Positions 1 through 64,000 of a stretch of 64,000 bases of DNA are shown piece by piece (within the stretch, counting starts at the first letter, position 1; each line of letters opens with the position of its first letter). Both the position numbers and the translations under genes were made by a program. This DNA comes from Halobaculum limi (GTDB lineage Archaea; Halobacteriota; Halobacteria; Halobacteriales; Haloferacaceae), in the NCBI RefSeq assembly GCF_029490015.1, contig NZ_CP120468.1, positions 1,612,001 through 1,676,000 of the forward strand. Reading direction: 5' to 3'. The notes beneath the pieces are model-generated. The model was not told where the DNA came from. It saw nothing but the letters and a program-made list of their open reading frames with translations, and made no database searches.

Positions 1-1402
1 TCTCCGCATCGCGGAGCGAAGCGCGCACAACGACCGTCTCGTCGGTCGTCTCGTCGATTGTGAGTGTCAGGTTGCTGCGGTGCATCGGAACCGCTGTGAG
101 CTCGCTCGGAGTGAGCGTAACGCGTTCACGACCGACGAGTCCGCGAGCGACAATTCGCCAAGAATCGGGCTCGACTCCAGACGACCGCGTCGCGATACCG
201 TAGCTAGCTGTGTATGCTTCGGTCAGGACGTCCAGATTAACGTGGGGAGGAAGCGGTGGAGGCATCGTCCGGTCCCCATAGGTGTCAAGAATCGCTATTT
301 GTGAACGCGGCGCCGCGGTCGGCCCCGTCTCGATCGGGTATGCGTTCACCTGCAAGGGATGCAGTGACGAGTGCTCTGTCGTCGTCTCAGTCCCATCCGC
401 TCGCGTCAGCGTATCCCACGCAGGGTCACGCGCCGAGTAGAAGCGCCAAACCCCACTCACGGATGCGTCACCGAGTGCGTATCCGAGCCACGGCTGGTTC
501 TTGTAGAGGACCACGCCGACGTCTCCGTTCGGGTACTGTGTCCGCGCGCCTGAGACGTCGAGGTCGTACCCCACAACATCGATGGCGTCGGAAACGGTGA
601 GCGACTCCGATAGCGTCCGCACGCTTGTTGTCCACGTGGTCGTACACGAACTCGAGTTGTTCCACGATGGGCACGTTGGCTCGCCAGCTGTCGTCGTCCG
701 CGTGAACGAGACGTCGATATCGGCTTCGAGTGTAAGCGTGCGTGGCTCACCAGCCGCATCGACGAGGTCGTATTCGAGCGTCGGCGTTCGCGTCCCCTCG
801 GCGCGAGCAACGACCGCGCCGTCGACGAGGAGTCGGATCTCGCTGATTGTGTAGCTGGTGAGCTCCCACGACTCGCGGTACAGCGCAGATCGAATATCGT
901 CAGGCACGGCGACGCGGTAGTCCACAACTCCGAGGACGGCGCCTCGATCGGCAACGTAGAGCGGTTGCTCACCCACGGCAAGCCGTGCGTGCGTCGACGG
1001 CTGCACCGTGAAGATCGTCGCGTGGGCATCGGCGATGAATCGACCACTGACTGGCGTGGCTGCCGTTGGGTACACCGACGCTCCTGGCCCAGTTACAGGG
1101 AACTCGGAGAGTTCACCCACGTTCCACTGCTCGACTGCCTTCGGTGGTGCATCAAGCGGGATGTCCGTCCCCGCAGCGAGGAGCCGCATCCCCGATGGTG
1201 ACTCCTCGGTCGCATTGCCAATGAGCGTCAGATTCGTCTCGTCCGTGTCACCTGCCCACAGTGTTGCGTGCGTCGTCGCGTTGACGCCGTGGTCGGTTTC
1301 AGTCTCCGGGTGGGCGAACGAGTGCGTCGTCGTCGCGACGAGCGCACTCACAAGGATGACCACCACCAAGGCGGTACGGGGTATTGCGCTCAGAAGCCGC
1401 AA
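1..1402 (-). CDS. Secreted/membrane-anchored protein of a conjugation-like cluster, partial (runs off window)
   Basis: A single uninterrupted minus-strand frame runs from a TTG start near 1402 to the window edge, at least 467 codons with no stop. It has no early ATG, so the start is inferred. It opens with a hydrophobic leader (LLSAIPRTALVVVILVSALVA) followed by a long Thr/Ser/Asp-rich extracellular-type region containing a Cys pair (CPSWNNSSSC) and several N-glycosylation sequons. The start overlaps the end of the VirB2-like gene by 13 bases, so the two are probably cotranscribed and translationally coupled. No family was recognised. Because of its neighbour, a surface component of a type IV secretion-like apparatus is an inference only. 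Confidence 0.6.
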   Translation of the reverse strand, partial: MRLLSAIPRTALVVVILVSALVATTTHSFAHPETETDHGVNATTHATLWAGDTDETNLTLIGNATEESPSGMRLLAAGTDIPLDAPPKAVEQWNVGELSEFPVTGPGASVYPTAATPVSGRFIADAHATIFTVQPSTHARLAVGEQPLYVADRGAVLGVVDYRVAVPDDIRSALYRESWELTSYTISEIRLLVDGAVVARAEGTRTPTLEYDLVDAAGEPRTLTLEADIDVSFTRTTTAGEPTCPSWNNSSSCTTTWTTSVRTLSESLTVSDAIDVVGYDLDVSGARTQYPNGDVGVVLYKNQPWLGYALGDASVSGVWRFYSARDPAWDTLTRADGTETTTEHSSLHPLQVNAYPIETGPTAAPRSQIAILDTYGDRTMPPPLPPHVNLDVLTEAYTASYGIATRSSGVEPDSWRIVARGLVGRERVTLTPSELTAVPMHRSNLTLTIDETTDETVVVRASLRDAE

Positions 1403-1788
1403 CTGGTGCCTCCGACGACGACATTGTTGAGCAGGAACGCGATGATGGCCGTGCCAAGCGGTGCGACGAGGACGCCCCAGATGACGGCTTGGTTGCGCAT
1501 CTCTGTGACCTCCTTCTTGCGGTCTGCACGCGAGACGGCCGGGAGAGCGACTGTCGAGCCAAGTGCGATGACGCCGCCGATAAGCGGCCCACCAAACTGG
1601 ATGAGCGTGAAGACGTTCTTGATCGTCGCGACCATATCGGTGTCGCAAAATGCTGTTCCCGTCGTCTGTGCGTGGACAGGAGCGACGGCAACGATTGCGA
1701 GCGCGGCAACTGCGACGAGCGGTCGGCGAAGCGTGATAAGCCAGGTGGACACCGCGCGAACGACTGGTAGGTGAGATGTATCTTTCAT
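1390..1788 (-). CDS. VirB2/TrbC-like small membrane protein (putative)
   Basis: This 132-residue protein starts at ATG 1788; a longer reading from TTG 1809 is less likely. It has an N-terminal signal-like hydrophobic segment ending near PVHAQ, then two membrane segments (about residues 60-80 and 100-125) separated by a short charged loop (SRADRKKEVTEMRNQ). One Cys follows the leader and another lies at the extreme C-terminus. Leader, two helices and a basic loop form the architecture of VirB2/TrbC pilin-like subunits of conjugation systems. The assignment rests on architecture and on the coupled secreted gene downstream, not on recognised sequence identity. It could also be another small haloarchaeal membrane protein. 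Confidence 0.5.
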   Translation of the reverse strand: MKDTSHLPVVRAVSTWLITLRRPLVAVAALAIVAVAPVHAQTTGTAFCDTDMVATIKNVFTLIQFGGPLIGGVIALGSTVALPAVSRADRKKEVTEMRNQAVIWGVLVAPLGTAIIAFLLNNVVVGGTSCGF

Positions 1789-1985
1789 ATGCTGTCGAAA
1801 ATCGCACAAGTGGCGTAGATAGCCGCAGTACGTGAAATTCGACAGTATTCTCCGAGGAGAGATTGAATATAAATCTTATTTCTAGGTGCTGTAATTATCG
1901 AAGAACAAGTTGGTAAATAGTCATTCTAACAGACGTAACTCTCTTAGCGCATAATGGATGCTCTGATTTTGGAAATCGTGAGTTC

Positions 1986-2288
1986 TTACTCACGCAGGTC
2001 GATCAGGTCCTCCATCCGAGCACGAAGTGTCACCACCGAAATCTCCGCAGCAGTTGCAATCTCGCGCTGGGTGAGTGAGCACTCGAACTCACAGGCAGTA
2101 AGGTACAGACATCCCGCGGCAATCCCTGCAGGATTGCAGCCAGTCCCCGCTTTCACCGCGTTCAATTCTCCGAGCAGTTCGATAGCGCGCTTACGGACGG
2201 CTGGTGGAACCCCGAACTCGCTTCCCAACCGTGCAAGCGTCTCTCTAGGGTGGGGTGGTGCTACTTCGAGACCAAGTTCTATGTTGAG
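1986..2288 (-). pseudogene. Truncated TFB (TFIIB) remnant, second cyclin repeat only
   Basis: Translation on the minus strand matches the last third of the intact TFB at 9119-10102. Shared blocks include AVKAGxGCNPAGIAAGCLY, VTLRAR and EDL. Homology begins at about 2288 (LNIELGLEVAPP, compared with LNKELELEAAPP in the intact copy), and an in-frame TGA lies just upstream at 2298-2300. The zinc ribbon, B-finger and first cyclin repeat are missing. An 80-codon ORF from ATG 2228 remains open, so a short cyclin-fold peptide could still be made. It lies beside the first PQQ lipoprotein gene, as the intact TFB lies beside the last, which suggests duplication or rearrangement of this locus. Confidence 0.8.
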
Positions 2289-2422
2289 CGCAGGTTGTCA
2301 TTGTATCCTAGGTGAACGGTCTCGGGGCCAAGCCGCAAAGGACTCGCTTTGTTAATCTGCCGATTGGATTGCTGAGTACGCTGCATCGGTATACGTTCAC
2401 GCTCGTTGTCTTTCATTTACCC

Positions 2423-2432
2423 TACATATATG
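2423..2432 (+). promoter_or_regulatory. TATA box for PQQ lipoprotein at 2457
   Basis: The sequence TACATATATG lies about 25-34 bases before the ATG at 2457. This is the spacing expected for a leaderless haloarchaeal transcript. No Shine-Dalgarno sequence precedes the ATG. Confidence 0.55.
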
Positions 2433-2456
2433 GTCTACTACAATCTATTTTGATCT

Positions 2457-3662
2457 ATGCATCGGAGATCGCTGTGTGCACTTCTTAGTGCAGGGATTAC
2501 CAGCGGTTGTCTGCGCAGTGCAACGAGTACCGACCAATCTTCATCATCCACGTTCTCACAGTCTGATTCTTCGTCCACAACGGCGTCACGCGTAAACTCA
2601 GCCACACAATCGGAACCCACAACGACGCGGTCACAGCTGCAGGTGACCCATCTTTGGACGGTTCCCTATGGGATCAATTCAGCTGGAATCCATCACCACT
2701 TCGAAGACAGCTTCATCATCGGAGATCCTGAAAATGAGATTGTCCGGGTGAATTACGATGGGTCACTCCAGTGGTCTCAGTCATACGGCATCACACCTCC
2801 GGATGACAGCTCTCTCGGCACTAGAGAAGTGGTCGCAAATGGGAAGTTAGTGTTCGGCGGGCAGGATACGCTGTACGGTATTGACGTCGATACTGGAGAG
2901 CAACAGTGGGCAACGCCGATCCAGACAGACGTAAGCGAGGTGAGAAATCTAACAACGGAGCTGGTCGCATTTGATGGAACTGCTGTCTGCGCTATGAGTT
3001 ATAAGACCACCTCCGGTGATGACCGTGCAGGATTGATGGGTGTTGACGTCTCGACTGGCCGCATTGAATGGACACAGACTCATTCTGAGATTGCACAAGT
3101 CGACGACGCGTGGCTTGGAGTACAGTCGCTTTCCCCGCCCATCGGTGGCCGGACAATTGTTGGCGGATGGAACGTCACGTTCTGGCTGGACATTACCAGT
3201 GGCGAGCTTGGAGAAACAACGCAAGGTGGCGCTCGCTATCAGTCTACCCGCCGAGGAGATACGCTATATCTCACAGATTACGGTCGCCTGTTCGCATATA
3301 CAATCAAAGGTTCGACAGTCAGTGAGCAGTGGGAGTTTGAACCACTTGGGCGAGCCAGCTCACCACCCACCGTGGCAGATGATACTGTCTACGTTGCCGC
3401 GGACGATACTGGAATCTACGCAGTGAGAGATGGGGAACAACAATGGCGCTACCAAGCTGAACCAGATGTTTGGGTTGCTCCGGCAGTCACGACTGATGCT
3501 GTCTGGGCTATGGGTGATTCGCTTCACTGCATCAGAACGGATGGATCTGAAGCTGTAACTGTCTCATTTGAGCAACCACAAGTGTCGTATGAGCTGTCTA
3601 CCGCCAATGACGTAGTCTTTGTTAGCGGATCCAGAGAAACGCGTGCGTATACGACCCAGTGA
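2457..3662 (+). CDS. PQQ-like beta-propeller lipoprotein 1
   Basis: This 401-residue protein has a short lipobox leader (LLSAGITSGC, Cys at about residue 21), then a Ser/Thr-rich linker of about 45 residues, then a beta-propeller made of PQQ/WD-like blades. Blades carry recurrent motifs such as LYGIDVDTGEQQW, IYAVRDGEQQWRY and VYVAADDTG. The family is extracytoplasmic; members act as protein-binding scaffolds (BamB-like) or, in enzymes, bind PQQ. No PQQ-dehydrogenase active-site residues were recognised, so a binding or scaffold role attached to the membrane is more likely. It converges on the next PQQ gene and is one of four paralogues in 6.4 kb. Confidence 0.85.
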   Translation: MHRRSLCALLSAGITSGCLRSATSTDQSSSSTFSQSDSSSTTASRVNSATQSEPTTTRSQLQVTHLWTVPYGINSAGIHHHFEDSFIIGDPENEIVRVNYDGSLQWSQSYGITPPDDSSLGTREVVANGKLVFGGQDTLYGIDVDTGEQQWATPIQTDVSEVRNLTTELVAFDGTAVCAMSYKTTSGDDRAGLMGVDVSTGRIEWTQTHSEIAQVDDAWLGVQSLSPPIGGRTIVGGWNVTFWLDITSGELGETTQGGARYQSTRRGDTLYLTDYGRLFAYTIKGSTVSEQWEFEPLGRASSPPTVADDTVYVAADDTGIYAVRDGEQQWRYQAEPDVWVAPAVTTDAVWAMGDSLHCIRTDGSEAVTVSFEQPQVSYELSTANDVVFVSGSRETRAYTTQ

Positions 3663-3671
3663 AGAGTTAGA

Positions 3672-4859
3672 TCAGAGTGAGCGACGCTGGAGTGTGGTAT
3701 CCGCTGCTGGGTAGATGAGTGCATGTTCGCTCATCGTCGGTTGCACGGAGTCAGCGAGTGGCGGTGTCAACTCGAATTGCCGGATTTGGTCCCCTGTTTC
3801 GAGGTCTAACAGCGTCGCGGCTTCGCTTCCAGTGAGGACCTGTCCGTTCGCGATTGTCACAGCGTACCCCGAAAGCGACCTGGCCTCAGGTTTACCCCAC
3901 CGCTCACTTCCTGAGTTAAGATCGTATGCAAACAGCCCATTCCCTCCAAGCGGCACGACGACAGTCTGCTCAGCGATTGCCGGTCTGCCCGTCACATTCC
4001 CATTTCGATCGACTGTTGCCCGCCAGCGTTCTTCGCCGGTGTTCGTGTCAAATGCAGCGGTCAAGCCATATCGCCCAACGAGTACTGCTGTCTGGTCTTC
4101 AGCTGACGCTGCAACTGATGATACTAACGAGTCCGCTGAAATCGATACCTGCCACCGTGTAGATCCGTCGGTTGGATCGAGACCGAAAACCCGGCTTTGA
4201 TCACTCGGGGTCGTACTGACATCCCCTGCATCGCTAACGATGAGCGTGCTATCCACAAGTGCTGGCTTGCCGCCCCAAGCAGCGGGAGCACGCCGACTCC
4301 AGACCACTTCGCCTGACGTAACATCAATTGCGAGTAATGTTCCTCCAGCAGGATAGTACAAGATACCATCTGCCACCAGTGGTTCTCTGATTCCAAATCC
4401 AACAGCACGATTAGAGGCTGAGAGTGTGAGATCCCCGCTGGTAGCGTCCACACCAAACAATCCTGCCGGGGTGCTTCCGTAGATGACTCCACCACTGAGT
4501 GTGAGCCCCGGTCCAACTTGGTCGCCGACATCAGTCGCAAACTGTTGTGTGCCCGTCTCTACGTTAACGCCGTACAATTTGTGATCCATACACCCAAAAT
4601 AGACCGTAGACTCGTCGATGAGTGGTGTTGTAGTCACTGGTGCTGGAAGCGAGTATGGCCACCCGTCTGAACGTGGCTGGTCAGTTGTCGCTGATTGGGA
4701 GACTGACGTTGACTCACCGTTCGGCGTTCCTTGAGGGGTATCTGATCGCGGTGTCGACGATGATGCCTGCTCGTCTGTGGCAGTGAAATTCAGACAGCCA
4801 CTCAATCCAGCCATTGCCAGAACTGAACAGACCTGCCGACGAGAACGCTGCTGGAGCAT
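3672..4859 (-). CDS. PQQ-like beta-propeller lipoprotein 2
   Basis: This 395-residue protein has a basic N-terminus (QQRSRRQ), a hydrophobic stretch and a lipobox (LAMAGLSGC, Cys about 22), then a Ser/Thr/Gln-rich spacer. Propeller blades follow with motifs such as LYGVNVETGTQQ, LFGVDATSGDL and LFAYDLNSGSERW. It is predicted to be lipid-anchored on the outer face of the membrane. It is transcribed toward paralogue 1, with 9 bases between the two stop codons. The leader is similar to that of paralogue 4 (both continue as GCLNF), suggesting recent common ancestry. Substrate or partner is unknown. Confidence 0.85.
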   Translation of the reverse strand: MLQQRSRRQVCSVLAMAGLSGCLNFTATDEQASSSTPRSDTPQGTPNGESTSVSQSATTDQPRSDGWPYSLPAPVTTTPLIDESTVYFGCMDHKLYGVNVETGTQQFATDVGDQVGPGLTLSGGVIYGSTPAGLFGVDATSGDLTLSASNRAVGFGIREPLVADGILYYPAGGTLLAIDVTSGEVVWSRRAPAAWGGKPALVDSTLIVSDAGDVSTTPSDQSRVFGLDPTDGSTRWQVSISADSLVSSVAASAEDQTAVLVGRYGLTAAFDTNTGEERWRATVDRNGNVTGRPAIAEQTVVVPLGGNGLFAYDLNSGSERWGKPEARSLSGYAVTIANGQVLTGSEAATLLDLETGDQIRQFELTPPLADSVQPTMSEHALIYPAADTTLQRRSL

Positions 4860-4883
4860 ACACCCACGTATGTCTGATACTCC

Positions 4884-4893
4884 AAATATGTAC
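4884..4893 (-). promoter_or_regulatory. TATA-like element for lipoprotein gene starting at 4859
   Basis: The minus strand reads GTACATATTT about 25-35 bases upstream of the ATG at 4859, a spacing consistent with a leaderless start. Confidence 0.45.
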
Positions 4894-5025
4894 AGTAATT
4901 TTCATCCACCGCTGTATCCGGAATTGGTGTTCAATGGAGAGTATCGACGATACAAACGTTGAATTCTCCCAAATACCTGATACCGATAATTACAAATAGA
5001 TTGGATTATCGTCTGAAACTACGCA

Positions 5026-5799
5026 ATGCGTCTCGTCGTCTCCGATTTGGTAAAGGGGGTGTACTACGCATTGCTGCGGCCATCGCGATTAGTTGCGGTC
5101 CCAAACCAACGACAGGACCAATCAACTCTCGCGACGCTTCGACAGATGTGGGGACTCGCTGCGATCTATCTGATTAACTTGGTGCTGTATGCTGGACCGT
5201 TAACGCTCGCGGGGGTTGGGATTCAATCGAACGCCGATGTTCCACGGTGGTTCACCGGAGTGGTTGGGTCGGAACCTGGATTGGCGATGGTGTATCTGGC
5301 GGGATTCATACAGAACTCAGCGTACCTGCTTGGATTCACCATCGCGACGTTTGTCGCAACCCATCTGGCGCTACTTCTTACCGTACAATCGAAGGGCATC
5401 CTTCCAACGGCATATAGCGTCGTGTATAGTTCAAGTGTGTACGTCGCAGGAATTTTCACCGTCGTCTGGTATCTCACCACCGCAAGTGGAGTCGCCGCTG
5501 CTCGCGATTTCGTTATCGACATTCAAGTTGCGTTCATTTATGCACTGATCGAGTACGCGGGCGCAGATGTTGAGTATGCGGTCCCACGGCCGGAAACGCT
5601 GGCTGCAAGCGGCTTTTCACAACTCGGAGAGTATGCACTACTCAGTCTGTTTGTGTTGGTTGGATACTTTTTCTATTCGCTGTATCTCGGCGCTCGGATC
5701 AACCACGACGCCGATAGAATCGCTAGCGCTGCGACCGTTTTGGTCGTAGTGTCACTGCCGATCGCATACGTTCTGGGGTCGATCCTCGTCGCAACATAA
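5026..5799 (+). CDS. Yip1-like multi-pass membrane protein
   Basis: This 257-residue protein has about five hydrophobic segments (roughly residues 45-65, 90-115, 130-155, 195-220 and 235-255). The N-terminus is short and cytoplasmic-looking and resembles haloarchaeal YIP1/Yip1-domain proteins, opening with a soluble helix before the first membrane span. No catalytic motif is visible. The PH-domain gene follows after 8 bases on the same strand, so the two are an operon. They sit in the middle of the four PQQ lipoprotein genes, which suggests a membrane partner for those proteins; this is inference. Family assignment is by general pattern only. Confidence 0.65.
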   Translation: MRLVVSDLVKGVYYALLRPSRLVAVPNQRQDQSTLATLRQMWGLAAIYLINLVLYAGPLTLAGVGIQSNADVPRWFTGVVGSEPGLAMVYLAGFIQNSAYLLGFTIATFVATHLALLLTVQSKGILPTAYSVVYSSSVYVAGIFTVVWYLTTASGVAAARDFVIDIQVAFIYALIEYAGADVEYAVPRPETLAASGFSQLGEYALLSLFVLVGYFFYSLYLGARINHDADRIASAATVLVVVSLPIAYVLGSILVAT

Positions 5800-5807
5800 G
5801 TGATACA

Positions 5808-6377
5808 ATGAGCCAACAAGAGACCACCTCCCACGATTCAGCCGACGTCGAGAACAGTACAAACAACTCGGCGACAGCCGATGCCTCACAACCTTCCGCG
5901 CCTGCTCACCCAGCGTCAGTGCAAACAAACCCGACAATAAAGCCGACGCTGATAGCGCTAGGCCTTGCAATCGTGGTGGTGCTCGCCATAGTTGGGGTAA
6001 TCTTGAGTAATCAACGCGCGCTTGGTGGGCAAAGTATTGCTGAAATTGCGGCGCAGGTCGTTGCGATCGTTGGACTATTAATTGGCTTACGGCTGTTACT
6101 TCGGATCTTCATTTTGACTCGAACAACATATTCGGTGAACACAGAGCGGATTCAGCGGAAATACACGCTGTTCCTCCGGACAAGTAAACGTGAGGTCCCA
6201 ATACAGATGGTTCGCAGTAGCCAACTCGAACAAAGTCGCATCCAGAAAATCCTCGGCTATGGGTCGATTCGCGTGAATGAAGGATTGGGTGGAATTCGGC
6301 TCGAACACGTCGAAAACCCGCATGAGGTCCAGGACGTGATTTCTACACACTCCGTCGACGAGCCGGCCACTGTGTGA
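5808..6377 (+). CDS. Bacterial-type PH domain (bPH2/DUF304) membrane protein
   Basis: This 189-residue protein has an Asn/Ser/Ala-rich, disordered N-terminus (1-45), two membrane segments (about 47-68 and 80-105), then a PH-like beta domain from about 110 to 180. That domain contains TTYSVNTERIQRKYTLFL and the conserved stretch QMVRSSQLEQSRIQKILGYG, typical of DUF304/bPH2 proteins. The start ATG lies 8 bases after the stop of the membrane-protein gene, so they are cotranscribed. The family's biochemical role is generally unknown. Its position between the PQQ lipoprotein pairs suggests a surface or envelope function. Confidence 0.8.
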   Translation: MSQQETTSHDSADVENSTNNSATADASQPSAPAHPASVQTNPTIKPTLIALGLAIVVVLAIVGVILSNQRALGGQSIAEIAAQVVAIVGLLIGLRLLLRIFILTRTTYSVNTERIQRKYTLFLRTSKREVPIQMVRSSQLEQSRIQKILGYGSIRVNEGLGGIRLEHVENPHEVQDVISTHSVDEPATV

Positions 6378-6459
6378 CCGCAGGTTGCCTGGTTAAATCC
6401 TGAGTGCAGTGTGGATGAACTGTTGTCGTTGGCCCCACCACCAGTGGCCGAATCAGCGT

Positions 6460-7704
6460 TCACTCATAGGTGACGCTGTTGCCGATCGTTTGCTCTGCGG
6501 TGGTAGTGATCACTCCACCTCCTTGAGCTGCTGCAGCAACTCCATATCCACGTTGAAGATCGGCTGAGAGTGTTGGGTTGCCCGACGCCATTGTGAGCGC
6601 AGTCAGTGTCTCTGACCGGTCTACAGCCCAAATCGTCTCACCGTGCGGCTCGACGGCAATGACCGTATCATCAAGTTGGGTTCGCCAGCGTTGTTCACCC
6701 GTTCCAGCATCAACAGCATAGACGCCGTTATCCCGCGAACCAAGAATAACAGTGTTGTCGTGATACGCAAATCGCGTTGGAGAGTCGAATGGCTGGAAGT
6801 GCCAACGAAAATCGCCAGCGTGTGAGACTGAAACGACACCATCCCGTGTGGGCACATACAGGCCAGCCGAATCTGAGTGGAGTCGCTTCGTGTTGTATGC
6901 CGGTCGGTCAGAGGGACGATCCCAAATCCCGTCACCGAGGTTTGGCTCCCAGTCGATCTGAGTACCTGATTCAATATCATATGCTTCTAACTGATTTACT
7001 GTCCGCAAGTAGAGGCGCTCATTGTGGAGGGTAGTCGACGAGACTGGGTCACCGTTTGCAGTCTCAATTGTCCATACTTCCTCACCAGCCCGAGTCAGCC
7101 CATAGAGGTATGTCGGCTTGAACTCTGAGTTCGAAGAGTCGCCAACAGTAACGCCATCGGATTCACCTGTGCCAACGACCACTCGGTTTGCTTCTGTACT
7201 GATGAGTGGAATCGTTGTCAGGGTGCGGTCTCCAGTGAATGACCACTGAAGTGTCCCATCTGTATTATTGAGAGCGTACAGTGTGCCATCAGCTGCCGGG
7301 ACATAGACACGCTGAGACGTTGTAGCCGGTCGTGTCTCAACAGGTCCTGTCTGGTGCTGCCACTGGCTTGTCCCATCGCCAGACCGAATCGCAGTAACCC
7401 CTTTCTGGCCAGCAACAACCACCGTCTTTCCATCTGGGGAAATCGTCGGAATTCCACGACTCACCTGTGCCTTCCACACTGTTGAGAGAGCAACTGGGTG
7501 GCCCCGCTGGGTTTGTTTGGCTCTCTGCGTGAGTGTCTCTGAAGATTGTGAGTGTACTGTTCGATCCCCACCAGCTGATGGCGATGACTCAACCTGGGCA
7601 CGTAGACAGCCTGTCGTACCCAACGTCAGCCCAGCAGCGAGCAGGGTTCGACGTGTCAACTTCCGTGACGAGGATCCGTCTGGAGAGCTAGTATCGTCCG
7701 TCAT
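6460..7704 (-). CDS. PQQ-like beta-propeller lipoprotein 3 (Tat-type leader)
   Basis: This 414-residue protein has the leader SSRKLTRRTLLAAGLTLGTTGC, giving a twin-arginine motif and a lipobox with Cys at about residue 33. It is therefore likely exported folded through Tat and then lipidated. Six or more propeller blades follow, with motifs such as LYALNNTDGTLQWSF, VYAVDAGTGEQRWR and IWAVDRSETLTALTM. Its ATG overlaps the TGA of the upstream paralogue (ATGA, 7701-7704), so the two genes are translationally coupled and probably made in fixed ratio. No enzymatic residues were recognised. Confidence 0.85.
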   Translation of the reverse strand: MTDDTSSPDGSSSRKLTRRTLLAAGLTLGTTGCLRAQVESSPSAGGDRTVHSQSSETLTQRAKQTQRGHPVALSTVWKAQVSRGIPTISPDGKTVVVAGQKGVTAIRSGDGTSQWQHQTGPVETRPATTSQRVYVPAADGTLYALNNTDGTLQWSFTGDRTLTTIPLISTEANRVVVGTGESDGVTVGDSSNSEFKPTYLYGLTRAGEEVWTIETANGDPVSSTTLHNERLYLRTVNQLEAYDIESGTQIDWEPNLGDGIWDRPSDRPAYNTKRLHSDSAGLYVPTRDGVVSVSHAGDFRWHFQPFDSPTRFAYHDNTVILGSRDNGVYAVDAGTGEQRWRTQLDDTVIAVEPHGETIWAVDRSETLTALTMASGNPTLSADLQRGYGVAAAAQGGGVITTTAEQTIGNSVTYE

Positions 7705-8879
7705 TGTCGCTCTACAGCGCGAACCCGAGCATCTTCTGTCGTTAGAAACACGCTTGAGTCAGATACCGCTAATTCACCTGTCAAATCTGCGTCACCGAGG
7801 GAACCAAGCTCGGAGGTGGTGTATTCACCGCTGGGGATCTCGAGCGTGTACAATTGGTCATCCTCATAAAATTGGAGACGACTTTCATCAGTCGTATTTG
7901 GTCCGTATGCCCGAACGCTTTCTCCAGTTTGCCAGACTGAGTTGCCAGTGCTCATATCTCGCCCCTGTAGCCCAAGATCACTACTCCCAACTGCCACGAC
8001 ACCATCTGCTGCTCCGTGAACATAGCTCACGTTTAGTGATTCTTCAGCCTGGATTGTTCCGCTTCGGGCATCGATAAACAGCGCTTGTGCCCCATCAGTT
8101 GCAAAACAGAGCCCTTCCGAAACTGCGACACCGAGACGCTCGCGGTCTCTGTCAGGATTTCGCTTGAAGTACCACAACTCTTCACCGGTCTCCGCATCAT
8201 ACCCACCAAATGCCCACGGTGGGTCGCCAAATTTCTCTTCAGGATTATATGCTACGCACACCGTCTCGCCATCCGTCGCAATCTCTACACCTGAGAGGTC
8301 ATTCTCCACCGTCCAGAGGGCGGTACCTGTCACTGGGTCTAGTGCACGAAGTCCGTGTGGGAAGAGTGATTGATATACAGTCTTAGTCGTAGATACTTGT
8401 GCCCGAATCCCACTACCGTACCCTGTCTCATTGAATACTGTCGATCCGTCAGTAAGCCGTACACCAAGTACCTCATCTGCTCCGGAAGCGACGACAACGC
8501 CATTGCAAACGGTGAGTGCTTTATCAAGTTCGTTCGTTGTCTCTGCAGTCCACTGCTCGGTCCCATCACCCGTGTTTAGCGCGTAGAGATGTCTATCAAC
8601 ACTCGTGGCAAACACGAGACCGTCCTTGTGTACAGGTCCAGCGATGAACGGGGCATTTGCCCTGAAAGCCCACAATGTCCCTTCCGGAAGTTCAGGGGTA
8701 GCAGTCTCTTCTGCTGGAGTGGATTCTTGAGACGGGGGTTGTGTCGATGCTGTTGCTGCCTGGGTCGTCGCTTGCTCGGACGATTGAGTTGTGGTACTCT
8801 CCTGTGATTGGCTGAAATTCAGACAGCCTGTGAACGGTATCGTTGTTGCTAGTGCTGCTAAGTACCGACGCCGGTTCAT
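7701..8879 (-). CDS. PQQ-like beta-propeller lipoprotein 4
   Basis: This 392-residue protein has the leader NRRRYLAALATTIPFTGC with Cys at about residue 19. A long Gln/Ser/Thr/Glu-rich spacer follows (about 20-65), then propeller blades with motifs such as LYALNTGDGTEQW, LRALDPVTGTALW and YDAETGEELWYF. It is the first gene of a two-gene operon with paralogue 3. The low-complexity spacer would hold the propeller away from the membrane. Function is unknown; a BamB-like scaffold or ligand-binding role is the conservative reading. Confidence 0.85.
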   Translation of the reverse strand: MNRRRYLAALATTIPFTGCLNFSQSQESTTTQSSEQATTQAATASTQPPSQESTPAEETATPELPEGTLWAFRANAPFIAGPVHKDGLVFATSVDRHLYALNTGDGTEQWTAETTNELDKALTVCNGVVVASGADEVLGVRLTDGSTVFNETGYGSGIRAQVSTTKTVYQSLFPHGLRALDPVTGTALWTVENDLSGVEIATDGETVCVAYNPEEKFGDPPWAFGGYDAETGEELWYFKRNPDRDRERLGVAVSEGLCFATDGAQALFIDARSGTIQAEESLNVSYVHGAADGVVAVGSSDLGLQGRDMSTGNSVWQTGESVRAYGPNTTDESRLQFYEDDQLYTLEIPSGEYTTSELGSLGDADLTGELAVSDSSVFLTTEDARVRAVERQ

Positions 8880-8900
8880 TACTGGAGTGTAATTCGTGTC

Positions 8901-8908
8901 ATATTTTA
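8901..8908 (-). promoter_or_regulatory. TATA box of the lipoprotein 4-3 operon
   Basis: The minus strand reads AAAATATG about 22-30 bases upstream of the ATG at 8879, consistent with a leaderless transcript covering both lipoprotein genes. Confidence 0.5.
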
Positions 8909-9118
8909 GCTATTGTTATTGTTTTTGTTGATAGCACCGCGAATAGAATTAGGGCGGGTGATAAACCGATGGTCAAATCTTATACGCGTTTTCCTTCCTG
9001 TAGAACCAAGCTCAGAGATTTTGAACACCAGTTCCAACTTGATAATTCAGTATGTCTCTCTATAGCTACAGGAATAAGAAAGAGACAGCTCTGCACTATC
9101 GAAGGGTCATATCATTCA

Positions 9119-10102
9119 TCAGGTGGATGGTCGGTCGTAGCCACAGTCTCCCAGCGAAGATTCGGTTGTCTTCGGCTCGACCTGTTTGAGGTCTTCCGCC
9201 CGTGCACGAAGCGTGACAGCTGTGACCCCTGCAGCAGCGGCAATTTCGTGTTGTGTAATCGATTGACTGAACTCACAGACTGCTACATACAGGCATCCCG
9301 CAGCAATCCCCGCGGGGTTGCAGCCTGACCCGGCTTTCACCGCACGTAACGCCGAAATGAGTTCACCAGCACGTGCACGTACATCATCAGCGATCTCGAG
9401 TGTACTAGCCACCCGTGTGAGCGTCTCTTCGGGCCTGGGTGGTGCTGCCTCAAGTTCGAGTTCCTTGTTGAGCACGCGGTATCGCGCATACACGGCCGAC
9501 TCAGACACGTGTGAATACGAAGCAATCTCTACTACAGAGCGGGAAATTGCACTACAACGGCAGGCCGCATACACACTTGCAGCGGCCATCTCCTCGATAG
9601 ATCGTCCGGGGATGAGGCTACGGGCTTGTGCCTCGCGGTACACTCGAGAGGCAACTTCTCGCGCCGAACGTGGGAGCTCAAGCGCGCTCGTTAGTCGTGC
9701 AATTTCAGAAAGTGCTGTCGCGAGATTCCGTTCAGCCGTCGATGCGAATAACCCTCGACTGTGTTCGCGGCGAAGTCTGCGAAGCTGTCGCCGCTTCCTC
9801 GCGGTCAGAAACCCGCCATTCGAATCTCGGGTTCTGCCGATTGCCGTCGAAATCCCACGATCGTGACGCGTCTCAGTTAGTGGTGCACCAACGTGTTCGC
9901 GATCCGTCTCGCTGTCAGCGTATGATCGCGGCGTCGCTCCGTGATCGTATCGGTACTCATCGAGGAGGAGGCCACAGGAGAGACACGCCGTTTCACCACC
10001 TTCTGTCTGGAGGTGTCCATCGCATTCGGGACATCGCGTTCCTTCTGAGAGGTTGCCGCCCTGTTCGTCGTCGTACTGCTGGTCGTAGTTCGTGTATGCC
10101 AT
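9119..10102 (-). CDS. tfb: Transcription initiation factor TFB paralogue
   Basis: This 327-residue archaeal TFIIB homologue recruits RNA polymerase to TBP-bound promoters. It has an N-terminal zinc ribbon (CPEC at about 24-27 and CLSC at about 40-43), a B-finger/linker region (about 65-110, GAPLTETRHDRGIS) and two cyclin-like repeats (about 120-210 and 215-310). The second repeat contains AVKAGSGCNPAGIAAGCLY. Haloarchaea encode many TFBs, and paralogues steer different gene sets. This one is intact and sits beside four envelope lipoprotein genes and a truncated copy of itself, so a role in expressing the island is plausible but unproven. Confidence 0.93.
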   Translation of the reverse strand: MAYTNYDQQYDDEQGGNLSEGTRCPECDGHLQTEGGETACLSCGLLLDEYRYDHGATPRSYADSETDREHVGAPLTETRHDRGISTAIGRTRDSNGGFLTARKRRQLRRLRREHSRGLFASTAERNLATALSEIARLTSALELPRSAREVASRVYREAQARSLIPGRSIEEMAAASVYAACRCSAISRSVVEIASYSHVSESAVYARYRVLNKELELEAAPPRPEETLTRVASTLEIADDVRARAGELISALRAVKAGSGCNPAGIAAGCLYVAVCEFSQSITQHEIAAAAGVTAVTLRARAEDLKQVEPKTTESSLGDCGYDRPST

Positions 10103-10177
10103 CTCGGGTCACACGAGACACATTCTGCATCCCGCACCCGTCAGGGGAGAATAAACAGCCCAGACTGAGGTTGAGGC

Positions 10178-10651
10178 TTATTCTGGCAGCTCACGCCGCC
10201 CAGCGTTCACACACGGCCAGCAGGGGAACCCATCAAGATCTGCACACGCACAGTCTGTTGGTTCATCCGACGCGGAATGTTCACGAGCACCATCGCTCGG
10301 GTTGGTACTCTGCTCATCTGCATCGGTACCAGCTACGGTCTTCTCGCCCCCATCCGCAACAACTGGTCGCGCAACGCGCTGTTGGGCAGCTGCAAGGACT
10401 GGTCCACGAATTGCGACCGCTACACGGTGCTTGCACGGCCCATCAAAGTTTGCGTCCGCTGGGCACGAACACGTCGCTGGGATACCACCTGCAAGTGAGA
10501 CTATGTACTCGTGCGCTGCTGGATTCGCGTAGCTTGCGTTCCTGATGCGAACGCCGTTCGCTACAACGTCGAATTCGAATGCTTCGTACGTCGCTCGCTT
10601 GAGTACACGCGTCGCTGGTGCGAGCTCTCTGAGTGTGTCTGCTGGCTTCAT
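10178..10651 (-). CDS. SWIM zinc-finger protein
   Basis: This 157-residue protein carries a SWIM motif, CSCPADANFDGPCKH (Cys-x-Cys-x8-Cys-x-His) at about residues 60-74, which is predicted to bind zinc and contact DNA or protein. After the motif comes an Ala/Val helix, then a low-complexity acidic tail and a second Cys cluster near the C-terminus (CACADLDGFPCWPC). The gene ends 75 bases upstream of the TFB start on the same strand, so cotranscription is possible. Small SWIM proteins are common in haloarchaeal accessory regions; their targets are mostly unknown. Confidence 0.85.
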   Translation of the reverse strand: MKPADTLRELAPATRVLKRATYEAFEFDVVANGVRIRNASYANPAAHEYIVSLAGGIPATCSCPADANFDGPCKHRVAVAIRGPVLAAAQQRVARPVVADGGEKTVAGTDADEQSTNPSDGAREHSASDEPTDCACADLDGFPCWPCVNAGRRELPE

Positions 10652-10977
10652 TTCTATACGAGTGACCTGCGAGAGATCGCCCGCAACCGTCAGGGGCGAT
10701 AAACAGCTGGGTTACAACTCTACAGTAATACATTGCAGCAAGCTCGTACTGCAGGTATGGATGTAGTTAATAATTAATAATAAATAGTTAGAACCAATAT
10801 ATGTGAATTTAATACAATTTTTGATATTTAATACATTAAACTTATTTTATTTATTAAATAACTCTGGAATATCTGACTATCCTGATAAAAAGAGTTATAT
10901 CTTTAGCTAGTATTTGTATGATCCGAAGTTGCAATGCGCAGAAATGAATGGGGCAAAAGATACAGTAGCCAGCTCTC
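10652..10977. other. AT-rich intergenic region
   Basis: This stretch separates the SWIM gene from the sugar-nucleotide operon. The part from about 10760 to 10915 is extremely AT-rich, with runs of TTAATAATTAATAATAAA type. A TATA-like GTTATATCTT at about 10893 may serve the GlmU-like gene. No gene was seen. Confidence 0.5.
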
Positions 10978-10989
10978 GTGTGTACGCTT

Positions 10990-12183
10990 ATGTCAATAGA
11001 TTCTGCAGTCATCCTTGCGGCCGGAGAAGGCCAACGGCTCAGGCCACTCACAAAATATCGCCCAAAACCGATGCTCCCAGCCGGGAATCGCCCGATTCTT
11101 GAGTACGTCTTTGACGCATTGGTTGATGGGGGTATCGACAACCTTCACGTCGTCGTTGGCTATGAGGGAGATCGCGTTCAGGATTACTTCGGCCCCACGT
11201 ACCGTGATCGAAGTTTAACGTACCATAAACAGGAAAAACAACTTGGGAGCGGACACGCACTGTTACAAGCTCGGGACGCACTTGAGGGCGACTTCCTCGC
11301 AGTAAATGGAGATGAAATCGTTGAGGCTGAAACAATTAACGCGGTAGTTAATGCGCACTCAGTTGACGACAGTTGCACGCTCGCTATCGCTGAATCAGCA
11401 GAGGCTCCGATGTACGGTGCCGTCATACTTGACGGGGACAGAGTTTCTGAACTAATTGAGAAACCTGGGAGTGGTTCATACCGCTTGCTCAACGCAGGTG
11501 TATACGCGTTTGGTCCCAGCTTTTTTTCCGCGCTCGAGAATGCCGACCAGACGAACGGCGAGCTTGCGCTCACTGAAGGGATATCCGACATAATCGACCG
11601 TGGTGGACACGTCCGTGGTGTCAAGATTGATGGGCTTCACTCAGAAGTGACGTATCCCTGGGATCTCACCTCTCTCGCGTGTAAGCTTTTAGCAGACGGG
11701 CGTATCTCCGAACCAGAGACCGCTCCCGGTCTATATGTCTCGGAATCTGCATCTGTGGCCGATGAAGCTATTCTATACAAACCGGTTGTTATCGGTCCAG
11801 ATACTGTCGTTGAACCGGGTGCAGTCGTCGGTCCTTACACCGCGATTGGTCAAAACGCATCTGTTGAGGCTGGTGCAGTCGTTCGTCGGACAGTTCTCGA
11901 CGCAGACACGCGCATAGGCGCAAATGCGACCATCATCGATTCCATCACTGGGCAAGGTGCGGAAATCGGCGCGGGTGTAACTGCTCCCGGTGGGCTTGCT
12001 GATGTTCGTGTGAACAACCAGATCCACGAGAACGAACGTCTTGGGTGCGTTCTTGCAGACCGGGCGCACATCCGTGGTGGGGCAACGATTTTGCCTGGGC
12101 TGCTTGTTGGGCCAGGCGCGGATATTGGCGTGGGAGTTACACTCCATCGCAGTGTCGACGAAAATACTGAGGTGCAAGGCTAA
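10990..12183 (+). CDS. GlmU-like bifunctional sugar-1-phosphate nucleotidylyltransferase/acetyltransferase
   Basis: This protein of 397 residues from ATG 10990 (a GTG at 10978 would add four) has two parts. Residues 1-225 form a nucleotidylyltransferase domain with the signature LAAGEGQRLRPLTKYRPKPM and the motif GDEIV. Residues about 240-395 form a left-handed beta-helix of hexapeptide repeats. The expected reactions are acetylation of GlcN-1-P and transfer of UMP to give UDP-GlcNAc. Its stop overlaps the GlmS start (TAATG), so both steps of amino-sugar activation are coupled. It would supply the NeuC substrate. Glucose-1-phosphate thymidylyltransferase-type activity cannot be excluded. Confidence 0.88.
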   Translation: MSIDSAVILAAGEGQRLRPLTKYRPKPMLPAGNRPILEYVFDALVDGGIDNLHVVVGYEGDRVQDYFGPTYRDRSLTYHKQEKQLGSGHALLQARDALEGDFLAVNGDEIVEAETINAVVNAHSVDDSCTLAIAESAEAPMYGAVILDGDRVSELIEKPGSGSYRLLNAGVYAFGPSFFSALENADQTNGELALTEGISDIIDRGGHVRGVKIDGLHSEVTYPWDLTSLACKLLADGRISEPETAPGLYVSESASVADEAILYKPVVIGPDTVVEPGAVVGPYTAIGQNASVEAGAVVRRTVLDADTRIGANATIIDSITGQGAEIGAGVTAPGGLADVRVNNQIHENERLGCVLADRAHIRGGATILPGLLVGPGADIGVGVTLHRSVDENTEVQG

Positions 12184-13988
12184 TGTGCGGGATTATCGGC
12201 TGCGTCGGCCATCATGACGACACGCTTGATGTTGTGTTGGACGGACTCGAGACGTTGGAATACCGAGGCTATGACTCAGCTGGCGTCGCACTTGTCGATG
12301 ACTCTATTGATGTGCAGAAGAAGCAGGGACGACTCGAAGCCCTCCGGACAGAGATTGCCAAGCGCGACGTGACTCCGACTGGTGACGTCGGTATCGGCCA
12401 CACGCGCTGGAGTACGCACGGCCCGCCGACAGACGCTAACGCACACCCACATACGGATGAAGCTGGACAAGTTGCCGTCGTACATAATGGGATCATTGAG
12501 AACTATCAGTCGTTACGCGATGAGCTCGAAGCGGAGGGAGTCACCTTCACAAGCGATACTGATACTGAGGTAATCCCGCACCTGTTTGCTGCGTACCTTG
12601 AGACGGACCTCAGCACCGAATTGGCATTCCATCGGACGCTCGAACGGATTGACGGAAGCTACGCAATCGCTGCGGTCGTTGCTGGTGATGACCGCATATT
12701 CGCAACGCGCAATGACTCGCCACTTGTGCTCGGGATAGGCGAAAACCAGTATTACTTGGCAAGCGACGTCCCGGCGTTTCTTGAATATACGCGTGATGTC
12801 GTGTATCTTGATGACGGTGACGTCGCGATCATCGATGCAGACGGATGGGACGTCACCGATGGCGACGGGGAGTCCGTCGACAAAGAGGTCTCGACGGTTA
12901 CGTGGAGTGCTGAACAAACGGGGAAGAGCGGGTACGAGCATTATATGCTCAAAGAAATTAACGAGCAGCCAACAGCCCTCCGCCAGGGGCTCAGTGGCCG
13001 TCTGGACGAGCTTGCTGGAGACATCACCGTCGAAGAACTCGATGATGTTGGCTTCCCGGAGACGGTCCACTTCGTCGCTTGCGGTACTTCCTACCATGCC
13101 GCATTGTACGGTGTTGAACTGTTCCGAGAAGTTGGCGTACCCGCACAAGCGTTCTTAGCCAGTGAATATGCAACTGGCCCTGCGCCAATTCCCGAAGATG
13201 GCCTTATTGTCGGTGTTACCCAAAGTGGCGAGACTGCTGACACACTCTCTGCGTTACGGGAAGCACAGGGAAGAGGTGCGAAGACGCTTGCGCTGACAAA
13301 TGTTGTAGGCAGCACAGCTGCGAGAGAGTGCGACCACGCGCTATACATCCGTTCGGGCCCAGAAATCGGTGTCGCAGCAACGAAGACGTTCTCTTCACAG
13401 CTTACTGCGTTGAATCTCTTGGCAGAGACAATAGCAGACAACACCCGAGGATCTCGTGACCTTGTTTTAGCGCTTCGTGATGTTCCCAGTGACATCCAAC
13501 AGGTGCTTGATGAAACGACCGCGGAGGCAATTGTTGACGAGTACGTAGATAACGAGTCATTCTTCTTCATTGGTCGGGGTCTCCACTTCCCGGTTGCACT
13601 CGAAGGCGCGCTGAAATTCAAAGAGATAACCTACGAGCACGCTGAAGGATTTGCATCGGGCGAATTGAAGCACGGTCCGCTTGCACTCGTAACGAGCAAC
13701 ACACCGGTGTTCGCGATTGTCACTGGGAACGACGAGCGCGCACGCAAGACAATCGGGAACGTGAAAGAGGTCGAAGCTCGTGACGCACCAGTCATTGCAG
13801 TCACGGATGGGCAATCCGACGTGGAGCGATATGCTGACCACGTGCTAGAGATTCCCGAGACACATCAACGGACTGCACCAATGCTCGCAAACGTCCAATT
13901 GCAACTCGTTGCCTATCATATGGCGAACCAACTCGGACGGTCTATCGATAAGCCCCGAAACCTCGCGAAAAGCGTGACAGTTGAATAA
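12183..13988 (+). CDS. glmS: Glutamine-fructose-6-phosphate aminotransferase (isomerizing)
   Basis: This 601-residue protein makes glucosamine-6-phosphate from fructose-6-phosphate and glutamine. It begins MCGIIG, with Cys2 as the N-terminal nucleophile of the glutaminase domain (1-230; HTRWSTHG and NGIIEN motifs). Two SIS domains follow (about 280-420 and 450-590), with CGTSYHA, TQSGETADT and the C-terminal PRNLAKSVTVE typical of GlmS. Length is normal for the family. The ATG overlaps the stop of the GlmU-like gene, so the pair forms an operon dedicated to UDP-GlcNAc supply. Confidence 0.96.
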   Translation: MCGIIGCVGHHDDTLDVVLDGLETLEYRGYDSAGVALVDDSIDVQKKQGRLEALRTEIAKRDVTPTGDVGIGHTRWSTHGPPTDANAHPHTDEAGQVAVVHNGIIENYQSLRDELEAEGVTFTSDTDTEVIPHLFAAYLETDLSTELAFHRTLERIDGSYAIAAVVAGDDRIFATRNDSPLVLGIGENQYYLASDVPAFLEYTRDVVYLDDGDVAIIDADGWDVTDGDGESVDKEVSTVTWSAEQTGKSGYEHYMLKEINEQPTALRQGLSGRLDELAGDITVEELDDVGFPETVHFVACGTSYHAALYGVELFREVGVPAQAFLASEYATGPAPIPEDGLIVGVTQSGETADTLSALREAQGRGAKTLALTNVVGSTAARECDHALYIRSGPEIGVAATKTFSSQLTALNLLAETIADNTRGSRDLVLALRDVPSDIQQVLDETTAEAIVDEYVDNESFFFIGRGLHFPVALEGALKFKEITYEHAEGFASGELKHGPLALVTSNTPVFAIVTGNDERARKTIGNVKEVEARDAPVIAVTDGQSDVERYADHVLEIPETHQRTAPMLANVQLQLVAYHMANQLGRSIDKPRNLAKSVTVE

Positions 13989-14138
13989 GAAGCAGTCGCA
14001 CGAAACTATCTCACTGGATAGGATATTTGTTGGAAGATTTCCAGTGTCAATATTGTCAAAATAAATTGGTGGTATCACTATCCTCTATTCGATGAAATAG
14101 AGCAGTATTTTTCCCGACTGCGTAGCGACTATGCATTG

Positions 14139-15059
14139 ATGGAAGACACCAAAGTTCTCATCACAGGGGGAACCGGCTTCATCGGCTCGAATCTCGCCAA
14201 TACGCTAGCTGAGACCAACGACGTCATCGCCCTCGATAACGGCTATCTCGGCACGCCCGACAACCTCAACGACGACGTCGAGTATGTTGAAGCAGACGTC
14301 CTCGATGACGACCTCCCAACTGATGTGGACGTCGTCTTCCACCTTGCGGCACTCTCTTCGCGTCAGATGCTCGAGGAGAATCCTCGACAGGGTGCGCGCG
14401 TTAACATTGAAGGCTTCATCAACGTCGTTGAACAGGCGCACGCGGACGGCTGTGATACGATCGTCTACGCTTCAACCTCTTCGGCGTACGGCAGCCGAAC
14501 TGAGCCATCGCCTGAGGATATGGATCTCGAGGCGTCGACGGGCTATGACGCCTCAATGCTTGGACGCGAACGCTATGCCGAGTACTACAACGACTTCTAT
14601 GATGACCTCGCCGTCGCCGGTGCACGATTCTTCTCCGTGTATCAGGGCTACGGTGGCAACGAGGGTCATAAAGGGGAATACGCCAACACGGTCTCGCAGT
14701 TCACAGATGAGATCGCCAACGGCCAGTCACCGGTGCTGTGGGGTGACGGTTCTCAGACGCGTGACTTCACGCACGTCGATGACATCGTTCGCGGGCTGGA
14801 ATCGATGGCTGACCATCGCTTGAACGATGTGTACAACCTCGGCACTGGCGAGCCGTACTCGTTCAACGAGATGATCGAACTCATCAATGACGCGCTTGGG
14901 ACGGACGTCGAACCAGAATACGAGCCGATTCCGTTGGAGAACTACGTCCACGACACCTGTGCCGACATCACGAAGATCCGTGAGGCAACTGGCTGGGAAC
15001 CACAAATATCGTTTGAAGAGGGCGTCAAGCGGGTGTGCGAGCCGTATCTCGACGAATAG
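14139..15059 (+). CDS. NAD-dependent sugar epimerase/dehydratase (SDR) with altered YxxxK motif
   Basis: This protein of 306 residues from ATG 14139 is an extended SDR. It has a Rossmann motif GGTGFIGSNL near the N-terminus, FHLAALSS (about 70) and STSSAYGSR (about 112). At the catalytic position the sequence reads GYDASML, so the usual YxxxK is YxxxM (codon ATG at 14556-14558). The rest of the fold looks intact, including LWGDGSQTRDFTHVDDI. It probably acts on a UDP- or dTDP-sugar, but the missing Lys questions ordinary 4-epimerase chemistry. It lies between GlmS and the nucleotidylyltransferase. Confidence 0.85.
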   Translation: MEDTKVLITGGTGFIGSNLANTLAETNDVIALDNGYLGTPDNLNDDVEYVEADVLDDDLPTDVDVVFHLAALSSRQMLEENPRQGARVNIEGFINVVEQAHADGCDTIVYASTSSAYGSRTEPSPEDMDLEASTGYDASMLGRERYAEYYNDFYDDLAVAGARFFSVYQGYGGNEGHKGEYANTVSQFTDEIANGQSPVLWGDGSQTRDFTHVDDIVRGLESMADHRLNDVYNLGTGEPYSFNEMIELINDALGTDVEPEYEPIPLENYVHDTCADITKIREATGWEPQISFEEGVKRVCEPYLDE

Positions 15060-15168
15060 CTAACAAGCTAAGCTTGTTGCTTCTGAGGGGCAGGGCCTCT
15101 CCAGTTTGAATGGTCTGCTAGAATCCTAGTAGATAATCGAAACGTACGCACCCTCTCAAGCCATAGTC

Positions 15169-15897
15169 CTATGCTTCAGCCTCGCCAGACTCGGCGAGCC
15201 GTTCCTCGGCTTCGTCGCGATCCTCGGGATACCCAATGTCCATCCGCCATCCATCGAGCGCGATTGCATCGATCGTTCGCCCACTCTTGATCAGGAGGTC
15301 AACCGCATCAGAAATTTCATACTCATTACGATTCGAGGGTTGCACCAGATGACAGGCGTGGAAGATCGCGGGCGAGAACGTGTAGAAGCCAGTCATCACA
15401 AGATTCGATGGCGGCTCCTCTGGTTTCTCGACGACGTCGACAATCTCACCGTATTTGTTGGTATCGCACACCCCATAGCGTGAGGCTTCTTCCCATTCGA
15501 CTTCCTCAACGAGGAAGGCCGCATCAGCACGATCTTCGCGCTGTCGTCGGACAACATCGCCGAGGTTGGCCTCGAAGACGTTGTCACCCAGAATCAGCAT
15601 GAAGTCGTCATCGATGTGCTCTTCCACCGTTAGCAAGGCGTGGGCCAGCCCATTCTGCTCACGCTGGTGGGCATACGTGATGGGGATGCCTTCGTACTCA
15701 TCGTCATAGTACTCGATGATTTTCTCTTTCATATACCCGACTACAACGATGAGTTCTGACGCACCGAGTTCGATCAGGTTATCGAAACAGTGGGTCAAAA
15801 TCGGTGCCCCATTGACTTCGACCATCCCCTTGGGCTTGTCTTCAGTCAGTGGTCGGAGTCTCGTACCCTCACCGGCAGCGAGAACAACAGCTTGCAT
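15169..15897 (-). CDS. Sugar-1-phosphate nucleotidylyltransferase (AglF-like)
   Basis: This 242-residue single-domain nucleotidylyltransferase has the signature LAAGEGTRLRPLTEDKPKGM at residues 6-25, GDNVFEANL (about 101) and VEKPEEPPS (about 159). It resembles RmlA-type glucose-1-phosphate thymidylyl/uridylyltransferases and the haloarchaeal N-glycosylation enzyme AglF in size and motifs. It makes a nucleotide-activated hexose for glycan assembly. It converges with the preceding SDR gene. Which base and sugar are used cannot be told from sequence. Confidence 0.88.
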   Translation of the reverse strand: MQAVVLAAGEGTRLRPLTEDKPKGMVEVNGAPILTHCFDNLIELGASELIVVVGYMKEKIIEYYDDEYEGIPITYAHQREQNGLAHALLTVEEHIDDDFMLILGDNVFEANLGDVVRRQREDRADAAFLVEEVEWEEASRYGVCDTNKYGEIVDVVEKPEEPPSNLVMTGFYTFSPAIFHACHLVQPSNRNEYEISDAVDLLIKSGRTIDAIALDGWRMDIGYPEDRDEAEERLAESGEAEA

Positions 15898-16252
15898 ATC
15901 ATAAGACTGACTGCCACGCTAATTGTATCTTACCCCTTCGAATCTGCGTAATGCCGTTGAAACCGTGTTGTATTAAGAAACGGTGAAAGACCGGACAGTA
16001 GTTGAATTGACAGCTACGCCAATTGTAGGGAGACGACCTTTCAACTGCAGCTAATCGTGCTGCGAGCAAGTACTGAGGCATTTTGATTGGTTCTTCACTG
16101 ATTTTCTGGGTGCCACAACGTTCTCTCTTTGACTATGAGACAACGGTCAATATCTGACACTCTTGGACAAACAACTACTTCGTGGGCTCGACAGATGGGC
16201 ATTGACCGAAGCCCATTAACACGTGGATGCGAACTCAAAACCACCCTCTCGT

Positions 16253-17680
16253 ATGAAACGCGGCCAGACAGCATTCATCAATTTGGCATCGAAAATACTT
16301 GTCTCACTAACTGGCTTTGCTGCCAATTGGTACATCGCACGGGAACTCGGAAGTGAAATTCTTGGAACTTATTTGCTTATTATCTCCGTTATTTCGTGGA
16401 TGATCTTGGGCGGAAATGCAGGCATTCCGATTGCAGTTAAAAAACGGATTAGCGAACACAAAAACTCTGGTGAAGCGCTGTCAACCGGTTTTGCTCTCCA
16501 AATACTCATACTTCTAGCGCTACTTCTATTCACATTTTTAGCCCAAGAACAGTTGCGGAATTATATTGGTGTGGATGTCTTAGCAATATTTTCTGCAATC
16601 TTGGTCATTTACGCAATACACAATTTCAGCTCTTCGACTCTTGTTGGCCAGCAAAAAGTTCACATCCAAAGTCTTAGTAAGTCGATAAACACCACAATTC
16701 GCAGCGTTACCCAGATTGGACTGATTTTCTTCGGTCTTGGCATTGGTGGGCTTCTCTGGGGATACTTAGGCGGACTAATAGTATCGTTAGCGATTAGTCT
16801 CTTTTATATTGATTTTAATTATACCCGGCCGACAGTAAACAAAGCAGCCGATATTTTTTCGTATGCAAAATACTCCTGGGTTACAGCAATCAAATCTCGA
16901 ACATTTGCCGCGATGGATACAATCCTACTTGGCTTCTTTGTTACAAAGGATCTCATTGGGGTGTATGGGATCGCATGGAACGTCGCCTCTGTTCTTGCAC
17001 TCTTCGCGGGGTCAATCAGTGCAACATTATTCCCTGAGATCAGTTCACTCTCAAGTAAAGGAGACTTTGAGCAAATTGGAAGCCTGCTGGAGGACGGGTT
17101 ATCTTATGCAGGATTGTTTGTCATTCCCGGACTTGCCGGCGCTGCGATCCTTGGCGACACGATTCTGTCTATCTACGGGCCCGAGTTTGTCAAGGGATAT
17201 AGTGTACTAATTATCCTTATTCTCGCCCAACTCTTATACACATTTGAGGTTCAGTTTACGAACGCGCTTGATGCTATAGATAGACCCGATTTGACATTTC
17301 GGATAACAATTACATTCGTACTTGTGAACGTCTTTCTAAATATTGTTTTAATATCACTGGTCGGTTGGTACGGTGCAGCGATTGCCACAACGGTTTCTTC
17401 GGGTATCAGCGCAATTTTGGGGTATAAAGCACTCTCAAACCATCTCCAGTTTGCATTTCCAGTGCGAGAGCTTTCAAAACAATGTCTCGCTACAATGATA
17501 ATGGCAGGTATTGTCTTTATGGGAATTACAATATTCGGTGAAACAATACTGACAACTTTAGTGCTTGTAGTCGTCGGTGCAAGTAGCTACATATTTGCAA
17601 TGCTCGTTATTTCTCCACAGTTCAGAAAGACAGTGTCAGACAACGTTCCAGAACGGGGTTTGATTGGCAACCGACTGTAG
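16253..17680 (+). CDS. Polysaccharide/lipid-linked oligosaccharide flippase (Wzx/MATE-like)
   Basis: This protein of 475 residues from ATG 16253 (a GTG at 16223 would add ten) has about 12-14 transmembrane helices, an N-terminal KRGQTAFINLASK segment and the pattern of the MOP superfamily polysaccharide exporters (RfbX/Wzx, archaeal AglR). It would move the lipid-linked glycan across the membrane. Codons here are clearly AT-richer than in the flanking chromosome, marking the start of the most foreign-looking part of the island. A second flippase lies at 39593, implying two separate glycans or pathways. Confidence 0.9.
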   Translation: MKRGQTAFINLASKILVSLTGFAANWYIARELGSEILGTYLLIISVISWMILGGNAGIPIAVKKRISEHKNSGEALSTGFALQILILLALLLFTFLAQEQLRNYIGVDVLAIFSAILVIYAIHNFSSSTLVGQQKVHIQSLSKSINTTIRSVTQIGLIFFGLGIGGLLWGYLGGLIVSLAISLFYIDFNYTRPTVNKAADIFSYAKYSWVTAIKSRTFAAMDTILLGFFVTKDLIGVYGIAWNVASVLALFAGSISATLFPEISSLSSKGDFEQIGSLLEDGLSYAGLFVIPGLAGAAILGDTILSIYGPEFVKGYSVLIILILAQLLYTFEVQFTNALDAIDRPDLTFRITITFVLVNVFLNIVLISLVGWYGAAIATTVSSGISAILGYKALSNHLQFAFPVRELSKQCLATMIMAGIVFMGITIFGETILTTLVLVVVGASSYIFAMLVISPQFRKTVSDNVPERGLIGNRL

Positions 17681-17761
17681 GGTATAGTGAGTTCCGAACT
17701 CAACGAAAATTTTAATTGTATATTTTGAAGTTCTATAAGATACAATCAGAATTTCTAACTG

Positions 17762-18952
17762 TTATCCACTAGTCTGATCCGGGCCACTGTAGACGTCAAT
17801 TGGTTCCATAGGGCCTTTTAGTTCACAGTCTAACTGTTGCAGAGCAGAGATAATTTTGCCAGTAGCGTCACCGGTTCCATATATAGTTGAACGTGGATAA
17901 TTGCCATGACTGAGTTGAGAGGTGATTGCTTGTTCAATCGCCTCCGCATTAGATTGTACATCTACTACGTTTGGGCCGCGCTCACGCGATGATTGTCTTC
18001 CACCAATGTTGACAGCTGGTGTACCAAAGAAGGCGCATTCTCGGATTGCCACACTAGAGTTACCAACTACACACGCTGAGTTCTTGACCGTGGTGAGATA
18101 GTCTTCGGGACTTAAGTTAATAAAGAATCGAACGTTGTCAGGCGAGTACTTTTCACGGAATTCCCTAATTGCTTTGGATACTTGGTCGGTTCCGGCATCC
18201 ATATTTGGCCAAAACCAGAATGCCTGTATGTCGATTTGTCTAACAGCGTCGATCAGCTCCCATGTCTTTTCGTAGTTACTCAGATACTCAGTTGGTAATG
18301 GATGATACTGAACAACGATATACGGTTCATCTACATTCACGTGCCCACCTACACCACTCTCGACGACTTGTGGGTCAAACGACGTAGATCGTTCTTCTTC
18401 AACGGATTTCGCGATATCCATAGAAGGGCACCCAGTATGGAAAATCCGTTCAGGGCTTTCTCCCATTCTTTCCACAATCTGTGCACTACGCTCTGTGGAG
18501 ACGAAGTGATAGTCTGCCATCTTCGTCGTCGCATGGCGCACCTTGTCATCAATTGATCCGGTGACCTCTCCTCCTTCGAAGTGACATATCGGGATATTCT
18601 GGTATGAGGCGGAAAGCGTCGCCGCCATTGTCTCGTGCCTATCGCCAGTTATCAAAACGAAATCAGGATCGACTTGCTTCAAAACGTTTGCATATTCTAC
18701 TAACTGCAGTCCTGTCGTCTTCGCTTGTGTAATTGGTGTTCCACCGTCAATTAAATTAGTCAACTCGTAATCAACTCCGATTCCATCATCCTTTAGAACT
18801 GGAGCTAATTCTCCGTAGTCGTGAACAGTTGCACCACCTGAAATGATAACCGTAGAAGCGATTGTTGGTTCAGCTTCTAAAGCCTGTAAGACTGGCTTCA
18901 ACCGGCCGTATTGGGCTCGGGTAGTGAGGAAGGTAGCGACCTTGCGAGTCAT
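17762..18952 (-). CDS. neuC: UDP-N-acetylglucosamine 2-epimerase (hydrolysing), NeuC type
   Basis: This 396-residue GT-B-fold enzyme converts UDP-GlcNAc to N-acetylmannosamine plus UDP, the first committed step of sialic-acid synthesis. Visible motifs are LTTRAQYGRLKP at the N-terminus, LITGDRHETMAA (about 99) and CHFEGGEVTGSIDDKVRHATTK (in pieces at about 121-143), then GNSSVAIRECAFFGTP (about 298) in the UDP-binding half. Length fits NeuC. It is downstream of the cytidylyltransferase gene on the same strand. A LegG-type enzyme acting on a diamino sugar is the main alternative, but no other legionaminate genes are seen. Confidence 0.9.
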   Translation of the reverse strand: MTRKVATFLTTRAQYGRLKPVLQALEAEPTIASTVIISGGATVHDYGELAPVLKDDGIGVDYELTNLIDGGTPITQAKTTGLQLVEYANVLKQVDPDFVLITGDRHETMAATLSASYQNIPICHFEGGEVTGSIDDKVRHATTKMADYHFVSTERSAQIVERMGESPERIFHTGCPSMDIAKSVEEERSTSFDPQVVESGVGGHVNVDEPYIVVQYHPLPTEYLSNYEKTWELIDAVRQIDIQAFWFWPNMDAGTDQVSKAIREFREKYSPDNVRFFINLSPEDYLTTVKNSACVVGNSSVAIRECAFFGTPAVNIGGRQSSRERGPNVVDVQSNAEAIEQAITSQLSHGNYPRSTIYGTGDATGKIISALQQLDCELKGPMEPIDVYSGPDQTSG

Positions 18953-18973
18953 ACTGCGCTGATTGTCTCCGGC

Positions 18974-18984
18974 TAATATACATA
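18974..18984 (-). promoter_or_regulatory. TATA box of neuC
   Basis: The minus strand reads TATGTATATTA 22-32 bases upstream of the ATG at 18952, fitting a leaderless promoter. neuC can therefore be expressed separately from the upstream neuA. Confidence 0.5.
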
Positions 18985-19067
18985 TGACGGAACACCGATT
19001 CGCAGAGTCTCTATTTCTTCACTCTCAAGTACAAACTCAACGGTAAAATCGGCTTCTCACGGCCTGC

Positions 19068-19772
19068 TCAACGGTCAGCTTTCATAAATGAGTCAATGAG
19101 CTCCAGTTCCCATAGCTCATCGATCTGTAACGACCGACGTTCAGGCATAACATATGGGATTGTCGCCTCGGTGTAAAATGTCTCCACTGACTTCCACGTG
19201 GAAACAGTCACAATGTAGATTGCTCCATTAGGGAATAACAATTCCTCAAGATCTTGTTCCCGTGTGTACTCTGGGGAAAATAGTACAGACGGAGTGAATC
19301 GCTCCTGTAAATACCCATCCGAGTTCTTGAGTAACGCATATTGCGGGGGCTGCGTGTACTTACATACGCTGAGTAAAGAATCAGCATCGCGTTCGTTGAA
19401 TTTGGAAAGCGCCCCCGTTATATCCTCGCTTGTCCGAAGGGGCGATGTTGCTTGGAGTAGACACACAGTGTCGAATGTTTTGTCTCGGGCCTCAAACCAG
19501 TCTAACGCGTGAGAGACGACTGATGCGCTTGAAGCTGAATCCGTAGCGAGTTCTTCTGGCCTCGAGAATGGAACATCTGCGCCGTACTTCTTAGCAATCT
19601 CGGCGATCTCGTCATCCTCAGTTGAGACAATCGTTGTATCGATCGCTTCAGTTGAAATTGCTTCTTCAATTGTATGAGCAATAAGTGGTTTTCCGCCAAC
19701 CTCTCTGATATTCTTACGCTTGACTCTTTTGGATCCACCTCTCGCCGGTATGATCGCGAGCACTGATGTCAT
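19068..19772 (-). CDS. neuA: N-acylneuraminate cytidylyltransferase (CMP-sialic acid synthetase)
   Basis: This 234-residue protein couples CTP and a nonulosonic acid to give the CMP-sugar. The N-terminus carries the signature IIPARGGSKRVKRKNI. LLQATSPLRTSEDI appears at about 105-118, and the C-terminal part resembles the short NeuA/LegF form without an esterase domain. It precedes neuC on the same strand. With NeuB (26772) and NeuC (17762) it completes a three-step route from UDP-GlcNAc. Whether the sugar is Neu5Ac or a relative cannot be decided from NeuA alone. Confidence 0.93.
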   Translation of the reverse strand: MTSVLAIIPARGGSKRVKRKNIREVGGKPLIAHTIEEAISTEAIDTTIVSTEDDEIAEIAKKYGADVPFSRPEELATDSASSASVVSHALDWFEARDKTFDTVCLLQATSPLRTSEDITGALSKFNERDADSLLSVCKYTQPPQYALLKNSDGYLQERFTPSVLFSPEYTREQDLEELLFPNGAIYIVTVSTWKSVETFYTEATIPYVMPERRSLQIDELWELELIDSFMKADR

Positions 19773-19946
19773 TCATTATATCTCTTGATACCCAAGAGGT
19801 AAAAATCGAACCGTCTGAATGTCGGCTCTTACCGCACTACTATACCATAACACACAGAACCAATGACAACAAATATCGTTTGTAATACTAATAATCTCAT
19901 TTTTCTATAATTTCTATCTGTTAATCTTTACCAATTTCATAAAATG

Positions 19947-21059
19947 CTAAAGATACCCCAAGTCGGACAGCCTTCCCCTGACACCTTCATCATCTATTGA
20001 TTTGTGTTCACGTTCAACTGGATCAAAACTATTCTTCTCAACTCCGATCTCGGATTTGTCTACCTCAAACCAGGGTACTTCGCGTAAGATCGGATGGAGT
20101 ACGTCTGGGTGGTCATACTGCCCGTATTCACCGAGAAACTCTCCGTGGTCTGCTGTAATAACAACAGGGCAGTCAACGCACCTTGCGAGTCGCCGTATCT
20201 GTTTAAGTGCTATCTCGAGATTATCGACGTACCCTCGCTGAATATCCTCGTTCGTCACAACTCCTTCGCGTAACAGCGCTCTGTACCCACGCCCCTCTGA
20301 GTTAGTAATTTGAAGGCCGTATTGAAGTTCATCACTCCACGTGACATCATACTTCAGAGCCTGCTCGAGTGTGATTTCCGTGTTATTTTCAAGAAACATT
20401 TCACGTTCTTGATCGGAATAGTTTATGCTGAAAGATCGACTCTTGTGATCAAGTACATAATGTGAAAATCCCTTCTCTCCAATGAAGGGAAGGTGTGGCT
20501 GTAGGTAGTGGACAACCAATCTTGTCGGCTCGTCACGTGCTGCCTCTTCTAGAGCGATATCAGTCATATCTGAGGGATAGACTGACTCCACATCATCATC
20601 CCATGCAAAGTTGTACGCATCAACAAATCGCTCAACGTGATCCGCTGCGCAGAATGTATTGTATCCAAAGTCTGAATTCCGAGGAGAGTACTCAAAATCA
20701 CCGATGATAGGATTAGAGCTAATGTACGTAAGATCATAGTCTTCTGTCCAAACCTGCGGCCCCCACTGGGGCGTCAAGCTTCCGGGACTCCACGCTTTAT
20801 CAATTTCTCCGGTTAAGTAGTCAGAAATAGCTGATTCAAATGTGTCAAACCTGCAAGCATCAAGCACAACCAATACGAATTCATCATTCTGTTCGATGTA
20901 TTGATGGATTAAGCGACGCTGGTCATCGATAGAGTTGATTCTTTCGTATATCTTCCCATATGTCGATAGGAAGTGCGGGATCGTATTGTCTCTGATGAAT
21001 GGTAGTATCCTATGTGGATTTTTCATCGCCCGCTTTGCTAATCGTATAATTTCGTTCAC
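19947..21059 (-). CDS. Alkaline-phosphatase/sulfatase superfamily protein
   Basis: This 370-residue protein has the core motif FVLVVLDACRFDTFE (about residues 62-76), the metal-site segment VVITADHGEFLGEYGQYDHP split over about 297-317, and YLQPHLPFIG (about 186). These match the metal-binding framework of the alkaline-phosphatase-like fold, which includes sulfatases and phosphoglycerol transferases. It has no signal peptide and is likely cytoplasmic or peripheral. Such genes are common in haloarchaeal surface-glycan clusters. Removal or transfer of a phosphate or sulfate group on a glycan is a guess from context. It lies between the capsule-type transferase and neuA on the same strand. Confidence 0.8.
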   Translation of the reverse strand: MNEIIRLAKRAMKNPHRILPFIRDNTIPHFLSTYGKIYERINSIDDQRRLIHQYIEQNDEFVLVVLDACRFDTFESAISDYLTGEIDKAWSPGSLTPQWGPQVWTEDYDLTYISSNPIIGDFEYSPRNSDFGYNTFCAADHVERFVDAYNFAWDDDVESVYPSDMTDIALEEAARDEPTRLVVHYLQPHLPFIGEKGFSHYVLDHKSRSFSINYSDQEREMFLENNTEITLEQALKYDVTWSDELQYGLQITNSEGRGYRALLREGVVTNEDIQRGYVDNLEIALKQIRRLARCVDCPVVITADHGEFLGEYGQYDHPDVLHPILREVPWFEVDKSEIGVEKNSFDPVEREHKSIDDEGVRGRLSDLGYL

Positions 21060-21222
21060 CGTTACGCAGAGGACAGAGAAGAATAGAGATAAATGTTACC
21101 AAGCCTGGCTTGACTCGGTAAAACTGCTTCTTTTAGCTCCGTCGTGGATTGGGCGCTCAAATATGAACGAACAACACTGTGGAGTAGAGGATATCGTAAT
21201 GAACACATTTGTTAAATATTTG

Positions 21223-22647
21223 TCACTTATTGAATCGTCTGTTATGCTGGAGGTCTTGAATTTCTTCAAGAGAAGCAATGATCTCTTCTATCGGATTTGG
21301 TTTGAAATATCGCTCTTTTTTAAATAAAGACATACGAGGTTGATCTATGCCTTCTACAAGGTCATCTGTCGACTTGAGCCATCCTGCTGCTCCCTCTTCG
21401 ACGAGGTGACTTAATCCGTCGGCTCCGTATGCGTCGTATAAGAATGTCTTTAGATTGAATGCTAATCCCTCATAAATCGCTGTTGAGTAAACACCGATCT
21501 GAGCAATCGACTCAGCCATCAGTTTGTATAGTGAAGGTGAATCTTTCACGACGTGAATGTCAGATTCAACGAGCCATGGATACTCTGATTCCCACCGATC
21601 ATATTCTCCGGGATGAAGTTTGTAGATTATATTGTAATCGAGACGTTGGTCGTTTTGTACGTCAACAGCAAACTTGGATAATTTAGATCCAATTGTTCCT
21701 TGGGAAATAAATAGAATCTGTGGTTTCTGCTTGACATTGTTATACTGTGATATCTGTTGTTGAAGATACGGATATCCCGCGGCAATAACCCGCTCGGACG
21801 AGATCGGATATGAGGCGTTATCATTCCAGAACTCACCGAAAGTGAAAAGATAATCAGGGAAAAATTCTAAGTTATTATCATTGGGGAATGAATAACCAAG
21901 ATGGTTCTCGCTGATAATCCCATGCTGCAACTCTACGACCGGAATATTTTGTCGTTTACAAGCTTCGATGAACGTCTTTCTTAGATAGCCAACAACCACA
22001 ACGGACACATCAGGGTTGATACGGCGAAGAACGTGAGTGTATAGTGGGAGAGTGGCTTTTCGTTCAGCCATCTCTGCTCTGATGATATATTTGAGATCAA
22101 TTGTCGCTCCCACTTCGCGCTGGATTTCGGACTCAACTGCTGTAATTGCTTTCTGAAGTGATTTGTCCAACTCAAGCCGATCAGCGAGGGTTTTCCGTGC
22201 CAGCGTACCCGTGTAGGTGATCGAATCTAAATATCGTAGCTGTTCAGTCTTCGCAGGTGTGTGATGAGTCAACCCAAACGGTGGTTCAAGTTGGACGTAG
22301 TCCAGTTTCCCCTCCTCGTGTATTGGATCACAGTATATATCCCACCATCTTCCATCGCTTTGCTCTTTCCTTCGTGGATGGCCAAGAAAGAGGAAATTAT
22401 GTTCAGATGCAAAAAACGGACTATCAAACGCAAAGTTTCGCAACCACTGATAGACGCCTTGGGTCAACTGGCTTAGATTATCTTTAGGTTCTGTATGTGC
22501 CTGATCTGCACCGACTTTTTCTTGTAATTCTCGGTGGAGGATAAATCGTACTCGCTCCCAGATCGGCAACCCGTCGACTGTCCACTCAAAGCAGTCGTGG
22601 TCTTGTTCTATCTGTTTAATTGCTGCCGAAATCTCACCCTCATCCAT
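21223..22647 (-). CDS. Capsule-type glycosyl/polyol-phosphate transferase-like protein
   Basis: This protein has 474 residues from ATG 22647; a TTG at 22662 would add five. It lacks membrane segments. Motifs such as VVVVGYLRKTFIEACKRQNI, VELQHGIISENHLGY (about 245) and YKLHPGEYDRWESEYP (about 345), then GVYSTAIYEGLAF, match the GT-B-like fold of capsule synthesis and polysialyltransferase/CDP-glycerol-transferase-like proteins. In this setting it is a candidate for adding the CMP-activated nonulosonate to the glycan, but this is inference from position. It is the first gene of a minus-strand run leading to neuA and neuC. Confidence 0.72.
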   Translation of the reverse strand: MDEGEISAAIKQIEQDHDCFEWTVDGLPIWERVRFILHRELQEKVGADQAHTEPKDNLSQLTQGVYQWLRNFAFDSPFFASEHNFLFLGHPRRKEQSDGRWWDIYCDPIHEEGKLDYVQLEPPFGLTHHTPAKTEQLRYLDSITYTGTLARKTLADRLELDKSLQKAITAVESEIQREVGATIDLKYIIRAEMAERKATLPLYTHVLRRINPDVSVVVVGYLRKTFIEACKRQNIPVVELQHGIISENHLGYSFPNDNNLEFFPDYLFTFGEFWNDNASYPISSERVIAAGYPYLQQQISQYNNVKQKPQILFISQGTIGSKLSKFAVDVQNDQRLDYNIIYKLHPGEYDRWESEYPWLVESDIHVVKDSPSLYKLMAESIAQIGVYSTAIYEGLAFNLKTFLYDAYGADGLSHLVEEGAAGWLKSTDDLVEGIDQPRMSLFKKERYFKPNPIEEIIASLEEIQDLQHNRRFNK

Positions 22648-22662
22648 TGCTAGTTTGAACAA

Positions 22663-23067
22663 CCATCCACCAGTAGTAAGTATTGTTGGAGAGAAGTATT
22701 TGTGTGCAAAAATAAGATTTGTGACAGTACTCTTTGCTTGATTCCGGAGAAAGCCTGAATAATCGGTCGTTCTGGTTTGAAATTCTCTATATACGTTAGG
22801 GCAAATGTTGTCATATATCTAGAGTTGAATAATACACGAAAATACGTGATGCGAAGATCAAAATGCCATAATTCCCAATAAATAAAAACAAAGCATTTGG
22901 AGAATAATATTTAATATAAACATAATATGTGTGAATTGTTCTCGTCTACGGTAGAATGACGTGTTAGGTGAGGCCACAGATGGTCATCATACTGCAAAAG
23001 GATCTTGCATTACTGAAGCCATCCTGTAGCCAATATTACAGAAATTTAACTTGAACGTGTAATTTCA
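22663..23067. other. Divergent AT-rich intergenic region
   Basis: About 400 bases separate the minus-strand transferase run from the plus-strand amino-acid-enzyme trio. The part around 22850-22930 is very AT-rich. No ORF or RNA gene was recognised; it should hold the promoters of both operons. Confidence 0.4.
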
Positions 23068-23115
23068 GTGATTGCGGTAGCATTTTGTCCCTATGCCTCG
23101 TGCCCGGAAGTACTA

Positions 23116-24069
23116 ATGCAAGCGAATCCCTCCGAGTATTGTCCCTACGATGTTACTGATCCGCTCTTACAACAGATAGGTGGCACTCCAATTGTATCTT
23201 TTGAGGGAGCTAAACATCAAAACGTGTTCTGTAAGCTGGAGAGCAGGAATCCAACTGGTTCGATGAAAGATCGGATCGCGCTCGGCTTACTATTAGATCA
23301 GAAACAGCAAGGTGAATATGAGACAATTGTAGAAGCTAGTTCTGGCAATACTGCTGGATCAGTTGCTTTTGTATCAAACAGACTTGGCTTTGACTGTCAT
23401 GTTACGTTGCCAGAGTCCACCAGTGACCAGAAAAAGGGATACGTACGGGCATTTGGGGCAGAAATTCACGAGTGTCCTAGCGTGTCACAGGGACATCCCG
23501 AGTACTATCATACCGTTGCAGAACGCCTTTCAGATGAACTTGAAGCATATTTTGTAAACCAGTACTACAATTCAGGCAACCCGAGCGTTCACTATGAATG
23601 GACCGGTCCAGAAATCTGGTCTCAAATCGGGGAGGATCTCACGCATATTGTCTGCCCGATGGGTACTGGTGGAACAATTAGTGGTATTGCACGATATCTT
23701 AAAGAAGCCGTAGAAAACACTGAACAGCAGATTACTATCGTAGGTGTTGACGCCGAAAATTCGAATATTTCGACTTCATTTTATGAACAAGATCCTGTCG
23801 AATACGACACGTCTGTCGAAGGCCTGGGCAAAGGGCACGAACTCCCAACAATGTGGTTTGAATATATTGATGAAATCCGAAGTGTCACTGATCAAGATGC
23901 ATTTGCCACTGCGCGGGCGGCAAGTAGCAATCATGGCCTACTTATCGGACCCAGTGCGGGTGCTGCCCTCTCGGTTGCAACTGAAATTGGCAATAATGAC
24001 CCTGAGGCAGCCGTCTTGAGTGTCGTATGTGATGGTGCAGAGCAATATTTTGACACCCTGTATGTCTAA
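23116..24069 (+). CDS. Cysteine synthase/CBS-family PLP enzyme
   Basis: Residue count is 317 from ATG 23116; GTG 23068 would add 16 residues that do not resemble the family. This fold-type II PLP enzyme has the Lys-bearing motif NPTGSMKDRIA, the substrate loop SSGNTAGS, the phosphate-binding glycine loop PMGTGGTISG and a C-terminal SAGAALSVA. Family members perform beta-replacement on O-acetyl- or O-phosphoserine; relatives make 2,3-diaminopropionate. It is transcribed with a racemase-like and an asparagine-synthetase-like gene inside the sialic-acid block, so a special amino acid for glycan decoration is more attractive than general cysteine supply. Substrate is unproven. Confidence 0.85.
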   Translation: MQANPSEYCPYDVTDPLLQQIGGTPIVSFEGAKHQNVFCKLESRNPTGSMKDRIALGLLLDQKQQGEYETIVEASSGNTAGSVAFVSNRLGFDCHVTLPESTSDQKKGYVRAFGAEIHECPSVSQGHPEYYHTVAERLSDELEAYFVNQYYNSGNPSVHYEWTGPEIWSQIGEDLTHIVCPMGTGGTISGIARYLKEAVENTEQQITIVGVDAENSNISTSFYEQDPVEYDTSVEGLGKGHELPTMWFEYIDEIRSVTDQDAFATARAASSNHGLLIGPSAGAALSVATEIGNNDPEAAVLSVVCDGAEQYFDTLYV

Positions 24070-24196
24070 GTCATCTGAGATTAAGCTGACCGCATACTAG
24101 ATTCTATTTATGTTCATATACGAACAACTCTAATATCCGTACCAAAGACATTCTACCGAAGAAAATATACACGGATACGACCCTATATATATCGAG

Positions 24197-24901
24197 ATGT
24201 CATATCGTGATGGGCCTTCAGATGAGTCAGTAATAGGTATTCTTGGGGGTATGGGACCTGAGGCAACAATTAACTTCCAACGAGAGCTAATTGATGAAAC
24301 TCCTGCAGAGACCGACCAAGACCACATTACCACATTCGTATCTAACGACCCACATATCCCTGATCGGAATAAAGCTATCTTGGAGGGAGCAGAAAGTCCG
24401 TTACCGAAACTGAAAGCAAATGTATCCAAATTAACCGAGGTTGGATCAGATTTTATTGTTATCCCGTGTAATACCGCTCATTATTATTTTGATGACTTGA
24501 CTTCCAGCACCAAAACGGAGTTCATCAATATGATTTCAATCACTGAAGATGAACTTAACCAAGACGGTGTCAGCAAAATCGGTCTTCTTGCAACAGAAAC
24601 AGTGATCAATGTTGGGATCTACGAAGAGTACTTCACGAACTCACCAGTTGAGCTGGTTACTCCTAATAATACCAGACAACTAATGGACGCAATTTATGCG
24701 GTCAAACAAGGGAACCAACAGAAGGCTGTGGAGAAATTGACCCCAATTATTGAGTCGTTTGAGGGGAGTGACTGCGAAGCACTATTGATTGGATGCTCTG
24801 ACCTTTCAGTTCTTCCAATAAGCACTGATCTGAACACGTACGATCCAATTACTATACTTGCGAAAGCATGTGTAACCCGTGCTAAGCCTAACTGTAGCTG
24901 A
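24197..24901 (+). CDS. Aspartate/glutamate racemase family protein
   Basis: This 234-residue protein has the N-terminal motif GILGGMGPEATINF, the first catalytic-Cys motif IPCNTAHYY (about 90) and the second Cys motif LLIGCSDLS (about 195). Both Cys of the two-base mechanism are present, so it should be active. The family interconverts L- and D-Asp or Glu without PLP. It lies 127 bases after the cysteine-synthase-like gene and 49 before the asparagine-synthetase-like gene. A D-amino acid for the surface glycan or another product is possible. Maleate isomerase-like activity is less likely. Confidence 0.87.
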   Translation: MSYRDGPSDESVIGILGGMGPEATINFQRELIDETPAETDQDHITTFVSNDPHIPDRNKAILEGAESPLPKLKANVSKLTEVGSDFIVIPCNTAHYYFDDLTSSTKTEFINMISITEDELNQDGVSKIGLLATETVINVGIYEEYFTNSPVELVTPNNTRQLMDAIYAVKQGNQQKAVEKLTPIIESFEGSDCEALLIGCSDLSVLPISTDLNTYDPITILAKACVTRAKPNCS

Positions 24902-24950
24902 GCGCTCTTTTATCGCAACTGTTTCGTGATATACCTCAGTATTCGACCCT

Positions 24951-26753
24951 ATGTCAAGATTCCATCTGACGACTAGCTCTCATAGGCATACAAAGGCCAA
25001 GGAACTTTGTAATGACGCCGGCTTGGATGTCGCTGCAAGCCTTTCTGAGGATAATTTTCATATCTCGACATATCACAAGAGAACATTCGAAAACACAAAC
25101 TTTCAACCTTTAGATTCAACCTCATTTATTGCAATAACAGGGACGATAATAATTGACGGGAAGATGGGAGAGAACGCTTTAGATTCTGTTTATAAAACGT
25201 ACGCCAAGTCTGGTGCTAAAGAGGTACGCGAACGTAGCTTTGGTCACTACTCGGTAGTCATTAAAGATGGAGACCACATTGAGATATTTGGAGATCCCAA
25301 CGGGGTGTACGAGATTTATTACACAACTGAAGAGCAGTGGATGGTTTCTAATTCACTTCACGTTTGCTCACACTCATTATCCAGCCCTACTGTAGATGAA
25401 TATAAGCTACTTGAGAAGTCACTTGAAGTCTCTGAAATCACAGACGCGACACCGTTCACTGAAGTCAAACGCTTAGCTGGAAATGAGATCATCTCAGCAA
25501 ATCTAATAGACGGAAGCTTTTCGGTCGAATCACTCGAGAGGCCTACCGTTGATTGGGATTATTCTGGAGAACAAATCAATGCTATCGTCTCAGACTACCG
25601 CGACCGTGTCAAATCAGTATTTAATCAGATTACGAAGGCATCATCTAATTTAGGAGTTCAAGCGACCGGTGGGCTGGACTCTCGATCGGTGCTAGCAGGG
25701 CTATTACAACAGGATGCCTCTCCCAGTATATTATACGCCGTTGGCAATTCTCCGCTTACAAACACAGACGATAATGACCTTGACGTGGCCCGCGAGTATG
25801 CGAAACGATTTGATCTTGAATTCAAAAAGCTTGACTGGGGAGGTAATCTGCCAACAGAACGATCTGGTTGGACATCGCTATTTGAGAAATACGGCTATCG
25901 ATATCACACGTATGGAGCGACCGAGAACTTCTATAACAGCTTGAGTTCGCCGGCAATTCCGGAACTCTTGTTGAGTGGGTACGCATTCGGAACAGTCTCA
26001 AACGTATATTATTGGGAGCAGGAATCGCTCGTCCCCATTACGTTAGAGCAGATTGTGAAAGAACACTTCTCATATGTACAGAAGTTTTCGAAAGACCAAT
26101 TCAATAAAAAACAAGAGTATTTGGACAAGCTAGTTCTGCACTGTCAGTCCGCACTCAATCGGTTGGGACACGATATCGAAACGGACGAAAAGATGTCTGT
26201 TTGCGCTTTCGCACGAGTGATACAATTGTTGAACGGGAGACCTCAGTCTGCATATGTGAATGTCGCAAACGAGTTTTCGTTCCACTTGTCCCCATATGCG
26301 ACATTCGAGTTGAGTCGCCCAATGCTGGATTTCCCCCCGGAACATAGACGTGGTGAACGCATTCGTGTGAAATTGCTGAATGAGTTGTATTCCGACATTC
26401 TCAACATACCAATATATTCGGGGATCGAGCGTGCACAAATTAACAACCAGGATGAATTGGTGTTTCCGAGGTCTGGACGTGAGCGACTAATTGATTTCGC
26501 TGAACAGTCATTACCATCTCTACTATTGTCGACTATTCGTCCCGTCTACCGACGGCTCAATTCTGGACCAGTCGGTACCTCAACATATTCTGAGCTGGTG
26601 GAATCATATCAATCCCGACTAAGTGATAGTCAGCTCTATCAAGATGAATTTCAGCTCAAAACGTACACCAATGATATTCGCGTCCCAGCACGAATTGCAC
26701 ACTATGTACATGGTGTTGAGCAAGTAGGATATGACGAGATTGTTCGGTACTAA
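24951..26753 (+). CDS. Asparagine-synthetase-like ATP-dependent enzyme lacking the N-terminal Cys
   Basis: This 600-residue protein has an N-terminal Ntn/glutaminase-like region (about 1-150; FGHYSVVIKDGDHIEIFGDPNG) but starts MSRF, so the Cys2 nucleophile that hydrolyses glutamine is absent. A synthetase domain follows from about 215, with the PP-loop QATGGLDSRSVLAG at about 234-247 (TGGLDS for the usual SGGLDS). It should adenylate a carboxylate and form an amide with ammonia or an external amine. Relatives amidate uronic acids in O-antigens (WbpS type) or close beta-lactam and lasso rings. It is the last gene of the trio with the PLP enzyme and racemase. Confidence 0.82.
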   Translation: MSRFHLTTSSHRHTKAKELCNDAGLDVAASLSEDNFHISTYHKRTFENTNFQPLDSTSFIAITGTIIIDGKMGENALDSVYKTYAKSGAKEVRERSFGHYSVVIKDGDHIEIFGDPNGVYEIYYTTEEQWMVSNSLHVCSHSLSSPTVDEYKLLEKSLEVSEITDATPFTEVKRLAGNEIISANLIDGSFSVESLERPTVDWDYSGEQINAIVSDYRDRVKSVFNQITKASSNLGVQATGGLDSRSVLAGLLQQDASPSILYAVGNSPLTNTDDNDLDVAREYAKRFDLEFKKLDWGGNLPTERSGWTSLFEKYGYRYHTYGATENFYNSLSSPAIPELLLSGYAFGTVSNVYYWEQESLVPITLEQIVKEHFSYVQKFSKDQFNKKQEYLDKLVLHCQSALNRLGHDIETDEKMSVCAFARVIQLLNGRPQSAYVNVANEFSFHLSPYATFELSRPMLDFPPEHRRGERIRVKLLNELYSDILNIPIYSGIERAQINNQDELVFPRSGRERLIDFAEQSLPSLLLSTIRPVYRRLNSGPVGTSTYSELVESYQSRLSDSQLYQDEFQLKTYTNDIRVPARIAHYVHGVEQVGYDEIVRY

Positions 26754-26771
26754 TTAATCGATATTTTCACT

Positions 26772-27788
26772 TTACTCTTTGAGGTCTGAGTAGTGAATGA
26801 TGCTATTTTCTTCTAGATCCTTTGCTAGCGTTCGTCCCACTACAGAATAAAATTCTTCTGCTGGAATACCAGTCCCCGGACGCTTTGTTGTCATTACCTT
26901 TTCGCTCAGTACGTCCCCTTCCGAGAGAGGCGAGGTGGTCACCACACTGTGCCTGGCCCATAATTTCACATCTGCTTCTTCCTGCGTTATCTCTTTTTCG
27001 TGACCCCGCGTATCCTGCACAGTCTCAGAGAATGCAGCCAGTTCTGCCATCTCCTCAGGCTCAATCGAGACCGCCTGATCAGGACCAGGCAGTCGCCGGT
27101 CAATAGTAAAGTGCTTCTCAACGAAATCTGCCCCCTTAGCCATCGCAACCGAAGAGACTCGCGTTCCAGTAGAGTGATCAGAAAAGCCGATTGGAACCCC
27201 AAACTCATCTTTCATACGCGAGATTGTATCAAGGTTCATATCGTCAGGATCAGCAGGATATGCCGAGACGCAGTATAAGAGCGCGACTTGGGATGCTTTT
27301 GGTTCGATGAAATCAAATGTATCTTGAATTGTTTCGAAGTCACTCATTCCGGTTGAGATGAGCAACGGCCTCCCTGTTTCAGCTGCTTTTCGGAGAAGGG
27401 GATAATTAGTGAGCTCCCCAGATCCAATTTTTATTGCTGGAACGCCAATATCGTCAAGCAGTTCAACTGCTTCTGTAGAAAACGGCGTCGAAAGGAAGTT
27501 TACATCCTTTTCGGCGCAACGGGACTGAAGGCGCTTATGTTCTTGCTTCGTGAACTGGTTGCCGGCTACTACGTCAAATACATCACCGTGTCCGAGATGC
27601 TCCATTTCCGATTGGACCATCTCAGCTTGTGGAATGTGAGTTTGGAACTTGACTGCATCAGCACCAGCTTCTGCGGCTGCATCAATATGTGCCTCTGCCA
27701 ATTCGAGATCGTCACGAGCATTTATACCGACCTCTGCGATAACGTACGGTGGTTCGCTTGTGCCGATCGCGGTAGTTCCGATTTTCAT
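26772..27788 (-). CDS. neuB: N-acetylneuraminate synthase family (NeuB)
   Basis: This protein has 338 residues from ATG 27788; an upstream reading to 27824 lacks family similarity, and the TATA position supports 27788. It condenses phosphoenolpyruvate with ManNAc or a related sugar. Motifs include PYVIAEVGIN at the N-terminus, AVKFQTH (about 45), FLSTPFS (about 89), IKIGSGELTN (about 108) and GFSDHSTG (about 192). The C-terminal part (about 275-338) is an antifreeze-like SAF domain with ARHSVVTT. It converges with the asparagine-synthetase-like gene. NeuB, LegI and PseI are homologous; the presence of NeuC points to a Neu5Ac-like product. Confidence 0.93.
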   Translation of the reverse strand: MKIGTTAIGTSEPPYVIAEVGINARDDLELAEAHIDAAAEAGADAVKFQTHIPQAEMVQSEMEHLGHGDVFDVVAGNQFTKQEHKRLQSRCAEKDVNFLSTPFSTEAVELLDDIGVPAIKIGSGELTNYPLLRKAAETGRPLLISTGMSDFETIQDTFDFIEPKASQVALLYCVSAYPADPDDMNLDTISRMKDEFGVPIGFSDHSTGTRVSSVAMAKGADFVEKHFTIDRRLPGPDQAVSIEPEEMAELAAFSETVQDTRGHEKEITQEEADVKLWARHSVVTTSPLSEGDVLSEKVMTTKRPGTGIPAEEFYSVVGRTLAKDLEENSIIHYSDLKE

Positions 27789-27808
27789 CGTTAGAATCTT
27801 TAGTAGAG

Positions 27809-27819
27809 TATATAAATAA
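27809..27819 (-). promoter_or_regulatory. TATA box of neuB
   Basis: The minus strand reads TTATTTATATA, 21-31 bases upstream of the ATG at 27788. This supports a leaderless neuB mRNA and the chosen start. Confidence 0.6.
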
Positions 27820-28019
27820 CCCACCGGTGTTTTGCTCGCTGTTTCTCCTCCACAAATTGCCGTCCGTATGAAGCACTCGTCTACACTGATCTGACGAAGT
27901 CTGTATAGACCTTGGTGAGGTAGAACTCATCTCTATCATCCGGCTATTCTCGGTTAAAATTCTAATGCAGTTGTAATTTCTAATAATCCTGTTTCAACAG
28001 AACGAACAATCCTAGCCGT

Positions 28020-28123
28020 GTCGCGAGCACGCGACGGAGGAGTGCGCAGCGACCGGGAGTCACAGCCTGCTGGCGTGCCGGGGAGGCACCAGCGATGCAC
28101 GGCGCGACACTCGGAGCGCCGTG
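28020..28123. ncRNA. GC-rich tandem-hairpin stretch, possible structured RNA or repeat
   Basis: Inside AT-rich intergenic DNA lies a sharply GC-rich stretch with three consecutive inverted repeats. The first is GTCGCG/CGCGAC (28020-28035, loop AGCA). The second is GCTG..GTGCC/GGCAC.CAGC (28069-28093, loop GGGGA, two-base bulge). The third is CACGGCG/CGCCGTG (28098-28123, 12-base loop). GC-rich DNA continues to about 28150. No SRP, RNase P or tRNA signature was recognised. It could be a small RNA, a terminator/attenuator region or a fragment of a repeat; strand is unknown. Confidence 0.4.
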
Positions 28124-28286
28124 AATCCGGCCGCGAGAGGCGAGCGAGTCGATTGGTAAGTGTTCAAGCCAAACCTTCCCTACAAATGGGATACTACTTG
28201 TGAGCGCCTCTACGGTAGCTGTTGGGAAATCAACTCACGGGAGATGAAGAGCGCTGGGAAGGCGATCAGATGTGCTACTGAAGCGC

Positions 28287-29273
28287 CTATGAGTTTCGAA
28301 CGAGTGGCTCATACCAGTCTCTATTCGATCGATACCACTGGATAAACTCAGTCACTCCTAATTCGATACCGATTGAAGGATCATATCCAATCGCTTCGCG
28401 AGCCTTCGAAACGTCAGCATGTGTGTGGGCCGCGTCTGCTTCCTGTTCGGCCTCGTATCGCAGATCTAATTCGGGTGCGAGTTCATCCCGAATCAACGTA
28501 GCCAATTTCTCAATCGAGATGGTATCGGTGCTTCCGATATTCAGTATGTCGCCGCCGACAACGTCAGCCTCAAGCAACGTTTGGTTTGCCTTGACCACAT
28601 CCGAGACGTGGGTGAAATCCCGGGTCTGCTTGCCACTCCCGTAAATGACAGGCGCTTCTCCATTCATACATCGGGAGACAAAATTTGAAATCGCCATATT
28701 CGGACGCATCCGCGGGCCATACACAGTAAAATATCGGAGACAGACAGTAGAGAGACTATGTAGTTCCGAATAGACGCGAGCAAGCTCTTCTGTTGCGAGC
28801 TTTGATACTCCATAAGGACTCACCGGCTCAGTCGGATGATCCTCATCATAGGGAAGATACTGCGCTTTTCCATACACCGATGAGGAGCTCGCGATAAGAA
28901 CCCTCTCGACATCGGCTTCAACGCTCGATTGAAGCAGATTGACCGTTCCGTCGACGTTGGTTGCAGTAACCTCCCGAGGATTTTCAACACTTGCTCGCAC
29001 ACCAGCTTGAGCTGCTTGATGCACTACAGCATCCATCTCTTCGACTAGCTCTCCGACGAGATCGGCGTTACGAATATCTCCCTGAATGAACTCGTAGCTT
29101 CCCGTGTGTTCGTTCGCGGCCGATTGGCACTGTTCGATAGTGTGCTGTTTGAGCCCGATATCGTAGAAGGGTTTGAGATTGTCAATAACGGTCACATTGT
29201 GTCCGTCGACAACGAACGCTTCCGCCAAGTGACCGCCGATGAAGCCTGCACCACCAGTTACGAGAATATCCAT
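28287..29273 (-). CDS. UDP-glucose 4-epimerase-like SDR
   Basis: This protein has 328 residues from ATG 29273; the 21 residues upstream in frame do not belong to the fold. Rossmann motif TGGAGFIGGHLAE lies at residues 5-17, and the catalytic motif is canonical, with SSSSVYGKA (about 125) and YGVSKLATEEL giving YxxxK (about 148). YGSGKQTRDFTHVSDVV is typical of GalE/WbpP-type enzymes. It would interconvert UDP-hexoses, UDP-HexNAc or uronic acids for the surface glycan. It heads or shares the minus-strand run with WbqC and the YdjM-like gene upstream. Confidence 0.88.
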   Translation of the reverse strand: MDILVTGGAGFIGGHLAEAFVVDGHNVTVIDNLKPFYDIGLKQHTIEQCQSAANEHTGSYEFIQGDIRNADLVGELVEEMDAVVHQAAQAGVRASVENPREVTATNVDGTVNLLQSSVEADVERVLIASSSSVYGKAQYLPYDEDHPTEPVSPYGVSKLATEELARVYSELHSLSTVCLRYFTVYGPRMRPNMAISNFVSRCMNGEAPVIYGSGKQTRDFTHVSDVVKANQTLLEADVVGGDILNIGSTDTISIEKLATLIRDELAPELDLRYEAEQEADAAHTHADVSKAREAIGYDPSIGIELGVTEFIQWYRSNRDWYEPLVRNS

Positions 29274-29389
29274 ATGACAGTGGACTATCAATAGCTCAGT
29301 AGCTCCTTCGGGGATTTCAGCAGGGCGAAAATCCATCTCTCAGCTCCTTGGCTCACGGGAGTCTCTGTTTGTCACCACAGAATCCTCAC

Positions 29390-30448
29390 TCAGCGAATAA
29401 ACTGAGAGGGATCATCAGCAGAGAATATCACGTCTAATGCACAGACATTCCCGCCTTCCCACGTTGGCTCCCAGTCTTGGATTTCGACATCGATGTTTTG
29501 GGCTGTGAATGGGGCCTCATCGACGTAGTTTTCATATCCTGTCTTCCCTGAGAGATAAGAATCGCCATCGAACGCGGCGGTCAATTCCGCGAGATATTCT
29601 GATGGGTCGCCTGGATGTTCCACATCAACGTGGCTTGAGCGGACTACCTTCGAATCGATCTCGAACCGTTCGAAGAGCTCTTCGAGCAACGGGATTGTTA
29701 AATCAACTAACAACTCGGAGGATACTACCTTTGCTGGTTCCACCCCGGTAAGATCCCACAGCGATTCGGGCGGCAGTACTTCGACATCGGTGTTTGCAGG
29801 AATGTATTCAGCGAGTTCGACGAGGGCCTGATCCCGCTGCCGTCTTCTCACATTGATCTGGTGTTCCATTGGATCCAACCGCTCTGCAAGGGCTCGAACG
29901 GAATCGACTAGATTGGCTGCGTCGCGTTCTCGGCCTTCTGACCGAGCCACTGAGATCTGGTTGCCAAGTGCCTCTTTCTTCAGTTGTAGGTTAGATACCT
30001 TGTGTTCGGAATCCTGCAACGCTGAATCGTGCTTCAAAACTTCATCCAGAACCGACGACCCTTCTTGCCCAACCACGTCTCGGAGTAATTTGGTCGACTC
30101 ACGGACTGCTTCAATCGTCGGGACAGATAGCAATAGGCTCTCAAAGAATGGTTCAAACGCGTACGCACGCGGCCCGTATTTGTGGACCAGCGTTTCGATG
30201 TGTTCGCTCATCCACGGTGTCGACATATCGATCGTCGCATCACAGATCCGCGTCTTCGTTCCGCTATGTTCTACCGGAATCGTCAACCAATCACTCTCAC
30301 CGACTGAGATCGCTGCTCTGTGTTGGCGAGACCGTCGGGAGAACTCAACATCGTCGTAGATGATGAACACATCCGCTTGCTGTGCTCGTGCAAGGTAGTG
30401 TAGGCGGGGAAAGTACCGCGGTTGATATGCGGTGACTGTTGTAACCAC
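29390..30448 (-). CDS. WbqC-like family protein with a coiled-coil insertion
   Basis: This 352-residue protein starts at GTG. The N-terminus (TAYQPRYFPRLHYLARAQQADVF, in part, then YDDVEFSRRSRQHRAAI) and the C-terminus (LDLTIPLLEELFERF-like segment, SGKTGYENYVDE) match the WbqC family, which is found in O-antigen clusters and linked to amino-sugar modification. Between about residues 125 and 205 lies a charged, heptad-like helical region (HKVSNLQLKKEALGNQ, EGRERDAANLVDSVRA) that looks like a coiled coil and is longer than I would expect for WbqC. Its exact reaction is not established for the family. Confidence 0.8.
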   Translation of the reverse strand: MVTTVTAYQPRYFPRLHYLARAQQADVFIIYDDVEFSRRSRQHRAAISVGESDWLTIPVEHSGTKTRICDATIDMSTPWMSEHIETLVHKYGPRAYAFEPFFESLLLSVPTIEAVRESTKLLRDVVGQEGSSVLDEVLKHDSALQDSEHKVSNLQLKKEALGNQISVARSEGRERDAANLVDSVRALAERLDPMEHQINVRRRQRDQALVELAEYIPANTDVEVLPPESLWDLTGVEPAKVVSSELLVDLTIPLLEELFERFEIDSKVVRSSHVDVEHPGDPSEYLAELTAAFDGDSYLSGKTGYENYVDEAPFTAQNIDVEIQDWEPTWEGGNVCALDVIFSADDPSQFIR

Positions 30449-30552
30449 ATTTATAATATTGCTGTAATGTCATATAATACTCCGGTTGAATCAGACTGAT
30501 CTCGGCGAAGCACTTCCTGAGCCTACGGCCACTAGCGACGGCGAGTACGTAC

Positions 30553-31080
30553 TCAGGGGTCTGTTCTTGGAGCTTTGGACCAGAGAAACCAGAGTAGCTG
30601 CTGTCCAAGGAGGAGACCGGAACAAACGACTGCCAATCGAACAAGGTCACTGAGCTCGATCTCTGCGAGGTGAATGAGGAGGTCGGGTTCAATTTCGAAC
30701 GTTGGCGCTGGGAGCAGTGGCCACAGAAGATAGGATACTTCAGAGATGTCGCCGCGGATGACTGCTGTTGGAAGGTCACTGAGAAGTCCCAAGAAGTACC
30801 CTAAAAGCACCAGCAAGGCGAGGTCATCATATTCTGTATTACGGACCGACAGAACAACCACTACAGCAACAATCGCCCAGATGACAGCGGAGTGACCAAG
30901 CGATCGACCGCTTGGAAGCAGTGGGACGATCCAAGTCAGCGGTTTATCAACTAAGTCTGGAACCTGCGTTCCAACGATGACTGCCAGAACTTCTCGGCCG
31001 AAAAGGGGTCGCCGTCGCCATCCGATCCACAGTACCGTTATCACAACATATCCAACTGCGGCATGTCCCCACGGCCACAT
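30553..31080 (-). CDS. YdjM/DUF457-like membrane-bound metal-dependent hydrolase family protein
   Basis: This 175-residue protein has about four membrane segments. The early motif WGHAAVGYV, then TQVPDLVDKPLTW and GRSLGHSAVIWA, give the conserved His and Asp residues of the YdjM/LexA-regulated membrane hydrolase family. It begins the minus-strand run YdjM-WbqC-epimerase. Its substrate is unknown; similar genes occur in haloarchaeal surface-glycan regions. Confidence 0.82.
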   Translation of the reverse strand: MWPWGHAAVGYVVITVLWIGWRRRPLFGREVLAVIVGTQVPDLVDKPLTWIVPLLPSGRSLGHSAVIWAIVAVVVVLSVRNTEYDDLALLVLLGYFLGLLSDLPTAVIRGDISEVSYLLWPLLPAPTFEIEPDLLIHLAEIELSDLVRLAVVCSGLLLGQQLLWFLWSKAPRTDP

Positions 31081-31470
31081 AACTGATTGCTGGGCGTAGA
31101 GGCGGATAGCGGTATCGCCTACTCCATCTGAACGAAATCGCTTGGAATGGAGGTAGGTGGTATTCCAACGGAGAGCCTACGTCAAAATGCCGATGTAGGG
31201 CCTGGACTGCGAGCTCATCAGTTTGACTTTCTTGCGGTGTACACTCGGTTGTTGGCTCGTCGAGAAGAACACGATATTCGGGTAGCAAGTTCACCTTACT
31301 GCTGGTATCCAGTGTATAATCCGCCCTACACCGCTACGTGCCTCCAGCCAAAATAATGAATACAACTAATTGCTACAAGATGTTTAAGTCCAGATACTAT
31401 CAGCAAAATGTTTTAATAATGTAATCGACCTGCGAAAAGGGTTAAATTATAAAACTCATATTACCCGAGC

Positions 31471-31704
31471 GTGGCATCTCACAGTCGAAGTAAGGAAGAT
31501 CAAACTGCAGATAATCGGCAAACTCGGGATAACCCTGACGTTGGTCGGCGCAGTTTTCTAACAATGGCTGGAGCGGCCGCTGCTTCTGCCATTTATTACT
31601 CTAGTACGGTATCCGCGACTCAAGCTACCACACCCGAAACAGGGTATGGAGCGAACGGGTACGGAGAACTGGGGTATGGCAGTATTGAGTCAATAAATAG
31701 CTAA
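31471..31704 (+). CDS. Small Tat-exported protein with GYG repeats
   Basis: This 77-residue protein starts at GTG 31471, with a TATA-like TTATAAAA at 31447-31454 that would suit a leaderless or nearly leaderless mRNA. The leader VGRRSFLTMAGAAAASA contains the RR-x-F-L Tat motif. After the leader only about 25 residues remain, ending in a GYGANGYGELGYGS repeat. It looks like the secreted N-terminal part seen on larger haloarchaeal surface proteins, here ending early. The next two genes follow closely on the same strand, so a small operon with the beta-helix protein is likely. Confidence 0.65.
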   Translation: MASHSRSKEDQTADNRQTRDNPDVGRRSFLTMAGAAAASAIYYSSTVSATQATTPETGYGANGYGELGYGSIESINS

Positions 31705-31723
31705 TCAGATCACAACGGCACCT

Positions 31724-31891
31724 ATGAAACAAATACAAGTAGACCTGGGGATCGGTGCGGTTCGACAGTATCGCGAAGAAAATACCGCTTCGAACGGAAG
31801 CAGACAGTTGACTGTCCGCAACACCGAAGTGAAGACTGATGCGGCCGAACTATCATCCAAACTAACGGAAGAATCTGAGGTGGTGTATTAA
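31724..31891 (+). CDS. Small hypothetical protein coupled to the beta-helix gene
   Basis: A 55-codon ORF starts at ATG 31724 (MKQIQVDLGIGAVRQ) and ends TAA overlapping the next ATG (TAATG at 31889-31893). It fills the space between the Tat microprotein and the beta-helix gene without a gap, which argues for real translation and coupling. It is polar and acidic, with no signal peptide, membrane segment or Cys. Not recognised. Confidence 0.5.
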   Translation: MKQIQVDLGIGAVRQYREENTASNGSRQLTVRNTEVKTDAAELSSKLTEESEVVY

Positions 31892-33597
31892 TGCCAACAA
31901 CTGTTTCTACTATCGACGAACTGCAGAGTGCAGTCGAGAATGCCGGTCCTGGTTCGGAGATTATCGCGCGCGGGGGGACATACGATCTGTCCTCACGGTG
32001 GGTAGTCACCGCTGGTGGTGCACGGAATAATCCGCTTGTTATTCGCGCTGCCGATGGTGAGACACCACACATTCGATTCGATTCTGGCGGTCGTTCGGAG
32101 AAAGATGACAACGGTATTCAATTCCGAAGTCCTCACGTACATTTCGTCGGGTTCGAAGTTTCTGGATCTGGATGGAAAGGCGTCAACACCGATGGAGACG
32201 CCGACGACGTAGTTTTCGAGGATCTTGACGTCCACGACTGCTATGTCTGGGGGATAATGAACAACGACTGTGACAACGTCACCTTCCGCAACTGTGATTC
32301 ACATCACAATAGGGGTAATCCGGGCAATGCTGACGGGTTCAATATGACCGGCTCCGCGGAAAATGGGCTAATTGAAGGCTGCCGTTCGTGGGGGAATGGT
32401 GACGATGGATACGACACGTGGGTCTCTCGGAATCACACGATCCGAAACTGCTGGGCGTGGGACAACGGTCACGACGGCGGCGACGGAAACGGGTTCAAAC
32501 TTGGCGGCGGGCCAGACGACGGTGGGGGCCACCTCGTCCACAACTGTGTAGCGTACGACAACAGCTATCGCGGCTTCGATTGGAACACGACCGATCAGGC
32601 ACTCGAGATTTACAATTGCACCGCAGTCGACAACCCGGTCAATTACCGGTTCAACGAGAATGGACCGTACACACTCCGAAACAACATTTCAGTCGGTGGG
32701 AGTGTGTATCTCGCTGATGAAGTCGACGATACCAATAACACGTGGAATCTCGACATCTCGGACCCGATGATTGTCTCGACTGATCCGACCGATGCAGAGT
32801 TTATGCAACTCCAAAGCGACAGCCCTTGCATCGATGCTGGAGAAGACGTAGGGCTGCCATTCGCGGGCTCGGCTCCCGATCTCGGCGCATTCGAGTCGGA
32901 AGGTCAGATTGGTACTGGTGGCGGAGAAGAAGAGCCAACTGACAGCACAACGCTTGGTGACGGAGAAACCCCATTGTATGCGGTGGATGCCGAGACGAAC
33001 AGCCTGTTCCAGACTGAGCACGCTGGATTCACCAACGAAGGATACATCAATTTCGATCAAGACAGCGGGGCATTTGCCCGTTGGCAGCTCGATGTTGAAA
33101 CCGCTGACCAGTACCAACTTGAGATCCGGTTCGCGAACGGGGGGTCCGGTGACCGGACTGCGAACCTCACGTACGCCGGCACACAACAGCAGATCACGTT
33201 CCCGCAGACGGGCGGATGGACGGACTGGGCAACGATGACGGAATCAGTCGAGTTGCCGAGTGGCTCGGTTGAACTCACAATTGAGACGACGGGGCAGGAT
33301 GCTGGTAACGTTGATATGGTCACAATCTGGCCAATCCAGGAGACTGAGCCTAGTGAACCGACCACTGGTGACACTACCAACCACGGCTTCGCTACTCCCG
33401 AGCCGGGGCAAGCCGACTGGCATATCCCCCTCAATGAGAACTTTGAGGCCATCGACAGGGTTGCTCCTGTTGTGGACGTGGATGGTGCCAAAACAGAGTA
33501 TACCCCTACTGAGCGGTCTCTGTATATCGCACTGGATACCGGAGTAATCTATGTGGGCGATGGTTCACAGTGGAACCAGCTCGGTAGCCTGAACTAG
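31891..33597 (+). CDS. Right-handed beta-helix (pectate-lyase-like) protein with carbohydrate-binding module
   Basis: This 568-residue protein has a parallel beta-helix at residues 1-330, with repeated N-C-x-short turns such as VTFRNCDSHHNRG, LIEGCRSWGNGDDGYD and LVHNCVAYDNSYRG; it resembles PL9/PL1-type polysaccharide lyases. A Gly/Glu linker follows, then a CBM35/CBM6-like beta-sandwich (about 360-490; ARWQLDVETADQYQLEIRFA). A C-terminal segment (about 500-568) has WHIPLNENFEAID and YIALDTGVIYVGDG. It lacks any signal peptide of its own although the domains are of secreted type. The TAATG overlap links it to the 55-residue gene. Likely binds or trims surface polysaccharide. Confidence 0.82.
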   Translation: MPTTVSTIDELQSAVENAGPGSEIIARGGTYDLSSRWVVTAGGARNNPLVIRAADGETPHIRFDSGGRSEKDDNGIQFRSPHVHFVGFEVSGSGWKGVNTDGDADDVVFEDLDVHDCYVWGIMNNDCDNVTFRNCDSHHNRGNPGNADGFNMTGSAENGLIEGCRSWGNGDDGYDTWVSRNHTIRNCWAWDNGHDGGDGNGFKLGGGPDDGGGHLVHNCVAYDNSYRGFDWNTTDQALEIYNCTAVDNPVNYRFNENGPYTLRNNISVGGSVYLADEVDDTNNTWNLDISDPMIVSTDPTDAEFMQLQSDSPCIDAGEDVGLPFAGSAPDLGAFESEGQIGTGGGEEEPTDSTTLGDGETPLYAVDAETNSLFQTEHAGFTNEGYINFDQDSGAFARWQLDVETADQYQLEIRFANGGSGDRTANLTYAGTQQQITFPQTGGWTDWATMTESVELPSGSVELTIETTGQDAGNVDMVTIWPIQETEPSEPTTGDTTNHGFATPEPGQADWHIPLNENFEAIDRVAPVVDVDGAKTEYTPTERSLYIALDTGVIYVGDGSQWNQLGSLN

Positions 33598-34529
33598 CGT
33601 TTCTCGACTGGGTTTTTTGACGGTGTACTTGAGTAGTACCTTCGATCAGGGCTATCGAAGTGATCAAGTTCGATTTCCCCATTTGCTGATTTATCCCGTT
33701 TCGCTTGCCAGCGAGCGTGACGGACGAGAACCGTAATGGGGATTTCGGATACTCCGCATAAGCTCGCTACGATTACCCGATGTCTTCCATCATCAAGTAT
33801 CGCCTCGCCATCAGGGCCAATATTCACCGAAATCGCTTGGAGCGGTACGGGAAATCGATTCGCGGAGTGATCGAAAAGCGGGTCGTCGTACGTATCTGAT
33901 TCAAGATCACTGGGGTGGAGAAATCCCTCTTCGTCGATCTGCCGATACAGCTCATCTAACCCCCGACACCGCTCTTTGATATCTGTCTCCGTTGTGCAGT
34001 AGTGCCAGACAGACTCCCCAGACTGGACTTGCGCTACAAGGTCCTGATAGCGTTCGGTCTCTTCCCAGGGAACGCCGTCGACGAAGTGTCGTTTCATCAT
34101 CTGGTACAGATCGTACTCTCGGAGGCGCTCGACGTTGTGATTCCAGTCTCCTCCAACAACTCTCCCCGCTGAGCTTTTCCCGAACTCTGTCCCTCCAACC
34201 ATCTTGAGAGTGATGTCGTCTGGCGATATCCAGTAGGTCGCCAACGGACGAATCGGCGCGTGATATTTTCTATTCACGAGGAGCGTCCGGATTCGGAGCC
34301 AAGCCTCGAAACCCCTCCTGTGGCCATACTGGAAACGGGGATCGAAGACCAACAATTCTCGAATCCTATTTTTGCTCGGTACGTTGCTGAGAACGCTGCG
34401 CACAGAAGCGAGTTCCAGAGACATATTTGTACAGTACTGCCCTGCATCGTGTTGAGATAGCCTTGTTAGTAGGGACGTACATGAATTCCGAGACATTGGA
34501 GCGGAACGCCTGGCTTTCAAACGCAACAC
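33594..34529 (-). CDS. ParB-nuclease-fold-like protein of glycan clusters
   Basis: This 311-residue protein may begin instead at ATG 34424 (MSLELAS), since the first 35 residues look unlike a conserved fold. No membrane segment is present. Near the C-terminus (about 250-285) is ILDDGRHRVIVASLCGVSEIP, the GxHR-type motif of ParB/Srx-like domains; YWISPDDI and WEETERYQDLV are seen upstream. Such proteins are frequent beside haloarchaeal glycosyltransferases, but the function is unknown. It follows the GT4 gene by 15 bases on the same strand, and its end overlaps the beta-helix gene by 4 bases tail to tail. Confidence 0.65.
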   Translation of the reverse strand: MLRLKARRSAPMSRNSCTSLLTRLSQHDAGQYCTNMSLELASVRSVLSNVPSKNRIRELLVFDPRFQYGHRRGFEAWLRIRTLLVNRKYHAPIRPLATYWISPDDITLKMVGGTEFGKSSAGRVVGGDWNHNVERLREYDLYQMMKRHFVDGVPWEETERYQDLVAQVQSGESVWHYCTTETDIKERCRGLDELYRQIDEEGFLHPSDLESDTYDDPLFDHSANRFPVPLQAISVNIGPDGEAILDDGRHRVIVASLCGVSEIPITVLVRHARWQAKRDKSANGEIELDHFDSPDRRYYSSTPSKNPVEKR

Positions 34530-34544
34530 AGCTATGACCGCGGG

Positions 34545-35759
34545 TTACCTCTGAAGCTCTTCGTACACTGCTTCGAACCTATCTACCATCGCCTCACGAG
34601 TGTACTGGTCGAATGCTACTGCCTGTGCGTGCTCACCCAAGGCTGCCGCCTGTTGCCGATCACTGAGTAGCTGATCGATCGCGCCCGCGAGCGCCGTCGG
34701 TGTCTTCGATGAAACAAGGAGCCCGGTTTCTCCGTCTGAGATGAGCTCATTCGTTCCGTTGACGTCTGTAGCGACGATAGGGAGGCCTGCTGCCATTGCT
34801 TCTTGTACTGCTCCGGGAAGCCCTTCCCAATGCGACGGAAACACGAAGATATCGAGCATGTCGAGGATGGCTGGGATGTCATCACGTGAGCCTGTGAAAC
34901 AGACCTGCTGGTCGACGCCAAGTTCCCGTGCAGTCGCCTCCAGTGACTCACGCTGTGGTCCATATCCGACAATCAGAAGTTGGGCTTCTGGATGAGATTG
35001 GGAGACGTTTGACCAAGCGTGGAGCAGATCACTATGGCCTTTTCGTTCAACTAACCGACCAACGGTGCCTACGACCGGCACGTCCGGTGGAATCGAAAGT
35101 TCATCTCGAATCTCGTCACCAACTCCATCAACGGTGTGATACTCTTCCAAGTCTCGTCCGTTAGGTATCCTTCTGATAATTTCTGGATTGAGACCCCAGT
35201 CAGCATAGTATTGGGCACCGGCACGCGAATTCGAGATAATTCGATCAGTGAACTTCACAGTCAGGCGGTCGAGGAGTTCATACAGTCTTGGCATTGAGTT
35301 GTGATCCCCGCGTTCACCGCTGATGACCGCGGTCGGTGGAGATACTAAGCCTGCAATCCGGCACAAAATATTGTCTCGGAATAAAAACGAGTGCAGGATA
35401 TCGGGCCGATTCCGATACACTTCGAAAACGAATGTGAGCGGTGCGATGAAATACATCAACGGATTCGCTGCACCGGTTATTTGGTAGGTGCTATCCCCAT
35501 ACGTTGGGGTGACTCCAAGTGTCCGATGTGTAATATCATCTGCAAGTTCTTCGGCGAGTGGATTGGTGTTGAACACAGTCCACAGTACGACATCATATCG
35601 ATCTCGATCAATCCCATTCACGAGTTCGATAACGGTCCGTTCAGCTCCACCGACTGAGAGTGCTAAGATAAGAATCCATATCGTGGGACGTTCGCTGGAT
35701 TCGCTGGAGTCCATCCTCCGCTCCTGTTGTACCGTCATAAGGCTCGATTGAACGCCCAC
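34545..35759 (-). CDS. Glycosyltransferase family 4 (first copy)
   Basis: This 404-residue protein may start at ATG 35714 (MDSSESSERP), which begins just before the fold. It is GT-B with N-terminal LSVGGAERTVIELVNGI (acceptor domain), then GTVGRLVERKGHSDLLHAW (about 225) and the donor-site signature PSHWEGLPGAVQEAMAAGLP with EAMA (about 315). The donor is a nucleotide sugar; the linkage cannot be predicted. It heads a two-gene run with the ParB-like gene. Cytoplasmic, peripheral to the membrane. Confidence 0.92.
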   Translation of the reverse strand: MGVQSSLMTVQQERRMDSSESSERPTIWILILALSVGGAERTVIELVNGIDRDRYDVVLWTVFNTNPLAEELADDITHRTLGVTPTYGDSTYQITGAANPLMYFIAPLTFVFEVYRNRPDILHSFLFRDNILCRIAGLVSPPTAVISGERGDHNSMPRLYELLDRLTVKFTDRIISNSRAGAQYYADWGLNPEIIRRIPNGRDLEEYHTVDGVGDEIRDELSIPPDVPVVGTVGRLVERKGHSDLLHAWSNVSQSHPEAQLLIVGYGPQRESLEATARELGVDQQVCFTGSRDDIPAILDMLDIFVFPSHWEGLPGAVQEAMAAGLPIVATDVNGTNELISDGETGLLVSSKTPTALAGAIDQLLSDRQQAAALGEHAQAVAFDQYTREAMVDRFEAVYEELQR

Positions 35760-35892
35760 TGACAGAGGACATTGTTATCCTCCATTATTTCTACAGGGTC
35801 ACAACGCGGATGCTTCTAAGGGTAGCTTAGGATACCCCGCTGTAGTGGTAGAATGTTCATACTAATACGAGCAGATTTTGTCAGTTCCAGCA

Positions 35893-36903
35893 ATGCGTGA
35901 CGGAATCCGGTCTCAGCCTATACGACACCTAGTGCTCCTAAGCCGAATCTGGGTCGACGTTGCCGCAGTAGTAGCAGTTGTCGTGGCTCTTGGATTCGCC
36001 ATTTATATGGACTCCTCTCCGTTGATTCGCGTTCCACTGGCATTCGTGGTGACCTTCGTCGCTCCCGGATACCTTCTTGTACTCGCAGTGTTTCCCCGTG
36101 CGAAGACGCTGAGTAACACAGATCAGGCAGACTCAACGCTCGATGGTGGTATCACGGGCTTTGACCGAGCCGTCCTTTCTGTCGTAGCAAGTTTCAGCCT
36201 CGTCGTTTGTGGTGGGTTGGTGTTGAACACGTTGAACGTTCCATTAACGACTGAGCCATTCCTCGGAATGCTTGCAGCGGTGACTGGTGTGATGCTTCCG
36301 TTTGCAATCTATCGCCGCCGACGCACTCCGAAGCCAGACCGATACATTCCGTGGTATTCAACTGACCGTGAAAACAGAGACCGAAGTTCACAACTCATAC
36401 AATTCGACCTCTTCACGGCTATTCTCATCGTGAGCATTGTGTTCGCTGGTGGTTCTATCGCCTATTCAGCCCAATTTGAAGAGAACGCTGGTGTCACTGA
36501 GTTCTATTTTGAGTTTCCCACGGTTGACGGCGAAAGCTCAGAAGCGATCGACCCGACGAATATGACCGTCGGACAGGAAACGCAATTCGATGTCAGTATT
36601 GGCAACCGAGAGGGAGAGCGTATGCAATATACCGTGATCGGGCAACTTCAGGAAGTACGAAACGGTGATGATGGACTCATTGTGCAAGGGCGTGAGAGAA
36701 TCTATACTGGAACAGTAAATGTTCCCAGCGGGGAAACAGAAAATAGGCCTATCTCGTTTATGCCCGAGACAGCTGGGGAGTACCGACTGGTATTCCTTCT
36801 CTTTGTGGAAGATGCCCCGGCAGAGCCTCGAATCGACTCGGCATATCGAGAGATACATCTCTGGATAAATGTATCCGAACCATCGAATACGACAGCTTCC
36901 TGA
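35893..36903 (+). CDS. DUF1616 membrane protein (first copy)
   Basis: This protein of 336 residues from ATG 35893 (TTG 35878 is an alternative) has four membrane segments in the first half (about 20-45, 50-70, 100-120 and 125-145), a fifth near 190, then an extracellular beta-sandwich-like domain to the end. Its tail SAYREIHLWINVS is almost the same as NAYRELHLWINVS in the second copy at 52857, so the two are paralogues. DUF1616 proteins occur widely in archaeal surface clusters with no proven function. The outer domain has several N-glycosylation sequons. Confidence 0.85.
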   Translation: MRDGIRSQPIRHLVLLSRIWVDVAAVVAVVVALGFAIYMDSSPLIRVPLAFVVTFVAPGYLLVLAVFPRAKTLSNTDQADSTLDGGITGFDRAVLSVVASFSLVVCGGLVLNTLNVPLTTEPFLGMLAAVTGVMLPFAIYRRRRTPKPDRYIPWYSTDRENRDRSSQLIQFDLFTAILIVSIVFAGGSIAYSAQFEENAGVTEFYFEFPTVDGESSEAIDPTNMTVGQETQFDVSIGNREGERMQYTVIGQLQEVRNGDDGLIVQGRERIYTGTVNVPSGETENRPISFMPETAGEYRLVFLLFVEDAPAEPRIDSAYREIHLWINVSEPSNTTAS

Positions 36904-36994
36904 ACCAGATAATGCGGAAGTTCTGACCAAGACGTGGATTATCGGCACCTTGAGAGGTGTATAGATACCATTCACTACATATCAGCTAAATAAC

Positions 36995-37001
36995 TTTTAT
37001 A
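36995..37001 (+). promoter_or_regulatory. TATA box of the 37-39 kb glycosyltransferase operon
   Basis: The sequence TTTTATA lies 20-26 bases before the ATG at 37021, the spacing of a leaderless haloarchaeal promoter. It supports the longer start and an operon running through 39371. Confidence 0.55.
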
Positions 37002-37020
37002 CCCGATATCAACGGTCCGT

Positions 37021-37908
37021 ATGACGCAGCACACGATACTCGCGTGGGCGCGTTCAAAACTGATTATGAGTGAAATTTCACAGGACGTTCCGGTTGAGGA
37101 CGTGACAGTGTCGGTCATCCTTCCGTATTCTAAGACACATACTCCGCCAGAGATGCTTGAAGAAGCGGTTGACTCAGCAAGATCACAGGTGGGAGTTGAG
37201 ACCGAAATACTGGTCGTCGAAGATGAAGACCAACGGGGACCAGCCTGGGCCCGAAACGTTGGGTTGGATCAGGCGGAAACACGGTACATCGCGTTCCTCG
37301 ATGCTGATGATCTCTGGCACGAAACGAAATTGGCCGAGCAATTACACGAGATGAAAGCGACCGGAGCGGGCCTCTGCGTTGACGGTCAAAAAGAGTATTC
37401 TCCGCTTGAGTTTGCACGGGCGCTCCTGACTGGCGAGACGTTCGCGCTCACGTCAACAATAGTCATTGATACTGAGCAGGTTGACATCCGATTTGACGAG
37501 ACGCTCGAACGGCGCGAGGATCACCTCTTTATGATCGAGGCTGCGACAACGGCGGGCGTGTGTTTCTCTGGGGACACGTACACTGAGCGCCTGCTCGAGA
37601 GTGGAATGACCAAACAAGTGGATTCCTCTCCAGAAGAGATCCACCGATTCTACGAGTCGCTGACCGATCGAGTCCCGGAGGCGAAAGCGTTGAAACAACC
37701 ATATTACCAAGACGCATTCGTCTATCTCGGCATATTACGTCACCGGAAGCGGGAATATCGGGCTGCGATCCGGGCGTACGCTGAGTCAATGAAATACGGA
37801 GTGAATATTCAGGCCATCGGCGCGACCGGATTAACGTTGCTGAAGATGGCGTATGATTACCCAACTCGTCCAGCTCGCCGTCTTCTAGGCGGTGGTTCAT
37901 ATGAGTGA
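37021..37908 (+). CDS. Glycosyltransferase family 2
   Basis: This 295-residue GT-A enzyme has VSVILPYSKTHTPPEMLEEAVDSA (strand 1 and helix, shown in part), ILVVEDEDQRGPAWARN (about 72) and the DxD-type motif FLDADDLWHETKLAEQL (about 97-107). The C-terminal third (about 210-280) has a helical, TPR-like segment (YLGILRHRKREYRAAIRAYAES). The start ATG 37021 fits the TATA box; ATG 37066 is a second choice. Its stop overlaps the next small ORF, so it leads a tightly coupled operon with a GT4 enzyme. Confidence 0.9.
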   Translation: MTQHTILAWARSKLIMSEISQDVPVEDVTVSVILPYSKTHTPPEMLEEAVDSARSQVGVETEILVVEDEDQRGPAWARNVGLDQAETRYIAFLDADDLWHETKLAEQLHEMKATGAGLCVDGQKEYSPLEFARALLTGETFALTSTIVIDTEQVDIRFDETLERREDHLFMIEAATTAGVCFSGDTYTERLLESGMTKQVDSSPEEIHRFYESLTDRVPEAKALKQPYYQDAFVYLGILRHRKREYRAAIRAYAESMKYGVNIQAIGATGLTLLKMAYDYPTRPARRLLGGGSYE

Positions 37909-38029
37909 ATCTCTCCATTCTGGAGAGGATAGTTGGGACCATACCGAGAAAGCCGCAAACTCGAAATGTGAATTGACGGCGGCACCCAACGCTCAACTCG
38001 ACGAACACGGGTATTTCGGGGAAATGTGA
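37901..38029 (+). CDS. Very small hypothetical ORF between glycosyltransferases (42 aa)
   Basis: ATG 37901 overlaps the end of the GT2 gene, and the TGA at 38027-38029 overlaps the next ATG. The 42-residue product (begins MSESLHSGEDSWDHTE) is polar with one Cys and no known motif. Only the chained start/stop overlaps support it; it could also be remnant DNA of a decayed gene. Confidence 0.35.
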   Translation: MSESLHSGEDSWDHTEKAANSKCELTAAPNAQLDEHGYFGEM

Positions 38030-38196
38030 TGACTCAGTACCCGTCAACACACACGTCCGCCACGATCTGGGATGGCAGTGAGGTAGTTCTGCGATCTAGT
38101 TGGCATCACTTTGGAATTTCTCGAAGTGAGGTGGACCGAGCTGTGAGTTCACACTGCCGAGTGGCCGCGTTTGAACACTGGTACAGGGGGGATTGA
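38029..38196 (+). CDS. Small hypothetical ORF coupled to GT4 gene (55 aa)
   Basis: This ORF runs from ATG 38029 (TGATG overlap with the previous ORF) to TGA 38196, five bases before the ATG of the GT4 gene. The product is rich in Ser, His and Trp (MTQYPSTHTSATIWDG at the start; WHHFGISRSEVDRAV in the middle). Not recognised. The unbroken chain of overlaps suggests translation through all four frames of this operon. Confidence 0.4.
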   Translation: MTQYPSTHTSATIWDGSEVVLRSSWHHFGISRSEVDRAVSSHCRVAAFEHWYRGD

Positions 38197-38201
38197 AACG
38201 A

Positions 38202-39371
38202 ATGAACGTAATTCAAGTCTCACACCTGTATCGACCATCGATCGGTGGGATCGAAAACTACAGCCACAGGCTCGTGAACTCGCTCAGGGAATCTGGACAC
38301 ACAGCGTCTGTTATCACGACTGACTCGAGCCTAACGAACGACCAAACTCCGTTGAGTATGGAGACGCAAGTGAGCTATTGCTCTACGACAGCGACGTTGT
38401 TTCGCAATCCGCTATCGATCGAATTGTTTCGTCGCGTCAGGGCGAGTTCTGCGTCATTGTACCACCTACACAGTCCGTGGTATCTCTCATCGCTTGAGGC
38501 TATTCTCGCAATTCCAGACGATGCTGCGGTGGTACTAACGATACACGGGTTCCAGCCGCTGAAGAGTATGACCGCAAAACTCCTCTCTACTGCGTACAAA
38601 CCGTTCGCGCAGTATATTTTCGATCGTGTTGACCACACAATCGTTCTTGGTCGGTCTGAGCGGGATCGCTTGCTCAAAGAGTACGATGTTAATCCCAGAG
38701 ACGTCTCGGTGATTCCCAACGGGATCCACCCCGAGTCATTCGAGACGTCCCGATCGGATATCAAGCAGGTTCAGGCAAAATACGGGATCGATCCGACGAC
38801 ACCGACGGTGCTGTTTCTCAGTCGTCTCGTTCCGCTGAAGAACCCGGATGTGCTGGTTGATGCGGTGGCAAAACACTTGCCCGAACAAGAGCTCGACGTG
38901 CTGATGATCGGCAATGGGGACGACGACTACGTGGCAGAGCTCCAGCGCCGAGCTGATGACCGCTTTGTGTTTCACTCGAACCTTCCATTTGACGACATAA
39001 AGTCGCTCTATCACGCTGCATCGTTGTTCGTTCTACCGTCTCATATGGAGGGCTTACCGACTGTCCTCCTCGAAGCTATGAACGCTCGGACACCTGTTAT
39101 CACAACCGCTGCCGGTGCTATCGGAGATGTGATCACACATAGAGAACACGGCCACATACTAGAGCGCCCGCCGCGTCCTGAGTCACTTGCAGCGGCGATC
39201 CAGTATTACCTTGACCGGCCAGAAGAGCGGCGTGAAATTGGACGGAGAAATCGTGCATACGTTCGTGGGTCATTCGATTGGGCTGACGTAGCGGAGGAGA
39301 TCGAATCGGTATACGATCGTGCTCTCGAAACACAAGGACGAGTTGGGCGGCAGTTGACTCCGTCCAATTGA
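38202..39371 (+). CDS. Glycosyltransferase family 4 (second copy)
   Basis: This protein has 389 residues from ATG 38202; TTG 38193 would add three. The N-terminus HLYRPSIGGIENYSHRLVNSL is a classic GT4 acceptor-domain start. VLFLSRLVPLKNPDVLVDAV (in part, about 205) and the donor motif PSHMEGLPTVLLEAMNARTP (about 285) follow. It belongs to the operon started by the GT2 gene at 37021, and the pair would add successive sugars to a lipid-linked glycan on the cytoplasmic side. Confidence 0.93.
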   Translation: MNVIQVSHLYRPSIGGIENYSHRLVNSLRESGHTASVITTDSSLTNDQTPLSMETQVSYCSTTATLFRNPLSIELFRRVRASSASLYHLHSPWYLSSLEAILAIPDDAAVVLTIHGFQPLKSMTAKLLSTAYKPFAQYIFDRVDHTIVLGRSERDRLLKEYDVNPRDVSVIPNGIHPESFETSRSDIKQVQAKYGIDPTTPTVLFLSRLVPLKNPDVLVDAVAKHLPEQELDVLMIGNGDDDYVAELQRRADDRFVFHSNLPFDDIKSLYHAASLFVLPSHMEGLPTVLLEAMNARTPVITTAAGAIGDVITHREHGHILERPPRPESLAAAIQYYLDRPEERREIGRRNRAYVRGSFDWADVAEEIESVYDRALETQGRVGRQLTPSN

Positions 39372-39592
39372 GTTTCTCTAAAATCGTCCTTCGAGCTTCG
39401 ATATTGCTGAGGAAAATGATTGGATGACGACTGTGACAAATAGCGTCTATCAGACAGAGGGCTCTGCAGTCAGACAGAACATCAACGTGCGGACCTCGCT
39501 CTTTGTGAAGTACCTCGGAGACAAGCCCATAGCCACGTGCCTCGACCATTCATAGAAACTTTCGCTAGGATCAGCTACACAGTGGTGTGCAG

Positions 39593-41062
39593 TCACGTCG
39601 GGATCTGTTTCCGGAATTCTTTGAGTTCATCAATTGAGATCGCACCAGTAGCGATTGCGACAGCCGAATACACCACAAATCCGGCTGGCGGAATAATCAC
39701 CAATGATAGGAGAGCGGACTCGATGATGGATGCGGACAGGAAGATCGCGACGGAAGCGACTCCGATCGTGATTGCGATCTTTGGTAATCTGAGATCAGAA
39801 ATCGGGTCGAATCCGATCGCCCGGGCGCTGGCGACGTGGAAAACGAGCATTGAGAAGTACCCAATACTCGTCGCGACAGCAGCACCCGTGAGCCCGAACC
39901 GGGGGATCAGCAACAGGTTCAACACGAGATTCAGAAGAGACGCAATCCCAGTCGCATAAATCAGGTATCGAAACGAGCCCTTTCCCTGCCCAATCGCCAA
40001 AATCGGACGTGCGACAGCGAACCCCACGGCTCCTGGCAGGAGGATAATCAGCGGGAGAACCGCGGGTCTGAATTCAACCCCGTAATATAGTGTTACGGTG
40101 GGCTCAGCGAGTGCGCTGAGTCCGATGACAAGGAGAATGGTGAATAATAATGAGTACCGAGTCACTTTCGATGAGATGTTCGTAATCTCCTCTTGCTTTC
40201 CTTGAGACCACAGTTCAGAGGTTGAGTGCAACAGTGCGATCTGCACGATCCGCGGAACGAACCAGACGAATTCGGCCAGCGTCAGTGCTGCTTTGTAGTA
40301 TCCTGTCAGTGTACTTCCGTAGAAGAACTGTATCAGTAACACGTCGATGTGTTGGATGGAGACGTAGAGTGCGAATAGCACGATGCTCATCACATTGAAC
40401 GTCAGAAGTCGGCGGCGAGCGAACTCCCCGGGATTCCAAATGAATAGTCGAGAGAAATCGACGAATCGGGCTGTGATTGCGAGCCCGACTGTAGCAGTGA
40501 TTGTATTTGCGATGAACATTCCGAGAATAAGGCCTTCAACTCCGAATCCTGCGGCCAGCAAGGAGAGCCCGACAGCAACGAATATCAGCTTGTCCGCGAC
40601 TCGCAGTTTCTCCGAGATATCCTCTCGATCAAACCCCATCAGTGTGCTTCTCGCGATAACAAAAGCCTGGTTAGCAAACATCGTGAGAACAATCAGTACA
40701 AAGTACACCTCGAATCGTGGACCGAGAAACCGCTCTACGATACCGATCTGAATGGAAATGAGGATTGCTGCGCCAAAAACAAGACACAGAATGACGCTTA
40801 CCTGACTGTAGAACGCGAACACGTGTTCCCGCCACGCCTGTGAGCGACCCGATTCTTTCAGGTGTTTTCTGATCCCATCGTATATCCCAGCATTGGCGAA
40901 GAGCAATAGAATACTCAACACAGAGAGTAGGACAGCATAATCACCATATCGCGTAGTTCCTAAGACACGCACAATTATCGGGGTCGCTAGAAATGTGATT
41001 GCGATTCCGAGGACATTCGAGCTAAAGATTGCGAGAAACCGTTCAACAATCGGCTTACTCAT
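39593..41062 (-). CDS. Polysaccharide flippase (second copy)
   Basis: This 489-residue protein has about 14 transmembrane helices and the MOP-superfamily start (LAIFSSNVLGIAITFLATPIIVRVLG), then TTRYGDYAVLLSVLSILLLF in pieces. It resembles archaeal Wzx/AglR-type lipid-linked oligosaccharide flippases. It follows the beta-helix lipoprotein and GT-C-like genes on the same strand. Having two flippases about 22 kb apart in one island suggests two export routes or a merger of two clusters. Confidence 0.92.
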   Translation of the reverse strand: MSKPIVERFLAIFSSNVLGIAITFLATPIIVRVLGTTRYGDYAVLLSVLSILLLFANAGIYDGIRKHLKESGRSQAWREHVFAFYSQVSVILCLVFGAAILISIQIGIVERFLGPRFEVYFVLIVLTMFANQAFVIARSTLMGFDREDISEKLRVADKLIFVAVGLSLLAAGFGVEGLILGMFIANTITATVGLAITARFVDFSRLFIWNPGEFARRRLLTFNVMSIVLFALYVSIQHIDVLLIQFFYGSTLTGYYKAALTLAEFVWFVPRIVQIALLHSTSELWSQGKQEEITNISSKVTRYSLLFTILLVIGLSALAEPTVTLYYGVEFRPAVLPLIILLPGAVGFAVARPILAIGQGKGSFRYLIYATGIASLLNLVLNLLLIPRFGLTGAAVATSIGYFSMLVFHVASARAIGFDPISDLRLPKIAITIGVASVAIFLSASIIESALLSLVIIPPAGFVVYSAVAIATGAISIDELKEFRKQIPT

Positions 41063-41195
41063 TGATCTCGACTAGGTTATTGCCACTTTCTGTTCGATGA
41101 TTATTCGAGATTCCCATCCAGTCTGGCGGAGCAAGCTGATATCTGCCTGCCCGTCTCGAGCGCCTGCTGAGTCGGCTGTTGTTGGACTCCAGTCA

Positions 41196-42482
41196 TCATT
41201 TGATTTTTTCAATGCCTGATTCCAGTCGGCCGTAGAACCCTTCTGCTACCTCCCCAGAGCCATCAACGTACCACATTTCTCCTGGTGAAGTGGATTCCGG
41301 ATGGTCGGACCGCAAGCGAAGACGGCTCTCAGCTGAGTCACCCGCTGGCCCGGGAGAATCGGTCGTACTAGTACCTGAAATCCCATACCACGTATCCGAT
41401 TCCTCGTCGAAAAGTAGCCCGCCACGAAGCGTATTGTACTGGGGATTGCCGGTCACAGAAGTCTCATCTCTGATGGTGATTTTCGAGTTCTCCGTTGCAC
41501 GGAAGGCGTCGCCGGTAGTCTCGCCAACGGACTCATCAATGATGATGCTCGCGTGACGCTTGGCTTTGAGCCCGACCCCGAGGTTTCTCTGACCGAAGTC
41601 GATTCCCTCCGCTTTTATCCGGGCACCGTACGCGAGGATGCCGTTCGTCGATCCACCGGCAAACGTGATGTCATACAGGCTCACCTCACTGTTGCCGTAT
41701 GCAGAAAGACCGTGTTGCTCGTCATCGTACGGACTATCTCGAGTTATTGTTATCGAAAATACATTACCGGCTGCAGTCCCGATGACGTTCCCGAACATAA
41801 TACTACCAATTTTCACTGCGCTTGCGTCATCGGAATCGCCTCGGATGTCCAGATTGAGATATGGCCCTCGTTGGGGCGCTCCGTTCTCTTTCCCCGCTTG
41901 ACCGGTCCCAATAATCGCCGGGACGAGGATATCTTCGTCATACGTGACGGGGAGGTTCGGTACCGTCGCGAGGTCAATCACGTACTGATGGCGAAGATAG
42001 ATCGGCGCCCGTTGTACTGCTTCCTGAACTGTTCTCAGGGGAGCATCCTCACTCCCATCCGCCGAGTCATCTCCGTTGACTGGGTCGACGTAGACAACTT
42101 GCCGTCCGTTACTGATGAGTGGTCGACCGGACGGATCGCTGCCGACAGTAGCCGTCTGGGCGACGATTTTTGGGATTGAACTCGAATCAGACCCATATTG
42201 AATAGGACTCCAGCCGCCGCTCGTGCCGTTGTGCTGAAAGATACCTTCCGCAGTTATGCCAAAAGAAGGAATATCCGGACTCTGCGGGAAATTCGCTACG
42301 TTCTGGTCGACATAGAGTTCTGTTCCGGGAGCCGGTTGAACGGTCCCCTCCGCTATGTTGCTCCCGGAGCCATCTGCCGAAGAGTTGTCCTGTGGTGCGT
42401 CGGATATTGACGAACAACCCGCGCCCACTCCCATCAATAGAGCCGTGCTCGCCAATAATTTTCTTCGAGTTGGATCATTCAC
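41196..42482 (-). CDS. Tat-type lipoprotein with beta-helix (pectate-lyase-like) domain
   Basis: This 428-residue protein starts at GTG. The leader TRRKLLASTALLMGVGAGC has an Arg pair and a lipobox Cys near residue 23, so membrane anchoring outside the cell is expected. A Ser/Asp/Gly-rich spacer leads to a segment with PSFGITAEGIFQHNG and VVYVDPVNGDDSADGSEDAPLRTVQEA (in part), the usual opening of DUF1565/pectate-lyase-like beta-helices, which continue to about residue 370. The C-terminus (MWYVDGSGEVAEGFYGRL) resembles the tail segment of the beta-helix protein at 31891. Likely contacts or modifies extracellular polysaccharide. Confidence 0.8.
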   Translation of the reverse strand: MNDPTRRKLLASTALLMGVGAGCSSISDAPQDNSSADGSGSNIAEGTVQPAPGTELYVDQNVANFPQSPDIPSFGITAEGIFQHNGTSGGWSPIQYGSDSSSIPKIVAQTATVGSDPSGRPLISNGRQVVYVDPVNGDDSADGSEDAPLRTVQEAVQRAPIYLRHQYVIDLATVPNLPVTYDEDILVPAIIGTGQAGKENGAPQRGPYLNLDIRGDSDDASAVKIGSIMFGNVIGTAAGNVFSITITRDSPYDDEQHGLSAYGNSEVSLYDITFAGGSTNGILAYGARIKAEGIDFGQRNLGVGLKAKRHASIIIDESVGETTGDAFRATENSKITIRDETSVTGNPQYNTLRGGLLFDEESDTWYGISGTSTTDSPGPAGDSAESRLRLRSDHPESTSPGEMWYVDGSGEVAEGFYGRLESGIEKIK

Positions 42483-42564
42483 ATTGATTGTGCTCAGTAG
42501 CTAGCAACATAATAAGTCGGTGCGTACCGCCGTTTAACACGCCAAAACCGGTACTTGACCCTCA

Positions 42565-44475
42565 TTACACCCCCTCAAACGACCGTTCACTAGAGCCCCA
42601 GATAACCCCAGTCCCTCCAGCGGAGTAGACCTTGTTACTGGACGCTATACGTTGGTCAAGCCATGGGTCGTCCATCACGACAGTATTAGAGTACAACTGG
42701 TCTTCTTCACCAGCAAGGAAGTGAACTGCGTGATTTGTCTCCTCGGCTCGGTAAATGAACTTGCCAGCAGGAAGCACCAAGCGCTCCCCGTCAAGTTGGC
42801 TTCGTTGCAATCCCTCAACTCCGTATCGTCTCATTGCTAATCGAGTCGTCCAGAACGTCGTGGTCGTCTCTTCTTGCCCACGTGTATATTCAGCAACCGC
42901 TTCGAGTTCGGCAACCTCTTGATCTGAAAATGCTGACTGTGTTGTGGGACGGGGGTCAAGCCCGTAGAAGTTATCAGCAGTAACGAGTGGACCGGCTGCA
43001 GCTACCAGGACGACGATCACAAGTAGGAGTCTCCCTTGGCGAGACGGCCCGATACGGTCTCGGAATTGTAAAAAGCCGATCGCAAGTATAACTGCGAACA
43101 CGAATAGCCACGGTGCACGGATTCTGTTGAGCGATTTTATGGAGAGCGGAGTCTCAAAAATAAGCAAGGATCCAATGATGCCTGCATAACAGAGCGCAGA
43201 GTATGGCGCAGCGTTTTCACGAGTGCGAAGAAATACCGTAACTCCGATCGAGAACACAACCAGCAGTAGAATAAGGTACAGTCCATACGGGCTGACGAGC
43301 CACTCGACTGCCATTGCGACTGCCGAACCCTCGGCTTGTGATCCGAATACCAGGTCGACCCCGCGATCGTATCCACCCTGAGCGCCACCTTCAATAATTT
43401 CTCGGCCGCTAACAAGGAGCCGATCGATGAAGTTGGTCCGAAACAGTTGAAGAGCAGTCATACTGGCAGTGAGGACGAACAGTCCGAAGGGCCGGCTCCA
43501 GAAAACTGTCCGTGCATACCCACGGCCGTGCAGCGCATACACTCCGATGATGACGGCGACAAGCGGAACGAACAGAACCTGAGTGAGATGGTGTGTGAAC
43601 ACGAGCGTAACCGAAACCAGCACGAACAGACCGACCACTCTCCATTTGAGCTCATCTTGGGTAACCAGCGTTGCGAGTACCGCGAGAGCGATGATCAAAA
43701 CGCTGGCGAGAGACTGTGGAAACAGGTATGACACATAAAACACGATGTCATCTAACACGGCGACAGCAAACGCTGTGTACATCCCAAGAAGTGGATCGCC
43801 GGTAAATCTTGTAATCACCAGATATACTGCAGGGAGTACTATCGCGTACGCTGCGAGTCCAGTGAGCATAATTCCATCATAGCCACCAAGGCCCGACAGA
43901 TCGCCAGCGGTGCTGGCGAGTAACTGCAGGCCAGGGTAGTCATAGTAACTCGTGTCGGCGATCCCATTGAGTGAGCCCGCCGCAAGAATCTCATCAACAA
44001 ACCGAGTATGAATAAGAATATCACCATCTCCGAAGTACGTGCCTGCAGTAAGATACTTCGAAAGTGGAGATAACAGAAAGAGCGCGGCGAGTTGCGGGAG
44101 TATCCGTTCAGGGAGTGGATCAGCAAATAATTGCCAGGTGACTAGCGCGTAGCCAGAGACAAGGCCAAATGCCACAAAAAGCGGTTCACCAGTCAGTACA
44201 ACGATGCCGACAGTAGTAGCACAGGCTACATAGACGCCAGTCCGATAGAAGCGCTCATCGCCAGGAAGCCGCAGCACCGCTTCGGTGTCATCCGTTCCAT
44301 AGTATACCAATGCACCCCCAAGTAGCCCGAGTAGTCCGTACATCCCGAAGACAGCGAATTCTGTACGGAGCGAGGTATACAGAACAAATAAGACTGCTAC
44401 TGTACTAGTAATTGCTACTGGATAGAGGGCGCGACCGAAGATATCCAGAGCTCGGTGATATTTCGATTTTAGCAT
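42565..44475 (-). CDS. GT-C-like multi-pass membrane glycosyltransferase (putative)
   Basis: This 636-residue protein has about 13 transmembrane segments up to residue 510, then a soluble domain of about 120 residues outside. An acidic motif in the first long loop after several helices, GTYFGDGDILIHTRFVDEIL (about 168-187), fits the catalytic D/E-rich loop of GT-C enzymes that use lipid-linked sugars. It resembles haloarchaeal DUF2206-like or unnamed GT-C proteins rather than AglB; no WWDYG motif was found. The gene is 82 bases upstream of the beta-helix lipoprotein on the same strand. Confidence 0.7.
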   Translation of the reverse strand: MLKSKYHRALDIFGRALYPVAITSTVAVLFVLYTSLRTEFAVFGMYGLLGLLGGALVYYGTDDTEAVLRLPGDERFYRTGVYVACATTVGIVVLTGEPLFVAFGLVSGYALVTWQLFADPLPERILPQLAALFLLSPLSKYLTAGTYFGDGDILIHTRFVDEILAAGSLNGIADTSYYDYPGLQLLASTAGDLSGLGGYDGIMLTGLAAYAIVLPAVYLVITRFTGDPLLGMYTAFAVAVLDDIVFYVSYLFPQSLASVLIIALAVLATLVTQDELKWRVVGLFVLVSVTLVFTHHLTQVLFVPLVAVIIGVYALHGRGYARTVFWSRPFGLFVLTASMTALQLFRTNFIDRLLVSGREIIEGGAQGGYDRGVDLVFGSQAEGSAVAMAVEWLVSPYGLYLILLLVVFSIGVTVFLRTRENAAPYSALCYAGIIGSLLIFETPLSIKSLNRIRAPWLFVFAVILAIGFLQFRDRIGPSRQGRLLLVIVVLVAAAGPLVTADNFYGLDPRPTTQSAFSDQEVAELEAVAEYTRGQEETTTTFWTTRLAMRRYGVEGLQRSQLDGERLVLPAGKFIYRAEETNHAVHFLAGEEDQLYSNTVVMDDPWLDQRIASSNKVYSAGGTGVIWGSSERSFEGV

Positions 44476-44616
44476 TGGTTTGTATGAGCCGGTTGCTGAT
44501 TGTCATCTCGAACGAGATGGGTTGAGCGCCAAGCTTCTGAGACCAATCGAATTCCACATTCGGATTTGGTGTCACAGGAGCAGAGTCTGCCGGTCGGTAC
44601 AGTACAGGTCATAGTG

Positions 44617-45261
44617 TCACTCCGGGGAATCGGGTGTGAGTGCTTGAGTGCGGTGCGGGCTCTGTTTGATCCGAATTACCTGAAACGCCTCAGCATAGCG
44701 TGCGTTCGCTTGCTGCCCACGGAACCGAGCAAGGCCGTTCATCGCCTCAGCTTCCAAGTATAGTTTCTCTTGTTGGGTCTTATGCGACCTAATTGATTCA
44801 ATTTTTTGTGCTAAAGAAGCTTCAGAGAGGGTATTATAATATTGAGGAGTGAACGACGGCCGAGTCGAAGGCGACTCGAACGCCAGTACTTCATCGATGT
44901 TCCGTGTGGCCGCCACTGAAGACAATGCTGCGTGTCGATGATCTTGGTGTGTGTCATTTTCGCTGTGTATATACACCCGATCAGCACCGAAGTCGTTGAG
45001 CTGTGATTCGAGTTCCTCGATAATATCGTGATCGTAGGGGACTTTGGTGTCTTCGTACCCGAGGAACCGAATGTCATCCACACCGAGCACTTCTCCTGCC
45101 CTCAGCGCCTCCTTCTCGCGTTTTGACGGCTGAGAGAGTTTTCCCCCGCGTGTCAAGATGAGGAATCTAATTTTGTCTCCCTGTGCTTGATGCTGCGCAA
45201 GCGACGCTCCCGCACCAATTTCGATGTCATCTGGATGTGCCCCAATGGCTACGGTATTCAC
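44617..45261 (-). CDS. PIG-L family N-deacetylase
   Basis: This 214-residue protein starts at GTG 45261. Motif AIGAHPDDIEIGAGASLA at the N-terminus carries the zinc ligands His-Pro-Asp-Asp, and HQDHRHAAL (about 106) supplies the third ligand and neighbouring His. The family removes acetyl groups from GlcNAc-containing substrates (GlcNAc-PI, bacillithiol precursors, glycan HexNAc). In this setting it may de-N-acetylate a HexNAc residue. It is the first gene of a minus-strand run with the GT-C-like protein. Confidence 0.92.
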   Translation of the reverse strand: MNTVAIGAHPDDIEIGAGASLAQHQAQGDKIRFLILTRGGKLSQPSKREKEALRAGEVLGVDDIRFLGYEDTKVPYDHDIIEELESQLNDFGADRVYIHSENDTHQDHRHAALSSVAATRNIDEVLAFESPSTRPSFTPQYYNTLSEASLAQKIESIRSHKTQQEKLYLEAEAMNGLARFRGQQANARYAEAFQVIRIKQSPHRTQALTPDSPE

Positions 45262-45674
45262 TGGTCTATCGAGCTATACCACGGACTCTGCAATTGTTAA
45301 AAACCAGATACTATCTCGTTCTCAGAACATACTCCAGGATAGTTCGCACTGCATCGGTGGGAGCTAGTCGATCTGATCTGCGTTGCTTTCACACAGAGAT
45401 GTATTCGAATGGCCGAAAGTTGGTAAAGCCCGTTCAACCCGGTACTTGAGGGTAGTCTCCGAAAACAGAGAGGGAATCCAGAGGTAGATATCGGCTTGTA
45501 CTCACCTGGATCAGGCATCTAAAAATCACTGTAAGATAACAAGACGGTGCTGTTTGACCGTTCCTATTTTCATTTTGTTTGGGCCTCAAATTATATAATT
45601 CGCCTTCTCGGTCTATAGCTCCCTTCTACGTAGAATACTATGTTTGTAACTAATATTCCAGTTGTGAAATCGCT
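45262..45674. other. Divergent intergenic region
   Basis: This spans about 410 bases between the PIG-L and GT2-fusion genes. The right half is AT-rich, with TTATATAATT at about 45591-45600 as a possible promoter for the plus-strand gene. The left part is of coding-like composition but gives no recognisable protein; it may be decayed DNA. Confidence 0.35.
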
Positions 45675-47510
45675 ATGACAGATCGCTCGTGTTGGCACTC
45701 GACGGTTCGAGAACCGGTCTGGAGCCAGATCTGCCAAGCCAATCGAGTATTCACAAAAATGAGTGTATTCGAAATCGGTGGGAAGGGTGGTATCGATATC
45801 TCAAAAGAAATAGAATGTATCGGAAATAAAAGTAGAATTCGGTATCGACTAGAGACAAAGAGGAGAGCTGGCAGAGTGTCGGTGATAGAGTCTTTCAACA
45901 AACCGATTGATCGATCTTCGGTGGTCTTTCCAACTGACAACGAAGCTATTAATTGGAAATATATCGATGACCAGCGTCTAGCATTTTCCTGTCACATACG
46001 AGCGTTTGACTCGGTCGAGACTACCGTCGATATCGAGGCCTGCTCGCTGGATGCTGAACAATGCTCGTCAACAGTCGCGGTGGAGGTGAACGAGAAGCCA
46101 ATTTCCGAGCCACTCTCCGAACGTATCGACGAGTCCACTCGGATCGCCAGCGATGGGCACGGAAAACAAGGAGCGCAACCTGAGACACAAGTACTCAAAG
46201 AGCGTTCCTCGAAGAAGCGCACAGACCGGCAACATAGCGACAGTGACTCTCTTGGGATCGGCATTATCGCGACTGGAAAGACTACGGAGGCCGTTCTTCG
46301 CATACTCTTGGACTCGCTCAATCAAGGGTATGTTCCGTTCGTCATCCAATCGACCGGATCTAGAATTTTCCCCCAGCACTACGCAGATCGGCTTGGTGTG
46401 ACCCTTTTGGAGGTTAGTCCTGAACCGCTGTCTGAGGACCTCGTTAAGGCCGCATTTGAAAGCATCCTTGCAGAACGAGCGATTCCGGGCGTAATCCTCA
46501 CTCCCAACAGCGGTCGCCTTGACTTTGAGCAGTCGGAACGTGCGTTCTACGCAAGTAAAGAAGCAGTCGTTACTGGAGTACCCAAACGCTCACGTGCTAC
46601 GGTCATCGCAGGGATTCCGGCCTACAACGAGGCAGATACCATCGGTCCTGTCGTTCGCCAGGTGAAAGAATACGTTGACGAGGTGGTCGTCGTTGATGAT
46701 GGGAGCTCTGACTTGACCGCTCACAACGCCAAAGACGGCGGCGCAACCGTGATCAGCCATGAAATCAATCAAGGGTACGGTGGTGCGCTGAAGACATTGT
46801 TCAAAGAGGCTGCCGATAGAGACGTCGAGCACCTAGTCATTCTCGATGCGGACGACCAACACGACCCCGAAGACATCCCACGACTACTTTCTGCGCAAAA
46901 AGAACAGAACGCGCAAATCGTTATCGGCAACCGCTTTGGTGGCACTTCGTCGACAGTGATGCCGCTGTACCGACGTTTCGGACTAGAGGTAATCAACTGG
47001 ATGGTGAATCTTAGTCTCTGGAACCTCAACCCGCAAGAACGAATTAAAGATGCACAAAGTGGGTATCGGGTCTATGATAGCCGTGCGATTTCACTGCTTA
47101 CCGATGATTCTACAAAACTTGATGACCAGATGAGCGCAAGCATTGACATTTTGTACTGCGCACACGAGAATGACCTTGCGATTGCGGAGATCGGAACGAC
47201 AATCGAGTATGATGTTTCGAATGCGAATACTCACAATCCATTCTTGCAGGGACTAAACGTCGCTAATCACGTCATCAGAAGGCTTGAACAGAAGCGACCG
47301 ATCACGGTTTTGGGAATTCCAGGATTTCTTGTCGCGCTCGCTGGAACAGGAGTGGGCTACTGGATGCTTTCGAGGTCCATTACTGAGGGGAGCTTTTCAC
47401 CTGGACTCGCCTCAGTATCTGCAATTCTCGTTCTCATTGGGATCTTTTCTTCGTTCACGTCGATTATCCTCCACTCGCTGAATACGCACTTCGAGCAACG
47501 GGGGCAGTAG
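45675..47510 (+). CDS. Dolichol-phosphate-sugar synthase-like GT2 with extra N-terminal domains
   Basis: This 611-residue protein has three parts. Residues about 1-130 are beta-rich and unrecognised. Residues about 195-300 form an alpha/beta domain (GIGIIATGKTTEAVLRILLD, FVIQSTGSRIFP). The GT2 domain at about 305-530 has VIAGIPAYNEADTIGPVV, VVVVDDGSSDLT and the metal motif ILDADDQHDP. Two membrane helices end the protein (about 548-570 and 575-600). The GT2 part matches DPM1/AglJ-type enzymes that charge dolichol phosphate. The N-terminal extension is unusual compared with the roughly 300-residue AglJ type. Confidence 0.85.
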   Translation: MTDRSCWHSTVREPVWSQICQANRVFTKMSVFEIGGKGGIDISKEIECIGNKSRIRYRLETKRRAGRVSVIESFNKPIDRSSVVFPTDNEAINWKYIDDQRLAFSCHIRAFDSVETTVDIEACSLDAEQCSSTVAVEVNEKPISEPLSERIDESTRIASDGHGKQGAQPETQVLKERSSKKRTDRQHSDSDSLGIGIIATGKTTEAVLRILLDSLNQGYVPFVIQSTGSRIFPQHYADRLGVTLLEVSPEPLSEDLVKAAFESILAERAIPGVILTPNSGRLDFEQSERAFYASKEAVVTGVPKRSRATVIAGIPAYNEADTIGPVVRQVKEYVDEVVVVDDGSSDLTAHNAKDGGATVISHEINQGYGGALKTLFKEAADRDVEHLVILDADDQHDPEDIPRLLSAQKEQNAQIVIGNRFGGTSSTVMPLYRRFGLEVINWMVNLSLWNLNPQERIKDAQSGYRVYDSRAISLLTDDSTKLDDQMSASIDILYCAHENDLAIAEIGTTIEYDVSNANTHNPFLQGLNVANHVIRRLEQKRPITVLGIPGFLVALAGTGVGYWMLSRSITEGSFSPGLASVSAILVLIGIFSSFTSIILHSLNTHFEQRGQ

Positions 47511-47566
47511 CGTTCTTGGGTTTGGTGAGTATCCTCACTGTGTGAGACACACTTCGCCGTCTGCCC

Positions 47567-47773
47567 TCAGGGGTACGTACGTCGAAGAACTGTCTCACAC
47601 GCAATACAGGTCTCGACGATCATCTCGGATTCGCGCTCGATATGACGCCACTCACTGGAGTGCGTGCAGCGTCCAACGCGGCCAAATGCGAGGGGATCAA
47701 CCGAAGCCTCCCTTCGCCATTGGTTTTGTCTGATAGCTCGGTACAACCTCGTGGATAGCGAGTGCAATCGCAC
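47567..47773 (-). CDS. Small zinc-binding-type protein (68 aa)
   Basis: This 68-residue ORF starts at ATG 47773 and is divergent from the AbrB-type gene. The C-terminal half contains GRCTHSSEWRHIE and IVETCIACE, an arrangement of Cys/His and CxxC that looks like the zinc knuckle of haloarchaeal microproteins. The N-terminus is basic (TRLYRAIRQNQWRRE). Such proteins are usually annotated hypothetical and may be regulatory. The pattern, not a database match, is the evidence. Confidence 0.5.
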   Translation of the reverse strand: MRLHSLSTRLYRAIRQNQWRREASVDPLAFGRVGRCTHSSEWRHIERESEMIVETCIACETVLRRTYP

Positions 47774-47912
47774 AACACCCGTCAGTGTGCAGACATACCG
47801 CGTCGAAATTCTTTCTCAGTGCCCTCGATATCGCTACTTCTGACGAACTATCAAATGGTAGCTGCCCATATTTTGGGGAACACTTCTGTGGTTTCCCCAC
47901 GGAGCTACGAGA

Positions 47913-48143
47913 ATGCCTGAGGCAACGTTGGACGGCCGTGGCCGATTGACACTCCCAAAAGAAGTTCGTGAGCGATACGGCGACCAGTATCGTATTGTCC
48001 AACTCCACGGTGGCGTCAAATTGATCCTAATTGAGCAAAGCCCACTTGATGCACTCCGTGCTGAATTCGCAGACGTCGAGAACACAACGGAGGAACTCCG
48101 CGACGACTCACGTGAGGCATCGCTAGATGAATCGGGGCGCTAA
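47913..48143 (+). CDS. AbrB/MazE/SpoVT-type DNA-binding protein
   Basis: This 76-residue protein carries the swapped-hairpin AbrB motif at its N-terminus (ATLDGRGRLTLPKEVRERYG, then YRIVQLHGGVKLILIEQ). The C-terminal third is acidic. The family includes antitoxins and transition regulators. A VapC or MazF toxin would be expected right downstream; only 99 bases separate it from the VirD4-like ATPase and no toxin frame is present, so regulation of the ATPase gene or its own is more likely. Confidence 0.85.
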   Translation: MPEATLDGRGRLTLPKEVRERYGDQYRIVQLHGGVKLILIEQSPLDALRAEFADVENTTEELRDDSREASLDESGR

Positions 48144-48242
48144 GTGTACGCAAAAGAGCTGTCAACGACCCAGCTCACAGCTTTATTACACACTACTCAA
48201 ACTGGAATCTGAGACACTGCAGCTGTTGCACGATACCCAGTT

Positions 48243-51200
48243 ATGGCACGCCCACACCCAGCCCCTGACGACACCAGCCTCCCTGTTCCTGCCGCGACGA
48301 CGCGAACGTACATTCGAATTACGCCGAGCGATACGCTCCTCTCACCAGCAGTACTCACCCAACAACTGCGCCGGCTACACACACTGTGCACGCCCGACAA
48401 GCAAACCGGGCTTGCCCGACTGCACACGAAGCCCGAGCCAGCGACTGTTGAGATATTGCTCATCTCGCCTCGCGACTCCACGGAGATTTCATACTACGTT
48501 GGGATTGACGAGCCTGATTCACTCCGCTCGCTCGAACACCTCCTGCGAGCAGCCCTCCCCCAGACATACGAAGTTGAACAGGTCACCCGCACGCAAACGT
48601 GGCCGACTGCCGCGCTCACTGACCAGCACGCTGGCTCACAGACGGAGCCCGTCGCGATTGAGTACTGTTGCGTCCCATCGCGACGCCGCGACTGGCTCTT
48701 GCCGCTTGGCCAGTTTGCAGCGGCATACGATGACGAGCACGCACATCTCCCACTAGCGTCGATTATCGACGCACTCACTGAGACCACAGATGCGGGGGTG
48801 TATCAAGCACTCCTCACACCGTATCCAGACATCTCTGGGCAGATCACAGACCGAGTTGCTCGCATCCGAGCGAATCAGGATACGTTCGGGCAGCAGATTT
48901 CGAACGTTATCTTCGGCCCACCCGATGATGACGTTGAGAACCTCCTCCCATCTGAGACTGCACGGATCGACGCGCTGAACGAACGGAGTGGGCAGACTGC
49001 CTTTGCCGTCACCGCCCGTGCAGCGCTCGCCACAGATGGTGACACTGGCCGCCATCTCGCTCGCGACGCCGAGAGCGCGTTTGAGCCGCTTTCCACGCAA
49101 CATCGCGCAATCGAGGGGCGAATCCGGACGGGTTCTGCTGCAGCGTCCGTCATTGACGACCTTCACCAGCGAGTCACACACCACCCCCGTCACGGTGGGC
49201 GACGCTACCTCCCTGGGACGTCGAATGCAACACGCGGAATCGTCGTCGACGAGACGGAGGTCGCGGGCTTCGCACTGATCGACGGGAGCACGCTCACCGC
49301 AGCGGGTGGGCGAACCCTCGACCCGACGCCTGGAGAGCGTCAACGCCTCCCCAGCCCGCCGACTGGGCAACTCGAACGCTATCACGGTCCGGGACTCCTG
49401 CTTGGCCACCCACTTGATGAAGACGGGCAGGCCGCACAAACGCCGGTCGCGTTACCGCCGAGTCACCAGCCGATGCACACGCTCTGGAGTGGGCGAACAG
49501 GCCACGGGAAGACCGTCGCACTCATCAACGGCATTCTCGCGAATCACGACGCCACTGATGGGGCAAGCATCGTAATCGAGCCGAAAGGCGATGGAATGCC
49601 GATTGAATACCTTCGCGCACATTATGCCCGCTTCGGGAGTCTCGATGACGTCATCTACTTCGATTGTGCGGCCGTCTTACCCGCCCTCTCGTTTTTCGAT
49701 ATTCGCGCAGAACTCGAAGCCGGGATCGACCGGACGACCGCGGTCGAAGACCGAGTTGACCACTATCTCGAGATCTTGATGCAGGTGATGGGTCGCGACC
49801 GCTTCGAGCGAGCCGTCCGCGCGCCTGATATCATCCGGTATCTGGTGAAGGCGATGTTCGACCCCGTCTCGGGGTATGATGCCTTCTCACACCGCCAATT
49901 CCACACTGCGGCTCGACAAATGCACGAACGCCGTGCAGCGCCACCTGTCTCGGATGGTGACCTCGAGCGGATGCTCGAAGGTGTCGTCTCAAATCGAGCG
50001 CAGACGTTTGACGAGCTGATGGGCGGTGTTGCAAACCGGATTGAGAAGATACCCGTTGACCGCCGTCTTGCACACCTGTTCAATCACGTGCCAGAGGATG
50101 GTGACCCGCACTTCGACTTGGCTGACTACCTCGATGAAGACGTCGTCATCGTATTCGATATGGGTGGGCTCCGCAGTGAAGCACAGCGCGTCCTCACGCT
50201 CGTCCTCCTCTCGAATCTCTGGACGGCACTGCGGCGTCGAAAGCGTGGGAATGATACTGCAGGCACTGACCCGCTCGTGAACGTCTATCTCGAAGAAGCT
50301 GCAAGCATCGCTGTCTCAGATCTGCTCACGAAGTTGCTCTCACAGGGACGCGGCTTCGACTGTGCAGTAACGCTCGCGACGCAGTTTCCAGCCCAATTCG
50401 AGCAACACGGTCTCGGGGCGTATGAAGAAGTCCTCAACAATATCTCGACGATCATCACGGGAAACGTCCCACTCGACCGCAACCTCGCTGAACGCCTTGC
50501 GACCGACTCGATGGACGCACGGGCAGTCCGAACCCGATTGCGCGCCCTCTCTCGCGGTGAGTGGTTCTGTTCGCTTCCTGCAGGCTTTGGACTGCCTGCA
50601 CCCCGCCCGTTTCTCGTCGCCTCGGCACCCCTGCCAGCAGGCCACCCTAGTGGCTCACAGCCGCTCACAGCCCACGCGGAGTCACAGTTTCAGCAGGCGC
50701 TTCGGGCGCGTGCACAGACGACTGGCGAAACCGTAGGTATCCAACTCACGTCTCCTGGAGCCGTTGACAATGACGCTGGAAGTGCCGAACCCAAACGCGA
50801 GGTTGACCCTACTGCGTTTGCACGGATTGACTCTGCACTGCCGTACACGAATCGCCTCCCCAAGGCCGTCGAGTACGATGCCACGTTGCACGCCCTCCGG
50901 TGTAGTGACTGTGCAAACCGCTATGACCCGGATATCCGGGGGATGCAGCGCGCAATCCAGTGCTGTCACAGCCTCGACGGCGTCGATCCCGCTGACATCC
51001 CCATTTGCGACCTCAACGTGAAGCTCACGCCCGAAGAGCGGGCTGTCGCTGAGTGGGAGGACCGCCATCTGATGTTCCTACAGGCCGTCTACAACGCCCA
51101 GCAACTGCGGTATGACCCACTCGAGTACGACCTGCTCTCGGATTCAATGCTCCGCCTGCAGGAGTACGTCGATATCGACTCCGGTGCAGTTCACGACCTC

Positions 51201-51782
51201 ATCGATGCCGGCCTCCTCCGCCACGATACCGACCACCCGCACCGACTCTACACGGTGACGGCTGACGGACGGAGCGTGATTGGCGAGAGCTATCGCCAAG
51301 GCGTTGACTACGGCCACGGGCAGGGCGACCTCGAAGAATCTAGCCAGCACGTCCTCGCGGTCGAGCTCGGGCGCAAATATCTCGTCGCCAACTATGTCGC
51401 TGACCCTGAATCGCCCGTCGTTGAAGTTGTTCCCTACTACGATATCGATGAGAATCGCCGACTCGATATTGCCGGCCTCGATGCTGATGGTGAAATGATC
51501 GTCGCCGTCGAGGCTGAACGCGTCAATCACGACCTCCGTCGAGCCGCTCCCGATGATTTCGATAAGATCGCCGATTGTGAGGTTGAAGAAGCCATCTGGG
51601 TGGTGATGACCCGAACTGCCGCACACGACGTGCTTGGGGCATTGAACGACCCGCTTGATGGCGAGCCACGCGTTGAGAAGACGTACAGCAAGAACACTCC
51701 GGCAACGCAATTCCGGATCGACACTCCCGGCCTCACTGCGATCTATCCGATTGAATACATTCGCAACAACATCACCGAGTGA
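48243..51782 (+). CDS. VirD4/TraG-like coupling ATPase with wHTH and nuclease-like C-terminus
   Basis: This 1179-residue protein has a Walker A WSGRTGHGKTVAL near residues 415-425, a second conserved block VIFDMGGL (about 638) and Walker B-like VYLEEAAS (about 680), as in conjugative coupling proteins that pump DNA. There is no obvious N-terminal membrane anchor. After the ATPase comes a Cys cluster (CSDC at about 887 and a later CCH), then a winged-helix-like segment (about 950-1020, IDAGLLRHDTDHPHRLYTVT). The last 140 residues (RLDIAGLD with Asp1075; VAVEAE with Glu1090 and Glu1092) resemble a PD-(D/E)xK-type core. It may belong with the VirB2-like genes at the other end of the window. Confidence 0.78.
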   Translation: MARPHPAPDDTSLPVPAATTRTYIRITPSDTLLSPAVLTQQLRRLHTLCTPDKQTGLARLHTKPEPATVEILLISPRDSTEISYYVGIDEPDSLRSLEHLLRAALPQTYEVEQVTRTQTWPTAALTDQHAGSQTEPVAIEYCCVPSRRRDWLLPLGQFAAAYDDEHAHLPLASIIDALTETTDAGVYQALLTPYPDISGQITDRVARIRANQDTFGQQISNVIFGPPDDDVENLLPSETARIDALNERSGQTAFAVTARAALATDGDTGRHLARDAESAFEPLSTQHRAIEGRIRTGSAAASVIDDLHQRVTHHPRHGGRRYLPGTSNATRGIVVDETEVAGFALIDGSTLTAAGGRTLDPTPGERQRLPSPPTGQLERYHGPGLLLGHPLDEDGQAAQTPVALPPSHQPMHTLWSGRTGHGKTVALINGILANHDATDGASIVIEPKGDGMPIEYLRAHYARFGSLDDVIYFDCAAVLPALSFFDIRAELEAGIDRTTAVEDRVDHYLEILMQVMGRDRFERAVRAPDIIRYLVKAMFDPVSGYDAFSHRQFHTAARQMHERRAAPPVSDGDLERMLEGVVSNRAQTFDELMGGVANRIEKIPVDRRLAHLFNHVPEDGDPHFDLADYLDEDVVIVFDMGGLRSEAQRVLTLVLLSNLWTALRRRKRGNDTAGTDPLVNVYLEEAASIAVSDLLTKLLSQGRGFDCAVTLATQFPAQFEQHGLGAYEEVLNNISTIITGNVPLDRNLAERLATDSMDARAVRTRLRALSRGEWFCSLPAGFGLPAPRPFLVASAPLPAGHPSGSQPLTAHAESQFQQALRARAQTTGETVGIQLTSPGAVDNDAGSAEPKREVDPTAFARIDSALPYTNRLPKAVEYDATLHALRCSDCANRYDPDIRGMQRAIQCCHSLDGVDPADIPICDLNVKLTPEERAVAEWEDRHLMFLQAVYNAQQLRYDPLEYDLLSDSMLRLQEYVDIDSGAVHDLIDAGLLRHDTDHPHRLYTVTADGRSVIGESYRQGVDYGHGQGDLEESSQHVLAVELGRKYLVANYVADPESPVVEVVPYYDIDENRRLDIAGLDADGEMIVAVEAERVNHDLRRAAPDDFDKIADCEVEEAIWVVMTRTAAHDVLGALNDPLDGEPRVEKTYSKNTPATQFRIDTPGLTAIYPIEYIRNNITE

Positions 51783-51903
51783 GGAGCTGTAGTCTCCCTC
51801 TGGAGCTTCATCACGCACCGGAAGAGATTGGGTCGTAATTTAGCTACCGCTGGATGGTGTAGCGTTCGTCAATAAAGGAAACAGCGAGTTGTCTGTGCTA
51901 CCG

Positions 51904-52521
51904 TTACAGTTCGACGGCTTCCTTCTGCCCGAGCGACTCAGGGACAGTGAAGCGGATGCTCGTGGTTGCACCAGCCATCGTGTTGATCTTGATCGTTACC
52001 TCATTGCCCTCACCCAAGTTACCGGGCGCGAACTTGTCAACGTTGAAGATGAGGTTTAGCCGGTCGTCGGCATCGTTCAGGACGTTATCACTCCCGTCGG
52101 AGTCCTTCACAGCGAGGTACGAGTACTCATCGTTCGGGATGTCTTCAGTGCCGTTAGTGAACTGCGAGACATTCTGGTTCGTCGACGTTAACTGGTACGT
52201 CCCGGTTGGGCCAATCCACGTGACGGTGGCGTTTTGCACGTCGATCTCGCCGGCACCAGGCGCCTGCGTCACGGTCACGTTCACGATATCGATCGTATCG
52301 CTCCCAGAGACGTTACCGACAGTGGAGACCTCCTGCAGGCGATTGCTGACCTGCTTACTGCTCTGTTGGCCCGTTTCCTGCGACTTGCTCTGGAGGAAGC
52401 CTGCGGTGTTGATCAGGACGCCCGCGGCGATCGCCGCCACGAGCACCATCGCGATGAACACGATGAGTGTCCCGATTCCCACTTGCCCGCGTTCTTCCTC
52501 ATCCGTGATGAACTCAAACAT
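51904..52521 (-). CDS. Archaellin (archaeal flagellin), copy 1
   Basis: This protein has 205 residues from ATG 52521; the longer reading to 52578 passes the Shine-Dalgarno site. A class III signal peptide [17 protein letters not shown] is cut by the prepilin peptidase after EERG, leaving [24 protein letters not shown] as the filament-core helix (in part). The rest is a beta-rich outer domain with about five N-glycosylation sequons (NVS, NVT, NAT, NVS, NGT). It forms the archaellum filament. The first 190 bases are almost identical to those of copy 2. No other arl/fla machinery gene is in the window. Confidence 0.96.
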
Positions 52522-52526
52522 ACCGT

Positions 52527-52560
52527 TCACCTCCACCAAATCCTGTCTAATGTATATATC
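52527..52560 (-). promoter_or_regulatory. Shine-Dalgarno and TATA of archaellin copy 1
   Basis: The minus strand has GGAGGTGA (52534-52527) five bases before ATG 52521, a strong ribosome binding site that fixes the start. A TATA-like GATATATACA lies at 52560-52551. Copy 2 has no comparable ribosome site. Confidence 0.7.
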
Positions 52561-52856
52561 TGAGTAGCAAATAATCAAAACTGAAACTTATGTGGGTCGC
52601 GAGGTGGTCTCTCGCTTGGGACCGACGAGATCCGCCCATCTCTAGTCAACGGATTATCACCGTTCACAAGACGCACCATTTGAGACATCAAAGGAGGGGA
52701 AGATACTCCCCCCAGCTGATGTTCGAGTTCATCTCGAGCTGACGTTGCCAGCCCGAATAGGGGTACACACCCCCAACTAAACGCAAGCGAATCGATGGTA
52801 AAAGTGCTTTCCAACCCTCGCTGTAGAAGCGATATTTCAATCATGTAGTGTCACAG

Positions 52857-53969
52857 TCACCGACTGTGAGGAGCTGCAGACGGCAACTCACTAGCGAGAC
52901 TCGCTGATGAATCGCTCACATTAATCCACAGGTGCAACTCGCGATAGGCGTTATCTACGGTCGGCTCAGCGGGGGGGCTGCCCTTGTACAGCAGATATGC
53001 CAACCGCAAGCGGTCACCACTCATCTCTGGCGTGACCGAGTGTTGCAGTCGCCAGGTCTCGTTGTGCGCAAGTTGGACTTGCCAGCGGTTCAATCGTGAC
53101 TCTTCGAGCACCGTGGTTGAATTATTGGCGACTTCGACCCGTTGTAACTGTACTAAGACGGTGTATTGCGCTGACTCGTGTTCTTGGTTCGTCACACCGA
53201 CGACGAGCGACCCCGTTTCCCCGCGGGTGTACTCTGTGGGATAGTCGTCTGCAACGAGTTCGCCATCGTCGCCCTCAGTGAGGAGATAGAACTCTGTGAA
53301 GGATTCTCCTTGCTGAGGGACGGCAACAGCATAGCCCACAGCCGAGACAGCGATGATCACGCTGACCGCGAGCAAGACGTTCAGTGCGGCATCTGTTCTG
53401 GTGTCTGGCTCCAGTAGCTCTACCCGGGCATCCGCAAGCCAGGTCTCATACGGTACCTGAAACTGCTCGGAAGCGGGGAGTGCACGCCGGCGTTGGGCGG
53501 CAACAGCGACGAACAGGAGGGTTATCCCACCAACTGAGATGACGATCGGCGCGAGTCGAATCCCAAACGGCGTGAAATTGAGGACGAGGCCGATGAGCGG
53601 AACAATTGCAATGCTCGTCCCGAATGAGAGGGCCACACGCTCAATGCCGTCAATTCCGGCTGGCGCCCGTTCGCCAGAGTCGGTATCTGCATCTTCCTCG
53701 GGGAGCTCACCTGCTTCAGGAAACAGTGCAGAGATGAGGGCGTACCCGGGGACGAACAGGACGAACGCGAGTCCGAACACAACGCGCAACGGCGTCTGGT
53801 TCACACCTGGGATGAACACGCTCCCCGCCGTCGCGAGGACGGCAACAATCACGACTGCAAGGTCGGCGGGAAGCTCGCGCACGGGGGCGGGAAGAAGCAT
53901 CCACCACCGAGAGTCTCCTCGCATACACAGCTGAAACGGGGGGCGGCTCAAAAGATAGTCGGTCTGCAT
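52857..53969 (-). CDS. DUF1616 membrane protein (second copy)
   Basis: The protein has 370 residues to ATG 53969, or 355 if it starts at ATG 53924 (MRGDSRWW). Four membrane segments lie in the first half (about 38-55, 60-80, 115-135 and 140-160), a fifth near 205-225, then an outer domain ending NAYRELHLWINVS. It is a paralogue of the protein at 35893, sharing the FVPGYALISALFP-type loop and the tail motif. It lies between two archaellin genes on the same strand, an unusual position, since archaellin copies are usually adjacent. Function is unknown; a surface role linked to glycosylation or archaella is inferred from both locations. Confidence 0.85.
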   Translation of the reverse strand: MQTDYLLSRPPFQLCMRGDSRWWMLLPAPVRELPADLAVVIVAVLATAGSVFIPGVNQTPLRVVFGLAFVLFVPGYALISALFPEAGELPEEDADTDSGERAPAGIDGIERVALSFGTSIAIVPLIGLVLNFTPFGIRLAPIVISVGGITLLFVAVAAQRRRALPASEQFQVPYETWLADARVELLEPDTRTDAALNVLLAVSVIIAVSAVGYAVAVPQQGESFTEFYLLTEGDDGELVADDYPTEYTRGETGSLVVGVTNQEHESAQYTVLVQLQRVEVANNSTTVLEESRLNRWQVQLAHNETWRLQHSVTPEMSGDRLRLAYLLYKGSPPAEPTVDNAYRELHLWINVSDSSASLASELPSAAPHSR

Positions 53970-54258
53970 AATGTACAGTTGACAGCACTGGTATCACACT
54001 CCCAGGCGGCGTTGTGTGCGGTGTCAAAGCGTAGTAGTGCTCTCGCGTTGTGGTGGTTTCACAACGTCCAAACTGCCCGTTGCGGCGCCTGAGCAGATTC
54101 ATAAAGGAGTGGGATTCAACAGAGCAAGACCAACTGTCGGGTGAGCAGTCCAGAGCAAACCAAAAGCAGAATCAAGACACAATCTCTACAGCGGTGGCTA
54201 TGAAGTATAATACATCAGGCCGAAGAAAATCGGCCGATAAGAAGGGAACTGTCGCCGT

Positions 54259-54897
54259 TTACAGTTCGACGGCTTCCTTCTGTCCGAGCGATTCAGGGAC
54301 CGTAAAGCGGATCGCAGTGGTCGCGCCAGCCATCGTGTTGATCTTGATGGTGACTTCGTCACCCTCGGCGAGCGCGCTCGCGAACGACGTAGTGTCGAAG
54401 ACGAGGTTCAGCCGGTCGTCGGCGTCGTCGAGGACGTTGTCGTTACCTGCGACATTCTTGACTGGGAGGTACGAGAACTCGTCACCGACCGTCCCGTCCG
54501 TACCGACACTACCATCGGTGAGTTCAGTGTAATTACCAGACGTGTTGGCAGTCAGTTGAGTCGTTCCCGACGGACCAATCCACGTAACCGTCGCGTTGTG
54601 CACGTCAATCTCTCCGGCACCGGGTGCCTGCGTGACGGTCACGTTCACGATGTCAACAACGTCGTTATTGTTTGTGTCCTCGGTGACGTTCCCGACCGTC
54701 GCGACTTCCTGCAGGCGATTGCTGACCTGCTTACTGCTCTGTTGACCCGTTTCCTGCGACTTGCTCTGGAGGAAGCCTGCGGTGTTGATCAGGACGCCCG
54801 CGGCAATCGCTGCCACGAGCACCATCGCGATGAACACGATGAGTGTCCCGATTCCCACTTGCCCGCGTTCTTCCTCATCCGTGATGAACTCAAACAT
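54259..54897 (-). CDS. Archaellin (archaeal flagellin), copy 2
   Basis: This protein of 212 residues from ATG 54897 has a signal peptide and core helix identical in sequence to copy 1 ([17 protein letters not shown], cut after EERG). The outer domain diverges in the middle and carries sequons NVT, NVT, NAT, NTS and NYT; the C-terminus [18 protein letters not shown]-like end is again shared (here TAIRF). The start lacks a Shine-Dalgarno sequence; a TATA-like ACACATATGT lies about 30-40 bases upstream. It could be a major or minor filament subunit with different expression from copy 1. Confidence 0.96.
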
Positions 54898-56016
54898 TCC
54901 GTTCAATCACTCAGAGCTGAGTCAGGTACATATGTGTAGCCCACCAGAAACCAAAGCTGAAATTCACAATGGGCACGAGTTTGCATCTGTGTGCCAACTA
55001 CGCAGGAAGTGAGATCTGAAGTACACTGCTCAGCCGCACATCGGAGAGTGTCCTCCACGTCAGCGACAGAATACGCTGTATGTGCGGTTGAATAGCCCTG
55101 TTGGCCGGCTGTTGCTACCAATACGAGATCAAAGTGGAGGTGGCACGCGCTGAATCGTCTCGGATGGATGGCTACCCCACATCGAATCTCTCGAACTGAC
55201 GTGTCTAACTGTGTGGCTGGTGCGTAGTTCCACGGGACTCCCCGACGCCCAATGCACTGTGGAAATTCCTGTCTGTGAGCTATCCTGAAGGAGTGATACT
55301 GCGTGAGAATGGCGGAGATGGCCCCTCCTGTCCGGTCCGTTTGTCTTGAACCGTTCACAATCGGGGCTATTCCCCGCAAAGGAGTGGGTATTCGGGGTGT
55401 TTGGCGAGTGTGTGCAGACGTTCGATGGGGTGGTGCTGGCGAGTGAGCGAGAGCGATGGGTGGGAATGTCGACGCCTGCTGCGGGTTTCTCTGGTGTGTA
55501 GTCACGCAAGAGCCCCTGGTGGGAACGGGTGTTTTGGCGTGTGTTTCGGGGGCGATGAAAACCGATAGACGGCAGCCGTGTGTGATCGGGTGAACACGGC
55601 CTGAGAATGCGACTGTTTACTGGGTTCGTTGGTGGCGTTGGATTGCCTATTCGCTCATTTCTGGCTCTCTACCGGCCGCATTCTGAGTTTCCGTGCTCAA
55701 GAGGTCTCTCTCCTCTTCTTTCTGAAGGACGTTTCACAGGGGCGGTAGCAATGCGTAAGATGCCAATTTCCGGGGGATAGAGCCGATTGTGAAGAACTGA
55801 GGGTGACTCCCGTCAAGTCTCGATCAGGTGGCGACTGGATCTGAAAGACTACTCTCTCAGATTCACATTGCGTGGCTGGTTTGGAACGCCGCCAGTTTCA
55901 CCACTGAAGCGTGATGCCGTCAGTGAGCGTAGCAGACTGCCCGGTCTGCACAGTCACTCGGTTCGACGAGCGGAGACATGAAAGCGCATATGCACCGAAC
56001 CAGAGTTTGCCTTGGT
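54898..56016. other. Long intergenic region without a convincing gene
   Basis: This spans about 1.1 kb between archaellin copy 2 and the carbonic anhydrase gene. Frames are present on both strands (for example a 200-codon minus frame at 54903-55505 rich in His, Thr and Pro, and a 57-codon plus ORF at 55607), but none shows a recognisable motif or normal acidic haloarchaeal composition. It may hold decayed transposon or gene remnants, or the regulatory region of the archaellin gene. Confidence 0.4.
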
Positions 56017-56697
56017 ATGAACCGCACTGTGGTCGATCTTCTTGCGGGCAACGCCGACCACGCGCAGTCGTTCGGCTCGCGATTCGATGACGTCCAAGAC
56101 GGCCAGCATCCGGATGCAGTGACGGTGTGTTGCTCAGACTCACGAGTGCTCCAAGACCACATCTGGGATAATGACACGCCGGGTCACCTCTTCTCGTGTG
56201 GCAACATCGGCAACCGAGTCGTCCAGCGAACTGACGAGGGTGAGGTCGTCTCTGGTGACGTGTTGTACCCCCTCGCGCACACGGGGACACGAACAGCGAT
56301 CGTCGTCGGTCACACTGGGTGTGGCGCGGTGACGGCAACGTACCAGTCGCTCACCGACGGCCTCTCGGAACCTCCGGGTATCGAACACTGCATCGACCTG
56401 TTGGGACCGCACCTCGAACCCGGCGTTGAGCGTCTCCCCGACGACCTCGACACGGAAGGCGCCGTCAACCACCTCGTCGAGTACAATGTCGACCAACAGG
56501 TTGAGTGCCTCCTCGACAGCGACGACGTGCCCGATGACACCGATGTGGTCGGAGTCGTGTACGACTTCCAAGACGTGTACGGCGGGGCCCGCGGCGAGGT
56601 TCACGTGATCAACGTTGACGGCGAACGAGATGTCGAGACACTTCGCGACGAGCACTCGACGGTCGCACATCGCATCGACCGCCTCTGGTCGTACTGA
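56017..56697 (+). CDS. Beta-class carbonic anhydrase
   Basis: This protein has 226 residues from ATG 56017; the upstream in-frame ATGs do not extend the fold. It interconverts CO2 and bicarbonate. Zinc and catalytic residues are in VTVCCSDSRV (Cys-x-Asp-x-Arg dyad, about 34-43) and GHTGCGAV (His and Cys, about 92-99). FSCGNIGNRV is also typical. Strongly acidic, soluble and cytoplasmic. It begins the GC-rich, core-like part of the window. Confidence 0.93.
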   Translation: MNRTVVDLLAGNADHAQSFGSRFDDVQDGQHPDAVTVCCSDSRVLQDHIWDNDTPGHLFSCGNIGNRVVQRTDEGEVVSGDVLYPLAHTGTRTAIVVGHTGCGAVTATYQSLTDGLSEPPGIEHCIDLLGPHLEPGVERLPDDLDTEGAVNHLVEYNVDQQVECLLDSDDVPDDTDVVGVVYDFQDVYGGARGEVHVINVDGERDVETLRDEHSTVAHRIDRLWSY

Positions 56698-56706
56698 ACG
56701 CTGTTC

Positions 56707-57159
56707 TCAAGCAGACGCCGGCTTCCGCTCGAATGCGGCACGAACTGTGTCACTCGGGGCGAGCGCCGCCAACTCGGCTTCAACGTCCACGTCGGCAAGT
56801 TCCTCAGATCCTGCGGGTGTTCGCTGCAGGACGGCAACGTGGTAGAGGTACGAGAGGCGGAGGAGCCACCGTGCGTGGTCGAACTCGTCGGTCGACTCGA
56901 TGTAGTAGGTCGTCCACCCGGACTCTGTGAGGAGGTGGTGGACGCCAGTGTGGCCTTCCTCGATCAACACGTCGCGAAGCCGCCTGAGGTACGCGATATC
57001 GAGCATCCCCCACTCGTGGACGTGCCCGATCTCACGGGGCCCGACTCGGAACTCTGTCCCGCCGAAGCGGTGCTCTCCGACCTCGATGTGGGGCCACGAT
57101 CCGACCTCCTCGATGAGACGGTCGACGGTCGCCGTCACGGCTGCTCGTTGTGATGCCAT
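56707..57159 (-). CDS. Luciferase-like (DUF5519) family protein
   Basis: This protein has 150 residues from ATG 57159; the much longer in-frame reading upstream is Arg/Pro-rich and is shadow sequence. The core has GGTEFRVGPREIGHVHEWGMLD (in pieces), ILRDVLIEEGH-like helix and HHLLTESGWTTYYI, which I associate with the PF17648-type luciferase-like fold found in many prokaryotes; light emission is not implied. Probable small soluble protein of unknown function. It converges with the carbonic anhydrase gene. Confidence 0.7.
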   Translation of the reverse strand: MASQRAAVTATVDRLIEEVGSWPHIEVGEHRFGGTEFRVGPREIGHVHEWGMLDIAYLRRLRDVLIEEGHTGVHHLLTESGWTTYYIESTDEFDHARWLLRLSYLYHVAVLQRTPAGSEELADVDVEAELAALAPSDTVRAAFERKPASA

Positions 57160-57248
57160 ACCGATGAAAGACGCGCCGTGAGGAGAAAACGTCGCGCAAG
57201 ACACTCGGGTTGACGACCGGGTGGTCTCGTCGGCCGACTGCGTGACGA

Positions 57249-57965
57249 CTACTCGTCGGTGGGGACGTCGAACCGCAGGCCCAGGAAGTTCGGGTTCGTC
57301 GCCTCGTACTCGTATCGCTCCGGGTCGGCCGCGCGATAGTCGTCCGTCGGCGTCGGTTCGAACAGACGGTCGAGCCGAAAGCCCACGTCGAGCGCCGGCG
57401 TGATCATCGACTCGAGGGGGCGGCGATAGGCCGGCACTTCGATTGGGCTTCCGAAGGAGGTCCACGTCGCCGAGACGCGTTCAGTCTTATGGTAGTTCTC
57501 CACGCCGTCGTACTCGACGAAGTCGGCGTGCGGATGTTGTACGGTGAACGTGAGCCACCCACCAGGGCGAACGACTCGTGCGAGTTCCGCGAATAGCGGC
57601 CCCCAATCGGGGACGTAGTGAAACGCCAGCGAACTCGCGACGCCGCCGAACGCGCCGGCGTCGAACGGGAGCGGCGTGCCGAGGTCAGCACGGACGAACG
57701 CGGCGTCGGGTGCACGCTCGCGAGCGAACCGGAGCATCTCGGCGCTGGAATCGAGGCCGACGACGTGTGCGCCGTCGGCGACGAGTTCTGCCGTGAGGTG
57801 GCCCGCGCCACAGCCTGCATCGAGGACAGTCGTACCTTCGACTGTCGGCAGGAGCGCCCGCATCGCCGGTCGTTCGAGGTACGCGTTGGACGGCTTCGTG
57901 TCGCCGTCGGCGTCGTAGCCAGCGGCGAGTCGATCGTACGCCGCCCGAACCTCGTCGTCAGTCAT
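57249..57965 (-). CDS. Class I SAM-dependent methyltransferase
   Basis: This protein has 238 residues from ATG 57965 (MTDDEVRAAYDRLAAGYD); the extra upstream residues to 58049 are not of the fold. SAM-binding motif I is TVLDAGCGAGHLTAEL (about 47-62), motif II VVGLDSSAEML, and FHYVPDWGPLFAELARVVRPGGW matches the usual post-motif III region. Resembles UbiE/Methyltransf_11 proteins acting on small molecules. Target unknown. Confidence 0.9.
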   Translation of the reverse strand: MTDDEVRAAYDRLAAGYDADGDTKPSNAYLERPAMRALLPTVEGTTVLDAGCGAGHLTAELVADGAHVVGLDSSAEMLRFARERAPDAAFVRADLGTPLPFDAGAFGGVASSLAFHYVPDWGPLFAELARVVRPGGWLTFTVQHPHADFVEYDGVENYHKTERVSATWTSFGSPIEVPAYRRPLESMITPALDVGFRLDRLFEPTPTDDYRAADPERYEYEATNPNFLGLRFDVPTDE

Positions 57966-58139
57966 CACCCGTCCCCACCGCAGTCGCGGGCAAATCGCTG
58001 TCGACTGAGACGGCTGTTCGGTTCGACGCGTCTCCCACGGGCGTCGCACCCCGGCGAGGTTATGCTCACGTGAGGCTTACCGGTGGTGAATGATCCACCA
58101 TCGACGCGCTGTCTGCGCTCTCGACAGCCGGGAGGGTGA

Positions 58140-60056
58140 GTGAGTCCGCCACCGTGGGGTGGGAGTGAGGACGCCCTCGCGTTCGACGTCGACGGCGACC
58201 CGTTGCGCGACCTATTCGGCAGGTACGCCCGCGACGACCTCGCGTTATTCGTCGTTGGCGTTGTCACGAGCGTCCTCGGGCGAGTCGCCAGTCTCGCGCC
58301 ACCGCTGGTGCTCGGCGTCGCCATCGACGCGACGTTCAACGATCAGGTCCCGTACCGCCTGCCGTACGTACCAGCGGACCTCCTCCCGCAGACCCAAGCC
58401 GGAGAAGTGTGGTTCTCTGTCGCCGTCATCGTCGGTGCTCTGGTCGCGTCCGTCTTGTTGACGTGGACGAACGGCGCGTCGCTGTCGCTGTTCTCTAACC
58501 GCCTGCAACACCGGATTCGCGTCGACAGTTACGCCGCGATGCAACGACTCGATATGGCCTTCTTCGACGACAAACAGACGGGGCAGGTCCTCTCGATTCT
58601 GAACGACGACGTCCGGAACCTGCGGATGTTCCTCGGGACGACCGTCTCCAGCGCCCTCCAACTCACGGCGACCGTTCTCGGCATCGCCGTCCTGTTGTTC
58701 GCGCTTCACTGGCAGTTGGCGCTGGTGACGCTCGTGTTCGTCCCCGCCCTCGCGGCGTTCACGCTGTGGTTTATGCGGACGATCCGTCCACGGTACCGAG
58801 CGCTCCGGTCGTCGGTGGGCGACCTGAACACCCGTCTCGAGAACAACCTCTCTGGGATGGAGGTGATAAAGACCGCCAACGCAGAGGCTCACGAGACGGA
58901 GCGTATCGCCGACAGTTCCTTCACCTACTACCTCCGAGCGTGGGCCGTCGCGAAACTGGAGTACCTCTATCAGCCGTCGATGGACTTCCTTGCTGGACTG
59001 GCGTTCGCGGCGACGTTCCTCCTCGGCGGGTTGTGGCTCGTCGGTGCTGCGACGGTTCCGGGCGCCGAGCCACTCCGAGTCGGTGAGTTCGTCACGTTCC
59101 TCTTTATGACGCAACGATTCGTTGACCCGCTCTCGGGCGTCGGGCGCATCGTCAACAGTTACGAGAACGCTCGCGCGAGCGCCGAGCGAGTGGTCGGCCT
59201 CTCGAATCAGCCGGTCGTCGTCACTGACCGCCCGGACGCAGTTGTTCGCGATGACCTCGACGGCCTTGTTGAGTACGACGACGTGACCTTCTCATACCTA
59301 CCTGGACGGCCCGTCGTCCGGTCGCTGTCGCTCCGGGCGGATCCCGGTGAGACGGTGGCACTCGTCGGCCCCACTGGTGCGGGAAAGTCGACGGCGGCGA
59401 AACTCCTCCTCCGTCTGTACGACGTCGACAGCGGTACGATCAGCGTTGACGGCGTCGACGTTCGCGACCTCTCGCTCGACAGTCTTCGGTCGAACGTCGG
59501 CTACGTCAGCCAAGACGTGTTCCTCTTCGACGGGACCGTCGCAGACAACGTCCGATACGGCTCTTTCGACGCGACAGACGAGGCGGTCCGTGCGGCCGCC
59601 GAACTCGCCGAGGCCCACGAGTTCGTCGTCGACCTCCCCGACGGCTACGAGACGCGTGTGGGCGAACGCGGCGTGAAACTCTCGGGTGGCCAGCGTCAGC
59701 GCATCGCCATCGCGCGGGCGTTACTACAGGATCCGGCGATCCTCGTCCTCGATGAGGCAACCAGCGCCGTCGACACCGAGACGGAGGCGCTCATCCAGCG
59801 CGGACTCGCGCGACTCACCGCCGACCGCACGACGCTCGCCATCGCCCATCGGCTCTCGACCGTCCGCGAGGCCGACGAGATTCTCGTGTTGGACGACGGG
59901 GCAGTCGTTGAGCGCGGGACACACGAGGCGTTGCTGGAGCGTGACGGCCGCTACGCGAGACTCTGGGCGGCACAGGTGGACGGGACCGCAGACGAGTGGC
60001 CCGACGACGAGACGCCCGCCGTCGGCGAACGACTCTCCTTCGAGGAACTCGGGTAG
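58140..60056 (+). CDS. ABC transporter, fused permease and ATPase (exporter type)
   Basis: This 638-residue protein starts at GTG 58140 after a GGAGG-type ribosome site at 58131-58135. The transmembrane domain (about 35-345, six helices) has the ABC type-1 exporter fold. The ATPase domain (about 375-610) has Walker A GPTGAGKST, signature LSGGQRQR, Walker B ILVLDEATS and the switch His in AIAHRLS. It works as a homodimer or heterodimer exporting lipids, peptides or drugs; the substrate is not predictable. Codon use is fully GC-rich, unlike the island. Confidence 0.95.
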   Translation: MSPPPWGGSEDALAFDVDGDPLRDLFGRYARDDLALFVVGVVTSVLGRVASLAPPLVLGVAIDATFNDQVPYRLPYVPADLLPQTQAGEVWFSVAVIVGALVASVLLTWTNGASLSLFSNRLQHRIRVDSYAAMQRLDMAFFDDKQTGQVLSILNDDVRNLRMFLGTTVSSALQLTATVLGIAVLLFALHWQLALVTLVFVPALAAFTLWFMRTIRPRYRALRSSVGDLNTRLENNLSGMEVIKTANAEAHETERIADSSFTYYLRAWAVAKLEYLYQPSMDFLAGLAFAATFLLGGLWLVGAATVPGAEPLRVGEFVTFLFMTQRFVDPLSGVGRIVNSYENARASAERVVGLSNQPVVVTDRPDAVVRDDLDGLVEYDDVTFSYLPGRPVVRSLSLRADPGETVALVGPTGAGKSTAAKLLLRLYDVDSGTISVDGVDVRDLSLDSLRSNVGYVSQDVFLFDGTVADNVRYGSFDATDEAVRAAAELAEAHEFVVDLPDGYETRVGERGVKLSGGQRQRIAIARALLQDPAILVLDEATSAVDTETEALIQRGLARLTADRTTLAIAHRLSTVREADEILVLDDGAVVERGTHEALLERDGRYARLWAAQVDGTADEWPDDETPAVGERLSFEELG

Positions 60057-60110
60057 CGCGGAGGTGCGTCCGTTCGAGGGTGAGCGACCGTTCGCCCGCT
60101 TGTGTGGGGA

Positions 60111-60782
60111 TTATCGAGCGGGGGTGTCGGAACCGGTGGTGTCGGTGGACGCCAGCAGATATCCACCGAAGGCGGGCAACCAGATGATGAGCGGGTACAC
60201 GACCCACCGCTCGATTCCGCCACTTCCGAGCGGTGCGAGCGGACTGGGCCCGCCGACGGCCAACCCGTACACGAAGACGCTGACGAGAACGAGCAACGAG
60301 ATGCCGCCGAAGAGTCCACAGAGGAACGAGAACGGCCTGGTGGCGACCCTCGAGGAGAGCACGACCGTGATGCCGCCGGAGAAAAACGTCAGGAGCGCGA
60401 ACAGTCCGTGCCACGGGGTCACGTTCCCCGGGAACACGCCGACGCCGAACGCGCCGACGCCGAAGACGGCGAGTGCGAGCGGGAATCCGCGCCGGTCGAG
60501 TGAGCGGAACAGCGCGTACGCGGCGACGAGTACCATCGCCCCCGTCACCAGCATCGTGCTGTTGAATATCGTCGCGGACGGCTCGTGGATGATCGGATTC
60601 GGCGGGAGCGTCGAACCCAGATCGCTGATGTCCTGTCTCGTCGAGTAGTTGGGGTAGAGGACTTCCGCCGTTATGATCCCCATCAGGCCGACGAACCCGG
60701 CCAACGTCATACTGAACCCCGCGAGCGCGGGATCAGATACGTCGAACCGAGACAGCAGACCCTCACGGGTTGACGAACTCAT
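60111..60782 (-). CDS. DUF998 family membrane protein
   Basis: This 223-residue protein starts at ATG 60782 (GTG 60785 is also possible). Six membrane helices fit the DUF998 pattern: SMTLAGFVGLMGIITAEVLYP at the start, then NYSTRQDISDLGS with conserved polar residues, NSTMLVTGAMVLVAAYALF and FPGNVTPWHGLFALLTF. Function is not established. It converges with the ABC transporter gene. Confidence 0.85.
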   Translation of the reverse strand: MSSSTREGLLSRFDVSDPALAGFSMTLAGFVGLMGIITAEVLYPNYSTRQDISDLGSTLPPNPIIHEPSATIFNSTMLVTGAMVLVAAYALFRSLDRRGFPLALAVFGVGAFGVGVFPGNVTPWHGLFALLTFFSGGITVVLSSRVATRPFSFLCGLFGGISLLVLVSVFVYGLAVGGPSPLAPLGSGGIERWVVYPLIIWLPAFGGYLLASTDTTGSDTPAR

Positions 60783-60929
60783 CACGCGAATAGTGTAACC
60801 GAATTGAATAATAAGTGTTTGCTCGCAGTGGTGTGCAGTGCACGGGGGCTGTTCTGGTGTGTGTTCTGACAGGATGGGTGCGCGAAACTTATGCTATCGG
60901 CTCCCGTTCAGTGTCTGATTATGAGTTCC

Positions 60930-62309
60930 CGAGGACCAGACGGTGCGACAGGTGGTGTCCCATACAGAACACTCAGTCGCCGTCGACTCCTCGCGGCCGG
61001 CGGTGTCGTCGCGGCGGGGTCGTTCGCCGGATGTCTGAACCGGGTGGCGTCGGCGGTGACGAACACGGGAGCGTCGCCTGCGGCAGTGTTCGCGGGGACA
61101 CAGGAGGCGAGTATGGGCGAGTTCGTTGTCGGTGTGCCACACGTGCGTCGGCTGACTCCGTCGCTGTCTGGGCGGGTCGAGATAGAAGGGTGGGTTACGT
61201 CGTCGCCGGTGATGGCGCAGAATCACAATTCGTCGCGGAGCAACGCGCCGGGAGAAGGATACGCTCGTGACACTGACGATGACGATGACGGGCTCGGTGA
61301 TGGCACTGAGGAGGAAGAACTGGAGCCCATCTACGACTATCTGGGTGGCGAGGCGATGATCGCTGAGCGGTTTACGGTCTGCTTGCCTGATGCGGAAGTT
61401 CCGGGTGGGAACGGGAGTATCCGGGAGGCAGTGACGCCGGAGCGGCTCATTGGGTACCTGACTGGGAACGGGGAAGGGACTGACCATGCGTGGGGACGCA
61501 TTAATTCGGCTGCCGACGGAGGCGGTGATTGTGACGACGACGACCCCACCGGTCGGCCGGGTGCGGCGTGCGGGACAACACCTCACTTCGTTGCAGAGGT
61601 GACGGGGCCAGTATCGACGGGTGGGGGTCTGGAGGTCATTCGAGCAGAGGATGGGTCGGTGCTGGTCGTAAGTTTGCCGCCGGGGACGGACAATGGCTCT
61701 GCGAGGGTCTGTGCGACTGCTGGTGATGACCCCTGTGGGCCGGGTGTGTGGGCGCGGACGACGGAGTCGGGGTCGTCGACTGGTGTGTCGGTGTATCAGA
61801 TGATGGTGCAACCGCCACGGTGTCCGGAGCCGTTCCCAGGGTTGTTGTACGTCCAGCGGTGTGAGAGCAACGACCAACTCGTTTATTCGGGTGGGTGGGT
61901 CATCGACGACGCCGCGCTGTACGAGAATTCGGTAACCGTGGTGTCGATGGTTGGTCCGACGGAGGTGGTCGGGATCGAGCTTTCTGACCTTGGTGATTCG
62001 TTTGAGGATGTGGCCGGTGAGGGTGATGTACCACAGCGAATGGTCACGCGTCGACGGCGGGGGGCTCGGCTCGATCTCTCGGATGCGGGGACGCTGGTGG
62101 AGCGTGGTGTGCTGTCGAAAGAGGGGAACGACCTTCTCATTCGGAAGAAGCCGGGTGGACGGTCGGCCGATGGTGGCGGTGGTGGGGGTCGGATCGCCGT
62201 CTTGCATCTGGCGGTGGACGCGCCAGTGCTTCACCTAGTGAGTGCGGGGCGAGCCTCGAACGAGGTGAAGTTCAAAGCAGGTGCAGAACTATCGGGCAAG
62301 GTAACGTGA
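60930..62309 (+). CDS. Tat-type lipoprotein, function unknown
   Basis: This protein has 459 residues from ATG 60930. The leader LSRRRLLAAGGVVAAGSFAGCLN has a twin-Arg motif and a lipobox Cys near residue 35. The mature part is acidic, with a DTDDDDDGLGDGTEEEE stretch (about 113-129) and several Cys (for example CGTTPHF, CATAGDDPCG and CPEPFPGLLYVQRC). No domain was recognised. The coding strand is unusually rich in G and poor in C at third positions (GTG, GGG and GGT rather than GTC and GGC), unlike both neighbours, which suggests separate origin. It is likely exposed on the cell surface. Confidence 0.78.
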   Translation, partial: RGPDGATGGVPYRTLSRRRLLAAGGVVAAGSFAGCLNRVASAVTNTGASPAAVFAGTQEASMGEFVVGVPHVRRLTPSLSGRVEIEGWVTSSPVMAQNHNSSRSNAPGEGYARDTDDDDDGLGDGTEEEELEPIYDYLGGEAMIAERFTVCLPDAEVPGGNGSIREAVTPERLIGYLTGNGEGTDHAWGRINSAADGGGDCDDDDPTGRPGAACGTTPHFVAEVTGPVSTGGGLEVIRAEDGSVLVVSLPPGTDNGSARVCATAGDDPCGPGVWARTTESGSSTGVSVYQMMVQPPRCPEPFPGLLYVQRCESNDQLVYSGGWVIDDAALYENSVTVVSMVGPTEVVGIELSDLGDSFEDVAGEGDVPQRMVTRRRRGARLDLSDAGTLVERGVLSKEGNDLLIRKKPGGRSADGGGGGGRIAVLHLAVDAPVLHLVSAGRASNEVKFKAGAELSGKVT

Positions 62310-62626
62310 ACTCACGGGCGTCAAGCAGTACGTTCGGGAACGTCTCGGAGAGTGCTGAATCACCCGGTGTTGTTGCTGTGGGTCGAGAGAATACTCAAGC
62401 AGTCGGCCGGCTGCACTTTTTGTCTCCATAAACTAACATCTGAGTTATAATTGTGAGCGTTGACGTACCGTTCGCACGCTACGAAACGCTTGAACACGAG
62501 TACGGGGGGCATTCAGGCCAGTGCGAGCGGAAAGGTATGACTGCGACAGATGTGTGGACGCGTTCACCACTCCGCTATTACACTGAAGTGGCAGCAGATG
62601 CCCGAACACTCGATTGAGAGTCTGAA
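62310..62626. other. Intergenic region with a doubtful small ORF
   Basis: About 320 bases. A 54-codon frame from GTG 62453 to TGA 62617 (VSVDVPFARYETLEHE at the start) has a plausible acidic composition but no supporting promoter spacing. TTATAA at 62445-62450 is too close for a leaderless start. Confidence 0.3.
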
Positions 62627-63538
62627 TCACCCTGTCGGACTGGAGTGCTCGTCGAGTGGCTCTGAGTCCGCTCTGACTGAGTCGTACACGCGTTCAGCCC
62701 ACTCCCGCGCAATCGGAGCGTCGGTATCGACGAACACCTGCATAAGGCCAGTCGCCGAGTCGTACCCCCCGATTCCGACACGGTCGTCGAAGAGAGCCAA
62801 GCCGTACGGTAGTTCCTCGCGCGTCCGCAAGGCGAGGTGCCCACGTTCGATCGCCTCGCTGGCACGCCCGGGGTACGTCTCGAACAGCGTCTCCGCGATG
62901 CGTGGGAGGTAGATCACTTCGGTGTCTGTTGCGTCGAAGAGTTGTCTGTGGAAGCCACCGAGGACGAGTGGAGCCATGTGTGTCGTGTTGAACCCCCGGA
63001 ACGTCTCCGAGTCACCGACGAGCGAGATGAACCGCTCCACTGGACCGTACGGGTCGTCCGGTTCCGCGACGGTCACCGTCGCGTCCACAAACGGTTCGAC
63101 GACGAACTCCCGGTGATCCTCACAGATCACGTCGAGCAGTGGTGCCAGTCTGTGTGCGGTGTGGACGTTCGCCTCGAAGCGAAGGACCTCTTCTGCGACG
63201 ACTTCACCCCGGCCGGTCAGGCGGAACCGTCCGTCGACCTTCTCGGCGAACCCCTGTTCGTCGAGCCACCGCGTGAAGCGGTGGCTCGTCGCTCGCGACA
63301 CGTCGAGTCGGTCCTCGATCTCTCTACGGTCGAGCGGTTCGTCTAGTAAGGCCTCCAACACTGGACCGTGTCGGACGATGTCACCGAGGCGGTCCGTGTC
63401 CACGCGGCCACCCGTCGCGTCGAGACGCTGTCCGAGCCAACGGCGTGTCCGCTCGTTTTCCAGAATGGCCTCGAATACCGGCGACCCCGGCTGTCGCCGA
63501 CTCGTGTCGATCTGTCGTCCGTCCCGGCGTGGGGGCAT
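62627..63538 (-). CDS. Winged HTH transcriptional regulator (DUF1724-like effector domain)
   Basis: The longest frame gives 303 residues; the true start may be later (conserved part begins near PVFEAILENERTRRW). A winged helix-turn-helix lies at about 55-110 (PVLEALLDEPLDRREIEDRL and RATSHRFTRWLDEQGF in pieces). The C-terminal half resembles the methanogen/haloarchaeal FilR1/DUF1724 sensor domain common in archaeal regulators. Probably controls nearby genes; ligand unknown. The FAD oxidoreductase gene diverges from it. Confidence 0.85.
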   Translation of the reverse strand: MPPRRDGRQIDTSRRQPGSPVFEAILENERTRRWLGQRLDATGGRVDTDRLGDIVRHGPVLEALLDEPLDRREIEDRLDVSRATSHRFTRWLDEQGFAEKVDGRFRLTGRGEVVAEEVLRFEANVHTAHRLAPLLDVICEDHREFVVEPFVDATVTVAEPDDPYGPVERFISLVGDSETFRGFNTTHMAPLVLGGFHRQLFDATDTEVIYLPRIAETLFETYPGRASEAIERGHLALRTREELPYGLALFDDRVGIGGYDSATGLMQVFVDTDAPIAREWAERVYDSVRADSEPLDEHSSPTG

Positions 63539-63687
63539 AGCACTTCCTCGATCACCGTTCGATCCGCGTGGTAGTAACCCTAGCCCATCTGGAGAATGAA
63601 CGTCGTCTCACGGCTTGCAACGCCGTTCACGGCGCCGAATGCTTCTCGGTGGGTGAGGCCAAGCCTTGACGCGGCGTCAGGTTCGGT

Positions 63688-64000
63688 ATGGCACCAGCGA
63701 CCATCGACACTAACCAGGCCACGGCGTTCGGGGCGACGGTTCGCGGGACCGTAATCCGCCCCGGAGACACGAACTACGACGAGGCGCGTGCGGTGTGGAA
63801 CGGGATGATCGACAAACGGCCCGCCCTCATCGTACGGTGCCGTGGTGCCGCTGACGTCATCGCCGCGGTGAACTTCGCCCGCGAACACGACCTCCCAGTA
63901 GCCGTCCGTGGCGGGGGACACAACGTCGCCGGGACCGCCGTTTGCGACGACGGACTCGTGATCGACCTCTCCGAGATGCGGGGCGTGCGGGTGGCCCCCC
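63688..64000 (+). CDS. FAD-linked oxidoreductase (BBE-like), 5' part only
   Basis: From ATG 63688 the frame is open to the window edge (104 codons). The sequence IVRCRGAADVIAAVNFAREH followed by VAVRGGGHNVAGTAV is the FAD-binding PCMH domain of berberine-bridge-type oxidases; the His in GGGHN is the usual covalent FAD attachment residue. Substrates in this family are sugars or alcohols. Divergent from the HTH gene, which may regulate it. Confidence 0.9.
   Translation, partial: MAPATIDTNQATAFGATVRGTVIRPGDTNYDEARAVWNGMIDKRPALIVRCRGAADVIAAVNFAREHDLPVAVRGGGHNVAGTAVCDDGLVIDLSEMRGVRVAP

Follow-up and report, generated by a model that had tools for sequence, protein, structure and literature searches.

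Why should three genes with names from amino-acid metabolism lie inside a block of sialic-acid-type sugar genes? In the window (the whole 64,000-nucleotide stretch that was analyzed), three consecutive plus-strand ORFs (23068-24069, 24197-24901, and 24951-26753) encode a PLP-dependent β-replacement enzyme, an Asp/Glu-type racemase with two catalytic Cys, and a ligase of the AsnB fold without the glutaminase Cys. The order, coordinates, and strand are those given in the initial annotation, which also placed nonulosonate genes of the minus strand on both flanks. This arrangement was confirmed: NeuB is directly downstream of the ligase gene, NeuA and NeuC lie upstream of the trio (all minus strand), and the space between the trio and NeuA/NeuC is taken up by a sulfatase-fold gene and a GT-like orphan gene.

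The trio and its surrounding cassette

The features of the locus are as follows.

16000-28000, no strand: low-GC block (GC 0.43-0.46; flanks, 0.51-0.55)
16223-17680, plus: Wzx/MurJ-type flippase (PF01943), at the edge of the low-GC block
17762-18952, minus: NeuC, hydrolyzing UDP-GlcNAc 2-epimerase (TIGR03568, 343.4 bits; cut-off, 235.9)
19068-19772, minus: NeuA-type CMP-nonulosonate cytidylyltransferase (PF02348), conserved in L014 and L015
19947-21059, minus: alkaline-phosphatase-superfamily ("sulfatase-like") protein (PF00884, subthreshold)
21223-22662, minus: orphan GT-B-like protein with KLHP and STAIYEG motifs
23068-24069, plus: PLP fold-type II beta-replacement enzyme of the CysK' subfamily, CBS/CapA-like (PF00291 PALP, 247.5 bits)
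24197-24901, plus: Asp/Glu/cysteate-type cofactor-independent racemase (PF01177; C91 and C200)
24951-26753, plus: predicted AsnB-fold ATP-dependent amide ligase (profiles and Foldseek), with Ser2 and PP-loop TGGLDSR
26772-27824, minus: NeuB-type nonulosonate synthase with a SAF domain (PF03102, 253.6 bits; PF08666)

Because its GC content falls below that of the flanks, the block is probably an acquired cassette; a search for flanking repeats as its ends gave none that were convincing. AglB was absent from the window, and homologues of the flippase were present in several other CysK' loci. Among the Neu5Ac-type pathway models, NeuC scored above its cut-off (343 versus 236). NeuB, which is conserved in L014 and L015, scored 322 bits against NnaB and 246 bits against PseI. 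The NnaB (322 versus 399.65) and PseF (184.6 versus 205.7) cut-offs were not reached, so Neu5Ac is one candidate for the nonulosonate. The orphan GT-like protein had no Pfam or NCBIfam matches, and Foldseek with its low-confidence AlphaFold model returned weak, nonsignificant matches of GT-B type; it is conserved in three genomes (G072, G264, and G217) and is a possible nonulosonate transferase.

Active-site residues and family assignments of the three enzymes

The true start of the PLP enzyme is probably ATG 23116, since homologue alignments begin there. The enzyme carries the Schiff-base Lys67 (SMKDR), an SSGNT loop, and NQY and EGLGK motifs, and it forms its own clade in the tree (100/99). 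An ordinary cysteine synthase was rejected as its identity: scores were 194.8 bits against CysK (TIGR01139; cut-off, 350.95) and 177.6 bits against CysM (TIGR01138; cut-off, 394.2), and the SSGNT loop stands in place of the TSGNT of cysteine synthases. The score against the SbnA diaminopropionate synthase (TIGR03945) was 165.1 bits, below the cut-off of 349.95. The closest solved relative is 9k2p, the cysteate synthase CapA of sulfonolipid (capnine) biosynthesis. The two proteins share PLP fold type II, the SSGNT and NQY motifs, and the EGxGK loop. The Lys of this loop is present in CapA and in 15 of the 16 main-clade PLP enzymes, whereas the outgroup (the cysteine-synthase-like sequences checked) has A, P, or T. 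However, the window enzyme scored 202.3 bits against the CapA equivalog model NF053679 (cut-off, 600; 9k2p itself, 606.7), falls neither inside CapA nor with it in the tree, and is encoded in a glycan locus rather than a lipid locus. We propose from these sequence comparisons that it is a cysteate synthase.

Both racemase cysteines noted in the initial annotation are present and conserved, as C91 (PCNTAH) and C200 (GCSD), and the protein scored above the cut-offs of PF01177 (98 bits) and TIGR00035 (175.7 bits). It thus resembles the two-Cys Asp/Glu racemases and the cysteate racemase CuyB. The score of 225 bits against the CuyB model NF052483 (cut-off, 190) was dropped as proof of cysteate, because the Pyrococcus horikoshii Asp racemase used as a control scored 249.6 bits; this cut-off cannot tell aspartate enzymes from cysteate enzymes, and the window protein is predicted to be of an Asp/Glu/cysteate type. 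The best PDB match was the same P. horikoshii enzyme. In the alignment, the Arg and Lys by which Asp racemase binds the substrate carboxylates are retained in the window racemase.

The ligase is assigned to the AsnB-fold superfamily, which combines Ntn-like and PP-loop synthetase domains, and it has a conserved PP-loop (TGGLDSR) at residues 239 to 245. It was subthreshold against PF00733 (16.4 versus 21 bits), matched the NCBIfam AsnB and macrolactam-cyclase models with E values of 1e-8 to 1e-9 (top match, a macrolactam cyclase subfamily at 35.6 bits), and had a profile match to another ligase that carries PF13537 and PF00733. Its AlphaFold model is of low confidence (pLDDT 56) and was used for fold class only; Foldseek with this model returned asparagine, carbapenam, and beta-lactam synthetases, all with a probability of 1.00. 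Residue 2, which is the glutaminase nucleophile Cys2 in asparagine synthetase B, is Ser in the window ligase and Ser, Thr, or Ala across the three tight homologues. Beta-lactam synthetase is likewise not known to carry Cys2. Thus, fold and PP-loop are shared with the AsnB family (AsnB, beta-lactam synthetase, and the lasso/macrolactam cyclases), but the subthreshold PF00733 score, a divergent C-terminal half, and different gene company set the window ligase apart.

Recurrence of the genes among haloarchaea

The initial annotation had read the trio as a candidate undescribed system among nonulosonate genes, a view that would have failed had the genes not occurred together in other genomes. The same eight genes (the trio, NeuA, NeuB, NeuC, the alkaline-phosphatase-superfamily protein, and the orphan GT-B-like protein) were found together, in shuffled order, in two further haloarchaea of different families; the set is therefore known from three families, its grouping is beyond chance, and the three enzymes form a conserved unit with neuA, neuB, and neuC. 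The sulfatase-like protein is 55 to 56% identical in both other clusters. In a survey of 392 genomes from the order, only the three cluster-bearing genomes had members of the tight racemase clade, and the same three alone had members of the tight ligase clade (probability by chance, 1e-7 if every genome counts as an independent draw). The ligase was found in 5 of the 392.

The CysK' subfamily is more widespread (19 of 392 genomes). Eleven of the 16 main-clade PLP genes have an AsnB-like ligase gene no more than ∼2 kb away, mostly in glycan loci, and AglB or flippase genes accompany the pairs in this wider set; the other five have no ligase neighbor. PF00733-like loci number only about 4 to 9 per genome holding such pairs. 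The neighboring ligases fall into four divergent types, all of them without Cys2. In G072, a PLP enzyme of the c15 lineage (100/99) is paired with a ligase of the window type, so one PLP product appears to serve different ligases. The racemase is missing from most CysK'-ligase loci, which places its step outside the wider pairing, and its homologues in G028 and G050 had no adjoining CysK'. A divergent CysK' in G336 adjoins an ATPgrasp_TupA gene. A pattern scan of genome contigs gave zero matches with a single sequence and only Halobacterium sp. TGN-42-S1 with an alignment. In a tblastn search of plasmids, the ligase was unmatched and the PLP enzyme matched only generic CysK-like sequences.

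A proposed amino-acid decoration of the glycan and its alternatives

The conserved co-location, the family assignments, the active-site residues, and the absence of the glutaminase nucleophile are observed, and they support the general reading of an unusual amino acid and an amide ligase acting on a glycan. Substrate identity, acceptor, and order of steps are what we infer. The best guess for the amino acid is L- or D-cysteate, which carries a sulfonate, because CapA is the closest solved structure, the EGLGK Lys occurs both in CapA and in 15 of the 16 main-clade PLP enzymes, and members of the racemase family act on acidic substrates. The PLP enzyme would act on an activated serine (O-phospho- or O-acetylserine), exchanging its beta-leaving group for sulfite to give L-cysteate, and the two-Cys racemase would convert this to D-cysteate. 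The ligase would adenylate a carboxylate and then form an amide with the amino acid; loss of Cys2 suggests that glutamine-derived ammonia is not used. The likeliest product would be an amide between a carboxylate on the sugar and the amino acid's amino group. The acceptor may be the nonulosonate made by NeuC/NeuB/NeuA or another acidic sugar in the same glycan; no uronate gene or other clear acceptor indicator was found in the cassette. The surface glycan would thereby gain a sulfonate and keep a carboxylate. That the trio is such a decoration module in its cysteate version has, in our judgment, a little less than an even chance. Counted against it were the CapA equivalog score with the separate tree position, the passage of the NF052483 cut-off by an Asp racemase, the five PLP genes without a ligase, the lack of a racemase in most CysK'-ligase loci, the absence of a clear acceptor indicator from the cassette, and the low-confidence ligase model. 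More tentatively, haloarchaea may make cysteate de novo, convert it to D-cysteate, and attach it as an amide to sialic-acid-type or other acidic sugars by Cys2-less AsnB-like ligases, the same PLP-made block serving several unrelated ligases across N-glycan loci.

Cysteate was absent from the candidates of the initial annotation and fits best; of those candidates, D-Asp stands as a rival, while diaminopropionate fits badly given the missed SbnA cut-off (165 versus 350) and the acidic substrates of the racemase family. D-Aspartate (or D-Glu) could be attached by the same kind of module, with the racemase drawing on ordinary metabolism and the PLP enzyme supplying a second amino acid or another step. 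The Asp/Glu family of the racemase and its best PDB match agree with this; yet the PLP enzyme, mostly without a racemase, is the more widely conserved partner of the ligases, which makes the product of the PLP enzyme the likelier substrate of the racemase, and we consider D-aspartate unlikely but a serious contender. Also unlikely is a different beta-substituted alanine as the product of the PLP enzyme, whether 2,3-diaminopropionate, S-sulfocysteine, or cysteine. The nucleophile scope of the CysK/CBS fold is broad and the SbnA model does give 165 bits, but both the SbnA (350) and CysK (351) cut-offs were missed, we noticed no SbnB partner among the cluster genes, and a basic or neutral product would suit an Asp/Glu-type racemase poorly. 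Ordinary cysteine/asparagine metabolism has only the family names in its favor and is hardly credible: the CysK, CysM, CBS, and AsnB equivalog cut-offs were all missed, the same genome has other CysK/CBS-like paralogues, the tight ligase and racemase clades are confined to 3 of 392 genomes, and the ligase lacks Cys2.

Two further alternatives concern the ligase. AsnB-fold enzymes can activate amino-acid carboxylates, as with Asp in AsnB and the substrates of beta-lactam synthetase. The window ligase could thus activate the carboxylate of the amino acid and use it to N-acylate an amino sugar; the product would be an aminoacyl sugar resembling the seryl- or glycyl-modified linking sugars of Porphyromonas and Tannerella. 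Such modified amino sugars exist (PMC7468200), but synthesis by NeuC/NeuB from UDP-GlcNAc leaves the N-acetyl group, no deacetylase was noticed across the three clusters, and the N-acyl step in P. gingivalis is credited to VimA rather than to the AsnB homologue (PMC7468200); we therefore think this route unlikely. Production of a diffusible small molecule or a cyclized peptide by the trio, with a lasso- or beta-lactam-synthetase-like ligase in a glycan locus by coincidence, is very unlikely. The macrolactam cyclase match and the beta-lactam and carbapenam synthetases returned by Foldseek point that way, but neuA, neuB, neuC, and the GT-like gene are always alongside in the three clusters, AglB or flippase genes accompany the wider pairing, and no precursor peptide, carrier, or exporter was noticed.

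Three known systems resemble parts of the proposed cysteate module. The uronamide synthase WbpS/PGN_1234 of the Wbp/Vim pathway (PMC7468200) is likewise an AsnB homologue encoded among glycan genes, and it converts a sugar carboxylate to an amide; however, WbpS yields a plain uronamide, whereas the window ligase lacks Cys2 and is accompanied by enzymes that make amino acids. The legionaminic-acid N-glycan pathway of Halorubrum sp. PV6 (PMC6137143) is a haloarchaeal nonulosonate route, as at the window locus, but asparagine synthase, cysteine synthase, and racemase are all unmentioned in that paper; the window has a NeuC-type epimerase, and no legionaminic aminotransferase was noticed nearby. 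The N-glycan of Methanococcus voltae contains ManNAcA with threonine at position 6 (PMC2952790), also an acidic sugar bearing an amino acid on an archaeal surface glycan. Threonine is proteinogenic, and no PLP synthase or racemase is described there. The same review assigns no threonine-attaching enzyme for Methanococcus maripaludis (PMC2952790), and our literature search found nothing on a Methanococcus gene for this step or on a cysteate-bearing polysaccharide, and no archaeal pathway described for an acidic amino acid amide-linked to a surface sugar. The surface proteins of haloarchaea depend on acidic glycans, and a cysteate amide, if true, would add sulfonate charge by a route distinct from sugar sulfation; it would also be unusual for an archaeal glycan to bear a D-amino acid. 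The proposed module supplies candidate enzyme families for attaching amino acids to archaeal glycans, and it predicts that AsnB homologues without Cys2, where encoded in archaeal glycosylation loci, serve in amino-acid ligation rather than amidation.

Three amino acid enzymes within a probably acquired glycan cassette

Within the window, 64 kb of the 3.48-Mb haloarchaeal genome, three plus-strand genes occupy exactly the position given in the initial annotation and are of the enzyme types it named:

23068-24069 (likely start 23116), plus strand: PLP fold-type II enzyme
24197-24901, plus strand: cofactor-independent racemase with both catalytic Cys present
24951-26753, plus strand: divergent AsnB-fold ligase

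A convergent NeuB gene follows the trio, and the other flank carries minus-strand genes for an orphan GT-B-like protein, an alkaline-phosphatase-superfamily protein, NeuA, and NeuC. GC content is 0.43 to 0.46 at ∼16 to 28 kb versus 0.51 to 0.55 in the flanks, as expected for an acquired glycan cassette. GlmU-like and GlmS genes (10978-13988) lie just beyond the low-GC block and also adjoin NeuA in another locus, L014, an arrangement that would fit a supply of UDP-GlcNAc to NeuC. A WbqC-like protein (29390-30448; PF08889) contains one segment weakly matching the seryl-tRNA synthetase N-terminal (coiled-coil) domain, and a beta-helix plus CBM6 protein (31891-33597) is encoded downstream of the cassette.

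Recurrence of the cassette

The ligase was present in 5 of 392 genomes of the order. Two of the four matches outside the window's genome were tight (39 to 41%, full length), those of G072 (probably Halobacterium sp. TGN-42-S1) and G264, and the trio with the neuA/B/C set was found again in both. Each ligase there is surrounded by the PLP enzyme, the racemase, a sulfatase-like protein, a GT-like protein (complete copy for G264 read in locus L075), NeuA, NeuB, and NeuC. The three clusters differ in gene order and strand; therefore, content, not order, is conserved. The alkaline-phosphatase-superfamily protein (19947-21059) is 55% identical across the clusters and has distant relatives in other loci pairing this PLP subfamily with AsnB-like genes (L047, L048, and L052).

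The racemase (E ≤ 1e-30) occurred in six of the 392 genomes, with scores dropping from 419 to 218 bits below the three cluster genomes. Its tight clade and that of the ligase fall in the same three genomes, a coincidence with a chance of 1e-7 if genomes are taken as independent, a figure that is only approximate, since a cassette is passed on as one unit by both inheritance and transfer. A fourth homologue (G322, L060:13769-14371) lies ∼3.5 kb from a divergent relative of the PLP enzyme but no longer has the first Cys. In this homologue and that of G050 (L071:9771-10442), Ser replaces the first catalytic Cys (SNTTH and ASNLTH) and the second is kept. Single-Cys family members, such as arylmalonate decarboxylase, have different chemistry, and these two are possibly not racemases.

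Identity of the amino acid

The PLP enzyme scored similarly against CysK, CysM, CBS, SbnA, and CapA models, below each equivalog cut-off, and its name must therefore rest on residues and context. Among solved structures, the highest-scoring relative is 9k2p (221.8 bits versus 195.5 for the next), which an NCBIfam model names CapA cysteate synthase (606.7 versus a cut-off of 600). The subfamily of the PLP enzyme, here CysK' (a main clade of 16 plus divergent members), shares SSGNT with CapA, whereas the other sequences checked have TSGNT or TAGNT. A Lys in the EGLGK/EGIGK loop is present in CapA and 15 of the 16 main-clade members but is A, P, or T in outgroups. Since its equivalent in human CBS is active-site Tyr308, this Lys could bind an anionic nucleophile, e.g., sulfite.

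The racemase comes from a family whose amino acid substrates carry acidic side chains. The window racemase scored 225 on the CuyB cysteate-racemase model (NCBIfam NF052483; cut-off, 190), and those of the other two clusters scored 234 and 231. This match was rejected as proof of cysteate: the Pyrococcus horikoshii Asp racemase also passes (249.6), so the model can overcall cysteate racemases and the window racemase indicates "acidic" only. D-Asp or another amino acid is a possible product; cysteate, our best guess, is indicated only when the acidic-type racemase and the beta-replacement enzyme are considered together.

Proposed amide ligation and ligase exchange

A PP-loop (TGGLDSR) is present in the ligase, and Foldseek with its low-confidence model (pLDDT 56) returned an AsnB/beta-lactam/carbapenam-synthetase-like fold. 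Lacking Cys2, it is incapable of normal ammonia transfer from glutamine; because the neighboring genes would make an amino acid, an amide with that amino acid would be its natural product. Precedents are the N-glycan of Methanococcus voltae, in which ManNAcA carries a Thr whose attaching enzyme was unidentified in the review consulted (PMC2952790), and WbpS, a glycan-locus AsnB homologue producing a uronamide (PMC7468200). The acceptor could be a nonulosonate or another acidic sugar; NeuC exceeds its model cut-off, but NeuB and NeuA miss equivalog cut-offs, so the nonulosonate may be Neu5Ac or a relative. The initial annotation had proposed an unusual amino acid amide-joined to a carboxylated sugar. 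With recurrence in other genomes, and a trio unlike ordinary cysteine/asparagine metabolism, that general interpretation is supported, and its amino acid is refined, as a best guess, to cysteate. Making an amino acid and attaching it to a glycan through an amide bond is the probable role of the module; that the amino acid is, in addition, cysteate is a more tentative proposal.

CysK' occurred in 19 of 392 genomes (clear score gap, 323 to 212 bits) and forms a single clade (support, 100/99). Up to 20 kb was read around each gene. An AsnB-like gene was adjacent or within ∼2 kb for 11 of 16 main-clade members, comprising four ligase types (window type, 3; c15, 4; c25, 3; G354 type, 1) so divergent that alignment covers little beyond PP-loop residues. 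None starts with Met-Cys; c25 retains a recognizable GATase_7 domain but has Val at the Cys2 position. Given roughly 4 to 9 PF00733-like loci in each of these genomes, we estimate a per-genome probability of chance adjacency on the order of one percent, rising to perhaps ten to twenty percent when only glycan loci are considered. AglB, flippase, and nucleotide-sugar genes are present in many of the CysK'-ligase loci. The G072 PLP enzyme groups with c15-paired enzymes (100/99), yet its ligase is of the window type; ligases have been swapped around one PLP lineage, which suggests a common product. Pairing is not universal, since five main-clade members (G368, G320, G014, G029, and G057) had no ligase neighbor. 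In G368, a DUF1611 gene (PF07755/PF17396; L054:8347-9483) adjoins CysK'. In G336, a divergent-clade CysK' adjoins a non-AsnB ligase gene, the teichuronopeptide-type ATPgrasp_TupA (L059:9323-11604).
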